Assembly (NCBI RefSeq): GCF_000974785.1
Contig: NZ_BBWV01000001.1
Coordinates: forward strand, 558,001 to 622,000
Reading direction: 5' to 3'
Length of the DNA stretch: 64,000 bases
Source of the DNA: Flavihumibacter petaseus NBRC 106054
Lineage (GTDB): Bacteria; Bacteroidota; Bacteroidia; Chitinophagales; Chitinophagaceae
Shown: piece after piece, positions 1-64,000 of the stretch
Layout of the letters: each line of letters opens with the position of its first letter
Position numbering within the stretch: position 1 is the first letter of the stretch
Program-made: the position numbers and the translations under genes
Notes under the pieces: model-generated
What the model was told of the DNA's origin: nothing
The model's input: only the letters and a program-made list of their open reading frames with translations
The model's database searches: none

Positions 1-3000
1 TTTACCCTTGCACAATTCCTGGTTCAGGCAGATGATCACGCTGATATAAGCAGGGTGGGCAACCCGCTTCCGGATGAGCACCCGGAACCCAAGCACCATG
101 AAGCAGTTGCGATCATTGGTATCAGTTGCCGTTTCCCGGGAGCAAAAGATCCTGATGCTTTCTGGGAACTCTTGCGAACAGGTACTGACGCGATCACAGC
201 CGCACCAGAAGAAAGAAAAAACATTTCCCAATGGGGAGGATTCCTGGAAAACATTGACCAGTTCGACCCTTTTTTCTTTGGCATTTCTCCCGTGGAAGCA
301 GCAGGCATGGACCCGCAGCAACGGCTGTTAATGGAACTCTCCTGGGAATTGCTGGATGATGCCAACCTGAACAAAGATGCCATAACCGGCACCGACACTG
401 GTGTATTTATCGGCATCGCATTGAACGAGTACAGCCAGCTGCAATTGGGGAACACAGATATGCTGACCAGTCATTCCGGAACAGGAAATGCCTTATCCAT
501 TGCAGCTAACCGGATCTCCTATTACTACGATCTCCATGGGCCAAGCATGGCTATTGATACCGCCTGCTCTTCTTCCCTGTCAGCCCTCCATCTGGCTTGT
601 AAAAGTCTGCGGGATGGCGAATGCAGCATGGCTATCGCTGGCGGCGTGAATATTATGCTTTCACCGGTGCATGCCATTGCTTTCACGAAAGCAGGTGTGC
701 TTTCCCCCGATGGAAGATGCAAAGCCTTTGATGCCCGGGCAAATGGTTATGTGCGGGGAGAAGGTGGCGGACTCGTTCTGTTGAAACCATTGGAGGCGGC
801 ATTAAGAGACGGCGATACGATTCATGCGGTTATCCGCGGAAGCGCCATGCGGCAGGATGGCCGGACCAACGGCCTGATGGCGCCCAGCCGTGAATCACAG
901 GAAGCGCTTCTGGTAGCAGCGTGTCAGCAAGCCGGCGTAGCGCCATCACACCTGCAATATGTCGAAACACACGGCACAGGCACCCTCCTGGGTGATGCCA
1001 TGGAAGCTGCAGCTCTAGGGGCTGTTATGGGCAGGGATCGTATTGTAGGGCCATGTATTATCGGAACTGTAAAGAGCAATATAGGTCACCTGGAAGCAGC
1101 TGCCGGCATCGCCGGACTGATCAAGGTGATCCTGTCTATGCGGCACAAAATGATCCCGGCCTCCCTGCACTACCTGTTGCCCAATCCGCATCTTGCCTTT
1201 GACACGTTGCACCTACAGGTACAGCAAATCATATCGGCCTGGCCGTTGAACGAGGGTACTGCACTGGCAGGTGTCAGCTCCTTCGGGTTTGGCGGCACAA
1301 ATGTTCATGTGATCATTTCCAAAGAATACAAAACTGAGTTGCCAGATGCTGCTGTCACTGGCAACGATACAGCAGGGGTATATTTATTACCCCTTTCATC
1401 AGGCGGGGAACAGGCACTCCGACAACTTGCTGATCAATTTCGGGTAATGCTTTCCGATAGTTCCCTGTCTGTCCGCGCGATCTGCAGCGCTGCTGCCTGG
1501 CGGCGAAGCCAGCAATTTCCCCGGATTGCCGTCATGGGGAACAACCGTGAACAAATGATCGCAGGTCTGACAGCTTTCCAGCATGGATTGCCTGATACCG
1601 GATTAACTGTTGGTGATGAGGCAGTGACCCCGAACCGCAGGCTTGCCTTTATATTTCCCGGCCAGGGAGGGCAATGGCCTGGCATGGGAAGGGAACTGTT
1701 AAGATCTTCACCAGTATTTGCCGGCAAAATCAGGGAACTGGATAGCCTGATGCAACAATACCAGGACTGGTCACTCGAAGACTATCTGCAGTGCCATATA
1801 AGTTCCCAAAATGACCAGGAGATTGACATCATTCAGCCTGCCATTTTTGCAATCCAGGTAGGTCTTGCAGCAGTATTCGGGCACTGGGGAATCACTCCGG
1901 ATGCCGTAGCAGGACACAGTATGGGCGAAGTTGCCGCTGCACAGGTTGCCGGAAAGATTAACCTTGAAGATGCTGTTCGCATTATCTGCAGGCGCAGTCA
2001 GCTGATGCGCCGCCTGCGTGGACAGGGTGGTATGCTCGCTACGGGTTTGTCCGCCGCCGAAGCAGGCAATCGTTTAAAGAAATATAACAACCTGGTTGAC
2101 ATCGCGGCATTGAACAGCCCGGAATCAACTGTGCTTACCGGAGATATTGCTGCTTTGGCGAGCCTGACGCAGACATTGCAGCAGGAACAGATTTTCTGCA
2201 AACCCGTCAATGTTGACATCGCTTCACATAGTTCACAGGTCGACGCTATCCGTACTGATTTACTTGATGCATTAAAAGAACTCCATCCTGTTACCGGCAG
2301 TTTACCACTCTACTCGACCGTTACCGGAACATTGTTGTCCGATCTGAAAATGGATGCCGTGTATTGGATGGATAATCTGCGTAAACCCGTTTTGTTCTCT
2401 TCCGCTGCATCTGCCCTGCAGGACGATGGCTACACAGATTTTATTGAGATCGGGCCACACCCCATCCTGCTGGGAGCCCTGCAACAGGTCTTTCAATCCG
2501 GTAACAGCCAACTTAACCTGTTGCCTGCACTACGCAGGGAAACCCCGGCAACAGAAGTGCTTTACGAGGTGGTTCGCAGGTTGTATACATCAGGTTATCC
2601 GGTCAGGTGGGAAGGCCTTTATCCGCAGCGGCCTCCCCTGCACCTTCCCCTAATGCCCTGGCAGCGCCAGCGGTACTGGCTGGAAGCTACGGCCCCGTTT
2701 TTGTGCAAAGAGAATCAAACAGTACACCCGTTACTGGGCGAAAGTTTGCAACCGGCAAATGCTTCCGGCACCCTGATTTGGCAAAAGGACCTTCAGGGTA
2801 ACCTGCCGTCGTGGCTGCAGGATCACCGGATTGACGGGCAGATCATTTTTCCTGCTGCTGCATTTATCGAGATGGCTTTGCAGGTCCGAAAAGAAGCGGG
2901 TCTTGCCAATAACTACCTGCCCGGGTCTTTCCGCTTTCTCAAAAAGCTGATATTGCAAAAGGGTGTCTCTACGGAAGTACAGACTATCCTTGAACCCGGA

Positions 3001-6000
3001 AAGGAAAAAGAATACCTGCTCACGATCTATAGCCGTGTTACGAGGAAAGACAAATGGATCCTTCATACCACTGCAACATTTCGCCGCCAGGCTGAAATGC
3101 CGGCTGCAGTACCATCAGTATTTGCTGCTGAAAACTGCAGCTGTATTTCCATAAAGGATTTTTACCAGCGGCTGTTCAACAGGGGGCTGGAATATGGCGA
3201 AGCCTTCCGGGGACTTTGCTCAGTGTCGCAGGACGGAAACACTATCCTTGGGCGCACAGAACTTCCCGGAAATCTGCAGCAGGAAGCTTATCAATACCAG
3301 CTTCATCCTGCATTACTGGATGCCTGTTTACAGGTGATGGCAATTCATCCTGCCATTGACAAAGGACGCTTTCTGCCGGAAGGCTGCGACAGCGTACAAA
3401 TACACGCAGCTCCCGCCGGACTGCTGTACTGCCGGGTTCCGATCACCGCCAAACAGCCGGTTGATCAAATCACGGAAAACATTTACCTGTACAGTAGTGA
3501 TCTTATGCCGGTGGCCACTATAAAAGGGTTCCGGCTGCATCGTGTTGCAGAAGATCATCACAGCGGTAGCGAACAGCGCACCTGGCAGTACCACCAGGAA
3601 TGGCAGTTACAGGATGAGGAACCCGGCGCGAAATTGCTAACGGGTAATCACCGTTGGCTGATCCTTGCCGATGAAGGCGGATTGGCCGTATCAACAGCAG
3701 CACAACTGGAAGCTGCGGGTAACACTGTAACGGTTATTTACAGCAATGACAGGAATGCCCTAACTAGTTTGTGGCAGGAATGCCAGCGTACTGACCCATT
3801 GTACGGTGTCATACACCTGTGGAGTCTTTCTATCCCGTCGCAATCAGACGCGCAGGAATATGCCACAGAGCGTCAGTACGACCTGGGCGTGAACAGCGTT
3901 CTATCGCTCGTTCAATTGCTTTCGCAACGTCCGGGCGCATCACCGCGATTATGGCTGGTCACAAGGGGTGCACAATGCACTGCGCCAGGTGAGCAGGTAT
4001 CAGTTGAGCAGGCAGCACTATGGGGTCTCGGAAAGGTGATCAGTTTTGAATTTCCCGACCTGCAATGCATACGCATCGATCTCGATGGACAATTACAGAA
4101 TGGCCAGGAAGCAGCAATCCTGTTGCGGCACCTGATGATGACCGGTAAAGAGGACCAGCTGGCATTCCGGAAAGGGAAACGATTTGTACTTCGCCTCGTG
4201 CCCCATCAGTCCACACAACAAGAACCTCCGGCTTTGCAGTTCCGCGAAGAAGCAACTTACCTGATCACGGGAGGTATGGGTGCGCTCGGATTATGCATGG
4301 CAAACTGGATGGTGGATCATGGTGCCCGATACCTGGTGTTGATGGGAAGGAGCGAACCGACGGATGCGGTTTTAACCAATACGGAACGCTTGAAGGAACG
4401 TGGTGTATCGGTGGTGCTGGCGCAGGCAGATGTTAGCGATGGGCAACAGGTTGAAGCCTTGTTCGCACGAATGGAGGAAGCGCTTCCACCATTGCGCGGC
4501 GTAATTCATGCCGCCGGCCTGCTGGATGACGGCGCATTACTCAACCTTGATGCCACGAGGATGAGAAAAGTAATGGCGCCCAAGGTAGAAGGCACCCTTC
4601 ACCTGCACCAGGCAACGCAACATCTCCAGCTGGATTTTTTTGTATTGTTTTCTTCCGTAGTGTCTTTACTGGGCGCTCCTGGTCAGGGAAATTATGCGGC
4701 GGCCAGCGCCAGCCTCGATGCCATGGCCAATTATCGCCGAAGCAGGGGTTTGCCTGCCGTCAGTATCAACTGGGGGCCCTGGGCAGATGTGGGACTTGCG
4801 GCGGCGGCCACGCACAAGCTTATTGAAAAACAGGCTCCGGTGCAGCATCTTATTAAAGTGATCGGGATCGAAGACGGTCTTTCGATATTGTCGCAACTGC
4901 TGTATGCATCCGTACCACAGGTGGCTGTGCTTCCTTTTGACGTAAAAAATCTCCTGGAGCTCTATCCTGCCGCTGCCCACATTCCGTATTTTACCGCGAT
5001 ACAAAATCATCATCCGGTTACCGGAAGGCATTATAACCGCCCCCGCCTCCGGCAGGCCTATATCGCCCCGGAAACCACAATGGAACATCAACTCGCCGCC
5101 CTTTGGCAGCAAACGCTTCACATTGACTGCATTGGGGTGCTTGATTCATTTTTTGAACTGGGCGGAGACTCCGTGCTTGCAGCTCAACTTTTATCGCGTG
5201 CCCAGCAGTCCTTCGGCACCAGGATCGACCCCCAGGAAGCATTTCAATCGTTTACCATCAGGCATCTGGCAGCAAAACTTGAATCCGCCCTGATCAGCAA
5301 TGCAAAGAAAGCTGCCCAACCAACGATTCCTCCCCGTTCTCCGGGGATGACAGTTCCGCTTTCATTTCCTCAGAAAAGGCTGCTCTTCCTGGAACTGCTT
5401 GAACCGGGCACAAGCATCAATAACTTATCTGCCTTTTATGAACTGCATGGAGACCTAGATACAGATGCGTTGCATTTCAGTGTCAACCAGGTGCTGCAGC
5501 GCCATGATGCCCTGCGAACAAAATTTTTGTTTCCTCAGGGTATGCCGGTACCTGCCTGGCAGGAAAAGTTATCCCTTTCAATCCCTGTAATACCACTGAC
5601 ACATCTATCCGGTACAGAGGCATTGTCCACTGCAAAAAAAATGGCAGCAAAAGAAGTCCGCCTGCCTTTCAACCTGCAGGATGCTCCATTGATACGGCTC
5701 AGGCTATATTCATTGACTGAACAAAGCCATTGCCTCCTGGTTGTAGTGCACCACGCTATCGCTGATGGCTGGTCACTGGGCGTCTTCCTGAAGGAACTGA
5801 TGTATTATTATGAGCATTTCCAGAACGGCAGTCAAACCGGGTTACCTGACCTTCCATTGCAATATGCCGACTATGCTGCCTGGCTTCAGCAGGAACACCA
5901 GGGAAAGGAACATCCGTCGACGCAATACTGGAAACAAAAGCTGTCCGGAAACCTGCCGCTCCTTGAACTACCTACTGATTTTACCAGGGGAGCACGGCAA

Positions 6001-8556
6001 AGTTATAACGGTGCCAGTCATCATTTTACATTGGAGCGTAATACGGTTAAAGCAATTGAACAGGTTGCAGGTGCATCGTCTGCTACTCCATTCATGGTAA
6101 TGCTCAGTGCATATGCCATGTTGCTTCACCGCTACAGCGGACAGGAAGAAATCATCATCGGAACACCGGTAGCCAATCGCAACCTGCCGGAACTGGAAAA
6201 CCTGATTGGCGTCCTGATCAATAGTCTTCCATTGCGCATACAGTTGCCTGAGGCAATTACTTTTGAAATGTTGCTGGTGCAGGTCCGCACGACTTGCCTG
6301 GAGGCCCTGGCACACCAGGACTATCCTTTTGAAAAAATAGTGGAGACCGTTCAGCCTGACAGAGACCTTAGCCGCTCCCCTGTTTACCAGACAATCTTTA
6401 ATCTGCAAAATGTTCCTGTTCCCGAGATGAACCTTCCAGGTCTGGCTATTACACCATTGGATGTTGACGGTGATGTTGCACAGTTTGATTTGTCGTTTAT
6501 GGTTATTCCTTCCGCGGGCGATTGGCGTTGCCAGGTGACATTTAATACGGATCTGTTCGCACCGGCTACGATCACTGCGATGTTCAGCTCTTACATCCGG
6601 TTGCTGGAATCGGCCCTGGCGGAACCAACACAGCAGGTATCAAAACTGCCGCTGCTGGATGAAGACACTTATCAGTTCCTGGTTAACGAACTGAATGATA
6701 CGGCAGAGGTTTACCCGGACGCCGCCTGCCTGCACGGGCTATTTGAAGCACAAGTGCTTCGGACACCGGATGCCATTGCCGTGAAAGACTCCTGCGAAAC
6801 GCTGAGCTATGCGGAGCTCAACAGACGTGCTGAACGCCTGGCAGCACAGCTTTGTGCATGCGGTGCCGGACCGGAATTCCGGATCGGCATACACCTTGAA
6901 AAATCTGTTTCCCTGGTTGTGGCCTTGCTGGGAACGCATAAAGCGGGAGGAGCCTATCTGCCCATCGCCCCCTCATTGCCGCAAGAAAGGAAAGCATTTA
7001 TGATCAGGGATGCAGCATTGCAACTGTTGCTGACGGAAAGTGATGGTGTTCCCCTTGAATCCGCCGGCCTGCCCATATTGTATTTACAGCGCGGCGGAAG
7101 AACAGCGGAACAGGTCAGTTCCATGACCGCCACAAAGGCGACGCAGGACAATCTCGCATACATCCTGTATACATCGGGATCGACCGGCCTTCCCAAAGGA
7201 GTGATGATCACCCATGCTGCATTGACCAATTTCATACAGTCGATGCAACGGCGACCGGGGATCTGCAGCCATGATGTATTGTTATCCGTAACGCCGATCT
7301 CATTCGATATCATGGCACTTGAAATTTTTCTTCCGCTGGTGACAGGGGCAACCGTAATACTGGTGGAGAAAGAAACTGCAACACAATCATTACTGCTTGC
7401 AGAAGCAATCGAACGGCATGGTGTCACGTTGATGCAGGCAACACCAGCTACCTGGCAATTGCTCCTTGATTCCGGATGGAAAGGAGCACCTGCTTTGACA
7501 GCGCTTTGTGGCGGTGATGTACTGACCCGAAAACTGGCAGATCGGCTGCTTGATAAAGTTGCACAGCTATGGAATCTCTACGGGCCAACTGAAACCACCA
7601 TCTGGAGTTCACTGACAACAGTAAAAAGAGACAGCGCACCAATCACCATCGGGCAGCCCATCGCCAATACACAATTGTATGTACTTGATGCTTTGGGGCA
7701 ACCGCTGCCGGCCGGCGTGATCGGAGAATTGCATATCGGCGGCAAGGGTCTGGCGCGCGGCTATTGCGGGCAACCCGCACTGACAACAGCGAAGTTCGTG
7801 AGTCGCTCCTTTAATCATTTGCCACCCACCGCGTCTGTCCGGCTTTATAAAACGGGTGATCGTGCCCGTTACCTTGCCGATGGCAGTATTGAGCTGATCG
7901 GACGCTGGGATGACCAGGTGAAAATCAATGGTCACCGGGTTGAACCGGCAGAAGCCAATGCCCAACTGCTTCAGCATCCGGAGGTGCGCGATGCGGTTAC
8001 TATTGTGGAGGCGTTGCCTTCCGGGGAAAAGCGACTGATTGCATACCTTGTAACGGACTATCAAAACCGGGATTGGGCTTCCTGGCTAAGGAGCAGACTG
8101 CCCGCCTATATGATACCGGCTATTTTTATTCCACTGGAAACTTTGCCGCTGACACCCAACGGAAAAATCAATCGCGCAGCTCTGCCTTTGGCTGCAACGC
8201 AACTCCGGCAACCCGGTTATGCTGCACCTGTTGGCATTATAGAAAACCAACTTGCAGGAATCTGGGAAAATGTTTTACTCACTGCGCCGGTTGGCAGGCA
8301 TGACAATTTCTTTTCACTTGGCGGCGCTTCTATGCAAAGCCTGCAGGCCGTTGCGCATGCGAACGCAGCAGGCATCGCCCTTCAGCCTGCTGATCTTTTC
8401 GAATACCAGACTATTGCGGAACTGGCCGCACATCTTGAGAAGTCGTCACCTGTTGGCACGAACCACGAGTATAACGAGAAGGCTGAGTATGGCTGCGAAA
8501 AAACACCAGACAGAAATGAGGTAGCTCGTGAAGAAGAAATACGTCATGATCAATGA
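1..8556 (+). CDS. Hybrid polyketide synthase-nonribosomal peptide synthetase (5' end outside window)
   Basis: Modular megasynthase, probably cytosolic, building a natural product on carrier-bound thioesters. The frame is open from base 1. A GTG at 55 could start it, but the codons before it read FTLAQFLVQ, like the end of a carrier domain, so the gene begins to the left. Domains, by base position of key residues: KS (Cys 565, His 970, His 1087); AT (GHSMG Ser 1918; IASH at 2218-2229, extender uncertain); DH (HxxxGxxxxP from 2824, Asp 3319); KR (TGGMGALG from 4267, LDD at 4522-4530 suggesting B type, Ser 4654, Tyr 4693); carrier Ser 5170; condensation HHAIADG from 5749; adenylation TSGSTGLPKG from 7171, glycine-like code; PCP LGGASM, Ser 8329. 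No ER, methyltransferase, thioesterase or reductase domain follows. A short charged tail ends the protein, so release happens in trans or on another protein. The end overlaps the next gene, on the other strand, by 111 bases. Confidence 0.95.
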   Translation, partial: FTLAQFLVQADDHADISRVGNPLPDEHPEPKHHEAVAIIGISCRFPGAKDPDAFWELLRTGTDAITAAPEERKNISQWGGFLENIDQFDPFFFGISPVEAAGMDPQQRLLMELSWELLDDANLNKDAITGTDTGVFIGIALNEYSQLQLGNTDMLTSHSGTGNALSIAANRISYYYDLHGPSMAIDTACSSSLSALHLACKSLRDGECSMAIAGGVNIMLSPVHAIAFTKAGVLSPDGRCKAFDARANGYVRGEGGGLVLLKPLEAALRDGDTIHAVIRGSAMRQDGRTNGLMAPSRESQEALLVAACQQAGVAPSHLQYVETHGTGTLLGDAMEAAALGAVMGRDRIVGPCIIGTVKSNIGHLEAAAGIAGLIKVILSMRHKMIPASLHYLLPNPHLAFDTLHLQVQQIISAWPLNEGTALAGVSSFGFGGTNVHVIISKEYKTELPDAAVTGNDTAGVYLLPLSSGGEQALRQLADQFRVMLSDSSLSVRAICSAAAWRRSQQFPRIAVMGNNREQMIAGLTAFQHGLPDTGLTVGDEAVTPNRRLAFIFPGQGGQWPGMGRELLRSSPVFAGKIRELDSLMQQYQDWSLEDYLQCHISSQNDQEIDIIQPAIFAIQVGLAAVFGHWGITPDAVAGHSMGEVAAAQVAGKINLEDAVRIICRRSQLMRRLRGQGGMLATGLSAAEAGNRLKKYNNLVDIAALNSPESTVLTGDIAALASLTQTLQQEQIFCKPVNVDIASHSSQVDAIRTDLLDALKELHPVTGSLPLYSTVTGTLLSDLKMDAVYWMDNLRKPVLFSSAASALQDDGYTDFIEIGPHPILLGALQQVFQSGNSQLNLLPALRRETPATEVLYEVVRRLYTSGYPVRWEGLYPQRPPLHLPLMPWQRQRYWLEATAPFLCKENQTVHPLLGESLQPANASGTLIWQKDLQGNLPSWLQDHRIDGQIIFPAAAFIEMALQVRKEAGLANNYLPGSFRFLKKLILQKGVSTEVQTILEPGKEKEYLLTIYSRVTRKDKWILHTTATFRRQAEMPAAVPSVFAAENCSCISIKDFYQRLFNRGLEYGEAFRGLCSVSQDGNTILGRTELPGNLQQEAYQYQLHPALLDACLQVMAIHPAIDKGRFLPEGCDSVQIHAAPAGLLYCRVPITAKQPVDQITENIYLYSSDLMPVATIKGFRLHRVAEDHHSGSEQRTWQYHQEWQLQDEEPGAKLLTGNHRWLILADEGGLAVSTAAQLEAAGNTVTVIYSNDRNALTSLWQECQRTDPLYGVIHLWSLSIPSQSDAQEYATERQYDLGVNSVLSLVQLLSQRPGASPRLWLVTRGAQCTAPGEQVSVEQAALWGLGKVISFEFPDLQCIRIDLDGQLQNGQEAAILLRHLMMTGKEDQLAFRKGKRFVLRLVPHQSTQQEPPALQFREEATYLITGGMGALGLCMANWMVDHGARYLVLMGRSEPTDAVLTNTERLKERGVSVVLAQADVSDGQQVEALFARMEEALPPLRGVIHAAGLLDDGALLNLDATRMRKVMAPKVEGTLHLHQATQHLQLDFFVLFSSVVSLLGAPGQGNYAAASASLDAMANYRRSRGLPAVSINWGPWADVGLAAAATHKLIEKQAPVQHLIKVIGIEDGLSILSQLLYASVPQVAVLPFDVKNLLELYPAAAHIPYFTAIQNHHPVTGRHYNRPRLRQAYIAPETTMEHQLAALWQQTLHIDCIGVLDSFFELGGDSVLAAQLLSRAQQSFGTRIDPQEAFQSFTIRHLAAKLESALISNAKKAAQPTIPPRSPGMTVPLSFPQKRLLFLELLEPGTSINNLSAFYELHGDLDTDALHFSVNQVLQRHDALRTKFLFPQGMPVPAWQEKLSLSIPVIPLTHLSGTEALSTAKKMAAKEVRLPFNLQDAPLIRLRLYSLTEQSHCLLVVVHHAIADGWSLGVFLKELMYYYEHFQNGSQTGLPDLPLQYADYAAWLQQEHQGKEHPSTQYWKQKLSGNLPLLELPTDFTRGARQSYNGASHHFTLERNTVKAIEQVAGASSATPFMVMLSAYAMLLHRYSGQEEIIIGTPVANRNLPELENLIGVLINSLPLRIQLPEAITFEMLLVQVRTTCLEALAHQDYPFEKIVETVQPDRDLSRSPVYQTIFNLQNVPVPEMNLPGLAITPLDVDGDVAQFDLSFMVIPSAGDWRCQVTFNTDLFAPATITAMFSSYIRLLESALAEPTQQVSKLPLLDEDTYQFLVNELNDTAEVYPDAACLHGLFEAQVLRTPDAIAVKDSCETLSYAELNRRAERLAAQLCACGAGPEFRIGIHLEKSVSLVVALLGTHKAGGAYLPIAPSLPQERKAFMIRDAALQLLLTESDGVPLESAGLPILYLQRGGRTAEQVSSMTATKATQDNLAYILYTSGSTGLPKGVMITHAALTNFIQSMQRRPGICSHDVLLSVTPISFDIMALEIFLPLVTGATVILVEKETATQSLLLAEAIERHGVTLMQATPATWQLLLDSGWKGAPALTALCGGDVLTRKLADRLLDKVAQLWNLYGPTETTIWSSLTTVKRDSAPITIGQPIANTQLYVLDALGQPLPAGVIGELHIGGKGLARGYCGQPALTTAKFVSRSFNHLPPTASVRLYKTGDRARYLADGSIELIGRWDDQVKINGHRVEPAEANAQLLQHPEVRDAVTIVEALPSGEKRLIAYLVTDYQNRDWASWLRSRLPAYMIPAIFIPLETLPLTPNGKINRAALPLAATQLRQPGYAAPVGIIENQLAGIWENVLLTAPVGRHDNFFSLGGASMQSLQAVAHANAAGIALQPADLFEYQTIAELAAHLEKSSPVGTNHEYNEKAEYGCEKTPDRNEVAREEEIRHDQ

Positions 8557-9075
8557 CAAAAGCATGGCTGCAGCCAGGAGCTTGCTGTACCGCAACGTGG
8601 ATAGAAACGGAGAGATGGCAATTGTAATAAAGTTTAAGGGGCGCATGATGGTGAGGTGTGGAAATGCGCGGTAATAACGGATATGGCCGTGTTCTGCCAC
8701 CGCCCGGATAGGATAGCTGATCAGGCAATAAAACATGTACAGGGCTGAAGCGATGCCGAGTATCAAGAACCAGGAGATCAGTTTTTTCCTCTTTTCATCC
8801 GGTTCCATCAGCCACATCGTTAACGGCGCCCATACAGGCCAGATGGGTTGCGAGATAAAGGAATATCCATATAGTGCCGGCTTATACCAGGAAGTAAAAT
8901 CCGGGTCGGTGAGTGAGAGCCAGATCATACCTTCCGCTGCCTGATGAAAACTGAACAGCAGGGGTGTGCAGGCGAAGAGGAGCATTCCCCGATTTCTGGC
9001 CTGGCTGATGGAAAAATATCCCGGTGCCACCAGACTGGCACTTACGGCAAAACTTGCTCCGGCAGAAAAACACAT
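8446..9075 (-). CDS. DUF6629-type integral membrane protein
   Basis: A 209-residue protein that starts with MCFSAGASF, the N-terminal signature of DUF6629 proteins, and consists almost entirely of hydrophobic segments (about six or seven membrane helices). Function of the family is unknown. It lies 15 bases downstream of oleD on the same strand and is probably the last gene of that transcript. Its final 37 codons lie antisense to the end of the PKS-NRPS gene, an unusually long convergent overlap. The strong N-terminal family motif and hydrophobic pattern support a real gene rather than a shadow. No catalytic motif was seen. Confidence 0.8.
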   Translation of the reverse strand: MCFSAGASFAVSASLVAPGYFSISQARNRGMLLFACTPLLFSFHQAAEGMIWLSLTDPDFTSWYKPALYGYSFISQPIWPVWAPLTMWLMEPDEKRKKLISWFLILGIASALYMFYCLISYPIRAVAEHGHIRYYRAFPHLTIMRPLNFITIAISPFLSTLRYSKLLAAAMLLSLIMTYFFFTSYLISVWCFFAAILSLLVILVVRANR

Positions 9076-9090
9076 AACTGAAAGTTTAGG

Positions 9091-10104
9091 TTATGAACTG
9101 AAACGTGCATACTGGCCTGACGCTACCCACATGCGCAATCTTTCCATTCCCTGCTCGATTGAAATGTCAGGCGAATAACCAAAATCTCTTTTTGCAGCAG
9201 TGATATCAAACCAGTGTGCAGTAGATAATTGCTGGGCGACAAAATAACTAACCGGAGGCTCTCCATTTAATTTCAGCGCGCGGTAAAGGCGTTCCAGGGT
9301 CTTTGCCGAAAATCTGACCAATCCAGCAGGCAGGTGTCGTGTAACCGGTGCGCAGCCTCCTGAAGCCAGCAGCATATTCATGAGGCTGGTCACGGGGATA
9401 GGGCTTTCCTGGGAAATGAAATAGGTTTTTCCTGCAAGCTGTTCAGGATGCTTCAGCAACCGATCAAATGCCCTGATATGCGCCATTGCGGCATTATCGA
9501 TATAGGTACAGTCCACCAGTTTTGGGGCATTTCCCAAAATGCACAAACTGCCGCCTTGCGAGCGTTTTATCAGTGCCGGCAAATAATGCGTATCGCCTGG
9601 TCCCCAGATAAGGTGTGGCCGCAGGCTGACCGTTCTCAGGGATGCGCTGTTTGCTGCCATTACCAGTTGTTCAGCAAGGGCCTTGGTTTTTGGGTACCAT
9701 GCCGAATACTTTTTGGGATAGGGAAGACTTTCATCGCCACCTTCAAGATCTTTACCGTCAAATACCACACTGGGTGAGCTGGTAAAAACAAGGTTCTTTA
9801 TACCATATTGCCTGCAGGCGCGCAAAACCTGTTCTGTGCCCCACACATTGGTCTGGTAAAAGTCGCGGTAATGGCCACTGGTACCGGTTCTGGCGGCAAC
9901 ATGAAAAATTCCGTCACAACCTGCAGCCGCTTTGCTGAGCCTGGAATAATCGGCGATATCCCCCTGCATCTGGAGGGCTCCGGTATCTCCCAGTTCAGGG
10001 TAATGATTACGGGTATATGAAATAACGTCGTGCCCGGCGGTGCGCAGTTGCTTTACAATAGCACTTCCGAGAAATCCGCCGCCACCGGTTACCAGCAGTT
10101 TCAT
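9091..10104 (-). CDS. oleD: OleD-like NAD(P)-dependent 2-alkyl-3-oxoalkanoate reductase
   Basis: Extended short-chain dehydrogenase of 337 residues. OleD reduces the 2-alkyl-3-ketoacid made by OleA to the beta-hydroxy acid used by OleC. The Rossmann motif GGGGFLG is at residues 7-13, a TSSPSVVF serine segment near 108-115, and the YxxxK pair is Tyr137/Lys141. Overall similarity is to the OleD/3-beta-HSD branch of NAD-dependent epimerases. The start overlaps the stop of oleC by 4 bases (ATGA), showing translational coupling. Adjacency to oleC and oleB makes OleD much more likely than a generic epimerase. The natural substrate here is not certain because no oleA is present nearby. Confidence 0.87.
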   Translation of the reverse strand: MKLLVTGGGGFLGSAIVKQLRTAGHDVISYTRNHYPELGDTGALQMQGDIADYSRLSKAAAGCDGIFHVAARTGTSGHYRDFYQTNVWGTEQVLRACRQYGIKNLVFTSSPSVVFDGKDLEGGDESLPYPKKYSAWYPKTKALAEQLVMAANSASLRTVSLRPHLIWGPGDTHYLPALIKRSQGGSLCILGNAPKLVDCTYIDNAAMAHIRAFDRLLKHPEQLAGKTYFISQESPIPVTSLMNMLLASGGCAPVTRHLPAGLVRFSAKTLERLYRALKLNGEPPVSYFVAQQLSTAHWFDITAAKRDFGYSPDISIEQGMERLRMWVASGQYARFSS

Positions 10105-11747
10105 GCCATTTCATTTTTAGCCCATTCCGCCAGCTGCTCACGAATGATCTTCGCATTGTGCCGGAAATCCACCGGAAAGCCTGGGTGAAACAATAATGTT
10201 TTGATCTGATCCGTATCCGGATATGCCGCTGCCCATTGCAGCAGTTCAATTCTGAGTTGTGCTTCCTGTTTTTTTTCGATATTCTTCTCCGCTTCCACAC
10301 AAAGCACAGCCTCGCCGCCCACTTCCACGAGCGCTGACCTGAACACACCGGGATGTTTGTTAAAAATGCCTTCCACTGGAACTGAATACAGCTCGCGGCC
10401 ACCCGTTCTCACACGATGTGCCTTGCGGCCGCAGAACCAGAGTTTCAGTTCTTCATCAAAATAACCGAGGTCTCCCATCCGGTGCCAGCATTGGTTTCCA
10501 TCGGGTATTTTAGCCAGGCTGGTTTCCTCCGTCCGGTTATAATAAAGCCGGGTAACAGCAGCACCCGTTACAATGATCTCTCCTATTCTGCCAGGTGGTA
10601 GTTTCAGCTCATCCGACCATTGCGGAATTGCTTTGTCGCTGATCGGAATGATGGCTATCGTTATTCCATTCACTGCTTTGCCCAGGCAAATGCCGTGACC
10701 CGTATCCGTGAGTTTCTGCGTTTCTTTCAGCAGTTGGTTACTGGCGATAATGGTCACCGGCATCGCCTCCGTTGCGCCATAAGGTGTAAAGATCTGAACC
10801 TCCGGGTTTAACAGGGAGGAAAACCTTGACAAGGCTTTTACAGAAGCCGGTGCACCGGCAGAAATCACTCGCTTCAATGTTGGCAACCGGATGCCATGAC
10901 TGGTGGCATAGCGGCCGACGGCATCGATCAGCGCCGGAGACCCAAACATGTTGGTGATGCCCCACTGGCAGATCGGTCCGGTAATTTTTTGGGGGGCGAC
11001 CTGTGCAGGTTTCGTGAAATCCATATCAGGCAGAACGCTGGTCATTCCGAGTGCGGGATTGAACAGCGCAAAAGGTGCAAACGTAGGCATGTCAATTTCA
11101 CCCGGAACAAAATCAAAAGTGTGCCGTATGCTGTCCAGCTGTGCCCGGAAATTTCCGTGCGAATAACAAACACCTTTGGGCAACCCCGTGGATCCGCTGG
11201 TGAAAATGATTGCTGCCGGATCATCGGGCAATGCATCAAAAAACGGTCCCGGCCCTGCGGAGCGGTCTGCATTCCTGACGGACCGCAAGCTTTTTCCTGC
11301 CCAGCGCCAACGCCCACCCACCGTTATGCTGCGACGGATCGTTTTGCGACCCCAACCAAGGGCAACCCGCGCAAGTTGCGCTTTCTGCACCCCGATAAAA
11401 CCAACCGGAGCAACTTCATCGATGCATGTCTTCAGGTTCCTGCGACCGATCCCGGGATCGATGTATACAGGCACAATTCCCGAAAACAGCATGGCAAAAC
11501 TCAGTACGAAAAAGTCTGCTCCCGGGGGTACCATCATTACCACGCGGTCACCTCGTTCATATCCTGAGGCAAGCAGCCCGCGGGCGACACAAACTGTTTC
11601 GCGGGCAAGTTCCCGGAACGAGAGCCTGCTATATTGTGTTATACCATTACCGTCCATACTGTCTGGCACGGGAAAAGCGATGGCGATAGTATCAGGCTGC
11701 CGTTCTGCCATTTCGATCACTGCGGCAGCAATGTTGAATGGCTTCAT
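10101..11747 (-). CDS. oleC: OleC-like beta-lactone synthetase (AMP-forming ANL enzyme)
   Basis: ANL-superfamily protein of 548 residues. OleC adenylates a 2-alkyl-3-hydroxy acid and closes it to a beta-lactone. The P-loop TSGSTGLPKG is at residues 183-192. OleC-type features are the IDPGIGRRNL stretch near 96-105, the ALGWG segment near 129-133 followed by a GGRWRW stretch, and YGATEAMP in place of the usual YGxTE core. Overlaps of 4 bases link it to oleB upstream and oleD downstream. It is a free-standing enzyme with no carrier domain. A fatty acyl-CoA ligase is the alternative call, but the ole context and the motifs favour OleC. Confidence 0.88.
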   Translation of the reverse strand: MKPFNIAAAVIEMAERQPDTIAIAFPVPDSMDGNGITQYSRLSFRELARETVCVARGLLASGYERGDRVVMMVPPGADFFVLSFAMLFSGIVPVYIDPGIGRRNLKTCIDEVAPVGFIGVQKAQLARVALGWGRKTIRRSITVGGRWRWAGKSLRSVRNADRSAGPGPFFDALPDDPAAIIFTSGSTGLPKGVCYSHGNFRAQLDSIRHTFDFVPGEIDMPTFAPFALFNPALGMTSVLPDMDFTKPAQVAPQKITGPICQWGITNMFGSPALIDAVGRYATSHGIRLPTLKRVISAGAPASVKALSRFSSLLNPEVQIFTPYGATEAMPVTIIASNQLLKETQKLTDTGHGICLGKAVNGITIAIIPISDKAIPQWSDELKLPPGRIGEIIVTGAAVTRLYYNRTEETSLAKIPDGNQCWHRMGDLGYFDEELKLWFCGRKAHRVRTGGRELYSVPVEGIFNKHPGVFRSALVEVGGEAVLCVEAEKNIEKKQEAQLRIELLQWAAAYPDTDQIKTLLFHPGFPVDFRHNAKIIREQLAEWAKNEMA

Positions 11748-12625
11748 GCTGTATTGAAAAAATCGGTTATCAGGTCTCCTATTGCTTGCTGCTGATCTTC
11801 GAGTATATAATGACCTGAATCTTCAAATTCATGAACCTGCGCGTTGGGGAGATAACTTTTCCACGCCTGGAGGATCGTCCTGTCAAAAACCCGGTCTTTC
11901 ATACCCCAGGCAATCAGGACAGGCGTATTCCTGAATTGCGGCAAACTTTGCTGTACAGCGGTGATGGTATCATAACCACGATCTCCCGGGCGCAGCGGCA
12001 CATCCTGGATGAACCGTAGCGTGGCGATCCGGTTCTTCCAGGAATTATAGGGAGCGGTAAATCCCTTCCGCACAGCACGGGAAAGACTGACGCGCTTAAC
12101 CCCTTCGATGGTTGCCAGTCCGCTGAAAGCGTTGAAAGCGCGGATGAAAAATGCGCCCGGCCAGCTCCTGAAAAAATGCAGCATCAGTGGAAATCTTTTC
12201 CCTTCCGGCAAATGAAATGCGGCGGTATTCAGCAATACAATTTTTTTGATCGCTTCCGGGTGACGGTGCGCATATACCATCCCGATGATCCCACCCCAGT
12301 CGTGCATCACCAGGTGAATGTTGCCGGTAATATGTTTCTCCTGAAGAAATGTTTCAAGGTCGCGCACACGTTGCTCGAGTGTGTACTGGTAATGCTCATC
12401 ACCGGGTTTATCCGAATAGCCGCAACCGATATGGTCCGGTGCAAGGCAACGATACTGGTGTGACAGGCGGCAGATCAGTTGCCGGTAATAAAAGGACCAG
12501 GTAGGATTACCGTGAAGCAATACCACCGGATCACCGCTTCCTTCTTCCACATAGTGGTAACGGTGCCCGTTAATGCGGGCAAAATGACTGGCAAAGGGGT
12601 ATAGTTCCTGGTTAACCAAATTCAT
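11744..12625 (-). CDS. oleB: OleB-like beta-lactone decarboxylase (alpha/beta hydrolase)
   Basis: Alpha/beta hydrolase of the haloalkane dehalogenase-like group, 293 residues. OleB converts beta-lactones to cis-olefins with loss of carbon dioxide. The oxyanion-hole segment HGNPTWSF is near residues 38-45; the nucleophile is Asp109 in the HDWGG motif, with the neighbouring Trp110 typical of this group; Asp244 in GMKDR is a candidate acid; His272 in DSGHYILED is the base. The ATG follows the stop of the diiron gene with no gap, and the end overlaps oleC by 4 bases. In some bacteria oleB is fused to oleC; here they are separate. A haloalkane dehalogenase is the alternative, disfavoured by the operon. 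Confidence 0.87.
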   Translation of the reverse strand: MNLVNQELYPFASHFARINGHRYHYVEEGSGDPVVLLHGNPTWSFYYRQLICRLSHQYRCLAPDHIGCGYSDKPGDEHYQYTLEQRVRDLETFLQEKHITGNIHLVMHDWGGIIGMVYAHRHPEAIKKIVLLNTAAFHLPEGKRFPLMLHFFRSWPGAFFIRAFNAFSGLATIEGVKRVSLSRAVRKGFTAPYNSWKNRIATLRFIQDVPLRPGDRGYDTITAVQQSLPQFRNTPVLIAWGMKDRVFDRTILQAWKSYLPNAQVHEFEDSGHYILEDQQQAIGDLITDFFNTA

Positions 12626-14062
12626 TTATTGACGTCCTATGATCAGCATCATTTCTTCCGGTGTAACGTACATGCCTATGCGGGTCAGCTGCTGGCTGAG
12701 TCTGCCGGTGATGTGGCGGTACAACACATCCGATCCGACGCCGAAAGCACGGAAAGCCTGTATCAGGTGATGATCGTCTGTCTTGTCGCCATATACTGAC
12801 TTCATCAGGACTTTCAGTGCTACTTTATTCCGCAATTTTTCCCATCTTTTACCCCGACGGAAAAGTTCATTGTACATCGCCACGCACAGGTCCATATGCC
12901 GGGTCTCGTCCTGTTCAGAAATAGTGCGGCTGATGCTGCAGAAAAGTTTGTCCGGCATGTATTTTTCGTTACCGAAGAATTCCAGGTAAGCAGCGCCGAT
13001 AGCTTCTACGATTACCGCCAGGAAAAGCCCCGTACCCGGCATAAAACGTGCCAGCCACATGTACCGTTTTGCGCCTTTGATCAGTTTTGCCGCGATGAAT
13101 TCCTTAGCCTGCAGCTTCTCCACCAGGAACCTGCGGAAAGTAGCGGAATGTTTGGCTTCATCATTGATAAAAGTGGTCATCGCTTCCTGGATCTCGCGAT
13201 ATCTCCGGTAATGAATGATGCCCATGGTCAAAGGTGCAATGGCGCTCTGTTCCACTACCAGGGCGTGATTGGCGATGTCGCGTAAGCCCCTGAGTTGTCG
13301 CTGCAATACCAGGTCCTGCAATTGCCTTAGTTCAGGATGGGCCTCCGGGATCCTTCCGGTGACCAGCGTTTGTTGCACCAGCATCAGCATCTCTTGCAGG
13401 TCGTGCAGTACATAAGGAAGAATTACAGTAAGGTCCGATCGGATTTCGCCTGATAACTGCTGCAAATGGTGGCTCACATTTCCGTTATAGCGGTGCAGGG
13501 CATCTGTCACTTCCTTCAGATGACCGGAAATTTCGACCAACGCAACTTCCTGCTCCTGCCGCTCCTCCGCCGAGCGGATGAGTTGCACCGTTGTGCCTCT
13601 CCGGATATATCCCAGACGTTGGTGTTCCTGCAATACCAGCCGTTCGTCATTCAGTAATTCCTGGCGGTCGCGCAGCTGCTGCACTTCTTTCTGCAAGCGC
13701 GAAAAAGGAGCAAGCAACTCCAGGGCTTTCCCGATGGAAGGCGTGTTTTCAGGAAGGCATTCTGCAAGGGCTTTAAGGGCATCTTCTTTTATGGGAATCC
13801 CTTCTGCCCTGAGTCGCCGGATACTGCCATCGATATTCTCTGCCACCATGGGCAGCACCAGCATGAAAATATGTTTACGGCCTGCCGGTTCCAGCTGTTC
13901 GAGGTGAATTTTCAGGTTATACCGGACATCCTGCTGCCAGTCAAATTTGGTCTCGCGGTTCCAGTATTTCTGTTCTGCGTCCCGGGTGTATTGCGTAAAA
14001 TCCTGCGTAGGCGTGATATAGTAATCAGGCCGGCCTTTATCTGCAGTTTTGGTGAGGGACAT
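12626..14062 (-). CDS. Ferritin-like diiron protein, possible AurF-type oxygenase
   Basis: A 478-residue protein with a four-helix-bundle diiron ligand pattern in its C-terminal half: Glu271, then Glu302-x-x-His305, Glu353, and Glu386-x-x-His389. The 31 and 33 residue spacings fit carboxylate-bridged diiron oxidases. An N-terminal YWNRETKFDW segment recalls the opening of AurF-type N-oxygenases, but the extra His four residues before the last ExxH in AurF is absent (Ser382). Residues about 120-230 look like long helices or coiled coil. The stop codon touches the oleB start, so it is co-translated with oleBCD and probably oxidises the substrate or product of that pathway. The exact reaction (hydroxylation, desaturation or N-oxidation) cannot be read from the sequence. 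Confidence 0.75.
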   Translation of the reverse strand: MSLTKTADKGRPDYYITPTQDFTQYTRDAEQKYWNRETKFDWQQDVRYNLKIHLEQLEPAGRKHIFMLVLPMVAENIDGSIRRLRAEGIPIKEDALKALAECLPENTPSIGKALELLAPFSRLQKEVQQLRDRQELLNDERLVLQEHQRLGYIRRGTTVQLIRSAEERQEQEVALVEISGHLKEVTDALHRYNGNVSHHLQQLSGEIRSDLTVILPYVLHDLQEMLMLVQQTLVTGRIPEAHPELRQLQDLVLQRQLRGLRDIANHALVVEQSAIAPLTMGIIHYRRYREIQEAMTTFINDEAKHSATFRRFLVEKLQAKEFIAAKLIKGAKRYMWLARFMPGTGLFLAVIVEAIGAAYLEFFGNEKYMPDKLFCSISRTISEQDETRHMDLCVAMYNELFRRGKRWEKLRNKVALKVLMKSVYGDKTDDHHLIQAFRAFGVGSDVLYRHITGRLSQQLTRIGMYVTPEEMMLIIGRQ

Positions 14063-14128
14063 GGCTGGGAAGGGTTAATCGCCCTCTCTGAATTTACAAC
14101 ATCAGTTGCAGATTTGCAAGTCAGTTCT

Positions 14129-15235
14129 TCAGCTGGCTGCCTGTTTTCTGTTGTATTGCCAATGGCTGATATAGCGTTCAAATCTGTCCGTTACCAACTG
14201 AAGTTCGTCAGGCGGCATTTCATGTTTGAGGCGAACAAAGTTCTGCTGCAGGTCTGCGAATTGCTGCATTTGTTTTTCGCAATGACTAAAGTCATCCAGG
14301 CCCAACTGCCTGTAAATAGCGCGCATGGTATCGACGGGTTCGCGAACGAGGTTATCATAGGGAATTTCCACCAGTTGCCCGGAAGGTACCAGTGATTTTT
14401 CCTCAAGGTAGCGGTCCATCATGCGGCTATAGGTATCCAGGATGACCTGGTTGACGCCCATCTCCGGGATACGTCCCAAGGCGTATATGCGGTGCGTAAC
14501 CTTCCAGAATCTTTTGTTGGAGAGATAGACATCCACAGGGTGGCGGTGGATGAAAATGAATTTCGCATTTGGAAAAAGGGAAAGGAGCAGTTTGATACGG
14601 GCAGTGTTCGGCGGACTTTTCAACACGAGTTGCCTGCCTTTTCCGGAAAGTGATATCTTTTTAAGCAGGAAAAGAAAATCCTTTGTCCATGCCTGTTGCT
14701 CTGTTTCGGTAACATCATCAAACAGCACATACCTGTTGAAATGATCCTTCATTTTTTCGGGAAAGAAATAACCCCATTGGGCGCCCCTGGGATTCACAGC
14801 GGTAGTCATGGTTCCATCTTCTTCTCCGGGATAACGGAAAGACATGGGGATACGATGAACCGGGTCCTGCAGGCGGAAAATCCGGCAGATACCTTCGAGC
14901 AAAGGAGAAAGCCATTTTTCTGTGGTGAGCATGATCTCCGGGAAGATCATCTGGAAAACAGAATGATAGCGGAGGCGCTGATCCTGGGAAATAAATTCAT
15001 GCAGAAATGAAGTGCCGCTCCGATAGAAGCCAAGTACAAATATGGGGTCGCGGGTGATGGTATGCTGTTCGATCTTCCTGCGGAAGAAGGCTATTTCGAT
15101 CCACCGGAAGGGTTCCAGCAGGATGGTTTTGATCAGCCATCCCGGCAGGTTTTTAATGCCGGTCCGAGCAATACCGCCGTGTTCCCGGGTGATCCGCAGG
15201 AAGGTAAAGAAAGGCAGCGGGAAGAGCCTGTTCAT
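14129..15235 (-). CDS. PAPS-dependent sulfotransferase family protein
   Basis: Sulfotransferase-fold protein (Sulfotransfer_3 type), 368 residues from the ATG at 15235. An upstream TTG or GTG-type start at 15289 would overlap the preceding gene and is less likely. The 5'-phosphosulfate loop GFYRSGTSFLH is near residues 69-79, and the 3'-phosphate site FIHRHPVDVYLSN near 228-240 includes Arg231 and Ser239. These proteins transfer a sulfuryl group from PAPS to a hydroxyl. It lies 66 bases before the diiron-oleBCD genes on the same strand. In curacin-type pathways a sulfotransferase activates a beta-hydroxyl for decarboxylative alkene formation, which would suit this context, but that link is inference. 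Confidence 0.8.
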   Translation of the reverse strand: MNRLFPLPFFTFLRITREHGGIARTGIKNLPGWLIKTILLEPFRWIEIAFFRRKIEQHTITRDPIFVLGFYRSGTSFLHEFISQDQRLRYHSVFQMIFPEIMLTTEKWLSPLLEGICRIFRLQDPVHRIPMSFRYPGEEDGTMTTAVNPRGAQWGYFFPEKMKDHFNRYVLFDDVTETEQQAWTKDFLFLLKKISLSGKGRQLVLKSPPNTARIKLLLSLFPNAKFIFIHRHPVDVYLSNKRFWKVTHRIYALGRIPEMGVNQVILDTYSRMMDRYLEEKSLVPSGQLVEIPYDNLVREPVDTMRAIYRQLGLDDFSHCEKQMQQFADLQQNFVRLKHEMPPDELQLVTDRFERYISHWQYNRKQAAS

Positions 15236-15245
15236 GCCGTATGTT

Positions 15246-15602
15246 TTAAACCGGCTCGCCGAAGGTGAGCAGGTTATTGTCAGGATCAAGCAAAGAGAAC
15301 TCCTTTAACCCCCAGGGCTTCGATTGCAATGGCGCGTTGGGATGGATGGCTATGTTGCGGTCGAGCAATTCGTTGTAAAAAGCTTCAATACCTTTTACAC
15401 GGATATATACCTGTCCATAATTCTCCTGTGGATCAAGTTCAGCAAAGTGGAAGAAATGGATCTCTATATTTTCCTTCTGAAGTATGAGATAGTCAGGATA
15501 GTCTGCTGCGCCGGCATCGGTGAATTGAAGCTGGTCCACGTAGTAAGCCTTCGTGGTCGCCTTATTGCGCATCGGCAGCTTGGGATGAACAGACTGCAGC
15601 AT
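15246..15602 (-). CDS. VOC (glyoxalase/bleomycin-resistance) family protein
   Basis: Small 118-residue VOC-fold protein. A beta-alpha-beta-beta-beta pattern is visible, with IEIHFFHF and GQVYIRV strands and the family-typical C-terminal DPDNNLLTFGE stretch carrying the last metal-ligand glutamate position. Members of this family bind antibiotics such as bleomycin or act as metal-dependent lyases or dioxygenases; this one resembles the bleomycin-resistance subgroup. It is the first gene of the minus-strand group that continues 10 bases later with the sulfotransferase. A self-protection role for the pathway is possible but is inference from position. Confidence 0.8.
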   Translation of the reverse strand: MLQSVHPKLPMRNKATTKAYYVDQLQFTDAGAADYPDYLILQKENIEIHFFHFAELDPQENYGQVYIRVKGIEAFYNELLDRNIAIHPNAPLQSKPWGLKEFSLLDPDNNLLTFGEPV

Positions 15603-15632
15603 GACGCTAATTTACAAAAAAAGGAGTTTGAA

Positions 15633-15690
15633 GTTTGGAGTTTGGACTTAGCCCACCGAAGCTTCAGCGTCGGTGGGGGTTTGGAGTTTG
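15633..15690. repeat. REP-like palindrome flanked by 12-base direct repeats
   Basis: An 8-base perfect stem, CCCACCGA at 15652-15659 and TCGGTGGG at 15670-15677, encloses a 10-base inner part that can extend the stem. Two copies of GTTTGGAGTTTG, at 15633-15644 and 15679-15690, flank it. It sits between two divergently transcribed genes, so it is not a simple terminator. The architecture suggests a dispersed repeat. Confidence 0.6.
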
Positions 15691-15719
15691 TTCCTTTTCT
15701 TTGCTCCCCAACGAAATTT

Positions 15720-16871
15720 ATGACCCCTGCCTATTCAACATTTAAGGACACCAGGCAACACTACGAAATTCTGGATGGATTGCGCGGAATTGCGGCGATC
15801 CTGGTGGTGATGTTCCACCTCCTGGAAACCTTTGCCCTTGGTAATCACGAGAAACAGCTGATCAATCATGGCTACCTGGCGGTTGATTTTTTCTTCCTGC
15901 TTTCCGGTTTCGTGATGGGCTATGCGTATGACGAAAGATGGGACCGCATGAGCATGGCTGATTTCTGCAAACGCCGCCTGATCCGTTTGCATCCCATGAT
16001 CATTGTCGGTTCGGTGATCGGGGCATTTTTATTTTATTTCCAGGATAGTCCGGCTTTCCCGGGCATTCATGATATACCGGTAGGGACCTTACTGCTTACC
16101 ATGGTGATCGGCTTTACCCTTATTCCGGTACCGCCCTCGATGGATATCAGGGGCTGGGCAGAAATGCACCCGCTGAATGGGCCGGCCTGGTCCTTATTCT
16201 TTGAATACATCGCCAATATCCTGTATGCCGTTGTGCTTCGCCATTGTAACAGGATCATACTGTCGATACTGACTGCGGTGGCCGCAGCTGCGCTCATCCA
16301 CCTGGCTGTAACGAGTGCGCAGGGAGATGTGATCGGTGGATGGTCTGTTGACCCCGTTCAGCTGAGGATCGGGTTTACGCGGCTTTTATACCCCTTCCTG
16401 GCGGGCCTGCTGCTATCCAGGGTAACAAAGCCAGGGAATATTAAAAATGCCTTCCTGTGGAGCGGCTTGCTCCTGGTGGTTATGCTGTCGATGCCCCGGA
16501 TAGGCAACAGTGATCAGCACTGGTTGAACGGTCTTTACGATTCCCTGTCGATAGTGCTGATATTCCCGGTGGTGGTTTATTTAGGCGCCAGCGGCAGTGT
16601 CGAAGGCCGGCTTTCAGGTGTCAACCGCTTTTTGGGCAGAATTTCCTATCCACTCTATATCATTCATTATCCATTTATCTACACATTCGTCGCCTGGGTA
16701 TCAAAGTACAACATAACCCCTACGATGGAATCGCCAGGGTCGCTGATCACCTGTGCTGCCGTAGCTGCCGGTATCCTGGCTGTCAATATTACGCTGGCAT
16801 GGCTCCTGGTGAAGTATTATGATGAGCCGGTGCGGAAGTGGTTGACAGGAAGGTTTTTTAAAAGTTTATGA
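15720..16871 (+). CDS. Acyltransferase family 3 (OafA-type) membrane protein
   Basis: Inner-membrane O-acyltransferase of 383 residues from the ATG at 15720; the frame is open further upstream through the repeat region, but that part has no protein-like character. The family opening EILDGLRGIAAILVVMFH contains the conserved LDGLRGIAA core and catalytic-type His, followed by DFFFLLSGFVMG. About ten hydrophobic helices follow to the end. Such enzymes move acetyl or other acyl groups to sugars, peptides or lipids at the membrane. It is transcribed away from the ole group and has no obvious partner, so the acceptor is unknown. Confidence 0.88.
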   Translation: MTPAYSTFKDTRQHYEILDGLRGIAAILVVMFHLLETFALGNHEKQLINHGYLAVDFFFLLSGFVMGYAYDERWDRMSMADFCKRRLIRLHPMIIVGSVIGAFLFYFQDSPAFPGIHDIPVGTLLLTMVIGFTLIPVPPSMDIRGWAEMHPLNGPAWSLFFEYIANILYAVVLRHCNRIILSILTAVAAAALIHLAVTSAQGDVIGGWSVDPVQLRIGFTRLLYPFLAGLLLSRVTKPGNIKNAFLWSGLLLVVMLSMPRIGNSDQHWLNGLYDSLSIVLIFPVVVYLGASGSVEGRLSGVNRFLGRISYPLYIIHYPFIYTFVAWVSKYNITPTMESPGSLITCAAVAAGILAVNITLAWLLVKYYDEPVRKWLTGRFFKSL

Positions 16872-17010
16872 GTTTGACTATGGGGTCGTTTAGAGGCTGA
16901 ACCTGGTCTTTCACCCCGGGAATTTTACTAAAAAACGAGATGAATGGTATGGTTTTGTCGCTAACCCTGCTTCATTCGACGGTAGCTGTCCATTCCTTCG
17001 GGTTGCCTTC

Positions 17011-17075
17011 GGGATTCGTTCGGGATTCAAAGGGGATTCCCCGTTAAATTAACGAATGAGTCCCGAACGAATCCC
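17011..17075. repeat. 18-base inverted repeat enclosing two small palindromes
   Basis: The arms at 17011-17028 and 17058-17075 pair over 18 bases, with one G-U wobble in RNA. The 29-base interior holds two further palindromes in tandem, GGGGATTCCCC (17032-17042) and GTTAAATTAAC (17043-17053). A three-way-junction RNA or a cruciform could form. No T-run follows, so it is not a typical intrinsic terminator. Confidence 0.65.
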
Positions 17076-17144
17076 TTTCCTACAGCGTCTTGTACTGAAA
17101 AAACTTTCCTTTCCGCGACACGCTTAATTTTTATGCACAGGAAC

Positions 17145-17152
17145 TAACTTTG
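17145..17152 (+). promoter_or_regulatory. Bacteroidota -7 promoter element (TAACTTTG)
   Basis: Exact match to TAnnTTTG, 67 bases before the start of the TPR lipoprotein gene. The -33 TTTG element is not well matched at 19 bases spacing, so this is a partial promoter call. Confidence 0.4.
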
Positions 17153-17219
17153 AAGCCGGATATTGTCGCCGTTTTACCTTGCTGTAGAAGCAATTTGTGT
17201 TCCAATTAAATGCGAAACA

Positions 17220-18818
17220 ATGGAAATAAACCTTCCAATTTCCGCAGTCCTCGGCCTGATGCTTCTGATTTTATCCTGTAATTCAAAAAAGGGCCAACCA
17301 TCCGGGAATGACATTCAGGCGCTTCACCTGAAACAGGGTGAATTGATTTCCTGCGGACCGCCGGATAAGGAATTCGGACAGGTGAATTTTGACATATCAT
17401 GCTCCCCTGGATTGAGAAAAGAATTTGACCTTGCTGTCTCCCTGTTGCATTCCTTCGAATACGACGAGGCGGAAAAAGTATTTTCCAGGATCATTGACAG
17501 GCAACCGGATTGCGCGATGGCCTATTGGGGAGTTGCGATGAGCAGCTTTCACCAGTTGTGGGAACCGCCTTCGAAAGCAGACCTGGAAAAAGGAGCAAAG
17601 GCCATTGAAATTGCACTATCTATCCCGCAGAAAACAAAACCGGAATCTGAATATATCAACGCGCTCGCATTGTTCTATAAAGACTGGAAACAGGTTGGCC
17701 ATCGTACACGAAGCCTGAACTACCAGCAGGCAATGGCCCGGATCCATCGCGACAACCCCGGAAGCAGGGAAGCGGCAGTATTCTATGCGCTGGCACTGGT
17801 CGCCAATGCAGATCCTTCAGACAAAACTTTTACCAATCAAAAAGCAGCTGGAAAAATACTGACTGCATTGTACCCCGGCGAGCCTGACCATCCGGGGGTC
17901 ATCCATTATATCATCCACGCGTACGACTATCCGGAGCTTGCGGAAATGGCATTGCCAGCGGCAAGAAAATATGCAGCCACCGCACCTTCCTCAGCCCATG
18001 CACAACATATGCCTGCACACATTTTCACCAGGCTGGGACTTTGGGAAGAGTGCATCCGTTCAAGCATCGCTTCAACCGCCGCGGCCAAATGTTATGGGGA
18101 GAACGCTGGCATCAAGGGACATTGGGACGAAGAGCTTCACGGTATGGATTACCTCGTATATGCTTATCTCCAGAAGAGAGAAAATTCACCTGCCAAATCA
18201 CAATGCGATTATCTTAACAACATCCAGGACGTGTACCCGGTAAATTTCAAAACTGCCTACGCATTTGCTGCGATACCTTCCCGGTACGTCCTGGAAAATA
18301 GGTTGTGGAAAGAAGCGGCGGCGCTGAAAATACATCCGGCTGGATTTCCCTGGCAAAAATTTCCCTGGCAAAGTGCCGTTTTTCATTTCACCAGGATTTT
18401 GGGTGATGTACATACCGGCCATATTGATACTGCTGAAAGTGAATTGAAGATTTTGAAGGCGATCTATGATACACTGACAAACCAGGGCGATCAATATAAG
18501 GCCACCCAGGTGCTGATACAGGTAAAAACGGGCGAAGCGTGGATAGCGCTAAAAGAGGGCAGGAAACAGGAGGCCGTCCGGTTGATGACCCAGGCTGCCG
18601 ACCTGGAAGATAATACGGAAAAACATCCGGTAACGCCCGGAGCTGTTTTGCCTGCCCGGGAACTGTTGGGAGACTTGTACCTGGAACTGGATCAGCCGGA
18701 CAAAGCACTGCAAGCTTATGAATCTGACCTGAAAATACATCCGGGCCGCTTCAATGGTATGAATGGCGCGGTACAGGCACGGGCACTCTTAAACGACCGC
18801 GTTAAGACAGCAAAATGA
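17220..18818 (+). CDS. TPR-containing lipoprotein
   Basis: Probable periplasmic or outer-membrane lipoprotein of 532 residues. The ATG at 17220 gives a short hydrophobic signal ending in LILSC, with Cys20 as the lipidation site; the upstream extension to 17163 lacks signal character. The body is rich in helical tetratricopeptide-like repeats, for example AEKVFSRIIDRQPDCAMAYW, AVFYALALVANADP and the C-terminal GDLYLELDQPDKALQAYESD. Conserved HAQHMPAHIFTRLGLWEE near residues 260-277 is seen in a family of uncharacterised TPR proteins. It is monocistronic. Partner and function are unknown; TPR proteins usually act as scaffolds. Confidence 0.8.
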   Translation: MEINLPISAVLGLMLLILSCNSKKGQPSGNDIQALHLKQGELISCGPPDKEFGQVNFDISCSPGLRKEFDLAVSLLHSFEYDEAEKVFSRIIDRQPDCAMAYWGVAMSSFHQLWEPPSKADLEKGAKAIEIALSIPQKTKPESEYINALALFYKDWKQVGHRTRSLNYQQAMARIHRDNPGSREAAVFYALALVANADPSDKTFTNQKAAGKILTALYPGEPDHPGVIHYIIHAYDYPELAEMALPAARKYAATAPSSAHAQHMPAHIFTRLGLWEECIRSSIASTAAAKCYGENAGIKGHWDEELHGMDYLVYAYLQKRENSPAKSQCDYLNNIQDVYPVNFKTAYAFAAIPSRYVLENRLWKEAAALKIHPAGFPWQKFPWQSAVFHFTRILGDVHTGHIDTAESELKILKAIYDTLTNQGDQYKATQVLIQVKTGEAWIALKEGRKQEAVRLMTQAADLEDNTEKHPVTPGAVLPARELLGDLYLELDQPDKALQAYESDLKIHPGRFNGMNGAVQARALLNDRVKTAK

Positions 18819-18832
18819 AGGAATTATATTAT

Positions 18833-18840
18833 TATTTTTG
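18833..18840 (+). promoter_or_regulatory. Bacteroidota -7 promoter element (TATTTTTG)
   Basis: Match to TAnnTTTG, 91 bases before the FAS1 lipoprotein start. The leader after it holds a 6-base stem, GCCTTG (18854-18859) with CAAGGC (18870-18875). No good -33 element was found. Confidence 0.35.
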
Positions 18841-18931
18841 CTAACGTTTTGACGCCTTGTAAGGTTCTGCAAGGCATTCATTACCCGGGGCGGACCCTTT
18901 GAGAGCAATTCATTTTTAAAAATATAGAATT

Positions 18932-19402
18932 ATGAAAAAAATGTTTCTGCCGATGGCATTGCTGGTTGTAATGTCCCTCACCCTGCTCCCACGCTGTGGC
19001 TCAACTTCAAGCATGTTAGGTGCCGGTTCTTCCCTTTTAACTTCGTTAGCCAGCAATCCCAATCTTTCTTCCTTTGCAAGTTTATTACAGACTCCCGGGC
19101 TTGATAAAGCATTGGGATCTGCCCTGAAGGGAGATTTCACCATGCTCGCTCCTACCAATTCGGCATTGAGTGGTCTTGGCCAGGATGCGCTAACAAACCT
19201 GACCAAATCTGAAAACATTGATCAACTCGCCGGCATGTTGAAAAACCAGATCGTACCCGGTAAACTGGATGCCAGCCAGCTGGCTGCGGGTGGGGTGAAA
19301 ACTGCCGGAGGAAATAATCTCAACCTGGGCACAGCACAACTGGGTGAAATGATCAAAGGAAAGAATTTCAATATCATACCAGTTGACCAGTTATTAAAAT
19401 AA
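18932..19402 (+). CDS. Fasciclin (FAS1)-domain lipoprotein
   Basis: A 156-residue secreted protein. The N-terminus is a lipoprotein-like signal with Cys22 after LLPR. Residues about 45-156 resemble a short FAS1 domain: a DFTMLAPTNSALSGL segment corresponds to the conserved FTVFAPTNxAF motif, followed by helices and an IVPGKLDASQL stretch. Bacterial FAS1 proteins mediate surface adhesion or matrix binding. The domain is divergent and slightly short, with an unusual AAGGVKTAGGNNLNLG loop. It is a single gene closed by the terminator at 19444-19472. Confidence 0.8.
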   Translation: MKKMFLPMALLVVMSLTLLPRCGSTSSMLGAGSSLLTSLASNPNLSSFASLLQTPGLDKALGSALKGDFTMLAPTNSALSGLGQDALTNLTKSENIDQLAGMLKNQIVPGKLDASQLAAGGVKTAGGNNLNLGTAQLGEMIKGKNFNIIPVDQLLK

Positions 19403-19443
19403 GCACTAGTCAATCGTACTATACATACCAATTTATTTTCCTT

Positions 19444-19472
19444 AAAACGGGGCGATCAGATCGCCCCGTTTT
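19444..19472. terminator. Bidirectional intrinsic terminator
   Basis: Perfect 13-base stem (19444-19456 with 19460-19472) with a CAG loop. Its outer ends are A and T runs on both strands. It lies between the FAS1 lipoprotein gene and the convergent gene at 19498-19947 and can serve both. Confidence 0.9.
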
Positions 19473-19497
19473 CTTTTAATGGATACGATTGAAGCAG

Positions 19498-19947
19498 TTA
19501 CAAACGAACTCTGAGCCCCAATACCGGAAATGACTGGTAGCTGTATAGGGCGCCATGCAACACCCTGGCTTTTTCGATGTCGATAAAAGCAGACGCAGCT
19601 TTTGCCTTGTTCCTGTTTTTGGTTGATTTATATAACAGGTAAACACCACTCAGCGTAACTGCCGAACTAATGACATACGCTGCTGTATAATCTTCGTATT
19701 CCGGCTCAACATATCCTCCTGAAAATACGGTTGTCATAGCGCCCTCAACGCCCTGGGTGCCATCTGCAATCAGTGTCACCACAAGACCCGTTGTACCGGC
19801 CGCGGCCAATAGCCAGCCGACGGTTTTTTGTGTTTTGCCTTTTTTATACAGGTCGGAATTTTTCCAGTTTTGATTTACTGTGGAATCCTGGGCAATCGTC
19901 GCGGTTGCGAATACCAGGGACAGCATCAGCATAGTTAGATTTTTCAT
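19498..19947 (-). CDS. Hypothetical exported membrane protein
   Basis: 149 residues with a cleavable-type signal (MKNLTMLMLSLVFATATIAQ) and two later hydrophobic segments, around VGWLLAAAGTTGLVVTLIA and YVISSAVTLSGVYLLY. The spacing resembles small Bacteroidota envelope proteins in which two membrane helices bracket a short loop. It ends in a possible beta-type GLRVRL tail. No family was recognised. It lies 40 bases downstream of the FISUMP lipoprotein gene on the same strand and could be co-transcribed with it. Confidence 0.7.
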   Translation of the reverse strand: MKNLTMLMLSLVFATATIAQDSTVNQNWKNSDLYKKGKTQKTVGWLLAAAGTTGLVVTLIADGTQGVEGAMTTVFSGGYVEPEYEDYTAAYVISSAVTLSGVYLLYKSTKNRNKAKAASAFIDIEKARVLHGALYSYQSFPVLGLRVRL

Positions 19948-19987
19948 TTGACAGTATTTAAACCAGGTTAAATAACGGATTGCTGAA

Positions 19988-20983
19988 TTAGTCTTTAATA
20001 CAGCGGATAGAGGCTCCCCTAACCTTCAGCCCCGTTATCTGATTTCCTTCGGCGGTGAAAGCAAACAAGCCCTGCGCTTCAGCTTCTGCAGGATTGCCTG
20101 AATAGGTTGTTGTCGTCCACCAGTAGCCACCATTCCCGATATAGCTATATTCACCATTTTCCATACGGGTTCCTCCTGGCAATCCTGTAAAACCACTGCT
20201 GTTCGTAGCGCCTTCATTCGGACTGATCCAGTGTGCCAGTCCAGCTTCTTTCAATGCTCCACCGGCCACCAGCGATTCGCCGAGTTCCAGCACTAACGCG
20301 CTCCTTTCTTCATCACTCGGAACATGCCAGCCCTGGGGGGCAATCTTGCGGGAATCGGCAGCTGCGAACCAGTTATACAATTTGCCGTAGGTAGTATGGC
20401 TTGACTGATCATTGTTATAAATTGCGAATGCACCGGTGGTAGCGGTTCCCCAGGCAGTATTGCTTAATCCGGTGGGTATTGTATCCCCATTGCTGTAGCG
20501 GGTCGTTTTCAGGTTTGATTTCATCCAGGTTTGACTTCCGATTATCACGACCTCATACACGTTCCCGTCTATATCGGTCACAGAAGTTTCGGACTCTCCA
20601 AGTGTTGTAAAGGAAAACTCGTTTCCATATGCCGTGCCCTTGCTGTTGGTACCGTATGAGCGGACATAATATTTGGTTTGGGGCAACAGGCCGGTCATAG
20701 TGCTGGTGAAACTTCCATTACCCGCTCCGTTGGTCGTTTTTGAATCGGAAGTCGTAGGAGCGGTTGCAGTGCTCCAGCAGATGCCTCTTGCCGTTACCGG
20801 GGTAGATGCGTCGGACGTTACATTGCCGCCTGATCCCGCAGTGTATTGCGTAACTATATTCACGTTAGTGGTTGTCAATACGGGAACAGCGCCGCTGTTA
20901 CCGGGTTCAGGGTCGTCGCTGCAGGAAAACAGTCCAAATGCCAGAAAGGCCGGCACCAGACAAACAAACGTTGCCTTTTTCAT
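19988..20983 (-). CDS. FISUMP-domain lipoprotein
   Basis: Surface lipoprotein of 331 residues. The signal ends in LFSC with Cys21. Residues about 35-130 form a fibronectin type III-like beta domain containing TARGICWST and TKYYVRSYGTNSKG. Residues about 133-331 form a Fibrobacter succinogenes major paralogous (FISUMP) domain, shown by DIDGNVYEVVIIGSQTWM, LYNWFAA and PQGWHVPSDEE, and ending in VRGASIRCIKD. These domains are common in Bacteroidota surface lipoproteins; ligand and function are unknown. A near-match -7 box lies at 21028-21034 on the minus strand. Confidence 0.88.
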   Translation of the reverse strand: MKKATFVCLVPAFLAFGLFSCSDDPEPGNSGAVPVLTTTNVNIVTQYTAGSGGNVTSDASTPVTARGICWSTATAPTTSDSKTTNGAGNGSFTSTMTGLLPQTKYYVRSYGTNSKGTAYGNEFSFTTLGESETSVTDIDGNVYEVVIIGSQTWMKSNLKTTRYSNGDTIPTGLSNTAWGTATTGAFAIYNNDQSSHTTYGKLYNWFAAADSRKIAPQGWHVPSDEERSALVLELGESLVAGGALKEAGLAHWISPNEGATNSSGFTGLPGGTRMENGEYSYIGNGGYWWTTTTYSGNPAEAEAQGLFAFTAEGNQITGLKVRGASIRCIKD

Positions 20984-21391
20984 GTGGGGATGTTTTATAG
21001 TGTTTAGTGGTTTGGGTTGCCTTTAACCAAAATATTCCCATCCTGCTGGTTCGCACCGGCAGCTAAGGGTAGACGATAGCCATTTTCAATGCAGGGCAGT
21101 CCTGCAATTAAAAACCCTTCACAATCATGTACACTCGTTGTTAGCCGGATGTCCGGGAGCACGCTTCAATAAATAATCTTCCGGCGAGGAATGTTCCGAA
21201 AAGAATCTGGCCGGGCATCAGGAGGAAACGGCCATCCTTTGAAAGTCTGGTACGAAATGAGAGTATCGAAGACCTGGGCGATCGGGAAAATTTCTACATG
21301 CTATCGCATGAAAATTCCAGTGCTATATAAAGTTAAAAAAAGGAAAATTGGTATGCAAGAGAGTTCAGAAATAATTCGGTAGTTTCATAAC
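20984..21391. other. Intergenic region, no gene recognised
   Basis: 408 bases between divergent genes. It should hold the promoters for the FISUMP lipoprotein and the ethanolamine operon, but no strong -33/-7 pair was found. A short hairpin GCAGG/CCTGC lies at 21091-21105, and a TGGCC/GGCCA pairing lies around 21209-21234. A cobalamin riboswitch was sought because EutBC need B12; no convincing B12 box or core was seen. A 63-codon frame at 21191-21382 has no protein-like features. Confidence 0.5.
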
Positions 21392-22738
21392 ATGACCGAA
21401 ACCAGTGGCCACGGGAAACCGGCACTCAAAAAATCACTGACGGCACTTCATTTGTGGGGCATTGCAGTAGGCCTTGTAATTTCCGGCGAATACTTTGGCT
21501 GGAACTACGGCTGGGCCGTTGCCGGAACGATGGGTATGCTGATCGCTTCCTTCCTTGTGCTTGTTCTTTACATCACTTTTGTATTCAGCTTCACAGAACT
21601 CACTACAGCAATTCCCAATGCCGGCGGACCTTTTGCGTATGCATTTCGTGCGTTAGGTCCATTGGGCGGGTTGATTGCAGGATATGCCACCCTGATAGAA
21701 TTCCTGTTTGCCACACCAGCTATCGCTTTTGCCCTGGGCAGCTACCTGCACTTCCTTTATCCTGCTGTTGATGTGTTGTATGCCGCTATCGGAAGTTACC
21801 TGGTTTTCACCCTAATCAACCTGATCGGGATAAAAGAATCAGCGGTATTTACACTCGTTGTAACCCTGCTGGCGGTTGCAGAACTGGTGTTCTATACGGG
21901 GATTGTAGCACCACATTTCAAATGGGGGAATTTCATGCAGGATAATATGCCCTTCGGATGGGCGGGTGTGTTTGCTGCGCTTCCATTTGCCATCTGGCTG
22001 TTTCTCGCGATAGAAGGCGTAGCGATGGTAGCTGAAGAAGCAAAAGATCCGCAACGCACCATTCCCAAAGGATACATCCTGGGCATGGCAACGCTCGCTG
22101 TACTGGCGATGGTGGTCATGATCGTAACAGGCGGCGTTACCAACTGGCAAAAATTGTCGCATATTGATTATCCGCTGCCGGAAGCAATCGGCTTTGCCCT
22201 CGGAAAAACCAACAGCCTTACAAAATTATTTGCAGGCATTGGACTGTTTGGGCTGATCGCTTCTTTTCACAGTATTATAACCGGTTATTCCAGGCAGATC
22301 TTTGCATTGGCAAGGGCCAGTTACCTGCCGCCCTTCCTGTCTCACATCCACCCAAGATTTAAAACGCCCCATTGGGCATTGACAGCCGGAGCCCTGGTAG
22401 GGATAATTGCGCTATGCCTTGGCCATACAGACAAGCTGATCATTATTTCGGCCCTGGGAGCACTTGTTATGTATATCGTCAGCATGATCAGCCTATTCGT
22501 ACTTCGTAAAAAAGAACCCTCACTGGAAAGACCATTCCCGTCACCTTTTTATCCCTGGTTTCCTGTAATCGCCTGCGTCTTGTCGGCAATTTGCCTTGTA
22601 GCATTGGTCTATTACAATCCGTGGATGAGCCTGGTATTTTTCGGTGGAATGGTCCTGGTAGCGGTGTTGTTTATATGGATGCGGAAAAAGACAGCGGCGC
22701 AGAAACTCGCGGAAGAATCAACGGTTGCAGCAGTATGA
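21392..22738 (+). CDS. eat: Ethanolamine permease (APC family)
   Basis: Inner-membrane amino acid/polyamine/organocation transporter of 448 residues with about 12 helices. Segments GLVISGEYFGWNYGWAVAG and ITFVFSFTELTTAIPNAGGP match the ethanolamine permease group, which imports ethanolamine. The stop overlaps the start of eutB by 4 bases, and eutC follows, so the three genes form one translationally coupled unit for uptake and cleavage of ethanolamine. The organisation permease-eutB-eutC, without shell proteins, is the form found in many non-enteric bacteria. Confidence 0.92.
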   Translation: MTETSGHGKPALKKSLTALHLWGIAVGLVISGEYFGWNYGWAVAGTMGMLIASFLVLVLYITFVFSFTELTTAIPNAGGPFAYAFRALGPLGGLIAGYATLIEFLFATPAIAFALGSYLHFLYPAVDVLYAAIGSYLVFTLINLIGIKESAVFTLVVTLLAVAELVFYTGIVAPHFKWGNFMQDNMPFGWAGVFAALPFAIWLFLAIEGVAMVAEEAKDPQRTIPKGYILGMATLAVLAMVVMIVTGGVTNWQKLSHIDYPLPEAIGFALGKTNSLTKLFAGIGLFGLIASFHSIITGYSRQIFALARASYLPPFLSHIHPRFKTPHWALTAGALVGIIALCLGHTDKLIIISALGALVMYIVSMISLFVLRKKEPSLERPFPSPFYPWFPVIACVLSAICLVALVYYNPWMSLVFFGGMVLVAVLFIWMRKKTAAQKLAEESTVAAV

Positions 22739-24108
22739 TCTACAAAACAACGCTTCAACACATCACCTGGTCTTTCGATAGTCTGAAAATATTGATGGCC
22801 AAAGCCTCGCCCTTCAGGAGCGGAGACCTGCTCGCTGAGCTTACTGCCGGTAGTTATGAAGAAAGGGTAGCTGCGCAGATGGCGCTGGCTGATGTACCGC
22901 TTGCCCGATTCTTAACCGAACATCTTGTTGACTACGATTCAGATGAAGTAACGCGGTTGATCATCGACACCCATGATGCGGCAAGTTTTGCACCGGTTGC
23001 CGGCTTTACCGTTGGGGAACTGCGGGACTGGCTGCTGAGTGATCATGCCGATGAAATAACCCTGCGCAGTCTGGCTCCCGGGCTGACGCCGGAAATGGTG
23101 GCCGCTGTCTGCAAACTGATGCGCAACCAGGACCTGATCGCCGTTGCGCAAAAATGTGTTGTCGTAACCGCATTCAGGAACACGATCGGGCTGAAGGGAA
23201 GATTGTCTGTAAGGTTGCAACCCAATCACCCGACCGATGACCTCAAAGGAATTGCAGCCAGTATGGTGGATGGCTTGCTGTATGGCAGCGGTGATGCCGT
23301 GATTGGTATCAACCCTGCTACCGACAGTCCCGCCACTACCGGTGGCCTGCTAAATATGCTCAGCGACATTCGGGAGAAATACAGCATTCCCACCCAATCC
23401 TGTGTACTGAGCCACCTGACAACGACCATTGGCCTGATGAACAAAAATGCACCGGTAGACCTGGTGTTTCAATCCATTGGCGGCACTGAAAAAACGAATA
23501 AAAGTTTCGGCTTAAACCTGTCGCTATTACAGGAGGGGTATGAAGCGGCACTTTCACTCGAAAGAGGAACGGTAGGCAATAATGTGATGTATTTCGAAAC
23601 GGGCCAGGGCTCTTCTCTGTCCGCAGATGCGCATGAAGGCGTAGACCAGCAAACCTGCGAAGCCCGTGCGTATGCGGTGGCACGGCATTTCCGGCCTTTG
23701 CTGGTGAACACCGTGGTCGGTTTTATTGGCCCCGAATATTTGTACGATGGCAAACAGATCATCCGTGCTGCCCTCGAAGATCATTTTTGCGGTAAGTTGC
23801 TGGGGTTGCCAATGGGCGTGGATATCTGTTACACGAACCACAGCCAGGCAGACCAGGATGATATGGACAACCTGCTCACCCTGCTCGGCGTGGCCGGCTG
23901 CAATTTTATCATGGGGGTACCAGGAGCTGATGACATCATGCTCCACTACCAGTCCACTTCCTTTCATGATGCCCTCTATGTGCGAAAGGTGCTGGGCAAA
24001 AGACCTGCCCCTGAATTTGAGCTATGGCTCCGGCATCAGGGTATTATGGATGACCAGGGAAACCGCCTGGTGGTACAGCCTTCCCATAACCTTTTAAGCG
24101 CCATCTGA
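22735..24108 (+). CDS. eutB: Ethanolamine ammonia-lyase large subunit
   Basis: Adenosylcobalamin-dependent lyase subunit of 457 residues, the usual EutB length; with EutC it splits ethanolamine to acetaldehyde and ammonia in the cytosol. The ATG at 22735 overlaps the permease stop; a longer frame beginning at 22591 lies inside the permease gene and is not used. Conserved stretches include LQPNHPTDDLKGIAASMVDG, SGDAVIGINPATDS, FETGQGSSLSADAHEG and GLPMGVDICYTNHSQADQDD. The stop overlaps eutC by one base (TGATG). No EutA-like reactivase lies in the window. Confidence 0.96.
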   Translation: MIYKTTLQHITWSFDSLKILMAKASPFRSGDLLAELTAGSYEERVAAQMALADVPLARFLTEHLVDYDSDEVTRLIIDTHDAASFAPVAGFTVGELRDWLLSDHADEITLRSLAPGLTPEMVAAVCKLMRNQDLIAVAQKCVVVTAFRNTIGLKGRLSVRLQPNHPTDDLKGIAASMVDGLLYGSGDAVIGINPATDSPATTGGLLNMLSDIREKYSIPTQSCVLSHLTTTIGLMNKNAPVDLVFQSIGGTEKTNKSFGLNLSLLQEGYEAALSLERGTVGNNVMYFETGQGSSLSADAHEGVDQQTCEARAYAVARHFRPLLVNTVVGFIGPEYLYDGKQIIRAALEDHFCGKLLGLPMGVDICYTNHSQADQDDMDNLLTLLGVAGCNFIMGVPGADDIMLHYQSTSFHDALYVRKVLGKRPAPEFELWLRHQGIMDDQGNRLVVQPSHNLLSAI

Positions 24109-24905
24109 TGCCATTGCCCGTAATCCATATCACAGCCGTTCAGGAAGATGCCTGGCAGACCCTGCGTGCCTTTACCAATGCCCGCATTGCACTGGGAAGT
24201 GCCGGCACAGCAATTCCTGTAAAAGAAGTGCTGCAGTTCAGGATGGCACATGCCAATGCCCGTGATGCGGTATTTTCTATCCTGGAGGTTGACCGGCTGT
24301 CTGCTGACCTGCAACGTTTACGGCTACCCTTCCTGGTAGTACACAGCCAGGCAGCGGACCGTACAATCTACCTGCAAAGACCCGACCTTGGCCGACGGCT
24401 GAATCCGCGTTCCGCAGAAAGACTTCTGGAACACCAGCACGACTATGATGTGGTGATCATCGTAGCCGATGGTTTATCGGCGACGGCCATCAACAACAAT
24501 GCGCTCCCGGTATTGATCAACCTCGTTGGTGACCTGCAACAAAACCATTATGTTATTGCGCCCATTGTCATCGCAAGGGAAGCGCGGGTCGCCCTGGGCG
24601 ACGAAATAGCCTCCCTGCTGCGCGCGCGGCTCAGTATTATGCTGATCGGTGAGCGGCCCGGTTTAAGTGCCCCGGCGAGTATGGGGGCATACCTTACCTA
24701 TGATCCTGTTGCAGGACTCAACGACGAGCGCCGCAATTGTATTTCAAATATTCATGCGAAGGGTTTGCAGCCCAACCTGGCCGCACAAAAAATCTATTAC
24801 CTGTGTAAAGAAGCCTTGCGACTGAAGATCTCAGGCGTTCAGTTGAAAGATGAAGCGACCGGTATTTCGGGCTCTGATAATTTTCAGCTACCCAAAACTA
24901 CATAG
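24108..24905 (+). CDS. eutC: Ethanolamine ammonia-lyase small subunit
   Basis: Small subunit of 265 residues, cobalamin-binding partner of EutB. Typical segments are RIALGSAGTAIPVKEVLQF, FLVVHSQAADRTIYLQRPDL and the GERPGLSAPASMGAYLTYDP stretch, followed by RRNCISNIHAKGL. The start sits on the eutB stop, ensuring stoichiometric synthesis. A 102-base gap with no strong terminator separates it from the convergent T9SS gene. Ammonia and acetaldehyde released in the open cytosol suggest use as a nitrogen source rather than microcompartment catabolism. Confidence 0.96.
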   Translation: MPLPVIHITAVQEDAWQTLRAFTNARIALGSAGTAIPVKEVLQFRMAHANARDAVFSILEVDRLSADLQRLRLPFLVVHSQAADRTIYLQRPDLGRRLNPRSAERLLEHQHDYDVVIIVADGLSATAINNNALPVLINLVGDLQQNHYVIAPIVIAREARVALGDEIASLLRARLSIMLIGERPGLSAPASMGAYLTYDPVAGLNDERRNCISNIHAKGLQPNLAAQKIYYLCKEALRLKISGVQLKDEATGISGSDNFQLPKTT

Positions 24906-25007
24906 CGCAATTACATTAAGCACTTTAGCCAAGACGGCTGAAAATAGGAATTTCCGGCAATCTCTTCAAAAACTTTGAACCCCATAAGGTATTGCCAATT
25001 GATCTTA

Positions 25008-28000
25008 CTATAGTTTAATAAATCTCAAATTCAGTATTTTGCCTGATCTACTTCTCAAAGTGGCCACATATGATCCGTTCGCCAATTGTTGAATAGGTAT
25101 ACTTACCCTTGTCTGGTTTGCAATTTTCTTAACAGCGAATTTATGCCCGCTTGTCAGGCTTACAACTTCAATTGTTTCCCAATTATCGTCAAGACTGAGG
25201 TTTTCTATAATGAGCGTTCCGTTGGTGACAGGATTAGGCACCACCATTCCTGATCCAACTGGTGTTGATTTTACTGTAAATGCCAGGGTATTACTAAACA
25301 CCTCAGCCGCATCGATACATGGCACACTGGTGGTATACTTGCATCTCACTTTATCGCCAGTTACCGCCGGTTTGTAATCTAAAACCGATGACAGGGCACC
25401 TGGAATATTCTGCCAATCGTGTGCGCTGGTGCTATCCTGCCATTGGTAGGTTGGAGTATTGCCGCTATTCTGCAGCGACGAAGTCAACAAGGTTAATTCA
25501 TCTTCCGCTACGGTGGTCAAACCGTCTATTGTAATCACCGGTAAAATAACGGGTATTGCGTTAATTGTAATTTCATTGCTTTGAACAATCGCTGGAGAGG
25601 CACAGGTTTCGCTGCTGGTTGCCTGTACATATATCTTGTCGCCGTTTCTTATTTCATTATCGGTATAAACAACACTATTGTTTCCAACATTAATACCGTT
25701 TTTCATCCATTGGTAAGCAGGACTTTTACCTGCGTTTTCAGTTGTAGCCGTAAACGTCACCTTCGTTCCGGCGCAAGGGGAAAGATTCGAAGCTAAAATC
25801 GAAACAACTGGTGTCACCGACTTATTTACAAAAACAACAGCAGTATCCCGGGCAATGCATCCGGATACATTTTGAACAGACAAAAAATAGGCTGTATTGT
25901 CAGTTGGCGTAATCGTCGGATTAGCTACTGATGATTTGAAACCTACAGGATTAGAAGTCCAGTTATAGGTGTTTCCCGGGATACCCGGTACACCAATAGT
26001 CAATTGCTTTCCGGAACAGATATTCCCGTTGGGACCCGCATTGGCTTCCGCACCTTGTTTTACTGTTACAATCACCGTATCGTAATAAGTCTTACTATCA
26101 ATATCCAATGCCAGGTAGTAGGTGGAAGTAGCAGTCGGTGAAATAACGGGATTTGCCACGGTTGACACATAACCTCCTGAAGATGTCCAGCTATACGATG
26201 CACCAGGGATGGCTTCCATTCCTATCTGAATATTGGTACCGCTGCAAATAGTGGTATCGTGCCCTGCATTGGCTGGTGATTCAGAAATGATATTCCGGAA
26301 GACATCAAAAGATTCCAGACTATAGCTTATGCACACAAAATCTGTTCTCCCGTCATTATCAAGGTCCCCCAGCGGAACACTATAAGGATTTGTGTTTGGG
26401 CCGGCATCAAAATTTACCCTTGGAGCAAATGAAATACCACCTTGTAAACTTCTATTCTCGAAGACGGATGCTGTCTGTTCGCCCGGGTTGGGACAAACTA
26501 TATCCGGCCTGCCATCCCCATTCAAATCAGCCACCTTTACTGAGACTGGAGCCCAGGTTGGACAATTCACAGCGGGTGCGAAAGAAAAATTTCCAACGCC
26601 AGAACTTGTATTTCTGAAAATACTTACCGCTGATTTTCTATTCAGGTTTCCAATAGCCAAATCGATTTTTCCATCCAGATCGAAATCAGCTGCTGCCATA
26701 CCTTCTGGTGATCCAAAATCAGGGTCAGAAAAAATAATTGGTGCAGCGAACGAAACTTTACCGGGTGTGCTCAAATTTCGATATACAGAAAAAGTCGCAC
26801 CATAATAATCGCCTATAATCATTTCAGGTCGTCCATCGCCATCAAGGTCAACCAATTCGCTACACAAAGGATTTCCTGCGGCCGGATATTCTATACCTTT
26901 TTCGAATGAAAGTACTCCGTTTTGAGAGGTATTTCTGATTATTCCGATCCTGCTTCTATCAAATGCAGGCGCGCTGACTGCAGCCGCGATGTCAAGCCTT
27001 CCATCACCGTCTATGTCTGCAATAGCCAGATCATGATCAGTATGCGGGGTAAAAAATTTAGCAGTCACAGTGTCCTCAAAGCTGATATTGCCCGGGGTGC
27101 TATTGTTTTTGAGAATCTGGACGTGATTGGTTCCAATGACCAGGTCAAGTAGACCATCCCCATCCATATCCTTTAACACGTTGTCTCTAACAAACGTGCG
27201 AATATCGATCCGAGGTGCGAAACTGATATTCTTGATCGTTGACGTATTCCTGAAAATTGAAATAGACGAAATATTATTGGTATTCCCCGTAACTACATCG
27301 AGTTTCCCATCATTGTCGATGTCACCCAGACACCCCTGCTTGATATCCCATGACGAAGGGTTTACTGTATAATGTCCTGCTTTGGTAAAAGATGCTGCGC
27401 TAATTGAACCACCTCCCGGGAATGTCACAATAAATGGATGGATTGAAGATGCCGTCTGCCTGTTCACCGTGACTGAGATTGGGTCATATGTTGCGCCGGC
27501 AGGTACAGTAACCGTTAATATTGTCGCTGTTCCAGTGATCACTGTAGCTTTCACGCCACCAAAAAAAACAATATTATTCGCAGCTGTCAGATCGAATCCC
27601 TTGCCTTTGATAGTCACAACTGTCCCTACCGGTCCCGTGGCTGGACTAAACGAAGCAACAGAAACCGGAGGCACGAAGGTGAATCCAGGTAAGGTTCCTT
27701 TTCCGGTTGTTGTCGTTAAAGTTACAGCGCCGCTGGCACCAGTTGCAACAGTAGCATTTACCTGAGTGGGTGAAACAATGGTGAACGACGCAGCGGGAAC
27801 TCCGCCAAAACTAACAGCAATAGCTTCAGATAAGTATTCACCTGAAATGGTTACCACTGTACCCGCAGAAACTTTTGTCGGTGAGAACGTAGTCAATATG
27901 GGCGGAGGCGGTATAAAACTAAACCCATTCATACTGTCTACTCCTCCGGTTGTCGTTATATGTACAGCACCAGACGCTCCATGTCCGACAACGGCAGTAA

Positions 28001-29465
28001 CCACTTCTGGTGAAACTACCGTAAATGATGCAGCAGGAAAATTCCCAAAACGAATGGCAGATGCTGACTTCAAACCGGATCCGGTAATCGTTATAGTTCC
28101 TCCGGCTTTTCCGGACACCGGTGAAAATGAGCTAATTTTGGGTTTTGGTATTGGCGCTATAAACATTGATTTTTCGACAGTATCGGCCCCACTGGCATTC
28201 AAAACAACCAGCTTAATGCTATCCCTTGGCTGATACGGGTCATGTGTATAGGAAGTATGAAAGTTGGTGCTTATCTGTTTGTTATTTACGTACCATTTAA
28301 ATTGATGGCCGGGCTTCGAATAATTGACCAGTCTAATTTCATTGGTAACCGACATGTTTACTGTATCAATCTTAAAAAATGCTTTTGGCAAAGGGATGCC
28401 ACCACCATTGGTCGTGAGCTCAACAAGACCATTGCCACCGCCCGCCCATACCTGTTCAGCATTCCACTCCAACAGGTCGTTGTGCGAGTAATTTAAATAG
28501 TTGACATTATTGTCACGAACCAGGGGCTCCCATAAAGCCCCTCCATTGGTCGTTTTGCACACCGTGAATGGTCCGGAAAGTGAATAACCAATTGAATCAT
28601 TTACAAACTGAAATTTGCTGCAACTAAAAGGTGTTATCTGTGGATCGTTCAATAAGGTCCAACTGTTTCCGCTGTCAACAGTGACATAAAAATACCCAAC
28701 CCTATCCTCATTATACATATTTATCCATCCTTTAGCGGCGGTCAAAAACTGTGCATAATTCAGCCTGCCGCCGGGGATTACCGGCAGGTTTAGTACCCGC
28801 CAGCTTGTTCCTGAAGTAGTGGATGATATTAACCGGGAGTCTGACCCGCGACGCAACGCATAAACTGTATTGTTGTCTGGTGCTTTAAGATAATGGTAAT
28901 ACACTTCAGGGTCAGTTTTGACAACGCTCCAACTGATGCCCTGGTTGGTTGTTTTTAATATCATGTCTGCGTCCAGCGCATAACCGATATTGCCATTCTC
29001 AGGAAATACCATATCATTGATGCCGCCCTGCACGGCTGGATTAAGCTGCGAGTGATAAACCAGCTTAAAGGTATTGCCACCATCGACGGATCTCAGGATG
29101 GCAGGTACCCATCCATAGTGACCATAAACGACTAATGTATTTTTATCAAATGATTTTACACCAGCAATGATGTAGCCGAATGTGAGGTTGACACCAAATC
29201 CGTTATAATCAACGTTATTAATAGTTATATACTTCCTGACATATGTTCTGCCGCTATCGCTGGTATACCCGATCCAGTTTTTAAAGGCAACATAGCCCTC
29301 GGAGGGGGAATAAAAACTTAATTTGCGAACCTCATTATCAGGTTGTGCATTGTCATAAAATACCTTCCGCATCTGCGCATGGGCATCATTCAAAAAAAAC
29401 TGGGCAATAATTAAAATGGCTGATAAAATCAGAAGTTTTCTTCCGGGGAAAGATGCGGATATCAT
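25008..29465 (-). CDS. Large T9SS-exported protein with IPT/TIG and FG-GAP repeats
   Basis: Secreted multidomain protein of 1485 residues from the ATG at 29465 (a TTG at 29522 adds no signal character). Order: signal peptide to about residue 30; a YCF48/BNR-like propeller with repeated SxDxGxT-type turns (about 40-380); a PKD-like stretch; three IPT/TIG domains starting SSFSPVSGKAGG, TTFSPTKVSAGT and ASFSPATGPVGT (about 440-690); seven FG-GAP/VCBS calcium-type motifs such as DIDNDGKLD (about 705-1055); Ig-like domains with NAGHDTTICSG; and a C-terminal type A sorting domain with VPNPVTNGTLIIENLS, ending LRFIKL. The protein is probably surface-bound or released after Sec and T9SS export. It is AT-richer than neighbouring genes. 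Ligand unknown. Confidence 0.9.
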   Translation of the reverse strand: MISASFPGRKLLILSAILIIAQFFLNDAHAQMRKVFYDNAQPDNEVRKLSFYSPSEGYVAFKNWIGYTSDSGRTYVRKYITINNVDYNGFGVNLTFGYIIAGVKSFDKNTLVVYGHYGWVPAILRSVDGGNTFKLVYHSQLNPAVQGGINDMVFPENGNIGYALDADMILKTTNQGISWSVVKTDPEVYYHYLKAPDNNTVYALRRGSDSRLISSTTSGTSWRVLNLPVIPGGRLNYAQFLTAAKGWINMYNEDRVGYFYVTVDSGNSWTLLNDPQITPFSCSKFQFVNDSIGYSLSGPFTVCKTTNGGALWEPLVRDNNVNYLNYSHNDLLEWNAEQVWAGGGNGLVELTTNGGGIPLPKAFFKIDTVNMSVTNEIRLVNYSKPGHQFKWYVNNKQISTNFHTSYTHDPYQPRDSIKLVVLNASGADTVEKSMFIAPIPKPKISSFSPVSGKAGGTITITGSGLKSASAIRFGNFPAASFTVVSPEVVTAVVGHGASGAVHITTTGGVDSMNGFSFIPPPPILTTFSPTKVSAGTVVTISGEYLSEAIAVSFGGVPAASFTIVSPTQVNATVATGASGAVTLTTTTGKGTLPGFTFVPPVSVASFSPATGPVGTVVTIKGKGFDLTAANNIVFFGGVKATVITGTATILTVTVPAGATYDPISVTVNRQTASSIHPFIVTFPGGGSISAASFTKAGHYTVNPSSWDIKQGCLGDIDNDGKLDVVTGNTNNISSISIFRNTSTIKNISFAPRIDIRTFVRDNVLKDMDGDGLLDLVIGTNHVQILKNNSTPGNISFEDTVTAKFFTPHTDHDLAIADIDGDGRLDIAAAVSAPAFDRSRIGIIRNTSQNGVLSFEKGIEYPAAGNPLCSELVDLDGDGRPEMIIGDYYGATFSVYRNLSTPGKVSFAAPIIFSDPDFGSPEGMAAADFDLDGKIDLAIGNLNRKSAVSIFRNTSSGVGNFSFAPAVNCPTWAPVSVKVADLNGDGRPDIVCPNPGEQTASVFENRSLQGGISFAPRVNFDAGPNTNPYSVPLGDLDNDGRTDFVCISYSLESFDVFRNIISESPANAGHDTTICSGTNIQIGMEAIPGASYSWTSSGGYVSTVANPVISPTATSTYYLALDIDSKTYYDTVIVTVKQGAEANAGPNGNICSGKQLTIGVPGIPGNTYNWTSNPVGFKSSVANPTITPTDNTAYFLSVQNVSGCIARDTAVVFVNKSVTPVVSILASNLSPCAGTKVTFTATTENAGKSPAYQWMKNGINVGNNSVVYTDNEIRNGDKIYVQATSSETCASPAIVQSNEITINAIPVILPVITIDGLTTVAEDELTLLTSSLQNSGNTPTYQWQDSTSAHDWQNIPGALSSVLDYKPAVTGDKVRCKYTTSVPCIDAAEVFSNTLAFTVKSTPVGSGMVVPNPVTNGTLIIENLSLDDNWETIEVVSLTSGHKFAVKKIANQTRVSIPIQQLANGSYVATLRSRSGKILNLRFIKL

Positions 29466-29619
29466 CGATAAGGTTTTTGGGTCTATTAGGGTTCCTATCC
29501 AAATTCCGGTGCTTGTCCACAATGTCCTGGTCAGTACTTGCCGAATATCTATAAAAATATAAAAAGATGCGAATAATGGTAGCTATTATGTAAGGTTTTG
29601 ATCTTAATTGACGAATTCG

Positions 29620-31005
29620 TCATTTCCCGATGCAGAATTTGCTGAAAATATAGTCGAGAAGATCTTCATTGCTCACTTCGCCGGTGATCTCGCCGAGGTA
29701 ATGCAACGCACGGCGGATATCGAGGGCCAGCAAATCGCCGGGAAGGCGTGCATCCAGCGCCTGGCGTACATCGGCAAGTGCGCCGGCGATCTGGCGGAGA
29801 CTCTGGTAATGACGGGCATTGGTCACAACGGTGTCTTCTGTTTGCACCTTCCCGCCCAATACCATATCTACCAGCCTGTCGCGCAGCACATTGATGTGCA
29901 ACTGCTGTTTGGCGCTGATAAAAAGGATCGGCGTAGCAGCAGCATAGCGGTCACGCATCAGCGCTTCTTCCCCTTTATCAACCTGGTTGCCTACCAGCAG
30001 GTATTGAAATCCCTGTTCATCGAAAGCGCGTTTGTTCACGAGCAATTCTTCCGCCGGCATGGTGTTCGCATCAAACAGGTACAGCACCACATCGGCCTGC
30101 CGCATTTTTTCCAGGCTTCGTTCCACCCCGATACTTTCGATCTGATCACTGGTATGTTCGCGGATACCCGCTGTATCAATAAAGCGGAAAAGAATACCGT
30201 TGATGTTCAGTATCTCTTCAATGGTATCGCGGGTAGTTCCTGCGATCTCGCTTACAATGGCCCGGTTCTCATTCAGCAATGTATTCAGCAAAGTGGATTT
30301 CCCGGCATTGGGTTTACCGACTATGGCAACACTGACGCCGTTGCGGATCACATTGCCCAGGCGGAAAGAATCCGCCAGTTTGGTAGTCCCTTCCAGCGCT
30401 TCCGTTACCAGGTGGTACAATTGTGCGCGGTCAGCAAACTCCACATCTTCCTGGGAAAAATCGAGCTCCAGTTCGATCAGTGCAGAAAAGCTGATCAGTT
30501 GTTCCCGCAGCATCCTAAGGTCTTGTGAAAATCCACCGCGGATATTGTTGAGTGCGTTTTTCTGGGATGCCGCCGTATTCGATGCGATGAGATCGGCTAC
30601 CGCTTCTGCCTGCGCCAGGTCAAGGCGGCCATTCAGGAATGCGCGCTGGGTAAATTCGCCGGCTCTTGCCAGCCTTGCACCATTGCGGAGAAAGGCATCG
30701 ATCAGCTGTTGCAATACATAGGGAGATCCATGTCCGCTCACCTCAGCCACATCTTCACCCGTATAGGAACGCGGCCCCCTGAACAGTGTCACGACCACTT
30801 CATCGATCACCTGCCCTCCTTCACGGATCAGGCCTACGTGCGCTGTATGGGTCGGTTGCTCAGACAGTGATTTGGAGGGAAACAATTTATCGACAATATC
30901 AATGGCAGCCGGCCCGCTGAGGCGGATCATGCCAATAGCACCAATTCCCGGAGGTGTGGCAAGGGCGACAATGGTATCCTCCCAATTCGGCTGTCCGTAT
31001 TTCAT
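29620..31005 (-). CDS. mnmE: tRNA modification GTPase MnmE
   Basis: 461-residue GTPase that, with MnmG, adds the aminomethyl or carboxymethylaminomethyl group to wobble uridine of certain tRNAs. The N-terminal folate-binding domain begins DTIVALATPPGIGAIGMIRLSG. The embedded Ras-like G domain has GKPNAGKST (about 227-235), a DTAG switch and NQVD in the fourth motif. The C-terminus is the invariant CIGK that carries the catalytic cysteine. The order of domains and length are normal. The stop lies in a 14-base palindrome, TGACGAATTCGTCA at 29609-29622. It sits alone between two T9SS cargo genes. Confidence 0.98.
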   Translation of the reverse strand: MKYGQPNWEDTIVALATPPGIGAIGMIRLSGPAAIDIVDKLFPSKSLSEQPTHTAHVGLIREGGQVIDEVVVTLFRGPRSYTGEDVAEVSGHGSPYVLQQLIDAFLRNGARLARAGEFTQRAFLNGRLDLAQAEAVADLIASNTAASQKNALNNIRGGFSQDLRMLREQLISFSALIELELDFSQEDVEFADRAQLYHLVTEALEGTTKLADSFRLGNVIRNGVSVAIVGKPNAGKSTLLNTLLNENRAIVSEIAGTTRDTIEEILNINGILFRFIDTAGIREHTSDQIESIGVERSLEKMRQADVVLYLFDANTMPAEELLVNKRAFDEQGFQYLLVGNQVDKGEEALMRDRYAAATPILFISAKQQLHINVLRDRLVDMVLGGKVQTEDTVVTNARHYQSLRQIAGALADVRQALDARLPGDLLALDIRRALHYLGEITGEVSNEDLLDYIFSKFCIGK

Positions 31006-31023
31006 CGCGCAAAGATAAGGTGC

Positions 31024-33024
31024 CTACCGCACCAGCATGGCCGCTCCTTTTTTCTCGATGACCCGACCCGAGATATCGATACCTCTTGCTATACAGACAA
31101 AATAACCTGTTGGCTGGGGCTTTCCGTTGAATTCGCCATTCCAGCCAGGGCTTTGACCTGCATCTCTGAAAACCTCCTGGCCCCACCTGTTGAATACCTG
31201 GAAACTGGTGAGCTCGCGCATACCGATAGGAATAGGTCGCAGGAAGTCATTCCGTTTGTCGTTATTGGGTGTGAAGGCAGTAGGAAAAAGGATATCGGAG
31301 CCTGCCACCACTTTAACCATTACTTCATCTATTCCGGTGCATCCCTGCCCGTTGGTAGCAACCACCCGGAATACCTGATCGTGTTGCGGATGGCTGACAG
31401 TCTGGGGCGACTGCGGAGATTCGACTGCTGCTGCAGGTTCCCAGGTCCATTGGTTGAAACCCGCACCAGTAGGATCAGTTGCCTGCAAAGTTACCGGCTC
31501 GCCGCGCCGGATCGTCGTGTCATTTCCTGCAAATACCGGTGCAGTTGACCCAAAGTGTACGGCAACCTGGTCCGGTAACGACTGGCAACCGTAACTATCC
31601 GTTACGGTTAGCGTCCAGGTGATATCGGAGCCTGTGGAAAGAACCCGGGGATTGGCGATGGTGGCATCATTGAGCCCATCAGCCGGTGACCATTGATATA
31701 AGGAGCCGCCGCTGCCGGTCAATGTCGCCGTCTGGCCCGCACACAACGTTATATCATCACCTGCATTGGCTACCGGTACCGGATAAACGCCAATCGTAAT
31801 GGAATCCGTTTCGGGACAGTCTTCTGAAGCGATCGTAACATAGTAGGTTGTAGTAATAGCGGGTGCAAGGATGGGTTGGCTGCTGTGAATGTCACTGACA
31901 CCGGCAGCGGGTGACCAGGTGATCTGGTTTCCCGCTAATGGCCGCGGCCACAACAAAGTTGTTCCTGAACATATTCCGGTATCCGCACCCAGGTCAAAAG
32001 AACTGGCTCCGCCGGCGCCAGGAACATCTACCGCTGCAGTCCATAAAGCGCCAGTAACATCTGTTGCCCTGACCAGGTAATTTCCCGGGGAAAGATTATT
32101 AAAGACAGGGTCGGGCTGGGGTAGCCCTCCATCAAGCTGGAATAGATAGGGAGATTTGCCATGTTGGGGCGTTAGCTGAATAAATCCCCCTCTTTCGGAA
32201 CACCCTGTATAACCTGTCTTGACCTGAACATTAAAAGTACAGGCTGCCAGGATCTGGATGCCAAATGCGCCGACTGTTCCGTGCGCGTCTTTCACCAGCA
32301 GGATATGTATTCCCGGACTCAGGTTTTCGAACGCATCGGTTATAGTAAACTGGCCGCCATCAAGGGAAAAATAATAAGGTGACCTCCCTCCCCTGCCCTT
32401 TAACCCCGCAATCTTTCCGTCACCGGCACAACTGTTTACCAGCTCACTGATCGCTATATCCAGCATGCAGGTATTGATAATCACCCTGGTACGGGAGCCG
32501 GTACATCCCTTTGCATCTTTCACAAACAGATCGTAATTGCCTGCCGGAAGGCCGGTAAAAACCGGCGATTCCTGCCAGTGTTCAAGGTCAATGCTGTAAA
32601 GGTAGGGCGGCATGCCGCCAATCGCCAGCAAAGTGATGGAGCCATCACTTTTGTCACAGGCGGAAGGGGTGATTGCACTGGCATCGGAAATCTCCGGCGG
32701 GTCGTCTCTGTTTTGCACCAGCACAACGCGGGTAACGAATAACCCACTGGCGTCTTTGGCTCCCACGGTGTAGTAGCCGGGCTTCAGGTTTTCAAAAAGG
32801 CCGCTGCTCTGAAAAGCCCGGCCTGTAATGGAATACATGTAGGGCGATTCACCTCCAGACGCGTTCAGCGTTATGGTGCCGTTGGCCTGCATACAGGTAG
32901 AATTTTTGATTTCTGCATCTACCGGGAAGGAGGTCTGTGCAATTCCCGGCACCGCACAGAGATTCAGCCAAAGCAGCGCTGCCCAGGAATAACCGGATAC
33001 CATTTTGTAAATAGCACTCGCCAT
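31024..33024 (-). CDS. SprB-repeat protein with CHU_C (T9SS type B) sorting domain
   Basis: 666-residue secreted protein. After an N-terminal signal (cleavage near GIAQ) come about five SprB-like repeats, each with a GGxxPYxYSI-type strand and a GxYxVxAKDAxG turn (residues about 40-345). Two PKD/Ig-like domains follow, with DTGICSGTTL and GDDITLCAGQTATLTG. The C-terminal gliding-motility-associated domain has LFPTAFTPNNDKRNDF, FQVFNRWGQEVF and GWNGEFNGKPQPTGYF. Such proteins are T9SS type B cargo attached to the surface, some acting in adhesion or gliding. It starts 45 bases before the glycosylase gene's end region on the same strand. Confidence 0.92.
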   Translation of the reverse strand: MASAIYKMVSGYSWAALLWLNLCAVPGIAQTSFPVDAEIKNSTCMQANGTITLNASGGESPYMYSITGRAFQSSGLFENLKPGYYTVGAKDASGLFVTRVVLVQNRDDPPEISDASAITPSACDKSDGSITLLAIGGMPPYLYSIDLEHWQESPVFTGLPAGNYDLFVKDAKGCTGSRTRVIINTCMLDIAISELVNSCAGDGKIAGLKGRGGRSPYYFSLDGGQFTITDAFENLSPGIHILLVKDAHGTVGAFGIQILAACTFNVQVKTGYTGCSERGGFIQLTPQHGKSPYLFQLDGGLPQPDPVFNNLSPGNYLVRATDVTGALWTAAVDVPGAGGASSFDLGADTGICSGTTLLWPRPLAGNQITWSPAAGVSDIHSSQPILAPAITTTYYVTIASEDCPETDSITIGVYPVPVANAGDDITLCAGQTATLTGSGGSLYQWSPADGLNDATIANPRVLSTGSDITWTLTVTDSYGCQSLPDQVAVHFGSTAPVFAGNDTTIRRGEPVTLQATDPTGAGFNQWTWEPAAAVESPQSPQTVSHPQHDQVFRVVATNGQGCTGIDEVMVKVVAGSDILFPTAFTPNNDKRNDFLRPIPIGMRELTSFQVFNRWGQEVFRDAGQSPGWNGEFNGKPQPTGYFVCIARGIDISGRVIEKKGAAMLVR

Positions 33025-33069
33025 TGGGACCTCTTTCTAATTTACGAAATCCGGACCTGTTTGGTTGCC

Positions 33070-33798
33070 TCAGTACTTAATCTGGCAGTTGTTGCAGAAA
33101 TAGGTGCGTCTTTTGGATTTGCCCAGTGTCTTTTTCTGAAGGGGGAGCTGGCAACGGGGACATTCACTTTTCTCATAGGCCTGCCAGTGACGGGACAAGG
33201 TGCCTGCTTTTTTCTGTTTGAGGAAGGTTCTGGCATAGCTGCGTACCCCGGCTACGATCTGCCTTATAACAGCAACGGGAATGTCTGCCGCGTGGCTAAG
33301 GGGGTGTACTTTCTTTCGGAAGAGCACCTCATTTTTGATAATGTTGCCGGAGCCGGATACAATCTGCTGGTCCATCAGGCAGTCGCAGATAAGCGTATTT
33401 TTCTTTTCCCTGATCTTTTTTACAGCAGCCCTGGGATTCCAGGAGGTACTGAGAATGTCAACGGACCAATCATAGTGGTCATCGAGGGGACCTTCCAGTA
33501 GTTCAAGACTGGTGAGGTAAAATGCAATCGTGCCACTACTGAAATTGAGCACCATTTTGGCGCGCCGCTTTCCTTCGGGGTCGATGGCATAGGATCCGAA
33601 AAGCATAAAGTGAACGCGGAGCGTAATGTCGCCGAACTGCAGCAACAGCTGTTTCCCCCAGGAATGGAGGGCAGAGAGTTTTCTGCCAACCAGTTTCTTT
33701 CTGCCAATGCCGGCATAGCCGCCCATCGCTTCAAGCGTTTTTCCCCTGAAGACGGATAATTGTTCTTTTGCCAATACAATGGAGGGACCTTCCGGCAT
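33070..33798 (-). CDS. Fpg/Nei-family DNA glycosylase/AP lyase
   Basis: 242-residue base-excision repair enzyme. The ATG at 33798 is chosen because the family needs Pro2-Glu3 at the mature N-terminus (MPEGPS); starting at the TTG at 33807 would hide them. The H2TH region with IVSGSGNIIKNEVLF is near residues 146-160, and a C-terminal zinc finger has Cys213, Cys216, Cys235 and Cys238 with an RRTYFC arginine loop. The MPEGPS opening and overall length favour endonuclease VIII (Nei) over Fpg. It removes oxidised bases and nicks the strand by beta/delta elimination. Confidence 0.9.
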   Translation of the reverse strand: MPEGPSIVLAKEQLSVFRGKTLEAMGGYAGIGRKKLVGRKLSALHSWGKQLLLQFGDITLRVHFMLFGSYAIDPEGKRRAKMVLNFSSGTIAFYLTSLELLEGPLDDHYDWSVDILSTSWNPRAAVKKIREKKNTLICDCLMDQQIVSGSGNIIKNEVLFRKKVHPLSHAADIPVAVIRQIVAGVRSYARTFLKQKKAGTLSRHWQAYEKSECPRCQLPLQKKTLGKSKRRTYFCNNCQIKY

Positions 33799-33832
33799 AG
33801 TTGGCAATTATAAAATACCGGACCAGGCTGGA

Positions 33833-33861
33833 TAAAAAAAGCCGCCCCGGATGGAGCGGCT
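33833..33861 (-). terminator. Intrinsic terminator of the TonB-Exb operon
   Basis: A 9-base stem (33840-33848 with 33853-33861, one U-G pair in the minus-strand RNA), a 4-base loop, and seven T in the minus strand at 33833-33839. It lies just after the TonB stop. Confidence 0.85.
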
Positions 33862-33882
33862 CTACTCAAAATAATGCTTTGT

Positions 33883-34713
33883 TTATTCAGATTCCAGGCG
33901 GAAGGTGATCGGCTGCTTTTTGTAGCTTTTTACCTGGCGACCGTTCTGAACGGCTGGCGTCCACTTACCGGACTTCTTGATAACCCGTACCGCTTCATCA
34001 TGCAGTTCTTTGGGACCACTTACTGCTTCCACATCACTCACATTTCCTTCTTTGTCCACAATAAACTGTACTACTACGGTACCCTGAATTTCCTGGTCAA
34101 TCGCTTCCTGGGGATAACGAAGGCTCTTGTTCAGGTAGCGTTGCCAGGCACTGGCGCCGCCGGGATATTCAGACTCGATTTCCACCTTGGTAAAGGTTTT
34201 GTCCCAGTCTTCTTCCACTTTTTTAGGGGCTTCCACCACACCTTTACCTTCATCAGAGGCCGGAGGAGCAACGATGCCTTCATCTTTCAGACCTTCCTGG
34301 TTAATGGTACCGATTTTGGTGTCTTCCAGTTTCTCTACTTCAGGCGGCTTCTCGTCTTCTTTTACTTCCTCATCCTTTACGATTTTGGGAGGGGTGAACT
34401 TGGCCATTTCCACCTTCGGAGGCTCGGGCTTTGGAGGCGGGGGTGGAGGAGGCGGTTCAGGCTGTTCCTGCTTTTTAATGTCTTCCAGCTGCACGTCATT
34501 AACGACCATCTCCACATTCTTCCTGTTTTTCCCGAGATTGTTCGCCAGAAGGCTGCCCAGGAAAACCAAGAGGAGGATCGCTGCCGTGGCGATCAGTGCC
34601 GTTGTCATGCGCTTGTTGTAGGTCTTGCGCAGGTCGTAGGCACCGTAGGCTTTGTTACGGCCATCAAAAATGATGTCCAGTACGTCAGCCGATAGTATTT
34701 TGTTCGTTTCCAT
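33883..34713 (-). CDS. tonB: Energy transducer TonB
   Basis: 276-residue TonB from the ATG at 34713, with an in-frame extension upstream that is not TonB-like. An N-terminal segment AYGAYDLRKTYNKR precedes the single membrane helix (about 37-57), typical of Bacteroidota TonB. A long periplasmic linker has eight consecutive Pro near residue 87 followed by Lys/Glu-rich stretches. The C-terminal TonB domain (about 190-276) has YPQEAIDQEIQGTVVVQFIV and SGKWTPAVQNGRQVKS. It transmits the proton motive force from ExbBD to outer-membrane receptors. It is the last gene of the exbB-exbD-exbD-tonB operon. Confidence 0.93.
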   Translation of the reverse strand: METNKILSADVLDIIFDGRNKAYGAYDLRKTYNKRMTTALIATAAILLLVFLGSLLANNLGKNRKNVEMVVNDVQLEDIKKQEQPEPPPPPPPPKPEPPKVEMAKFTPPKIVKDEEVKEDEKPPEVEKLEDTKIGTINQEGLKDEGIVAPPASDEGKGVVEAPKKVEEDWDKTFTKVEIESEYPGGASAWQRYLNKSLRYPQEAIDQEIQGTVVVQFIVDKEGNVSDVEAVSGPKELHDEAVRVIKKSGKWTPAVQNGRQVKSYKKQPITFRLESE

Positions 34714-34767
34714 TGTCCTGGTTTTAGAATAAGATGCGTATGCTGTCAATTTTCCATAACTGCTCGC

Positions 34768-35313
34768 TTACTGAGCAGCGGGTGCACCACCCTGGGATAC
34801 TGCAATCAATTGATCTTCAACAGGAGAAATATCTACCAGTGCATATCTTTTGATTACGTTGATGCTCATCTCATCCAACATGTTCACTACGTTTTTGTAC
34901 GTACTTTCCTTATTGGGTTTGATCACCACAACCAGGTCTTCAGCCTTGGTGGTCTTTTTCTTGTTGATGATCACATCACGGATCTCCTTAAAGTTAGTGC
35001 TTTTAAAGTTGGAACCATCTGGTGCCAGCTCCCCTTCGTAATAGAATACGTTATCGTTTTTCGCCAACAGGATAGTCAGTGCACCGGAAGCTTTCGCCTT
35101 GTTCTGCTCTTCGGGCTTTTCTGTGTCCTTAGGCAGGAACAGACGGAGCGCCGTTGGCTGACTCATCGTGGTGGTAAAAATGAAGAACGTAATCAGCAGA
35201 AAGCCCAGGTCCACCATCGGGGTGAGATCCACCCTGGTAGACAGCTTCTTACCTTTTTTAACGCCGGGTCCTTTCTTATGTCCGCCACCCGACGAGGTAT
35301 CCATTTCTGCCAT
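34768..35313 (-). CDS. exbD: ExbD/TolR family biopolymer transport protein
   Basis: 181-residue inner-membrane protein with one helix and a periplasmic domain. Asp35 in TPMVDLGFLLITFFIFTT is the proton-path carboxylate of ExbD. A Gly/Lys-rich 30-residue cytoplasmic tail precedes the helix. The periplasmic part contains VVVIKPNKESTYKNVVNMLD, typical of the ExbD fold. It lies between a second ExbD and TonB in the operon. The family works in a ring with ExbB to drive TonB. Confidence 0.92.
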   Translation of the reverse strand: MAEMDTSSGGGHKKGPGVKKGKKLSTRVDLTPMVDLGFLLITFFIFTTTMSQPTALRLFLPKDTEKPEEQNKAKASGALTILLAKNDNVFYYEGELAPDGSNFKSTNFKEIRDVIINKKKTTKAEDLVVVIKPNKESTYKNVVNMLDEMSINVIKRYALVDISPVEDQLIAVSQGGAPAAQ

Positions 35314-35338
35314 GATATAATTTTTTTCGTGTTTACAA

Positions 35339-36004
35339 TTATTCTTCCACTTTCTGTCCTGCCGCCCGGTTCAGGTTGTCCCTGTAAAGATCAGTACCAA
35401 CAGGAACCCCGGACGGGTTGGTGATCATACCGAATTTCATCAGGTCATTTTTCTTGAAGGCGTCAGTTACCCCTTTGAAAGTCGGGTATTTGGAAGCGTT
35501 GTCTCCTTTGAGAAGAAGATTCATTTTTGTTCCCTGGAAGGCTGTAGCAACGGCTCGCATCCAGTCAACCATTTCGTTATTGGCGGTATCAGTTACCGGG
35601 ATTCCGGGAGAACTGATCTTCGGCCAGTTGTCGATCGGTTGCTGCAGGTAGGATTTCAGCTGACTGAACGGAACACCTACGAACGGACCTTTCGCGAAAT
35701 TTTTCATTTCTGCGTCGGTAAGGCCCAGGTTACGGAGGCTGTTCACCGTTTCGATCACTTCCTGCTTGGGTGCATCGTCAGAGAAAGAAAGGAAAACCTT
35801 TCCATCTTTATCGATGGTTACCATGGCCATATCCTTCTGTTCTGCAACCTTGTTGGCTACGGAACTCGGGGTAACAACTGCCAGTGTTTCGGATGGCTTG
35901 AACTTTGTTGTCAGGATGAAAAACGACAACAGGAGAAAAGCCACGTCACACATCGCGGTCATATCGATCGTCGTACTCTTGCGAGGGACTTTTACTTTTG
36001 GCAT
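35339..36004 (-). CDS. Second ExbD/TolR family protein, long form
   Basis: 221-residue ExbD paralogue. Asp20 in DMTAMCDVAFLLLSFFILTT is the conserved proton-path residue. The periplasmic region is longer than usual and contains an insert, about residues 85-160, with KGPFVGVPFSQLKSYLQQ and SSPGIPVTDTANNEMVDW, followed by the normal MNLLLKGDNASKYPTF ExbD fold. Paired exbD genes are frequent in Bacteroidota TonB operons and may form heteromeric ExbD in the complex. Separation from the other exbD is 25 bases. Confidence 0.9.
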   Translation of the reverse strand: MPKVKVPRKSTTIDMTAMCDVAFLLLSFFILTTKFKPSETLAVVTPSSVANKVAEQKDMAMVTIDKDGKVFLSFSDDAPKQEVIETVNSLRNLGLTDAEMKNFAKGPFVGVPFSQLKSYLQQPIDNWPKISSPGIPVTDTANNEMVDWMRAVATAFQGTKMNLLLKGDNASKYPTFKGVTDAFKKNDLMKFGMITNPSGVPVGTDLYRDNLNRAAGQKVEE

Positions 36005-36080
36005 GACTTATTATTAATCTGTTTCAATTTAGATTCCAAACCTGCATTTTTCCATAAACCATGGAGAAATGCGCCCTGAA

Positions 36081-36938
36081 TTACTTGTACAGGGAAGCGA
36101 AGCTTTGGGTCAGGGTGAAACCGGATTCGTCGATACCGTAGGTAATGCCGTCAATTTTTGTGGTAAATACGTTATACATGATGATCGCTACAGCTGAAGT
36201 ACCGATACCGAGGGCGGTATTGTACAGGGCTTCAGAGATACCTTTTGACAGTTCGCGGGCAGCATCACCACCACCTTCGTCACCAAGTTTGGAGAAGGAA
36301 CGGATCATTCCCATTACCGTACCCAACAGACCGAGGAGGGTTGCTACTGAGGCGATGGTTGACAGGAATACCAGGTTCTTTTCCAGCATGGGAAGCTCAA
36401 GTGAGGTAGCTTCTTCCACTTCTTTCTGAATGGACAGCACTTTCTGCTCAGTATCCAGTTCAGTGTCGGTGATCATTTCTTTGTACTTGCGCAGACCGGC
36501 TTTCATCACATTACCTACAGAACCTTTCTGCTTATCGCACTCAGCGAGGGCAGCGTCAACATTCTTGTTGGCAAGGTGATACTGAACTTTGCGGATGAAC
36601 TCGTCATTATTGCCGGTTCCTGCTGCCTTGGAGATGGTGAGGAAACGCTCAATTACGAAAGTCAATACGATAAGGAAACATGCAATCAAAACAGGAACGA
36701 TGATACCACCGTCATACATTTTGTTGAAAGCTCCTTTGGGCCCCTGATGACTAGGCCAGAAACCACCATTAGGATCGGGAGCTGTAAATCCACTGTCCGC
36801 ACCGGCACCGAACCTCCAGATCAAATACCCTGCAATCAAGCAAATAAGGGGAGCGATCCAGGAAATAGCATTACTTCTTTTTTTCGCCTGAACAGAAGTT
36901 GCTGCCTTGGCCGTTGCAGTAGGTTTAGTCTCTGCCAT
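36081..36938 (-). CDS. exbB: MotA/TolQ/ExbB family proton channel protein
   Basis: 285-residue membrane protein, first gene of the operon. Hydrophobic segments are at about residues 25-45, 76-97, 185-215 and 235-255. The conserved MotA/TolQ/ExbB core reads LSTIASVATLLGLLGTVMGM followed by LYNTALGIGTSAVAIIMYN. An N-terminal Ala/Lys-rich tail and an extra first helix distinguish it from the enterobacterial ExbB. It forms the proton-conducting stator with the two ExbD proteins and powers TonB. Confidence 0.93.
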   Translation of the reverse strand: MAETKPTATAKAATSVQAKKRSNAISWIAPLICLIAGYLIWRFGAGADSGFTAPDPNGGFWPSHQGPKGAFNKMYDGGIIVPVLIACFLIVLTFVIERFLTISKAAGTGNNDEFIRKVQYHLANKNVDAALAECDKQKGSVGNVMKAGLRKYKEMITDTELDTEQKVLSIQKEVEEATSLELPMLEKNLVFLSTIASVATLLGLLGTVMGMIRSFSKLGDEGGGDAARELSKGISEALYNTALGIGTSAVAIIMYNVFTTKIDGITYGIDESGFTLTQSFASLYK

Positions 36939-37169
36939 AATCGTTTGTTTTTAGTTTTTGGTAAACAGGTAAATTATCTTGAATAGACCCAAAGTGTTTT
37001 GGGGACACAAGTCTAAATAAAAAACAAATAAAAAGTATCAAATTGACACAATAAATATCCGAATACGCTACAAATTAAAAAAATCTGTCCGACCATCCCC
37101 GGAAACCCGCGTTAACACCTGATATCCCGGGTTTTGTCCTTTTCCTCACGGTATTATAATTAGCGTCAA

Positions 37170-37177
37170 TACTTTTG
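37170..37177 (+). promoter_or_regulatory. Bacteroidota -7 promoter element (TACTTTTG)
   Basis: Exact TAnnTTTG match, 26 bases before the metalloprotease start and inside the AT-rich divergent region 36939-37203. A clear -33 element at the usual spacing was not found. Confidence 0.45.
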
Positions 37178-37203
37178 TTATTTTCACCCTTTTTCCGTCG
37201 CAA

Positions 37204-39729
37204 ATGCCAATAAATATGTATAAAATTCCCGTGGGTTTGCTGTTATTTTTATGTTTATCCGTAACCGCACAGCAAAAGCCCGGCAACTCCACCAATCCGC
37301 CGGCAGCCGCTACCCCACCCGCTGCACTCCCAAAGTCCGGCCCCAAGCCTTATAAAGAGGTCATCACGGCCAAAGCCATAACAGATGACGGACTGTTTAA
37401 AGTGCATAAAGTAGAAGAGAAATATTTTTTTGAGATCGCAGACAGCCTCCTGAACCGGGATATCCTGGTGGTGAACCGCCTGGCCAGATCGGCCGCCGGT
37501 ATGCGTAATTTCTTTTTTGGTTATGCCGGTGATATCATTGGCGACAATGTGATCCGGTTCGAAAAAGGACCGAATAATAAGGTCTATATCCGCACCATCT
37601 CGTTTGATGAAATGGCCCCGGATTCCACCCTGCCGATGTACCGGGCGGTGATGAATTCCAATATCCAGTCCATTTCACAGGCATTCGACCTCGCTTCACT
37701 GGGTAAGGATTCCAGTGGCATTGTGATCGATGTCACCAGCTGGATCAACAGTGATAATGATATCCTGAACTTCGACCCCGCTGCCAAACGCCTTTTCAAA
37801 GTAGGCTCGGTTCAGTCGGACAAGTCTTATATCGATGAGATCCGTTCTTTTCCTTTCAATACAGAAATCCGTACGGTAAAGACCTACTCCAAAACTGCTG
37901 GTACCGGGGTGGTGAGTCCGCTCGCTGCACCGCCCAGCGGATCATTTACCATTGAAATCAACAGCTCCATGCTGCTGCTTCCCGCCAAACCGATGAAAGC
38001 ACGTTATTTTGACGAGCGTGTCGGTTACTTCACCCGGGAATATGTAGATTTCGATAAGAATCCCCAGGGTGTGGAGAATGTGAAAATGGTCACCCGCTGG
38101 AAACTCGAACCGAAGCCGGAAGATGTTGAAAAATATAAGAAGGGCGAGCTGGTGGAACCGGCCAAACCGATCGTATTCTATATCGACCCCGCTACCCCGA
38201 AAAAATGGATTCCTTACCTGATCCAGGGAGTTAACGACTGGCAGGTGGCTTTTGAAAAGGCAGGCTTCAAAAATGCCATTATGGCCAAAGAGGCGCCAAC
38301 CAACGACCCGGACTGGAGCATCGATGATGCGCGATATTCCGCGATCGTGTACAAACCCTCCGACATTCCCAACGCCAGTGGCCCCCACGTGCATGACCCC
38401 CGCAGCGGCGAGATCCTCGAATCGCATATCAACTGGTACCACAACGTGATGGAGCTTCTCCGGAACTGGTACTTTGTTCAGGCGTCTCCCAATGATCCTG
38501 CAGCACGGACCACCCAATTCAATGATTCCCTGATGGGACAGCTCATCCGGTTTGTTTCCTCCCACGAGGTAGGCCATACGCTTGGCCTGCGCCATAACTT
38601 CGGCTCCTCCTCTACTGTACCGGTGGAAAAACTCCGTGACAAGAAATGGGTGGAAGCCAACGGTCATACTCCTTCTATAATGGACTATGCGCGCTTCAAC
38701 TATGTCGCCCAGCCCGAGGATAATATTTCGGAGATCGGGTTGTTTCCCCGAATCGGTGACTATGACAAATGGGCGATCGAGTGGGGGTACCGCTGGATGC
38801 CGGAGGCAGCTACCGCCGAGGCTGAAATCCCTGCGCTCAATAAACTCACTATCGAGAAACTGAAAGACAAACGGCTGTGGTTTGGTACAGAAACCAATCC
38901 CGATGATCCCCGGTCACAGAACGAGGACCTCGGCGATAACGCAATGAAGGCCAGCGGTTATGGCATTAAGAACCTGCAGCGAATCGTCCCCAACCTGATG
39001 ACCTGGAGCCGCGAAGCCAATAAAGACTATCAATCCCTGAGCACCTATTACAATGAAGTTGTCACACAGTTCCAGCGCTATATCGGACATGTGTGTAAAA
39101 ACGTAGGAGGTATCATGGAAACCCCAAAAACGGTTGAACAGCCTGGCGCTGTGTACGAGTTTGTTTCCCGGGAACGCCAGAAAGAAGCGGTCGATTTTAT
39201 CGGCAGGCAGGTTTTCAACACTCCCGGCTGGCTGGTGGATGAGCAGATCCTGTCCAGGATCGGCAGTAACGGCCCGGCTGTTATCAGCCGTCTGCAGGAC
39301 ATGGCGCTGGGCAGGCTGATGAGTCCCGCTACCTATACCAAGTTGCTCAATGCAGAAGCTGCGAATGGCGCCAAAGCCTATACAATGACCGAGTTGCTCA
39401 ACGATCTCCGTCACCAGATATTTGCAGAAATACCTGCCCGCAGGCCGATTGATATCTATCGCCGGAACCTGCAGAAGAATATGGTGGAAAGATTACTGGT
39501 GGTGATCAGACCTTCCGCCGGTACGCCCCCTTCGGCCTTTGGTGGCATCACCATCAGCTTCGGGCCTACCATTTCAAGAAACAGCGATATGATCTCGATT
39601 GCCAAGGGTGTTTTGCGAAGCATGCTGACGGAACTCCGTTCAGCCGGCAGCCAATATGGTGACCCGACGACGCGGTATCATTTGCAGGACCTTGTAGACA
39701 GGATCGACGACGCGGTAAACCCCAAATAA
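37204..39729 (+). CDS. Secreted zinc-dependent metalloprotease (DUF5117/DUF4953 type)
   Basis: 841-residue exported protein. Signal peptide MYKIPVGLLLFLCLSVTAQQ may begin at Met5 (37216). The catalytic zinc site is HEVGHTLGLRH at residues 454-464, an extended HExGHxxGxxH motif with Glu455 as base, preceded by FYIDPATPKKWIPYLIQGV and DPRSGEILESHI. The domain order fits the Bacteroidota family with DUF5118, DUF5117 and the C-terminal DUF4953 protease-associated region. Its substrate is unknown; location is periplasm or outside. It is monocistronic, divergent from the exb operon, and ends at a strong hairpin. Confidence 0.93.
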   Translation: MPINMYKIPVGLLLFLCLSVTAQQKPGNSTNPPAAATPPAALPKSGPKPYKEVITAKAITDDGLFKVHKVEEKYFFEIADSLLNRDILVVNRLARSAAGMRNFFFGYAGDIIGDNVIRFEKGPNNKVYIRTISFDEMAPDSTLPMYRAVMNSNIQSISQAFDLASLGKDSSGIVIDVTSWINSDNDILNFDPAAKRLFKVGSVQSDKSYIDEIRSFPFNTEIRTVKTYSKTAGTGVVSPLAAPPSGSFTIEINSSMLLLPAKPMKARYFDERVGYFTREYVDFDKNPQGVENVKMVTRWKLEPKPEDVEKYKKGELVEPAKPIVFYIDPATPKKWIPYLIQGVNDWQVAFEKAGFKNAIMAKEAPTNDPDWSIDDARYSAIVYKPSDIPNASGPHVHDPRSGEILESHINWYHNVMELLRNWYFVQASPNDPAARTTQFNDSLMGQLIRFVSSHEVGHTLGLRHNFGSSSTVPVEKLRDKKWVEANGHTPSIMDYARFNYVAQPEDNISEIGLFPRIGDYDKWAIEWGYRWMPEAATAEAEIPALNKLTIEKLKDKRLWFGTETNPDDPRSQNEDLGDNAMKASGYGIKNLQRIVPNLMTWSREANKDYQSLSTYYNEVVTQFQRYIGHVCKNVGGIMETPKTVEQPGAVYEFVSRERQKEAVDFIGRQVFNTPGWLVDEQILSRIGSNGPAVISRLQDMALGRLMSPATYTKLLNAEAANGAKAYTMTELLNDLRHQIFAEIPARRPIDIYRRNLQKNMVERLLVVIRPSAGTPPSAFGGITISFGPTISRNSDMISIAKGVLRSMLTELRSAGSQYGDPTTRYHLQDLVDRIDDAVNPK

Positions 39730-39732
39730 ATC

Positions 39733-39769
39733 ATCAGAAAAGGCCGGCAAATTGCCGGCCTTTTCTGAT
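39733..39769. terminator. Bidirectional intrinsic terminator
   Basis: A 16-base stem (39733-39748 with 39754-39769) with a 5-base interior and GC-rich core flanked by A/T tracts. It lies between the convergent metalloprotease gene and the gene at 39777-40289. Confidence 0.9.
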
Positions 39770-39776
39770 AAAAACC

Positions 39777-40289
39777 TTACTCCCCTTCCCGCGCTGAATT
39801 GCTTTCTTTCGGTTTTGCCAGCTGCAGTTGTTTAATGACTTCCGGATCACCCCCCTGCTGACAACGCACCTGCAACAGTTCCTTTCCATCAGTCAGCTGC
39901 ACAAAATAAATACTGCCTTCGCGGCTGCTTACCTCTTCCACCCAGGTTAAGGTATGGTCGAGCCACGCTCTCCTGATGACATCCCGAACTTCCTTTGGTA
40001 AAAGGGAAGGCGGATAGACCAGCGTACTGTAATACCAGTTCCCTTTCCTGCTGTAGCGGGCAATGATCTTTTTTCCGTCCCGCCAGCCGTAGGCGAGAAA
40101 GCTGTCCTCAGTTTTAAACCAGCTGACTTCATCAGGATTTCCGAAACGCCGGGTAAAATCCCTCACAGCAACGACGTTTACCTGATTGCCGCGAACGCGG
40201 TCCAGCATTGCCAGTTTTGCAAGGTCCTGGCTGAATGCTGAAGTCGCAAAGAAAAAAAGAAGTGACAGCATGCAAATGTGCTTTTTCAT
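39777..40289 (-). CDS. Exported hypothetical protein
   Basis: 170 residues with a clear Sec signal (MKKHICMLSLLFFFATSAFS, cut near SQ). The mature part looks like a compact alpha/beta domain, with AVRDFTRRFGNPDEVSWFKT and WRDGKKIIARYSRKGNWYYSTLVYP, a shape shared with PepSY-like or BLIP-like periplasmic proteins. A WVEEVSSREGSIYFVQLTDG strand pair and a polar tail follow. No function is assigned. It is a single gene that shares its terminator with the metalloprotease. Confidence 0.72.
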   Translation of the reverse strand: MKKHICMLSLLFFFATSAFSQDLAKLAMLDRVRGNQVNVVAVRDFTRRFGNPDEVSWFKTEDSFLAYGWRDGKKIIARYSRKGNWYYSTLVYPPSLLPKEVRDVIRRAWLDHTLTWVEEVSSREGSIYFVQLTDGKELLQVRCQQGGDPEVIKQLQLAKPKESNSAREGE

Positions 40290-40534
40290 ACAATAAGTTT
40301 TAATGGTTACCCTATTGGTTTCAATTGTTGCATGAAGTTAATCCCGAAGAAAAGCGGCATGCTGATATTCCAACAGATGACTTCAGGCAGCCTGCAGAAA
40401 TACCAGTGAAGGCAACCAACAGCAAGGCACAATCCGGAATTACCATTCGTCACCGTTAACCTGTAATCTGTCGACTAATGCTCAGGATACTTTGACCCGT
40501 GAAGGGAACTGTCTACCTTTAAGAAAAAAGCGCA

Positions 40535-41269
40535 ATGGGCCTCAAACAACTGCTATTCGCCCAGGGCAAAAAGCCGAGCCTGAAACGGCACCTGCTTTTC
40601 TGGATGGTCATCACCACCTACTACTATTGCCAGAGCATTTCCCCGAACTGCACAAAGGGACTACCCTCAGCAGAGGTGTTCCGATACGCCGGAGTCAGCG
40701 TCCTCTGCTTTCTCCCGGCCTGTGTTATTGGAGTGTTCGTGTTTCTCAGGTGGCTGAAGCCGCTGCTGACGCAAAAGAAATACCTGTTGTTCGGATCAGG
40801 TTGCCTTTCCACTGCAATCATGTTGCAGCTATTGAATTATTTTACTGCTGTTGAGTTCTTCCGCATGAGTTGTCATTGTGACACAGGAACCATCATATTC
40901 GAACGGAAATTTGCAATGGCATTTATCAATACGCAGCTGGCCATCTTCCTTGGCGTACTCGCACTTGCCCTGCACCTGCTGGTTAAGCAACACCAGGTTC
41001 AAATCAACAACCTGGCACTTGCCACTGCAACCACAGCCAAAAAAACAGACCTCGCTAAAGCAGCGCTTTATCCTGCCTATCTGATGGATTCACTGGAAAG
41101 TATTCAAAAAGCTTTACTGCGGAAAGAAGAGGAGGCCGGCATTGCCATCCTTACCCTGTCTGAAAAGCTGAGCAACCGCTTGTATGGCTCCGGTGTGCTG
41201 ATGCCTGAAGAACACGAAGGAACCAATCTCATTGAACTGGAGAAAAGACTCGATCATGACTTTGCATGA
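40535..41269 (+). CDS. Degenerate LytS-type sensor protein lacking the acceptor His
   Basis: 244-residue membrane protein, four hydrophobic helices in residues about 20-150. The C-terminal part aligns by eye with the dimerisation-phosphoacceptor helix of the next gene: AKAALYPAYLMDSLESI here against LKAQLQPHFLFNTLNTI there. The acceptor His is Ala181, and the protein stops without the ATP-binding domain. It overlaps the kinase gene by 14 bases and precedes its response regulator, so it may pair with or inhibit the kinase. An alternative is a decaying duplicate. The TACTTTG at 40488-40494 resembles a -7 box. Confidence 0.75.
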   Translation: MGLKQLLFAQGKKPSLKRHLLFWMVITTYYYCQSISPNCTKGLPSAEVFRYAGVSVLCFLPACVIGVFVFLRWLKPLLTQKKYLLFGSGCLSTAIMLQLLNYFTAVEFFRMSCHCDTGTIIFERKFAMAFINTQLAIFLGVLALALHLLVKQHQVQINNLALATATTAKKTDLAKAALYPAYLMDSLESIQKALLRKEEEAGIAILTLSEKLSNRLYGSGVLMPEEHEGTNLIELEKRLDHDFA

Positions 41270-42350
41270 ACTGATATTTTCCAGAAACAAAGGTCTGGTC
41301 ATCCGACGGCATTGCATCTTCTGGACAGGGAGGCTCATTTTCCTCATATATAACTATTATCTGGTTCTCTATCTTCAGAACGATACGCTGCCGTCGGACG
41401 CGCTCACAGCATCTTTTACTGGTGCTGCAATACAGCTTGCCGGTGAACTCCCCTTTACCTATGGCATTCTTTACCTGATATTTTCCGTCAAAACAATCAA
41501 TGTCTGGGTAAAAACAATGCTGATCACCATCATTACGATCGGCGCTGCACTGTTGAGTTTTGTATTGACAGGAGGCGATAGCCACCGCCCCGAAAACCAG
41601 TCAGCACTATTGTATTACTGGCCGGCGGTATGGGGTTATGTCGGCTATGGTGCACCGGTAGTTACGGCTATCTTCGCCATGTTCCGTTTATTGAAACAAT
41701 ATGCCGCCACCAAAATATCACAGGCTTCGCTGCTGCATGAAAATCAAAAGGCAGAGCTGGAATTACTCAAAGCACAACTGCAACCGCATTTTCTTTTTAA
41801 TACGCTGAACACTATCTATGCCACTTCGCTGGAGGAACCAGCGCATGCGGCAGGAATGGTATCAAACCTGAAAAGCAGTTTCCGTTACCTGCTGCAGCAA
41901 TCCCGTCAGCCTTCGGTGCAACTGGATGATGAACTGGATATGCTGCGGCATTACGAGCAACTTGAACTGTCGAGGTTCGGTCACCGGTTACAGCTTGATC
42001 ATGCAGTGTCAGGAGATACAGGTTCCTGCCAGATCGCACCGTTATTGCTGCTTCCTTTGGTCGAAAACAGTTTCAAGCATAGTGTGGCAGATACCAGGGG
42101 AAATGCCTGGATCAGGGTCATGTGCAATATCAATAACGGGATTATGGAATTCAGCGTGAGAAATTCCTGCCAGCCGGAACGTTCCTTCAGGATCAGGAAA
42201 GGAATCGGCCTGAGCAACCTTCGCAGAAGGCTGGAACTATTGTATCCCGGAAAGTTTTTACTCATTACCGAAAGAAGCAATCATCAATTTTTTGTTCGCC
42301 TGCAACTTCATCTGATACCAAATGCCAGCAATCCGATGCATCGCCATTGA
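41256..42350 (+). CDS. LytS/YehU-type sensor histidine kinase
   Basis: 364-residue inner-membrane kinase from the ATG at 41256, chosen because it overlaps the upstream stop by 14 bases; the frame also opens at 41232. Four hydrophobic helices (about 25-145) lead to the His_kinase domain: acceptor His178 in AQLQPHFLFNTLN, N box LVENSFKH (268-275) and GIGLSNLRRRLELLYPG (316-332) as the ATP lid. It autophosphorylates and passes phosphate to the following LytTR regulator. The end overlaps the regulator start by 29 bases. The signal sensed is unknown. Confidence 0.93.
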   Translation: MTLHELIFSRNKGLVIRRHCIFWTGRLIFLIYNYYLVLYLQNDTLPSDALTASFTGAAIQLAGELPFTYGILYLIFSVKTINVWVKTMLITIITIGAALLSFVLTGGDSHRPENQSALLYYWPAVWGYVGYGAPVVTAIFAMFRLLKQYAATKISQASLLHENQKAELELLKAQLQPHFLFNTLNTIYATSLEEPAHAAGMVSNLKSSFRYLLQQSRQPSVQLDDELDMLRHYEQLELSRFGHRLQLDHAVSGDTGSCQIAPLLLLPLVENSFKHSVADTRGNAWIRVMCNINNGIMEFSVRNSCQPERSFRIRKGIGLSNLRRRLELLYPGKFLLITERSNHQFFVRLQLHLIPNASNPMHRH

Positions 42351-43020
42351 CGACGAACCACCTGCACTGATCGTGATGGAAAAATATATCAGGTCGGTAC
42401 CCGCCCTTTCCCTGCAGGGGGTGTTTACTGATGCCCTTGAGTCTTTGCCGATGATCAATCAGCAGCAGGTTGACCTTATCTTCATGGATATCCAGATGCC
42501 CCAATTGCTGGGTACTGATTTCCTCCGCTCCTTACCGGTTATACCAAAAGTCATTTTCACTACTGCTCACCGGCAATTTGCACTGGAAGGATTCGACCTG
42601 GATGCCGTTGACTTTCTACTGAAACCAATACCATTTCCCCGCTTTCTGAAAGCAGTCAATAAAGTAACCAGTTTGCAAGCTGCGGCAGAGTCCACTCCAG
42701 AGCAGGAGCCTGCCAGCCTGTTACTCCGAAAAGACCGTAAAATGATTAAAGTAATGCTGCAGGATATCCTTTATATCGAAAGCATCCGCGACTATATCAA
42801 GGTGGTCACACTCACCGGTACGATCATCAGCAAACAGGCGATCTCTGCGCTGGATCAACAGTTGAGCCAGGCAGGTTTTCTTCGTATTCACCGGTCATTC
42901 CTGGTTTCGGTTTCCAAGGTAAAAGCCTTTACCAGTGAATTGGTGGAGATCGGACAAACAGAATTACCCATCAGCAGAATGTACCGGGGGGCTGTGGAAA
43001 AAAGGCTTAGAGCGGTATAG
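42322..43020 (+). CDS. LytTR-family response regulator
   Basis: 232-residue cytosolic transcription factor. The receiver domain has Asp10/Asp11, phospho-acceptor Asp56 in FMDIQMP, and Lys101 in LLKPI. The LytTR DNA-binding domain (about 130-232) has IKVMLQDILYIESIRDYIKV and FLRIHRSFLVSV, typical of this family. It ends 4 bases from the convergent permease gene, with no terminator between. Targets may include the adjacent permease genes, but no site was identified. Confidence 0.94.
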   Translation: MPAIRCIAIDDEPPALIVMEKYIRSVPALSLQGVFTDALESLPMINQQQVDLIFMDIQMPQLLGTDFLRSLPVIPKVIFTTAHRQFALEGFDLDAVDFLLKPIPFPRFLKAVNKVTSLQAAAESTPEQEPASLLLRKDRKMIKVMLQDILYIESIRDYIKVVTLTGTIISKQAISALDQQLSQAGFLRIHRSFLVSVSKVKAFTSELVEIGQTELPISRMYRGAVEKRLRAV

Positions 43021-43024
43021 CGCA

Positions 43025-45385
43025 TTACTCGGTACGAATACTCTTCACGGGGTTCATTAATGCTGCTTTGACTGACTGAAAACTTACCGTGACCAACGTG
43101 ATCATGAGCACAGCAAGTGCTGATAACAGGAATATCCACCACGGAAGCGCAGTGCGGTATTCATAGTTGGTCAGCCAAAGATTCATACTCCACCAGCTTA
43201 AGGGTATAGCCACAAGAAATGAAATCATTATCAGCCGGAGAAAATCAGATGACAACAACGACCAGATGCGGAAAACAGGTGCCCCCAGTATCTTTCGCAA
43301 TCCGATCTCTTTCCTGCGTTGCTCAGCTACAAAGGCTGTAAGTCCGAATAAACCGAGGCAGGAAATAAATATGGCCAGGCCGGTAAATACCGCAGCAAGA
43401 TTGCCAACACGCTTTTCCGCACTGAATTTTCGCGCATAGGCATCGTCGAGGAATTCATATACAAACGGGCTACCGGGATTGAATTTGCGGAAGACCTTAC
43501 CGATTGCTTCCAGCGATGTGTGAAGCGGCCTGTCGTGTTTCAATCTTATCGTAATAAATCCTCTCCAGCCATCTCCCAGGAATACAGCCGGCTCGATCGG
43601 GCTGAACGGGGAGTTCGTCACCATATCATCTGCTACACCAACAACAGTATACTCTTTACCGGAAAACTTCATGATCTCTCCTACCGGATTCCCCATACCG
43701 ATAACCTTTACTGCCGCCGCATTCAGGATAAGCGAATTGGTATCAGTGGTGAATTCACGTCCGAAATCGCGCCCCTGCAATATCTTCCACCCTATTGTTT
43801 TTCCGAAATCGGCACTGACATTTACATTGCGGAAAAACTGCGATTCCTGGTCAGGCCGCTTGCCGCGCCAGTATAGTTCATTGTTGTTCTGAAATGCTGT
43901 GAGGCGCATGGATGCGCTCGCTACATTTTCAACAAGACCTTGTTGCAATAATTCCTGCCGGAGCACTTCATAATTCCTGCCTAATTCGGGGGTATTGATG
44001 CTTACATTGACTAATCCTTCGCGATGAAATCCCGGAGTACGGTTCATTCCATGCTGGATCTGCCGGAAGACAACAATAGTTCCGACAATGAGCACCATTG
44101 AAACAGTGAATTGCAACACGACCATGACCTGGCGCGGGAGTGATGCATTTTTTCCGGTCCGGAATGTGCCCTTCAGCACTTTGACAGGATCAAAACCCGA
44201 CAGGTAAAATGCGGGATATGAACCAGCCAGTAATCCTGTCAGCAGGACAAATCCGATACTCAGTATCCAGAATACAGGATTCGTCCAGGGTATCACCATT
44301 GTCTTGTCGGCCAGGTAATTGAAATAGGGTAAACTAAGCATGACAATCGCCAGGCAGAGGAGGAAGGCAGCTGCAGCGATCAGGACCGACTCAGCAAGAA
44401 ACTGAATGACCAGTTGCAGCCGCATGGAACCAATTGTCTTTCTGATACCGACTTCACGGGCTCTTTTTTCACTTCGCGCAGTTGACATGTTCATGAAATT
44501 GATGCAGGCGAGAAACAACACAAAAATGCCGATAGCCGCAAACAGCCACACATAGTAAATACGCCCTCCGCTGGCCTTGCCATTTTCAAACTCACTGTAC
44601 AGGTAAAATTTGTCAAGCGGGTATACTGAGGCTTCTTCTTTCCAACCGGTGATATGAGGTGTAGGCAGGTTTTTTATTCTGGCGGTTGCCTGTTCTGCGG
44701 TAACCGAAGTTGCCAGTTCAGCATAGAGGCGGCCGTTGTGGTCATTCCAGTCGGTATTGCCGCTGTGGTAACTGTTTTTCAGGTTGTACCAAGGCATCAC
44801 GATTTTTACACCTGCAAATGTATTGTTGGCCGGAAGGTCCTCGTATATACCGCCTATCTTAAGATCAAATTCGTTGTCCATGCGGACAGTTTTACCAACA
44901 GGATCCTCCTCTCCGAAAATTGCTGCGGCCAGCGATGAAGAAATGATAGCAGTAGAAGGATCATTCAATACAGCTGCACTTCCCATGGTCATGCGGAATG
45001 GAAGCATCTCCGGCAATTCACTTTGCGCCCAGATTGCGGCCGCATAAAATTTCTTATCGCCACTGATGACCAGGTGATCTGAACCATCGCAGGTAAGGGC
45101 TGTACGGGTGAAGAGATCCTTAAAGTCATTTCTGAAACTTGTTCCCATTGCCATGGATACTACATCACCGGTGTAGGACTCACCGTTGGAAGACTGGGTG
45201 ACCATGCCTTTTACGATGCGCTTATGATTGGTGAAATAGTGATCGTACCCGATTTCGTCAGTCAGCCAGAGCCCGATCAGAAGAGAAATAGCCATTCCGA
45301 GGGCAAGCCCGCAGATATTGATAATGGCAAAAGTCCTTTTACGCTGGATATTGCGCAGGGCGATCTTGATGAAATTGTACAGCAT
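43025..45385 (-). CDS. FtsX/MacB-type ABC transporter permease
   Basis: 786-residue permease with two FtsX-like halves, each with a MacB periplasmic core and three or four membrane helices. The N-terminus FIKIALRNIQRKRTFAIIN and the repeats VGIRKTIGSMRLQL and IGLRKILGAPVFRI mark the family. Such permeases act with an ABC ATPase, exporting lipoproteins, peptides or antibiotics, or transmitting envelope stress. No ATPase gene adjoins. It is separated by 121 bases from the next permease upstream. Confidence 0.9.
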   Translation of the reverse strand: MLYNFIKIALRNIQRKRTFAIINICGLALGMAISLLIGLWLTDEIGYDHYFTNHKRIVKGMVTQSSNGESYTGDVVSMAMGTSFRNDFKDLFTRTALTCDGSDHLVISGDKKFYAAAIWAQSELPEMLPFRMTMGSAAVLNDPSTAIISSSLAAAIFGEEDPVGKTVRMDNEFDLKIGGIYEDLPANNTFAGVKIVMPWYNLKNSYHSGNTDWNDHNGRLYAELATSVTAEQATARIKNLPTPHITGWKEEASVYPLDKFYLYSEFENGKASGGRIYYVWLFAAIGIFVLFLACINFMNMSTARSEKRAREVGIRKTIGSMRLQLVIQFLAESVLIAAAAFLLCLAIVMLSLPYFNYLADKTMVIPWTNPVFWILSIGFVLLTGLLAGSYPAFYLSGFDPVKVLKGTFRTGKNASLPRQVMVVLQFTVSMVLIVGTIVVFRQIQHGMNRTPGFHREGLVNVSINTPELGRNYEVLRQELLQQGLVENVASASMRLTAFQNNNELYWRGKRPDQESQFFRNVNVSADFGKTIGWKILQGRDFGREFTTDTNSLILNAAAVKVIGMGNPVGEIMKFSGKEYTVVGVADDMVTNSPFSPIEPAVFLGDGWRGFITIRLKHDRPLHTSLEAIGKVFRKFNPGSPFVYEFLDDAYARKFSAEKRVGNLAAVFTGLAIFISCLGLFGLTAFVAEQRRKEIGLRKILGAPVFRIWSLLSSDFLRLIMISFLVAIPLSWWSMNLWLTNYEYRTALPWWIFLLSALAVLMITLVTVSFQSVKAALMNPVKSIRTE

Positions 45386-45506
45386 GCAGGTAATGCCTCA
45401 AAAGGGAAGCCAAAGGCAAATGGCCTGGTAATCAATATTTAATGCAGGATTCGGCTGTCCGCTATTGATACAATGAAGAGAAATGCTGTCCAGAAGTGTA
45501 CAGATC

Positions 45507-46778
45507 TTACTCGTAACGCAGCGCTTCGATTGGATTAAGCCGCGAGGCTTTATAGGCAGGATAGGACCCGGCAAGCAGCCCGACAACGGAGCAGATCAGT
45601 ACACCGAAAATCACCCATCCCCAGGGTACTACAAAACCGGTACTCATCAGCATACTAACTATATTTCCCAGGAGAATTCCCAATACAATTCCGATGATTG
45701 CACCATACAGACTGATCAGGAGGGCCTCGAAAAGAAACTGCCAGCGTACATTGCGCTGCTTACCACCCAGTGCCTTAACCAGTCCCACCTCTTTTGTCCT
45801 TTCCGTAACTGCAACCAGCATGATATTCATCAGGCCGATAGCTGCACCGATAAGGGTGATGATGCCGATCACCACTGCAGCACCGGTTATCCAGCCAATC
45901 TGACGCATGGCCATTTCTGCAAAAGCATCACTTTTATCAATCAGGAAATTGTTCTCCTCCTTGATCTCGTTCTTGCGGATCACGCGAAAAATACCTTCTG
46001 CTTCCCCGATCGCTGTTTCAATATTCACAATGGAGGTTGCCTTGACGCCGATTTGAAAAGAGGCGGCTGCCGTGCCTGAAAAGAACCTTCTGACGGAGTT
46101 GTAGGAAGTGATGATCACATTGTCAAGGCTTCTCCCGAAAGTCGACCCACGCGACGCTAAAACCCCAATAACGCGGAATGAAATATTGTTGACCCGGATC
46201 ACCTTTTCAAGTGGGGCTTCGGGGCTGCCACTAAACAGCTTGTCGGCCACATCCTTGCCGATAAGGCAAACGTTGCGGCCTGAACTTACATCGAGTTCAT
46301 TGAGGTTTCGGCCAGACAGGATCGTATAGTTATTCAGGTCCAGATAGTTCTCATCACCACCATTGATCCAGACTGTCGGGTTGGTTTTCTTGTTGCCGTA
46401 AGCTGCCGCATTGTTGTTTCCGCCACCGAGGGAGAGGGCAACTTTTGCCGGGTATTTATAACGTTCCTTGAATGCTTCGGCCTGCTCGCGGGTGATTGGC
46501 TTGTTGGTGTTGGACTTTTTGATTTTTTTCGCGCCTTTGGATTCTTTCTTCAGCTCCCCGCGATCGAAACGGAATGCGGAACGGTACCGTATGGTAAAGC
46601 CATTCGCGCCCATGCTGGAAAAGCTCTCCATGAACTTCTGGGAAATTGCCTGGATGGCTGTATTGATCCCGATCAGGGCGCCAATACCCAGCGCGATAAT
46701 CGCAACCGTGATGCCGGTGCGCAACTTATTGGACCGGATCGTGCGGTAAGCCAGCGAGAGCGTGTCGCGGGTATTCAT
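45507..46778 (-). CDS. FtsX/MacB-type ABC transporter permease, single unit
   Basis: 423-residue permease of MacB type: an N-terminal helix with IRSNKLRTGITVAIIALGIG, a MacB periplasmic domain (about 45-290, including NVCLIGKDVADKLF and FRVIGVLASRGSTFG), and three C-terminal helices with KEVGLVKALGGKQRNVRW and SYPAYKASRLNPIEALRYE. The periplasmic part carries a Lys-rich SKGAKKIKKSNTN patch. It lies between nuoN and the larger permease; direct transcription from the nuo operon (35-base gap) is possible. No ATPase gene adjoins. Confidence 0.9.
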   Translation of the reverse strand: MNTRDTLSLAYRTIRSNKLRTGITVAIIALGIGALIGINTAIQAISQKFMESFSSMGANGFTIRYRSAFRFDRGELKKESKGAKKIKKSNTNKPITREQAEAFKERYKYPAKVALSLGGGNNNAAAYGNKKTNPTVWINGGDENYLDLNNYTILSGRNLNELDVSSGRNVCLIGKDVADKLFSGSPEAPLEKVIRVNNISFRVIGVLASRGSTFGRSLDNVIITSYNSVRRFFSGTAAASFQIGVKATSIVNIETAIGEAEGIFRVIRKNEIKEENNFLIDKSDAFAEMAMRQIGWITGAAVVIGIITLIGAAIGLMNIMLVAVTERTKEVGLVKALGGKQRNVRWQFLFEALLISLYGAIIGIVLGILLGNIVSMLMSTGFVVPWGWVIFGVLICSVVGLLAGSYPAYKASRLNPIEALRYE

Positions 46779-46813
46779 AGCATGAATGTAAGCATTTTAC
46801 CCAACGGAGCCGG

Positions 46814-48190
46814 TCAGAAATAGAGGTATTGTAGTACCAGGTTGGGAAATATGCCCAACAAGATAACCAAGGCTGCCATACCTACCAAAGTCCAGCGGAA
46901 GCCGGCATTGACGGGTTCCATTTCTGCCTGGCCGGTTTTGAAATACATCGCCTGGATCACCCGGAAATAATAGTACACACTGATCACTGCACAAAGAATG
47001 GCAAAGAAAACGAGCCACAGGTTGCCGCCGTTTTTTACAGCAGCAGCCAGCATATAATATTTACTGAAGAATCCCAGGGTCAGGGGAATGCCCGCAAGTG
47101 AAAGCAAAAATATTGTGGTAGTTGCTGCAAGTACCGGTTGTGTTCTTGCCAGTCCGTTGAATCCTTCAAAGGTGTAATCCTTCATGCGGATCAGTACGGC
47201 GAAGATACCAACGGTAGCAAGGCTGTATCCCAGTGAATAGAGGATCAATCCTTCTTTGGAAAGATCATTATAGCTGTACAATGCAAAAAGCATGAACCCG
47301 GCCTGGGCAATGGAAGAATAAGCCAGCATCCGTTTCACACTCTGCTGGAAGATGGCAGTAACATTTCCGATAAAGAGTGTTGCCGCGGTGATTACGGAAA
47401 GTACAAGTTTCCAGTTTTGTCCTGATGCAGGGAAAGCGGTATCGAACAGCCGGATGAACCCGATGAACACTGCCGCTTTTACCATGGTAGCCATAAAAGC
47501 AGTGAACACTGTGGGTGCACCATCATACACATCAGGTGTCCAGAAGTGAAAAGGCGCCGCAGATACTTTGAATGCCATGCTGATCAGCAGTAGTAACAGG
47601 CCCGAAATATACCAGGCATTTCTGCCGGGGTTAACGGTTTCCGTCAATCCCGAAAGCGCAAATGTTCCTTTTGCACCGTACATCAGGGTGATGCCCATCA
47701 GCATGATGCCGGTGGAAAAGGAACCCATCAGGAAATATTTCAGTGCTGCTTCATTGCTTTTCAGGTTGCGCTTGTCGCTTCCGGTAAGGATGTAGAGCGG
47801 AATGGAAATGATCTCGATGCCGAGGAACAACATCAGCAGGTTATCGTAAGATGATACGATCGCCACACCGGCCAGGATGAAGAACAGGAGCGCAAAGTAT
47901 TCCGCTGCATTGATACCCACACTTTCAATATCGCGGGCGCTCAGCAGGAAATAAAGCAGTGTAACAAAATAGGCGATACTGTTGAATAACAATCCATAGC
48001 TGGAGAAATGCAGCATACCGCTGGTGTTCACATGGAAAAGCACCCAGCCGGACTGTTCAGCAATATTGCCGGCAAGTAACAGCGCACACAACACAATGGC
48101 CAGGCTCCTGATGGTGGCCTTGTTGCTGGTGAGGATACTGCTGAACATCATCAGCACACCAAATATGGCAGAAAGAATGATACCGTTCAT
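46814..48190 (-). CDS. nuoN: NADH-quinone oxidoreductase subunit N
   Basis: 458-residue antiporter-like membrane subunit of complex I, proton-pumping arm. Conserved TPDVYDGAPTVFTAFMATMVK and KRMLAYSSIAQAGFML carry the buried lysines of the family. Fourteen or so hydrophobic helices. It is the last gene of the nuo operon, 1 base after nuoM's stop. Confidence 0.97.
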   Translation of the reverse strand: MNGIILSAIFGVLMMFSSILTSNKATIRSLAIVLCALLLAGNIAEQSGWVLFHVNTSGMLHFSSYGLLFNSIAYFVTLLYFLLSARDIESVGINAAEYFALLFFILAGVAIVSSYDNLLMLFLGIEIISIPLYILTGSDKRNLKSNEAALKYFLMGSFSTGIMLMGITLMYGAKGTFALSGLTETVNPGRNAWYISGLLLLLISMAFKVSAAPFHFWTPDVYDGAPTVFTAFMATMVKAAVFIGFIRLFDTAFPASGQNWKLVLSVITAATLFIGNVTAIFQQSVKRMLAYSSIAQAGFMLFALYSYNDLSKEGLILYSLGYSLATVGIFAVLIRMKDYTFEGFNGLARTQPVLAATTTIFLLSLAGIPLTLGFFSKYYMLAAAVKNGGNLWLVFFAILCAVISVYYYFRVIQAMYFKTGQAEMEPVNAGFRWTLVGMAALVILLGIFPNLVLQYLYF

Positions 48191-48191
48191 A

Positions 48192-49649
48192 CTATTTTAA
48201 ATTCATCCTGTTCAGGATCTGCTGCGACAGCTCCTCAGTTAACGATAATATCGGTTTTGGATAAATGCCCACGACCAGTATGGCTACCACAATGATGGCC
48301 AGCGTGATCTGTACATTCAGTGAAATATCTGTGGCATTTGCCGTCAGGGCATTGGTTTCTCCGTAGAATACGCGCTGGATCATCCGCAGGGTATATACTG
48401 CACCCAGTATGATGGTCAATCCACCGGCAACGGCATAGGCGATTCCGAACTTGGTAGCCGTGGAACCCAGAACACCATTGAACATCATGAATTCGCCGAT
48501 AAAGGCATTGGTCAGCGGCATCGCGATATTGGCCAGCGCAACGATGACAAGCAGCAGGGTCAATGCCGGAGCTTTCTGCGCAATTCCTCCCAGGTCGCTG
48601 ATCTTCCTTGTACCAAATTGTTGTTCAATGGCATTTACCACCAGCCACATGCCCAGGATGTTGATTCCGTGACTGAACATCTGTATCATCACTCCCTGGA
48701 TACCACTGAAACTGGGAGCAAAAACAGCCAGAATCATCAGGCCGATGTGGGCAATAGAGGAATAGGCAACCAGGCGTTTCAGGTCATCTTGTTGTAACGC
48801 AACAAATGATGCGTACAACATACCAATCACCGCCAGCGTGGCAACGTTGTCGCCGTACTGGTAGGTTGCAGCTGGTACAACAGGAGCCAGCCAGCGCAAC
48901 AGGCCAAACACGCCCATCTTCGCCATTACCCCACTAAGCACCGCCGTAACGGGCGTTGGCGATTGTTCATAGGTGTCGGGTTGCCAGGTATGGAAAGGCC
49001 AGAGAGGCATTTTAATTGCAAATGCGAGCAGCAATAACAGGAAAATACCAAACTCCTCGTTCGCACTCATCTTGAGTTTCAGAAAGTCTGAATAGGCGAA
49101 GGATTGTCCTGCCTTGTTGTACAGGATGATCATTCCGATCAGCATGAACAGCGAACCCAGGAAAGTATACACAAAGAATTTGATGGTAACCGGAATTCTC
49201 CTTTCGCCGCCCCACCGGGAGCTCAGGAAATAAAGCGGTATCAGGGCGAGTTCCCAGAAAAAATAAAAGAGCAATGCATCCATGGAGAGAAACACCCCCA
49301 GGAGACCTGCCTGTGATAACAGCAGCAGGCCGTAAAAGCGGTTGCTGTCTTCATAGGAATTATTCCAGGTACCGTAGATAATCAGCGGGAAACTGATCAC
49401 CGTCAGCAGGCAGAGCAGTTTGCTCATCCCGTCGAGGGCAAAATGGAAGCGGCTGTTCAATGCACCTAACCAACTGTGGTCATACACGAGGTAGTGCGGG
49501 CTGTCCCAAACCGATACCGCAGCCAGCATCAGGGCGAAGGAGACCAGGGTAGAAAAGAACGCCAGGTTTTTGGAAGCTGATTCCGACCTGACGAAGAACA
49601 GGCCCAGGCCTGTTATCAGCGGAATCATTATCAATAGAACTGGTACCAT
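48192..49649 (-). CDS. nuoM: NADH-quinone oxidoreductase subunit M
   Basis: 485-residue antiporter-like subunit of complex I. Signature stretches are FFWELALIPLYFL, with the conserved Glu, MPLWPFHTWQPDTYEQSPTP and KRLVAYSSIAHIGLMILA. The order L-M-N and short spacings are canonical. It pumps protons together with NuoL and NuoN. Confidence 0.97.
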   Translation of the reverse strand: MVPVLLIMIPLITGLGLFFVRSESASKNLAFFSTLVSFALMLAAVSVWDSPHYLVYDHSWLGALNSRFHFALDGMSKLLCLLTVISFPLIIYGTWNNSYEDSNRFYGLLLLSQAGLLGVFLSMDALLFYFFWELALIPLYFLSSRWGGERRIPVTIKFFVYTFLGSLFMLIGMIILYNKAGQSFAYSDFLKLKMSANEEFGIFLLLLLAFAIKMPLWPFHTWQPDTYEQSPTPVTAVLSGVMAKMGVFGLLRWLAPVVPAATYQYGDNVATLAVIGMLYASFVALQQDDLKRLVAYSSIAHIGLMILAVFAPSFSGIQGVMIQMFSHGINILGMWLVVNAIEQQFGTRKISDLGGIAQKAPALTLLLVIVALANIAMPLTNAFIGEFMMFNGVLGSTATKFGIAYAVAGGLTIILGAVYTLRMIQRVFYGETNALTANATDISLNVQITLAIIVVAILVVGIYPKPILSLTEELSQQILNRMNLK

Positions 49650-49676
49650 TATTTGAGTTGCTAACTTTTGGGGTTA

Positions 49677-51578
49677 TTATTTTTTCAGGAAAAACTGGAG
49701 CACGAACAGGATAATGATACCGATCACCATCAGCAACACATAGCTGCCCACCTGTCCGCTCTGCAACAGCCGGACCTGCCGGCTGGCATACTGAACACTC
49801 CTTCCCACGCCGTTCACCAACATATCGATGCCATATTTCTCCACCTTTTCCAGCAATTTTCCAAATGCGTTAACGGGTTTGGTCACTACAGCTTCATACA
49901 ACTCGTCAACATACCATTTGTTTTCAAGCACTTTTCCGAGGCCGGTTGCATCTTCCGTTGTTTTCTGATATTTCGCAAACCTGCTCCAGGCCATTGAGAT
50001 CACTACAATTACCAGGGCAGTAACACCACCCATCATCAGCCATTCCGTTGCATGTGGTATTTCATGTGGATGCTGCAGTGCTGCTGACTTTTCAAATATG
50101 GGTGCCAGGAATTTTTCCAGCCAGTGTGCGTGTTCCGCAAACAGTGCCGGAATTCCGAGGAAACCACCTACAGCACTAAGAATGGCCAGAATTACCAGCG
50201 GGATCGTCATGGCAGCCGGAGATTCATGAAGGTGATGTTCCTGCTCATGGGTGCCGCGGAACTGCCCGCGGAAGGTCATGGCATACAGGCGGAACATGTA
50301 AAATGCCGTCATCAGGGCACCAGCAACACCCAGCACATACCACACGGGGTTTTTCGCGAATGCCGCCGCAAGAATCTCATCTTTCGAGAAGAAACCTGAT
50401 AATGGAGGGATCCCTGCGATCGCGAGGCACCCGATAAGGAATGTCCAGTGGGTGGTGGGTAATTTCTTGCTAAGACCACCCATGTTGCGGATGTCCTGCT
50501 CATGATGCATCGCGTGGATCACAGAGCCGGCCCCGAGGAAGAGCAGCGCCTTGAAGAAGGCGTGCGTCATCACGTGGAAGACAGCACCGGTGAATGCACC
50601 CGCACCCAGTCCGATGAACATATAACCCAACTGGCTGACAGTTGAATACGCCAGTACTTTTTTAATATCATTCTGTTTCAACGCGATGGTTGCGGCCAGG
50701 AGCGCTGTAGCTGTTCCGATCACCAGTACAACGGTCTGAGCAGTCGGGGCCAGCGTATATAACAGGTTGCTGCGTGCGATCATGTAGATACCGGCCGTCA
50801 CCATCGTTGCCGCGTGGATAAGGGCTGATACCGGTGTGGGACCTGCCATCGCATCCGGTAGCCAGGTGTACAGGGGGATTTGCGCACTTTTACCGGTAGC
50901 GCCGATGAACAACAGCAACGCGATAATGTTCAGGTCTTTTGCAGGCAGTGTGCTGATCTTATCAAAAACATCCACATAAGTTACGGTACCCAGTTTGGCG
51001 ATCAGCCAGAAAATAGCCAGCAGGAAGCCAAGGTCACCAATCCGGTTCATGATAAAGGCTTTCTTTGCCGCACTGCTGTATTCCACATTGCGGAACCAGT
51101 ATCCGATCAGGAGGTAAGAACAGAGACCAACGCCTTCCCAGCCGATAAACATGATCACAAAATTGGAGCCCAGTACGAGCAGCAGCATGGAAAACACGAA
51201 CAGGTTCAGATAGGAAAAGTAGCGTGCATAATGCAGGCTGCTTTCCTCGTGCATGTAGGCGGTAGAATATAAATGGATCAGGAACCCGATACCGGTAATG
51301 ATCAGGAGGAAGAGGCTCGACAGCGCATCCACCTGGAACGCGAAAGGAATGCTTGTTTTTCCAAAGGAGATAAAATCAAACAGCACAACCGTTCCTGAAT
51401 GACCGCTTTTCACTTCCATGAACAACAACACACTCACGACAAAGGAAGCGAGGATCGTTCCGGAGCCGATCACAGCAGTCAGCGGCTTTGATAAACTGTT
51501 TCGCAATAATCCGTTCAGCAGAAAACCCACCAGCGGGAAAAAAGGTACCAGCCAAACGTAATCCATAATATTCTTCAT
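49677..51578 (-). CDS. nuoL: NADH-quinone oxidoreductase subunit L
   Basis: 633-residue antiporter-like subunit with the long amphipathic lateral helix near the C-terminus. Core motifs are GWEGVGLCSYLLIGYW, with the conserved Glu, TWLPDAMAGPTPVSALIHAA, KKVLAYSTVSQLGYMF and HAFFKALLFLGAGS. It is the most distal proton-pumping subunit of the membrane arm. Length is normal. Confidence 0.98.
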   Translation of the reverse strand: MKNIMDYVWLVPFFPLVGFLLNGLLRNSLSKPLTAVIGSGTILASFVVSVLLFMEVKSGHSGTVVLFDFISFGKTSIPFAFQVDALSSLFLLIITGIGFLIHLYSTAYMHEESSLHYARYFSYLNLFVFSMLLLVLGSNFVIMFIGWEGVGLCSYLLIGYWFRNVEYSSAAKKAFIMNRIGDLGFLLAIFWLIAKLGTVTYVDVFDKISTLPAKDLNIIALLLFIGATGKSAQIPLYTWLPDAMAGPTPVSALIHAATMVTAGIYMIARSNLLYTLAPTAQTVVLVIGTATALLAATIALKQNDIKKVLAYSTVSQLGYMFIGLGAGAFTGAVFHVMTHAFFKALLFLGAGSVIHAMHHEQDIRNMGGLSKKLPTTHWTFLIGCLAIAGIPPLSGFFSKDEILAAAFAKNPVWYVLGVAGALMTAFYMFRLYAMTFRGQFRGTHEQEHHLHESPAAMTIPLVILAILSAVGGFLGIPALFAEHAHWLEKFLAPIFEKSAALQHPHEIPHATEWLMMGGVTALVIVVISMAWSRFAKYQKTTEDATGLGKVLENKWYVDELYEAVVTKPVNAFGKLLEKVEKYGIDMLVNGVGRSVQYASRQVRLLQSGQVGSYVLLMVIGIIILFVLQFFLKK

Positions 51579-51579
51579 G

Positions 51580-51918
51580 TTAGTTTTTCAGTCTGTTCAG
51601 GAAATTGACATCCACCGAATGGACATTGCGGTACATCATCACGATAATGGCGAGTCCCACTGTTACTTCTGCTGCAGCCACCACCATGATGAAAAAAACG
51701 AACAATTGCGCGTCAGCGCCGTTATTAACAGCGCCAGGCACTTTGGCCAGCATGTCTGCCAGATGCATTTTACTGAATGCTACCAGCAGCAGGTTAACCG
51801 AATTCAGCATTAGTTCGATGCACATAAAAATAATGATCGCGTTCCTGCGCGTCAGTACGCCGATCACTCCTATGGAGAAGAGCGCCAGGGCAAGAAATAT
51901 GTATAGGTTAATAGGCAT
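51580..51918 (-). CDS. nuoK: NADH-quinone oxidoreductase subunit K
   Basis: 112-residue three-helix membrane subunit of complex I. Buried glutamates lie in [17 protein letters not shown] and [13 protein letters not shown], the expected positions for the proton channel at the NuoK/NuoJ interface. It begins 9 bases after nuoJ and ends 1 base before nuoL. Confidence 0.96.
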
Positions 51919-51927
51919 CTTATCTGA

Positions 51928-52428
51928 TTATTCTTTTTTACCCAGCACCACGGCACCGACCATTGCACTCAGGAACAATATGGAACTGATTTCAAAGGGA
52001 ACAACATAGTCTCTGAAAAGGGTCTTGCCAAGATTTTCGATCAGGCCGGAATCGCCTGCATTGACGAGGGCATAGGTGCTTTTGCTGTCAACGTCGCGCA
52101 GCGCTGCTACCAGTACCAGCAACAGGCAGCCTCCGGCAATGGTGCCGGCAAACTTCAACCACTTCTGCCGGGAAGGTTCTGATTCGCTGTTCAGGTTCAT
52201 CAGCATCAGTACAAACAGGAACAGCACCATGATGGCTCCTGCATAAACGATGAGATTGACGATAAACAGGAATTGCGCATTCAGCAGCAGGTAATGGCCG
52301 GAAATGGCGAAAAAAGTAAGGATCAGCGAGAGGACACTGTACACCGGATTCCGGCTGACGATCACCATCAGGGCACTGCCGATGGCCAGGACTGTCAGAA
52401 ACCAGAATAATATTGTCGTAATGTTCAT
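51928..52428 (-). CDS. nuoJ: NADH-quinone oxidoreductase subunit J
   Basis: 166-residue membrane subunit of complex I with five helices. The conserved NPVYSVLSLILTFFAISGHY and VYAGAIMVLFLFVLMLMNL stretches identify it. The start follows the nuoI stop by one base, and the neighbouring nuoI and nuoK confirm its place. Confidence 0.96.
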   Translation of the reverse strand: MNITTILFWFLTVLAIGSALMVIVSRNPVYSVLSLILTFFAISGHYLLLNAQFLFIVNLIVYAGAIMVLFLFVLMLMNLNSESEPSRQKWLKFAGTIAGGCLLLVLVAALRDVDSKSTYALVNAGDSGLIENLGKTLFRDYVVPFEISSILFLSAMVGAVVLGKKE

Positions 52429-52429
52429 G

Positions 52430-52975
52430 TTAGTTTTTTTTCGCCCTTTCGCCTTTAGCTTTCTGGTACAGTTCGGGTTCCTTAACCGGATCCGGGATCA
52501 GCAGATCGGGTTTCCCGTATATAAAGCTTTGGCGGGTAAAGTTGGAAGGTGTGAAGGTTTCGCTGAGGTAGATGGCATCTTTCGGACAGGCCTCTTCACA
52601 GAGTCCGCAGAAGATACAACGCAGCATGTTGATCTCATACCGGGCGGCATATTTCTCTTCGCGGTACAGGTTCTCCTCTCCTTCTTTCCGTTCAGCTGCT
52701 TCCATGGTGATGGCTTCTGCCGGGCAGGCTACAGCACACAAACCACAGGCAGTGCAGCGTTCGCGGCCTTCTTCATCGCGGTTGAGCACATGCAATCCGC
52801 GAAACACAGGGCTGAATGGGCGCGTTTCTTCAGGATAATTAATCGTGGGTTTCTTCATGAAGAAATGCTTCAGGGTGGTACCCATCCCCTTGGCGATCAC
52901 CGGCAGGTACATCTTCTCCCACACCGTCATTGGCCGGCGGTCAACTGCTTTGGATCTATTGGTAAGTGCTTCCAT
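52430..52975 (-). CDS. nuoI: NADH-quinone oxidoreductase subunit I
   Basis: 181-residue ferredoxin-like subunit with two four-iron-four-sulfur sites: CTACGLCAVACP and CIFCGLCEEACP, each CxxCxxCxxxCP. It passes electrons along the peripheral arm toward NuoB. An N-terminal amphipathic stretch anchors it near the membrane. A short basic tail ends the protein. Confidence 0.97.
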   Translation of the reverse strand: MEALTNRSKAVDRRPMTVWEKMYLPVIAKGMGTTLKHFFMKKPTINYPEETRPFSPVFRGLHVLNRDEEGRERCTACGLCAVACPAEAITMEAAERKEGEENLYREEKYAARYEINMLRCIFCGLCEEACPKDAIYLSETFTPSNFTRQSFIYGKPDLLIPDPVKEPELYQKAKGERAKKN

Positions 52976-53031
52976 AATCGGCGCGTAAAATTATTTCTAT
53001 TGTCCTTTCTCTCCAACTTTAACCATGCGGC

Positions 53032-54087
53032 CTATGCGTGCCTGTACAACTGCCAGGCGGCGGTGACCAGCATGTTCAGCAGGGCAAGGGGAATCATGCC
53101 TTTCCAGCCAAGATTCATCAACTGATCGTAGCGGAAACGCGGGATCGTCCACCTTACCCACATGAAGAAAAATATGAAAAGAAAGATTTTTCCAAAAAGT
53201 GCTGCTATCTGCAAGGCAGCCACCGCATTTACTCCCCAGGAATTCACAAGATTTGCATCATTCACAAAAGGAATATCATATCCGCCAAAATACAGTGTTG
53301 CCATCAGCGCACTGCTGATGAACATGTTGATGTATTCAGCAAACAGGTAAAAGCCAAGTTTCATAGAGCTGTACTCCTGGTGGTAACCGAAGTTCAGTTC
53401 ATTCTCCGCTTCCGGCAGGTCAAACGGTGTACGGTTGGTCTCCGCGAAAGCACACACAAGGAAGATCAGGAAGCCGAGCGGTTGTTTAAAGAAATACCAC
53501 CAGCCGGTACTTTGCTGTTCTACGATCGTCCGGAGACTCAGGGATCCTGTCAGCATCAGCAGCGCAATGATCGCAAGGCCCATTGCCAGCTCATAGGAGA
53601 TCATCTGAGAGGCACCACGCAATGCAGCGAGCAATGAAAATTTGTTGTTGGAAGCCCAGCCACCAATCATGATACCATAAACGCCCATACTCACTACACC
53701 GAATATATAAAGGATGCCGATGTTGATGTCGGCGATCTGCAGGCTTACCACCTTTTCACCAATATGAATTTCCTTGCCCCATGGGATCACCGCACTGGTC
53801 ATCATGGCAGTCATCATCGCCAGTCCGGGTCCGAGAACAAAAAGAAATTTATTGGATGCATTCGGTATGATCTCCTCTTTCATAAAAAGCTTCAGACCAT
53901 CGGCGAGCGGCTGCAATAAACCACCCCAACCTGCCCGTGTGGGGCCGATCCTGTCTTGCATGTAGGCAGCCACCTTTCTTTCCATCCAGGTAGAGTACAT
54001 TGCGGCTACCAGCGATATCGCGATCACCGCGCTGATGAGCACTGCTTTTTCAAGGAGAAAAGTGAGGTCTATGGAAAGAAGCATCAT
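53032..54087 (-). CDS. nuoH: NADH-quinone oxidoreductase subunit H
   Basis: 351-residue membrane subunit forming part of the quinone cavity. Family signatures are ERKVAAYMQDRIGPTRAG and AETNRTPFDLPEAENEL; the second differs from the common form by Asn near its end, giving NFGYHQEYSS rather than VAGYHTEYS. Eight helices are visible. It couples quinone reduction to proton pumping. Confidence 0.97.
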   Translation of the reverse strand: MMLLSIDLTFLLEKAVLISAVIAISLVAAMYSTWMERKVAAYMQDRIGPTRAGWGGLLQPLADGLKLFMKEEIIPNASNKFLFVLGPGLAMMTAMMTSAVIPWGKEIHIGEKVVSLQIADINIGILYIFGVVSMGVYGIMIGGWASNNKFSLLAALRGASQMISYELAMGLAIIALLMLTGSLSLRTIVEQQSTGWWYFFKQPLGFLIFLVCAFAETNRTPFDLPEAENELNFGYHQEYSSMKLGFYLFAEYINMFISSALMATLYFGGYDIPFVNDANLVNSWGVNAVAALQIAALFGKIFLFIFFFMWVRWTIPRFRYDQLMNLGWKGMIPLALLNMLVTAAWQLYRHA

Positions 54088-54118
54088 AAAAGAAAATTCA
54101 AAAGTCAGTATTCAAAAG

Positions 54119-55222
54119 TCATTGGTTAAAATCGTCGCTGTGTGCCGGTCCTTCGATCTCGCTGAGTTTGATCTCCGGGCGGTTTACTTCACTCACATCG
54201 TGGATATCCATGATCAGTTTCGGCGGACGGCCACCCATTACTTCCGGAAGTGTGTCTTTCGGTGTCACCAGTTTTTCATAGTGGCCCTGTGAGATAACTG
54301 AATGCCGGTCAATGTGAGAGGGGCCTTCGATCACCCAGTCACGTGCTTCTTTCTTCTCAAAGCGGCATTCGTTGCAGATCCAGCCAGGTTTGCCGTCAGT
54401 AGTGTCTTTCACTTCACCCCACTCGTCTTTACGCGCAGTAACGCGGTACACTTCTTCACCCCGCATCCAGAGCTGCACCTCACCGGAACATTTCGGACAA
54501 TCGCGGTGTGCGTCCATGGGCTTGGTAAACCATACCCTGTTCTTGAACCGGAAGGTCTTATCAGTCAGCGCTCCAACGGGGCAAACATCGATCACGTTAC
54601 CGATGAAATCGTTATGCAATGACTTTTCGATAAAAGTGGCGATCTCGGAGTGGTCACCACGATCGAGTACGCCATGCTCTCTTTTGTTGGTTAACTGGTC
54701 GGCTGTAAACACGCAACGGTAGCAGAGAATGCAACGCGTCATGTGCAGCTGGATGTATTCACCCAGGTCATGCTTCTTGAAAGTACGGCGGTTGAACTCA
54801 TACCGGGTGCCTTCCTTGCCATGTTCATAGCTGAGGTCCTGCAGGTGACATTCCCCGGCCTGGTCACAGACGGGGCAGTCCAGCGGATGGTTCAGCAGCA
54901 GGAATTCCACCACGCCATTGCGGGCATCGATTACCCTTTCACTGGTGATGTTCTTCACGATCATGCCATCCATCACCGTTGTACGGCAGCTGGCGACAAG
55001 TTTAGGCATAGGCCGCGGATCAGCAGTTGAACCTGCTGCCACTTCCACGAGGCAGGTGCGGCATTTACCACCACTGCCTTTCAGCTTGCTGTAGTAACAC
55101 ATGGCCGGGGGAGCCACTTCGCCTCCGATCAGACGCGCGGCATTCAGAATGGTTGTTCCCGGCTCGACATCCACGGTGATGTTGTCGATAGTTACCTTAA
55201 ATAATTTTTTCTCCTCAGCCAT
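54119..55222 (-). CDS. nuoG: NADH-quinone oxidoreductase subunit G, short form
   Basis: 367-residue iron-sulfur subunit of the peripheral arm. It contains an N-terminal 2Fe-2S ferredoxin-like domain (Cys in AMCYYSKLKG and GKCRTCLVE), an HxxxC site in HPLDCPVCDQAGEC, a 4Fe-4S motif CILCYRC with a later CPVGAL, and a further CPKC/CNEC four-cysteine domain. It ends soon after, without the large molybdopterin-oxidoreductase-like domain of the 900-residue enterobacterial NuoG. The short form appears normal for this phylum, and no frameshift remnant is seen downstream. Confidence 0.93.
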   Translation of the reverse strand: MAEEKKLFKVTIDNITVDVEPGTTILNAARLIGGEVAPPAMCYYSKLKGSGGKCRTCLVEVAAGSTADPRPMPKLVASCRTTVMDGMIVKNITSERVIDARNGVVEFLLLNHPLDCPVCDQAGECHLQDLSYEHGKEGTRYEFNRRTFKKHDLGEYIQLHMTRCILCYRCVFTADQLTNKREHGVLDRGDHSEIATFIEKSLHNDFIGNVIDVCPVGALTDKTFRFKNRVWFTKPMDAHRDCPKCSGEVQLWMRGEEVYRVTARKDEWGEVKDTTDGKPGWICNECRFEKKEARDWVIEGPSHIDRHSVISQGHYEKLVTPKDTLPEVMGGRPPKLIMDIHDVSEVNRPEIKLSEIEGPAHSDDFNQ

Positions 55223-55258
55223 ATAATTATTTCAAGAGTCAATTCTTTTGTTCCTCCC

Positions 55259-56611
55259 TTACACTGCAACCGGTCGCGGATCTGCGTAATGGGCCAGACC
55301 GTAGTTGCGGGTAAGGCACTCCTGCGGGTTATTGACATGCCATTCAAATTCGTCACGGAAGTGACGGATGGCAGCAGCAACCGGCCATGCGGCCGCATCC
55401 CCCAGCGGACAAATCGTATTCCCTTCGATCTTGCGCTGGATATCCCACAACAGGTCGATATCAGATTTGGACCCTTTACCACTGTCGATCTTCTTCAGGA
55501 TCTTTTCCATCCAGCCGGTTCCCTCCCGGCAGGGCGAACATTGTCCGCAGCTTTCGTGACGGTAGAAGCGGGCGAGGGTATAGGTGTTCTTCACCACACA
55601 CTGGTCTTCATCGAGTACGATAAAGCCCCCGGAGCCCATCATCGAGCCGGTGGCAAAGCCGCCATCGCTGAGGCTTTCGTAGTTCATATAACGGGTCTCC
55701 CCCTTTGCCGTTTTCAACAACAGGTTGGCAGGCAGGATGGGAACAGAGGAACCTCCGGGGATACAGGCTTTGAGCCTTTTGCCGTTGGCGATCCCGCCGC
55801 AGTATTCATCGCTGTAGATAAATTCTTCCACAGAAATGGTCATGTCAATTTCGTATACACCAGGCTTGTTGATATTGCCACAGGCGGAGATCAGTTTGGT
55901 ACCGGTAGATTTGCCGACGCCGATTTTCGCATACTCTTCTCCACCCATATTGATGATCGGCACCACGGCTGCCAGGGTCTCCACATTGTTGACCACCGTT
56001 GGCCGGTCCCATACACCCTTTACGGCAGGGAAAGGTGGCTTGATACGGGGATTGCCCCGCTTGCCTTCCAGCGATTCAATGAGGGCGGTTTCTTCTCCGC
56101 AGATATACGCACCGGCCCCACGCTGTACATAGATCTCACAATCGAATCCTGTTCCCAGGATATTCTTGCCGAGAAAGCCATTGGCTTTCGCTTCTTCGAT
56201 AGCGTGCTCGAGGATATCAGGAATCCAGGCATATTCGCCACGGATATAAATATAGGTAGCGTTGGAACCCAGCGCATAGGAGGCTACGATTAGTCCTTCG
56301 ATCAGCAGGTGCGGCAGGAATTCCATCAGGTACCTGTCTTTAAAAGTACCGGGTTCTGATTCATCAGCGTTGCACACCAGGTGACGGGGTATTCCCTCCG
56401 GTTTGGCCAGGAAGCTCCACTTCATACCAGCGGGAAAGCCTGCACCACCACGGCCACGCAGACCGCTTTTCTTAACTTCTTCGGTAACCGCGTCGGGACT
56501 CATTTGTTTCAAAGCCTTTTCCACGCTCCGGTAGCCACCTTCGCGGCGGTAGACTTCGTAAGTCCTGATGCCTTCCACGTGCGCTTTATCCAATAAGAGT
56601 TTTACAGCCAT
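55259..56611 (-). CDS. nuoF: NADH-quinone oxidoreductase subunit F
   Basis: 450-residue NADH-oxidising subunit with FMN and one 4Fe-4S cluster. RGRGGAGFPAGMKW is the NADH/FMN site, GAGAYICGEETALIESLEG a conserved flavin-binding region, and ESCGQCSPCREGTGW the cluster ligands, completed by a Cys in NTICPLGDAA. It receives hydride from NADH in the cytosolic tip of complex I. Confidence 0.98.
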   Translation of the reverse strand: MAVKLLLDKAHVEGIRTYEVYRREGGYRSVEKALKQMSPDAVTEEVKKSGLRGRGGAGFPAGMKWSFLAKPEGIPRHLVCNADESEPGTFKDRYLMEFLPHLLIEGLIVASYALGSNATYIYIRGEYAWIPDILEHAIEEAKANGFLGKNILGTGFDCEIYVQRGAGAYICGEETALIESLEGKRGNPRIKPPFPAVKGVWDRPTVVNNVETLAAVVPIINMGGEEYAKIGVGKSTGTKLISACGNINKPGVYEIDMTISVEEFIYSDEYCGGIANGKRLKACIPGGSSVPILPANLLLKTAKGETRYMNYESLSDGGFATGSMMGSGGFIVLDEDQCVVKNTYTLARFYRHESCGQCSPCREGTGWMEKILKKIDSGKGSKSDIDLLWDIQRKIEGNTICPLGDAAAWPVAAAIRHFRDEFEWHVNNPQECLTRNYGLAHYADPRPVAV

Positions 56612-56632
56612 ATTACGCTCAGGTTCTATAGT

Positions 56633-57130
56633 TTAATTCAACACACCGGCTTCTTTCCGGCAGTTCTCAATGATCTGGTCCACCTTTTCACGGGTCAGGT
56701 GCTCCCGGAAATGTTTTCCCAGTTGCATCATAGGGGCATAACCGCAGGCACCCAGGCACTCCACTGTTTTCAGGGTGAAGAGCCCGTCAGGAGTAGTTTC
56801 CCCGATACTGATGCCAAGGCGCTGTTTGATATAGTCAATGATGTTATCGGCACCGCTGATCATACAGGGGCCGGTCTGGCAAACTTCGAAAAGATATTTG
56901 CCTACCGGCTTCAGGTTGAACATGGAATAGAATGTCGCCACCTCATACACTTCGATCGGCTCCAGCTGCAACAGGCTTGCGACATAGTCCATAGTCTCTG
57001 CACTGAGCCAGCCGTATTCTTCCTGCGCCAGGTGCAGCACGGGAATCAGGGCGCTCTTCTGCTTTCCTTCCGGATAGCGGGCAACGATCTTCTTCACCTG
57101 GTTCAATCGCTCTTCTGAAAATGTAATCAT
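56633..57130 (-). CDS. nuoE: NADH-quinone oxidoreductase subunit E
   Basis: 165-residue 2Fe-2S subunit. The ATG at 57130 is used; a TTG seven codons earlier is less likely. Cluster cysteines lie in CQTGPCM and CLGACGYAPM. The segment VYEVATFYSMFNLKPVG is conserved. It contacts NuoF at the tip of the peripheral arm. Confidence 0.96.
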   Translation of the reverse strand: MITFSEERLNQVKKIVARYPEGKQKSALIPVLHLAQEEYGWLSAETMDYVASLLQLEPIEVYEVATFYSMFNLKPVGKYLFEVCQTGPCMISGADNIIDYIKQRLGISIGETTPDGLFTLKTVECLGACGYAPMMQLGKHFREHLTREKVDQIIENCRKEAGVLN

Positions 57131-57160
57131 AGTATTCAATGTCAACGTCAATAGTATTCT

Positions 57161-58402
57161 TTATGCATCCAGTTCACCGGCGATCAGGTTGAGGCTGCTC
57201 ATGGTGATGATCGCATCACTCAGCATCGCACCTTTTGTAAGTTCACTGTATGCCTGGTAATAGATGAAACAAGGCCTTCTGAAATGCAGGCGGTAAGGTG
57301 TTCTGCCACCGTCGCTGATCAGGTAGAATCCCAATTCACCGTTGCCGCCTTCCACGGCATGGTACACCTCCCCTTTCGGCATATCGATTTCACCCATCAC
57401 GATCTTGAAGTGCCAGATCAGCGCTTCCATCTTGGTGTACACATCTTTCTTTTCAGGCAGGTAATATTCCGGTACATCAGCGTGATAAATCTCTGCCTCT
57501 GCTCCCGTGAAGGCTTTTACCTTTTCATAAGCCTGTTCGATGATGCGCAGGCTTTGCCACATTTCTTCATTGCGCACGAGCCAGCGATCGTAGTTATCGC
57601 CGGTGGTGCCCACAGGAATATCGAACTGGAAGTCTTCGTAGGAACAATAAGGTGAGGTGACGCGCACATCGTAGTCAGCCCCTGCTGCCCGGAGATTGGG
57701 GCCGGTGAAGCCATAATTGAGGGCCCGTTCAGCGCCGATTGCGCCGGTTCCCATGGTACGTTCCATAAAGATCCTGTTGCGCTCAAAGAGTGCGATGAAT
57801 TCTTTCAGTACACCAGGATATTCAGCCAGGAAGCGGTCCAGTTTCTGGAAGGCTGTAGGGGTGAAATTTCTTTCAAACCCACCGATCCGGCCGATATTGG
57901 TCGTGAGGCGGCTGCCGCAGATCTCTTCATAGATCTCATAAATCAGTTCGCGGTACTGCATCACGTAGAGAAATCCTGTAAAGGCACCGGTATCCACGCC
58001 GACGATCGAATTGCAGATCAGGTGGTCGGAGATCCGCGCCAGTTCCATGATGATGATGCGGAGATAGTCTACACGCTTGGGCGTTTGTACACCCAGCAGT
58101 TTTTCGCAGGTCATGTGCCATCCCATGTTGTTGATCGGTGACGAACAGTAGTTCAGCCGGTCGGTTAACGGGGTGATCTGGTACAGGGGACGGCGTTCGG
58201 CGATCTTTTCAAATGCCCGGTGGATATAACCAACGGTCTGTTCTGCCGATACGATGCGTTCTCCATCCACTTCGAGGATATTCTGGAATACACCGTGTGT
58301 AGCCGGGTGTGTGGGACCAAGATTGAGCGTAGTGGTCTGCTTTCCGATGGATCCTTCCGGAAGTTTGACGTGGTGTTCAGGATGGTGTATAATATCTGAC
58401 AT
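57161..58402 (-). CDS. nuoD: NADH-quinone oxidoreductase subunit D
   Basis: 413-residue hydrogenase-large-subunit-like protein of the quinone-binding module. Conserved are NLGPTHPATHGVFQNILEVDG, given here in part as GPTHPATHGV, the RNFTPTAFQKLD region, and the C-terminal FRRPCFIYYQAYSEL. NuoC and NuoD are separate here, not fused as in enterobacteria. The upstream neighbour is an unrelated hypothetical gene rather than nuoC itself, which is unusual. Confidence 0.97.
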   Translation of the reverse strand: MSDIIHHPEHHVKLPEGSIGKQTTTLNLGPTHPATHGVFQNILEVDGERIVSAEQTVGYIHRAFEKIAERRPLYQITPLTDRLNYCSSPINNMGWHMTCEKLLGVQTPKRVDYLRIIIMELARISDHLICNSIVGVDTGAFTGFLYVMQYRELIYEIYEEICGSRLTTNIGRIGGFERNFTPTAFQKLDRFLAEYPGVLKEFIALFERNRIFMERTMGTGAIGAERALNYGFTGPNLRAAGADYDVRVTSPYCSYEDFQFDIPVGTTGDNYDRWLVRNEEMWQSLRIIEQAYEKVKAFTGAEAEIYHADVPEYYLPEKKDVYTKMEALIWHFKIVMGEIDMPKGEVYHAVEGGNGELGFYLISDGGRTPYRLHFRRPCFIYYQAYSELTKGAMLSDAIITMSSLNLIAGELDA

Positions 58403-58413
58403 TTTCCGATTAT

Positions 58414-59127
58414 CTATTTTGGTATCTGGTCAACTTTAGGAGCTTCGCCGAGCTTTTTTGATTCGTGGAAATATGCGGCTATTAAGTCTTCAATATTCTC
58501 CCAGGTTGCCTTTCTATTCTCTTGATTTATCATTTCAACCAGGGCCGGATTATCCGAAAAATATTGACTCAGGATAGCCGCTGCCCTCTCATTTTTTTTC
58601 TTATTGCCTATCTTACCACTGGTGGGCAATTCACTTAGTCCTTTTTCGTCATTATCCAGAAATATACGATAACTGGTAACTTTCGACGTATACATGGGGG
58701 CACCATTGACACCCGAAGAATGCATCGTCTTCGTCGTCGTGATGATTTTATAGTAGGTTGTTATTCCATTTGACCAACCAGTTACTACATATTTATCTTC
58801 ACCAGGATCTCCGAAACCTTCTCTGCTGTAATCAAAATTGAAAACTGGTTTACGGAAGGGAAGAAAAATCCAGGTGCTATCGTCATCAGATACTATCCTT
58901 TTGGAAAGGAACACGTTTCCATTTACTCTGAATCCCTGTATATCTCGTGGTTTAAACTTGATCTTTTCCCCCAATTGTTCTCCATTTCCGGTCATAATCT
59001 TCACGGAATAGGGAGATGCCTCCCGAAATTTGCAAGGAATTCTTTCACTTTTCCATGTAATGTATATGTCCGGTGGCGTGGTTGCGACAGAAGCTAGAAT
59101 GTTCAATATGATCAAAAGCTGCATCAT
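58414..59127 (-). CDS. Unrecognised protein inserted between nuoC and nuoD
   Basis: 237 residues, no recognised family. The first 17 residues are hydrophobic and may be a short signal or membrane anchor. The rest is polar with beta-rich stretches (PPDIYITWKSERIPCKF, DIQGFRVNGNVFLSKR) and a Lys/Glu-rich C-terminus. The ATG overlaps the nuoC stop by 4 bases, and nuoD starts 11 bases after its stop, so it is co-translated with complex I subunits. Two 60-base lines counted by eye give 40% (58561-58620) and 30% (58741-58800) GC, against 50% in a nuoD line, suggesting later insertion. It could be an accessory factor or a passenger gene. Confidence 0.78.
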   Translation of the reverse strand: MMQLLIILNILASVATTPPDIYITWKSERIPCKFREASPYSVKIMTGNGEQLGEKIKFKPRDIQGFRVNGNVFLSKRIVSDDDSTWIFLPFRKPVFNFDYSREGFGDPGEDKYVVTGWSNGITTYYKIITTTKTMHSSGVNGAPMYTSKVTSYRIFLDNDEKGLSELPTSGKIGNKKKNERAAAILSQYFSDNPALVEMINQENRKATWENIEDLIAAYFHESKKLGEAPKVDQIPK

Positions 59128-59630
59128 CCGCGGCCGAACATTTCGTCATCTTTATCTCTTCTTGTCTGATCTTCCATCGGGAACTCCTTGCGCATGGGGA
59201 AGTAGTCCATTTCGTCTACGTTGAGAATGCGTTTCAGGTTGGGATGCCCCAGGAAATTCACACCATAGAAGTCGTAGGTTTCCCTTTCCATCCAGTTGGC
59301 TGCCGAAAAAAGGCTGCTGGCTGTATAAACATCGGGAGCCTGGATGTCGGTAAACACTTTCATCCTGATCCTGACATTTTCGGTCATGTTATGCAGATGG
59401 TAAACAACCGCCAGTTCCCGTCCTTTCTGATCCGGATAATGTACCGCACATATGTCGGTCAGGAACCTGAATTTCAGCTCCGGTTCGTCATAAAGAAACT
59501 GCAGTACTTTAAGATTGAGGTCTTTAGGAACTTCAAATGTAAACATCCCGTAAGGAGATTCCATGTTGACGATCGCTTCGCCAAATTTCTCTTTGAGCGT
59601 TTCCTGTATATGTTCAATGGTTAATCCCAT
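59124..59630 (-). CDS. nuoC: NADH-quinone oxidoreductase subunit C
   Basis: 168-residue peripheral-arm subunit. The family segment MERETYDFYGVNFLGHPNLK is conserved, followed by FPMRKEFPMED. It is separate from NuoD. It starts 10 bases after nuoB, and its stop overlaps the inserted gene's start. Confidence 0.95.
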   Translation of the reverse strand: MGLTIEHIQETLKEKFGEAIVNMESPYGMFTFEVPKDLNLKVLQFLYDEPELKFRFLTDICAVHYPDQKGRELAVVYHLHNMTENVRIRMKVFTDIQAPDVYTASSLFSAANWMERETYDFYGVNFLGHPNLKRILNVDEMDYFPMRKEFPMEDQTRRDKDDEMFGRG

Positions 59631-59640
59631 AAATTCTCGT

Positions 59641-60222
59641 TTATTCTATTCCGTAGCTTTCCAGCAACGCTTTATACCGGTCACTATTGCGGCGGCGGAG
59701 AGATTCTTTACCCACCAGCTCCTGGATCTTCATGAATCCGTCCAGGATCGCTTCCGGCCGGGGCGGACAACCCGGTACATATACATCCACGGGAACCACC
59801 TGGTCAATTCCCTGCAAAACGGAATAAGTATCGAAAATACCGCCGGAAGACGCACAGGCGCCTACTGCAATTACCCAGCGGGGTTCTGCCATCTGGAGAT
59901 AAACCTGCTTTACAACGGGACCCATTTTTTTGGCAATGGTGCCCATTACCATCAACAGGTCACACTGGCGCGGTGAAAACCCTACCCGCTCGGCGCCGAA
60001 ACGCGCGAGGTCGTAATGAGAGGCCATAGTGGCCATGAATTCGATCCCGCAACAGGAGGTAGCGAAAGGCAGCGGCCAGATGGAGTTCTTCCGGGCGAGG
60101 CCCACAAGATCACTCATCTTACCTGCGAAAAAACCTTCTCCCTGGAAACCCTGTGGCATATCAGCCACATTAACGGGTTTTCCTCCTTCATTCTTGACGT
60201 TATATTGAACCGGACGTGCCAT
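59641..60222 (-). CDS. nuoB: NADH-quinone oxidoreductase subunit B
   Basis: 193-residue subunit holding the terminal cluster N2. The adjacent cysteines in FATSCCGIEFM, the Cys in GACASSGG and PGCPPRPEAI give the four ligands. It passes electrons to quinone at the NuoB/NuoD/NuoH junction. Position between nuoA and nuoC is canonical. Confidence 0.98.
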   Translation of the reverse strand: MARPVQYNVKNEGGKPVNVADMPQGFQGEGFFAGKMSDLVGLARKNSIWPLPFATSCCGIEFMATMASHYDLARFGAERVGFSPRQCDLLMVMGTIAKKMGPVVKQVYLQMAEPRWVIAVGACASSGGIFDTYSVLQGIDQVVPVDVYVPGCPPRPEAILDGFMKIQELVGKESLRRRNSDRYKALLESYGIE

Positions 60223-60260
60223 AGTGTTCGGAATTTAGGTGAACAAATGCGGATGGGAGC

Positions 60261-60647
60261 TTAATCTTCCCAGCGAAGTGCTCCTTTCTTGATGATGTAA
60301 ATGAATCCGCACAGGAAAAAGGCAACAAACATCAGCACGGCGAGAAATCCTTCCCAACCCAGTGCCTTAAAATTAACAGCGTAGGGGTAGAAAAAGATGA
60401 CTTCCACATCAAATAAAACAAAGAGAATCGCCACCAGGAAGTACTTGATGGCCACCGGTTGGCGGGCATTTCCCACTGCATCGATCCCACTCTCAAAATT
60501 CTCCAGTTTGTCGCCGGTTTTCCGTGAAGGACCAAGCAGATGGGTGGCTACCAGGGTGATCACAACAAATCCTAATGCAAACAGGAGCTGAATGGCGATG
60601 GGCAGGTAATTGACGGTACTATTGACCTCTAACAAACAAAGATTCAT
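60261..60647 (-). CDS. nuoA: NADH-quinone oxidoreductase subunit A
   Basis: 128-residue three-helix membrane subunit, first gene of the operon. The ATG at 60647 is preferred over an in-frame start at 60704, because the latter would place the -7 box and terminator inside the gene. The loop with YESG-like NFESGIDAVGNARQPVAIKY and FDVEVIFFYPYA identify it. It closes the quinone-site region with NuoH. Confidence 0.94.
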   Translation of the reverse strand: MNLCLLEVNSTVNYLPIAIQLLFALGFVVITLVATHLLGPSRKTGDKLENFESGIDAVGNARQPVAIKYFLVAILFVLFDVEVIFFYPYAVNFKALGWEGFLAVLMFVAFFLCGFIYIIKKGALRWED

Positions 60648-60666
60648 GCTTTTGTTGTTGTACGCG

Positions 60667-60674
60667 CAAAAATA
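60667..60674 (-). promoter_or_regulatory. Bacteroidota -7 promoter element of the nuo operon
   Basis: On the minus strand it reads TATTTTTG, a TAnnTTTG match, 19 bases before the nuoA start and just after the terminator at 60706-60733. The -33 element is not clear. Position makes it the likely start of the nuo transcript. Confidence 0.5.
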
Positions 60675-60705
60675 AGCCAGTGACTCTAATAAAACGCGTA
60701 ACATC

Positions 60706-60733
60706 GAAAAAAAGCCCCGCGTTGGCGGGGCTT
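60706..60733 (-). terminator. Intrinsic terminator after the TPR gene
   Basis: A 9-base stem, AAGCCCCGC (60712-60720) with GCGGGGCTT (60725-60733), and a GTTG loop; on the minus strand it is followed by a run of T (60706-60711). It separates the TPR protein gene from the nuo operon. Confidence 0.88.
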
Positions 60734-60755
60734 AGAATAGTATTAGAGAAATATC

Positions 60756-62402
60756 TTATTTAGCGGGCGATTTCGAACCTCCGGCGGGACTCTTCTTCGC
60801 TGGCTTGTTGAGGATGTCTTTGATCCGGGAAGCATCAGCGTTTCCGGGGTCAACTTCCAGTACTTTATCCAGGTATTTGGTTGCTGTTGCCTTGTCCTTT
60901 TTAATATCATTATAATAAGATACGAGGTAGAAATAAGAGGTAACAGCCTGCTGCTTGTATTTCACAGGGTCCAGTTCGGTTGCCTTTGTAGCGAGGCGCT
61001 CGTAGGCAGGCACTGCAAGTCCCTGGGACATCGTAGTATCCTGCGCCTGCTTGGCTCGTGCTGTCCACAGGTAGCCGAAGATCTCGTTCGGATACTTTTC
61101 AATATAAACATTGAAGATGCTGTCTGCAGTTGGATAACGCTGCGCCTGGTAATTGGCAAAACCCCAGTTGTACAGGTCCACATTGCTTGGATTGGGCTTG
61201 ACAGTATACAGGCGTCCGAGGATATCCGCTTCAAGTTGACGGTTGCCGGATTTTTTAGCAAAAGCAGCTGCGTTAGACATCAGTTCCATGCGGCTGGCCT
61301 GGGCGGTATCGAGGGCGATCGCCTTGTCAAAACTGGCCATCGCCTCGGCTTCATTACCGGGGAATTTGCTGAGCAAAGTTGCCCGGAATTCATAATCCTT
61401 GGGAACAAATCCATCTTCCTTCTGCTTGGCGAAATAATCATCCAGGTATTTCTTGGCATTGATGGAATCATTCTTTTCATTGTAACTGTAAGCGATCAGT
61501 TTGTAGTAACGGGGATCGGCCTGGTCACCCAGTTTAGAGATGTAACTGTTCGCTGTGCTGATGGCTTCATCATAACGGCGGGCTGCAAACAACAATGAAG
61601 ATCTTTCGTAGTCGAGCGCGGGTGTAACATCCGTTACTGCAGCGTACTTGTCAAAATAATCTTTCGCTTTGTTGATGTCACGGTTGAAATAATAATAATA
61701 CAACTCAAAATAAGCGGGACCATAGTTGGGATCCATTTTGATGGCATCCTCAAACGCAGGCACAAATATTTCAGCATTGCGCTGTGTGAGGTAAACCTTG
61801 CCGATTGCCTGCTTGGCGCCGGCGTAATTCGGATCGAGTGCGAGTGCCTTCTGATAAGAGGAAACAGCTGCTCCTCCGTCTACCTGTTTGCGATAGGCAT
61901 CCCCGATCAGGATCCAGGTCTCAGGACTGTTAAAACCTTTAATCTGCGTGGCTGCGGTAAGCTTTTCAATGGCATAACCCGCATCACCATTTTTAGCTTC
62001 GGTGTTGGCGCGCCCGATGGCGTTGATTACCGCAATATCTTTTGATTTGGACATACTCAGCGCTGTTTCAAAGCGCTGACGGGCCTCGTCTTTTTTACCT
62101 TCCGTCAGTTCGAGACCGCCCATTCCGGCCAGTAGCAGGGGCGCATTTCCGTTGGAAGCAAGTGCTTTCTGGTAGAGGGCTTTCGCTGCGGCGGTATCCT
62201 TCAGTTCCAGGAGCGACTGGCCTAACCAGTAAGTTGCATTGATATCATTGGGGTTGGCGGCCAGGATCTTTTCAAAGGTTTCCCGGGCGCTTTTGTACCG
62301 TTCGTAATAGAAGAACTTCTTACCCTGATCTACGTTTTGGGCCAACAGGGGCTGAGCGAAAGTGACTGCGGCGAACACCAGGCTGCTGAGGTATTTCTTC
62401 AT
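60756..62402 (-). CDS. Exported tetratricopeptide repeat protein
   Basis: 548 residues with a Sec signal (MKKYLSSLVFAAVTFAQPLLAQ). About ten TPR-like helix pairs follow, such as ARETFEKILAANPNDINATY, AALAKAL-type segments, and AVSSYQKALALDPNYAGAKQ. The C-terminus is Lys/Pro/Gly-rich (KPAKKSPAGGSKSPAK). TPR arrays in the Bacteroidota periplasm serve as scaffolds for surface and motility complexes. It follows a PstS-like protein gene by 53 bases and may be co-transcribed with it. Confidence 0.9.
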   Translation of the reverse strand: MKKYLSSLVFAAVTFAQPLLAQNVDQGKKFFYYERYKSARETFEKILAANPNDINATYWLGQSLLELKDTAAAKALYQKALASNGNAPLLLAGMGGLELTEGKKDEARQRFETALSMSKSKDIAVINAIGRANTEAKNGDAGYAIEKLTAATQIKGFNSPETWILIGDAYRKQVDGGAAVSSYQKALALDPNYAGAKQAIGKVYLTQRNAEIFVPAFEDAIKMDPNYGPAYFELYYYYFNRDINKAKDYFDKYAAVTDVTPALDYERSSLLFAARRYDEAISTANSYISKLGDQADPRYYKLIAYSYNEKNDSINAKKYLDDYFAKQKEDGFVPKDYEFRATLLSKFPGNEAEAMASFDKAIALDTAQASRMELMSNAAAFAKKSGNRQLEADILGRLYTVKPNPSNVDLYNWGFANYQAQRYPTADSIFNVYIEKYPNEIFGYLWTARAKQAQDTTMSQGLAVPAYERLATKATELDPVKYKQQAVTSYFYLVSYYNDIKKDKATATKYLDKVLEVDPGNADASRIKDILNKPAKKSPAGGSKSPAK

Positions 62403-62455
62403 GTTCGTTTGCTGTTTTTAGTCGAGTTGTAAATGTATTATAAAAATGGTCTGGT

Positions 62456-63397
62456 TTATTCATCAATTCCCGCGCTCCGTATTTCGAATCGCATTTTGGC
62501 CGGCCAGAGATAAGCCCTTTGGAAAATCAACTGTCCTCTTTCATAGATCAGAAAATTTACAAATCCGCTTCCCAACCCTTCATAATTTTCTTTTAAAATA
62601 TATTGCAATCCCCGTACCAAAGGATATCTGCGCATCGCAATATTCGCCTGATATGGCTTAACATATGTTTCATTCGGACAAATAACACATTCCAGGGAGG
62701 CTATAGATACCTTCTTCTGGAAACTCAGTGCCATGGTGTCTTCGGGGTTGCCGATCCAGCTCACTCCCACGAACCCAATGGAATTGGGATTGTCCGCCAC
62801 ATATTCTATTACCTCCCTGCTGGATTTTGCTGCCTGTACAGTACTGCTGAAAGGCTTGCCGCGCAGGATGGAATCCATCGCATAACGGACAGTGCTCGTT
62901 GCCGTTTTCCCGTCCATCACCGGCTGCAGTTTCAGGGAACCCGTACCATCCAGGATACCCCGAACCTGGTCCATCGTGAAGATGGAATCCTTGCTCTTGT
63001 TGTTCACCACCAGCGCCAGTGCGTCATAGGCCATTTTACCCTGCACCGGCACAAAAGACAACCTATCCCGCATATCCTTCTCCTCCGCCGGCAACAATCC
63101 GCGGGTTACAATCACCATCCTGATACTGTCCACCATGAGGTCTTTCAGGCATTCCGCTTCCGGCTTGTAATGTGCGATGATCTTTGCCTTTGGAAAAGAG
63201 GATTCAAATACTTTGATCTGGGAATCGATGACAGGTTTAAAGGACTCGTCCACGCTGATGTGGATCGTTCCGCTGGTCAGGTTGTCGGTTCTGTATTCAA
63301 CAGGGCCATTGTTACACTGGCTGAAAGCGAATAATGCACAGATTCCCAAAACATACCGGTTCCAACGATGATGCTTAAGCGCTTTAATAGTAGTCAT
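62456..63397 (-). CDS. PstS-like periplasmic binding protein, possible lipoprotein
   Basis: 313 residues from the ATG at 63397. The signal-like region ends FAFSQC, with Cys28 a possible lipidation site although the lipobox is imperfect. The body resembles phosphate-binding PstS-type proteins: GTIHISVDESFKPVIDSQ, ALALVVNNKSKDSIFTMDQV, SREVIEYVADNPNSIGFVG. No pstCAB transporter lies next to it; instead a TonB-domain protein, a small membrane protein and a TPR protein adjoin. The ligand is therefore unproven. The start overlaps the upstream gene's stop by 4 bases. Confidence 0.8.
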   Translation of the reverse strand: MTTIKALKHHRWNRYVLGICALFAFSQCNNGPVEYRTDNLTSGTIHISVDESFKPVIDSQIKVFESSFPKAKIIAHYKPEAECLKDLMVDSIRMVIVTRGLLPAEEKDMRDRLSFVPVQGKMAYDALALVVNNKSKDSIFTMDQVRGILDGTGSLKLQPVMDGKTATSTVRYAMDSILRGKPFSSTVQAAKSSREVIEYVADNPNSIGFVGVSWIGNPEDTMALSFQKKVSIASLECVICPNETYVKPYQANIAMRRYPLVRGLQYILKENYEGLGSGFVNFLIYERGQLIFQRAYLWPAKMRFEIRSAGIDE

Positions 63398-63630
63398 TCG
63401 GAGTAATAGTTCTTTTGATATCCCCTGTAGATCCTCCATGCGCCATAAATGATACACATGAAAGCAAAAAAGTATTTAAAGAAGGGTTCCAGTTCAAAAT
63501 TAAAGCCCAACCTGTCGGAGAACAGGAAGAATCCGCCGAAACCGAGGATCAGGATACCCATGCCATAATCCAGTATGGAACGCATGAGATTGTACTGTTT
63601 TTTCCTGTTATCCTGTTGATCTGAGGCCAT
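63394..63630 (-). CDS. Small two-helix membrane protein
   Basis: 78 residues with two hydrophobic segments, about LDYGMGILILGFGGFFLF and FFKYFFAFMCIIYGAWRIY, ending in a polar RGYQKNYYSE tail. It lies between the TonB-domain protein and the PstS-like gene, overlapping the latter by 4 bases (ATGA). No family is assigned; the position suggests a role with those neighbours in the membrane. Confidence 0.75.
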   Translation of the reverse strand: MASDQQDNRKKQYNLMRSILDYGMGILILGFGGFFLFSDRLGFNFELEPFFKYFFAFMCIIYGAWRIYRGYQKNYYSE

Positions 63631-63669
63631 ATCAGCTGTTTATCCGGGTTGGGCAAGTTAGGAAAATTT

Positions 63670-64000
63670 CTAGTCTTCCCCCGCCTGAAAAATTACCGGG
63701 ATGTTGAACCAGACAGGCACCGGGCGGCCGCCCTGTGATCCGGGTTTCCAGTCGGGCATCTTATGAATTACCCTTAATACTTCATTATCATAGGGTTCAC
63801 CACCCTTCTGAACCAGTTCGATGCGATCGATCTTCCCGTTCACGCCTACTACAAAGCGCACGACTACTTTGATCTTTTCACCGGGTTGCTGGTCGTCATT
63901 CGGACGAAGGTTCCGGGAGAGCCAGCGCTGCAGGGCACCATCCCCGCCGGGAAAACTGGGCATAACGGAGGCGTAGGTCAGTGGCTCATCCACCGGCGGT
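63670..64000 (-). CDS. TonB C-terminal-domain protein, 5' end beyond window
   Basis: Minus-strand frame open through the right edge; the visible C-terminal part is about 110 residues. VMPSFPGGDGALQRWLSRNL is followed by VVVRFVVGVNGKIDRIELVQ, DNEVLRVIHKMPDWKPGSQG and GRPVPVWFNIPVIF, a standard TonB C-terminal domain. A GTG at 63993 is not the true start, since the codons before it (Pro-Pro-) continue the usual linker. The domain interacts with outer-membrane receptor TonB boxes. It is a second TonB-type protein, separate from that at 33883-34713. Confidence 0.85.
   Translation of the reverse strand, partial: PPVDEPLTYASVMPSFPGGDGALQRWLSRNLRPNDDQQPGEKIKVVVRFVVGVNGKIDRIELVQKGGEPYDNEVLRVIHKMPDWKPGSQGGRPVPVWFNIPVIFQAGED

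Follow-up and report, generated by a model that had tools for sequence, protein, structure and literature searches.

A Bacteroidota gene cluster combining a PKS-NRPS, a fused LstA/LstB-type condensing enzyme and OleBCD, with a proposed route of chain release

Genes of the window and its left flank

The window is the whole 64,000-nucleotide stretch of DNA analysed here and corresponds to positions 558001-622000 of contig C22 in the Flavihumibacter petaseus genome (G000). A compact run of minus-strand genes begins with the gene for a 478-residue diiron protein (12626-14062), recognised from its invariant putative ligands and predicted fold. It is followed by an oleB-like gene for an alpha/beta hydrolase that is probably a beta-lactone decarboxylase (11744-12625), by oleC, encoding a probable AMP-binding beta-lactone synthetase (10101-11747), and by an oleD-like gene for a putative 2-alkyl-3-oxoacid reductase of the SDR type (9091-10104). 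Family scans fit the three ole assignments, with conserved residues as additional evidence for oleB. Each junction among the four genes is either a 4-base overlap or a zero gap, which makes translational coupling plausible. Thus the initial annotation was correct in placing these genes, with their positions and strand, in a tight operon, and its suggestion of coupling is a reasonable one. Immediately upstream of the diiron gene, on the same strand, family scanning found a sulfotransferase gene (Sulfotransfer_3; 14129-15289, with the ATG at 15235 as the likelier start). At the other end of the operon lies a minus-strand gene for a DUF6629 protein (8446-9075; family scan), which is convergent with a PKS-NRPS gene and overlaps its 3' end.

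The PKS-NRPS gene occupies positions 1-8556 of the plus strand and starts 204 bases to the left of the window (genome position 557797); once these bases were joined, it was a single gene of 2919 codons. A domain scan gave the order (carrier)-KS-AT-DH-KR-ACP-C-A(probably Gly)-PCP, in which the N-terminal carrier domain was recognised by eye in the bases left of the window. Active-type motifs were present in the KS, AT, DH, KR, C and A domains and in the two later carrier domains. The gene stops after the PCP and a short tail, with neither a TE nor an R domain at its end, confirming the earlier observation that the last module has no release domain. Curacin-type alkene formation uses a sulfotransferase-TE; this route was set aside because there is no TE here.

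The pocket residues of the A domain, read by eye, were DILQLG(M/L)(I/V)WK, which we take to correspond to the code for glycine; the amino acid used by the NRPS module is therefore given as probably glycine. Eight of the ten code positions were read in 9 of the 12 clusters described below, with Gramella deviating at the second place, while positions four and last were read in the window protein only. Comparison of the A domain with solved NRPS structures did not settle the amino acid.

The left part of the cluster, which the initial annotation had proposed to look for, was found on the same contig. Genes for a fatty acyl-AMP ligase (FAAL; C22 554767-556485) and a luciferase-like monooxygenase (LLM; C22 556482-557792) run on the plus strand into the PKS-NRPS gene. 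Next to the FAAL gene, 3.3-5.3 kb left of the window, is a minus-strand gene for a 671-residue protein with two fused KSIII domains (G000:C22:552683-554698). It is flanked on its other side by minus-strand genes for a P450 (C22 551306-552673) and an Sfp-type PPTase (C22 550609-551319), beyond which is a plus-strand APS kinase gene (C22 550109-550660).

The OleC protein scored 690 bits against NF006754 (cut-off 478). In two equivalog models it stayed below the cut-off, with 611 of 900 bits for the Xanthomonas olefin beta-lactone synthetase and 584 of 850 bits for the Shewanella model. NF042422 was the top match of the OleD-like protein among the families listed; we suggest that this SDR would work like OleD, though its 388 bits lie below the equivalog cut-off of 580. 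Family scans placed the OleB-like protein among haloalkane-dehalogenase-like alpha/beta hydrolases. It was under the cut-off of each of three haloalkane dehalogenase models, and no OleB model was seen among the best 25 of its 26 NCBIfam matches. OleB belongs to the haloalkane-dehalogenase-like family and acts through an Asp nucleophile and a His. Because the corresponding Asp109 and His272 were kept in all 10 aligned copies, an alkene is favoured over a beta-lactone as the end product.

A fused counterpart of OleA in the cluster

The locus had been described as lacking oleA. This description does not hold for the cluster, as the 671-residue protein consists of two unlike KSIII domains in one chain and represents an OleA counterpart. 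We do not call it OleA, since OleA proper is a single KSIII that forms a homodimer and a two-domain fusion falls outside that definition. A PF08541 search of the own genome at E 0.001 found six places in five proteins. Two of the places were the halves of the fused KSIII gene, and the other four proteins were two FabH proteins, a DarB whose 557 bits exceed the cut-off of 550, and a type III PKS-like protein that reached 141 of the 425 bits required by the DpgA model. A stand-alone OleA was not found in this search, and a canonical oleA elsewhere in the genome was therefore rejected as a candidate, although a divergent OleA might escape PF08541 at this threshold. The whole-genome check for an OleA homologue that had been proposed thus came out negative for the stand-alone enzyme and positive for the fused tandem KSIII within the cluster.

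The two halves of the protein carry different catalytic residues. In the first half, the motifs DITNACAGM, MHQTS and RGNTAS provide Cys123, His262 and Asn299. This Cys-His-Asn triad is missing from the second half, where the Cys is replaced by Ala (2 copies) or Ser (9 copies) and the His and Asn motifs are gone. Glu-Pro is present in both halves, with E98-P and E434-P both invariant, and E98, C123, H262, N299 and E434 were unchanged in 11 of 11 copies. In a profile alignment, E434 aligned with residue 117 of 4ku3. Glu117-Pro is the signature of OleA (PMC7064751). This Glu acts from the partner subunit. For lipstatin synthase, PMC12141560 describes the triad as residing in LstA, an E60A substitution in LstB that inactivates LstAB, and two acyl-CoAs as the substrates. 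Identification of the 671-residue protein, by sequence, as a predicted fused LstA/LstB-type condensing enzyme is well supported.

Similarity scores gave a more mixed result. A profile of the central segment of the second half, built from five sequences, had 13 matches among PDB sequences with an E-value of 0.01 or lower. Twelve of these are named 3-oxoacyl-(ACP) synthase III or 3-oxoacyl-synthase III (E 4.8e-7 to 1.6e-5; for example 3row and 4ku3), and we take them to be Xanthomonas OleA-type entries and mutants; the remaining match was a FabH-type chain at E 0.003. When the whole second half was compared with the PDB, FabH chains were on top and OleA-type chains appeared from rank 13 down. 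The whole-domain scores of the first half were also higher for FabH structures (71 bits) than for 3row (44 bits), which argues against the LstAB/OleA-type reading. Neither the fused KSIII (197 bits) nor its first half (125 bits) reached the cut-off of 285 for NF006720, the family under which OleA is presumably filed, and a lipstatin-type KSIII was also under this cut-off (129 bits). Three sequences yielded a poor predicted model of the fused KSIII (pLDDT 42.5), which plays no part in the argument.

Comparison with lipstatin-type operons

A tblastn search of 72,556 plasmid records with the fused KSIII matched 175 records, every one at less than 60% identity; in 10 of these, a single place covered at least 80% of the query. 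The 12 best matches listed were adjacent KSIII gene pairs according to the annotated features. Five of the loci were opened. Four of them (Streptomyces NBC_00536, NBC_01006, S. globosus and Rhodococcus qingshengii) were lipstatin-type operons in which the KSIII pair was followed by genes for an OleC-like ligase, an SDR and an NRPS, and the fifth (Rhodococcus DK17) contained the KSIII pair alone. The lipstatin lst cluster has the order lstA-lstB-lstC-lstD-NRPS-formyltransferase. This order was matched in Streptomyces NBC_00536, where a formyltransferase gene comes next after the NRPS gene. The window's cluster does not fit it, and no formyltransferase was recognised among the scanned genes. The lst operons and the window's cluster share a KSIII in two parts, of which one carries the Cys-His-Asn triad and the other the Glu, an OleC-like ligase, an OleD-like SDR and a nearby NRPS. 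The window's cluster differs in that the KSIII parts are fused in one chain, in its OleB and its Bacteroidota host, and in having a PKS-NRPS with a canonical C domain together with FAAL, LLM, P450, diiron and sulfotransferase genes.

These relationships were examined in a tree of 36 rows, in which the LstA/LstB-like rows are named by context and are not proven S. toxytricini proteins. The 11 second halves grouped with five LstB-like proteins (99/98). The first halves made up a group of their own (99/97); the LstA-like proteins lay near it but did not share a single clade with it, and a long-branch warning applies. The KSIII halves and the LstA/LstB-like rows were separated from FabH, DarB and one OleA-like protein at 96/96, again with long branches.

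The similarity to lipstatin-type operons raises the possibility of a convergent scheme in which the KSIII joins two acyl-CoAs, OleD, OleC and perhaps OleB process the resulting lipid, and a separate N-acyl-glycine made by the PKS-NRPS is esterified to a hydroxyl of this lipid. Two acyl-CoAs are indeed what LstAB uses (PMC12141560), and four of the five operons opened at the closest KSIII pairs were lipstatin-type and contained an NRPS gene; the one NRPS that was scanned had no TE. However, the scanned NRPS has no N-terminal Pfam Condensation domain, whereas in the NRPS of the cluster a canonical C domain takes over from the PKS module. The first 510 residues of the lipstatin-type NRPS gave no Pfam match or meaningful blastp similarity, and its real similarity to the cluster NRPS was confined to the A-PCP part. 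An HxxxDG-like motif was visible by eye in the N-terminal part, so this contrast is one of degree only. In addition, the conserved genes include none recognisable as encoding a separate enzyme for ester formation, and a beta-lactone would not survive an active OleB. We consider this arrangement unlikely, though it deserves to be kept in view.

Conservation of the cluster in Bacteroidota

The diiron protein was present in three of 99 genomes sampled around the own one: the own genome and those of its congeners Flavihumibacter stibioxidans and F. profundi. With the diiron protein as query, 84,980 species genomes yielded nine loci, all in Bacteroidota. A PKS-NRPS gene was within the fetched flank at eight of them, and the ninth was a 6.3-kb contig with the diiron gene, oleB, oleC and the sulfotransferase and APS kinase genes. 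An NF006720 survey of 296 phylum genomes gave a match in each, none over the cut-off and most FabH-like by length; the tandem KSIII of one further genome, G210, first surfaced here. In nine genomes searched (eight from the diiron scan plus G210), oleC was found in eight and the fused KSIII in all nine. Surveys with the fused KSIII found it in 2 of 395 phylum genomes and in 5 of 394 family genomes, own included, confirming G210 and adding G657, a member of the own family.

Twelve cluster genomes were compared, one of which has its cluster spread over two contigs. The hosts include Flavihumibacter, Ferruginibacter, Lewinella, Algoriphagus and Roseivirga. The PKS-NRPS and the sulfotransferase were present in 12 of 12 clusters, and the fused KSIII, P450, FAAL and LLM each in all 11 clusters whose stretch reaches these genes (that of YHN15 does not). 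OleB, OleC and OleD were found in 10 of 12 and the diiron protein in 11 of 12, a frequency biased upward by the fact that nine of the genomes were found or refound with this protein as bait. The APS kinase was present in 8 clusters, the DUF6629 protein in 7 and the PPTase in 9, with a weaker PPTase in G210 and none recognised in Roseivirga. Gene order and orientation were reshuffled between the genomes. The association of OleBCD, the diiron protein and the PKS-NRPS, which initially rested on position in one genome, therefore extends to 10 of the 12 genomes.

Two clusters, those of Gramella jeungdoensis and G657, have no OleBCD and retain the fused KSIII and the PKS-NRPS. OleC was not found in the G. 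jeungdoensis genome at E 1e-30. In G657 (95% complete, 180 contigs), the OleC query gave only short partial matches to other adenylating proteins, and the diiron protein was not found in this assembly. Because the KSIII stays with the PKS-NRPS where OleBCD is missing, we regard it as belonging to the assembly line.

These distributions bear on whether OleBCD and the fused KSIII make an ordinary membrane hydrocarbon, with the PKS-NRPS cluster merely adjoining. In favour of such a function, OleB, OleC and OleD were closer to a Nonomuraea oleBCD-like locus (43, 39 and 46% identity) than OleC and OleD were to the four lipstatin-type operons (33-37% over the main pieces). It accords poorly with the occurrence of OleBCD with the PKS-NRPS in 10 of 12 genomes of several genera in shuffled order, and with retention of the KSIII beside the PKS-NRPS where OleBCD is absent. 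Furthermore, of 390 phylum genomes two, G000 and G210, contained an OleC of at least 50% identity, and these are also the two with the fused KSIII among the 395 phylum genomes drawn likewise. Four other genomes had OleC relatives at 31-37%; beside that of G076 (37%) only a hydrolase 25% like OleB was found, with no other cluster protein in the 20 kb taken around it. We therefore judge the mere adjacency of two unrelated pathways to be quite improbable.

The diiron protein

The 478-residue protein has a ferritin-like C-terminal domain behind a long helical N-terminal region. Ferritin-like diiron proteins are characterised by a four-helix core that bears the motifs E, ExxH, E and ExxH. The corresponding residues here are E271, E302xxH305, E353 and E386xxH389, which were unchanged in all 11 aligned sequences. 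E271, E302/H305, E353 and E386/H389 are thus likely metal ligands, and structure prediction also returned a ferritin-like diiron fold, in agreement with the initial assignment. No Pfam family was over its cut-off (the best match, at E 0.016, looked unrelated), and a PDB sequence search and family scans gave nothing useful. A Foldseek search with the predicted model had a best E-value of just 0.034, and in a second structure comparison aldehyde-deformylating oxygenase (ADO) and ribonucleotide reductase R2 proteins were tied. Given this tie and the Foldseek value, we claim no reaction for the protein. The fold of aldehyde-deformylating oxygenase and R2 is the closest known one, and the protein differs from them in the long N-terminal helical region and in having no convincing Pfam or PDB sequence match to them. 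The added oxidation suggested earlier remains plausible, at some point in the pathway, in view of the diiron protein, the P450 and the luciferase-like monooxygenase.

Proposed pathway

We lean slightly towards a model in which this conserved Bacteroidota cluster has an assembly line and an ole/lst-type pathway in series, with the KSIII releasing the chain to OleD, OleC and OleB. The FAAL would load a fatty acid onto the N-terminal carrier of the PKS-NRPS, the PKS module would extend it by two carbons to give a 2,3-unsaturated or 3-hydroxy chain, and the NRPS module would append an amino acid, probably glycine. The fused KSIII would then accept the N-acyl-aminoacyl chain (probably N-acylglycyl) from the PCP, and its non-decarboxylative Claisen condensation of this chain with a second acyl thioester would set free a 2-substituted 3-oxoacid. 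OleD would reduce the 3-oxoacid, OleC would close a beta-lactone and OleB would expel CO2 to leave an internal alkene. Depending on whether the glycyl carbonyl serves as donor or the glycine alpha carbon as nucleophile, the product would be an allylic amide or an enamide, respectively. The P450, the luciferase-like monooxygenase, the diiron protein and the sulfotransferase/APS kinase pair would finish it. Sulfation is likely in view of the latter two genes, and the product may be an alkene-type lipid, possibly sulfated. Where a cluster has no OleBCD, spontaneous loss of CO2 from the 3-oxoacid would give a ketone.

The KSIII is read as the release enzyme because the PKS-NRPS has no TE or R domain. 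We infer that it acts after the NRPS, the order of use not being fixed by sequence; the substrates, the product and the role of the diiron protein are likewise given as we infer them. Several observations count against the in-series model: the genes lie on opposite strands, OleBCD is absent from 2 of 12 clusters, and OleC (Xanthomonas and Shewanella models) and OleD are under equivalog cut-offs.

It had been proposed instead that the PKS-NRPS hands a beta-hydroxy or beta-keto acid to OleC and OleB in place of OleA. Although the missing release domain and the KR of the PKS module would suit such a transfer, the C-A-PCP unit that follows the PKS should leave an amino acid, rather than a beta-keto or beta-hydroxy acid, at the chain end. 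Replacement of OleA is also not supported, as the cluster contains the fused OleA/LstAB-type enzyme in all 11 genomes in which this part is visible. Direct transfer is thus very improbable; more likely, the assembly line feeds the fused KSIII, which would make the beta-keto acid for OleD, OleC and OleB.

Several known systems resemble parts of this scheme. The OleABCD olefin pathway of Xanthomonas and Shewanella shares OleB, OleC, OleD and a thiolase-type enzyme with a Glu-Pro motif; in the own genome a stand-alone OleA was not found, and a half-degenerate fused KSIII lies inside a PKS-NRPS cluster. CorB/MxnB and PpyS are KSIII-like enzymes that join chains in PKS pathways and form pyrones. 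CorB matched the second half of the fused KSIII at E 5.5e-4. These systems share the ending of an assembly line by a KSIII-like enzyme through a C-C bond, but their products are pyrones, whereas the KSIII here has OleD, OleC and OleB as neighbours.

By title or abstract, no publication was found that links a PKS-NRPS to OleBCD or to a fused LstAB. Most of the enzyme types are known; their combination, the KSIII fusion and the cluster as a conserved unit were absent from the literature found in this way. We tentatively put forward, as a possibility that falls somewhat short of an even chance, a new release logic in which a fused LstAB-type KSIII takes an N-acyl-aminoacyl chain from an NRPS carrier and couples it to a second acyl chain, in which OleD, OleC and OleB make the C=C bond of enamide or allylic-amide sulfolipids, and in which the diiron protein represents a new oxygenase family, so far encountered solely in this cluster. 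If so, a PKS-NRPS would rely on Ole hydrocarbon chemistry for its release and tailoring, and an unassigned diiron protein would be tied to one pathway. The single-chain version of LstA/LstB should ease study of the two-subunit mechanism, and the natural variants without OleBCD, in Gramella jeungdoensis and one genome of the own family, would allow their products to be compared with those of the complete clusters.

Gene organization of the cluster in the window and in related genomes

The PKS and NRPS portions are encoded by a single gene in the window (positions 1–8556), whereas comparison with loci L012 and L015 showed that they are two overlapping genes in the related genomes G011 and G013. 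A separate frame for the NRPS was found in eight relatives, these being the ones for which an NRPS frame was listed. The final 111 bases of the PKS-NRPS gene in the window are overlapped by a convergent DUF6629 gene (8446–9075), and this family is present in 7 of the 12 clusters compared. An acyltransferase gene of the Acyl_transf_3 family (15324–16871) is divergently oriented relative to the sulfotransferase gene; this acyltransferase was not recognised in the remaining 11 clusters of the same comparison. The Gramella cluster that is without OleBCD contains a flavin-binding monooxygenase-like gene adjoining the diiron gene (locus L091, 14115–15473).

Other condensing enzymes

A KSIII pair resembling LstA and LstB, the two-part condensing enzyme of lipstatin-type operons, is encoded on plasmid pDK1 of Rhodococcus DK17 (locus L108, 5923–7885). 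No OleC, OleD or NRPS gene was found within the annotated 6 kb on each side of this pair. The F. petaseus genome itself also encodes a dialkylresorcinol synthase, DarB, as well as a protein resembling type III PKSs (loci L004 and L006).
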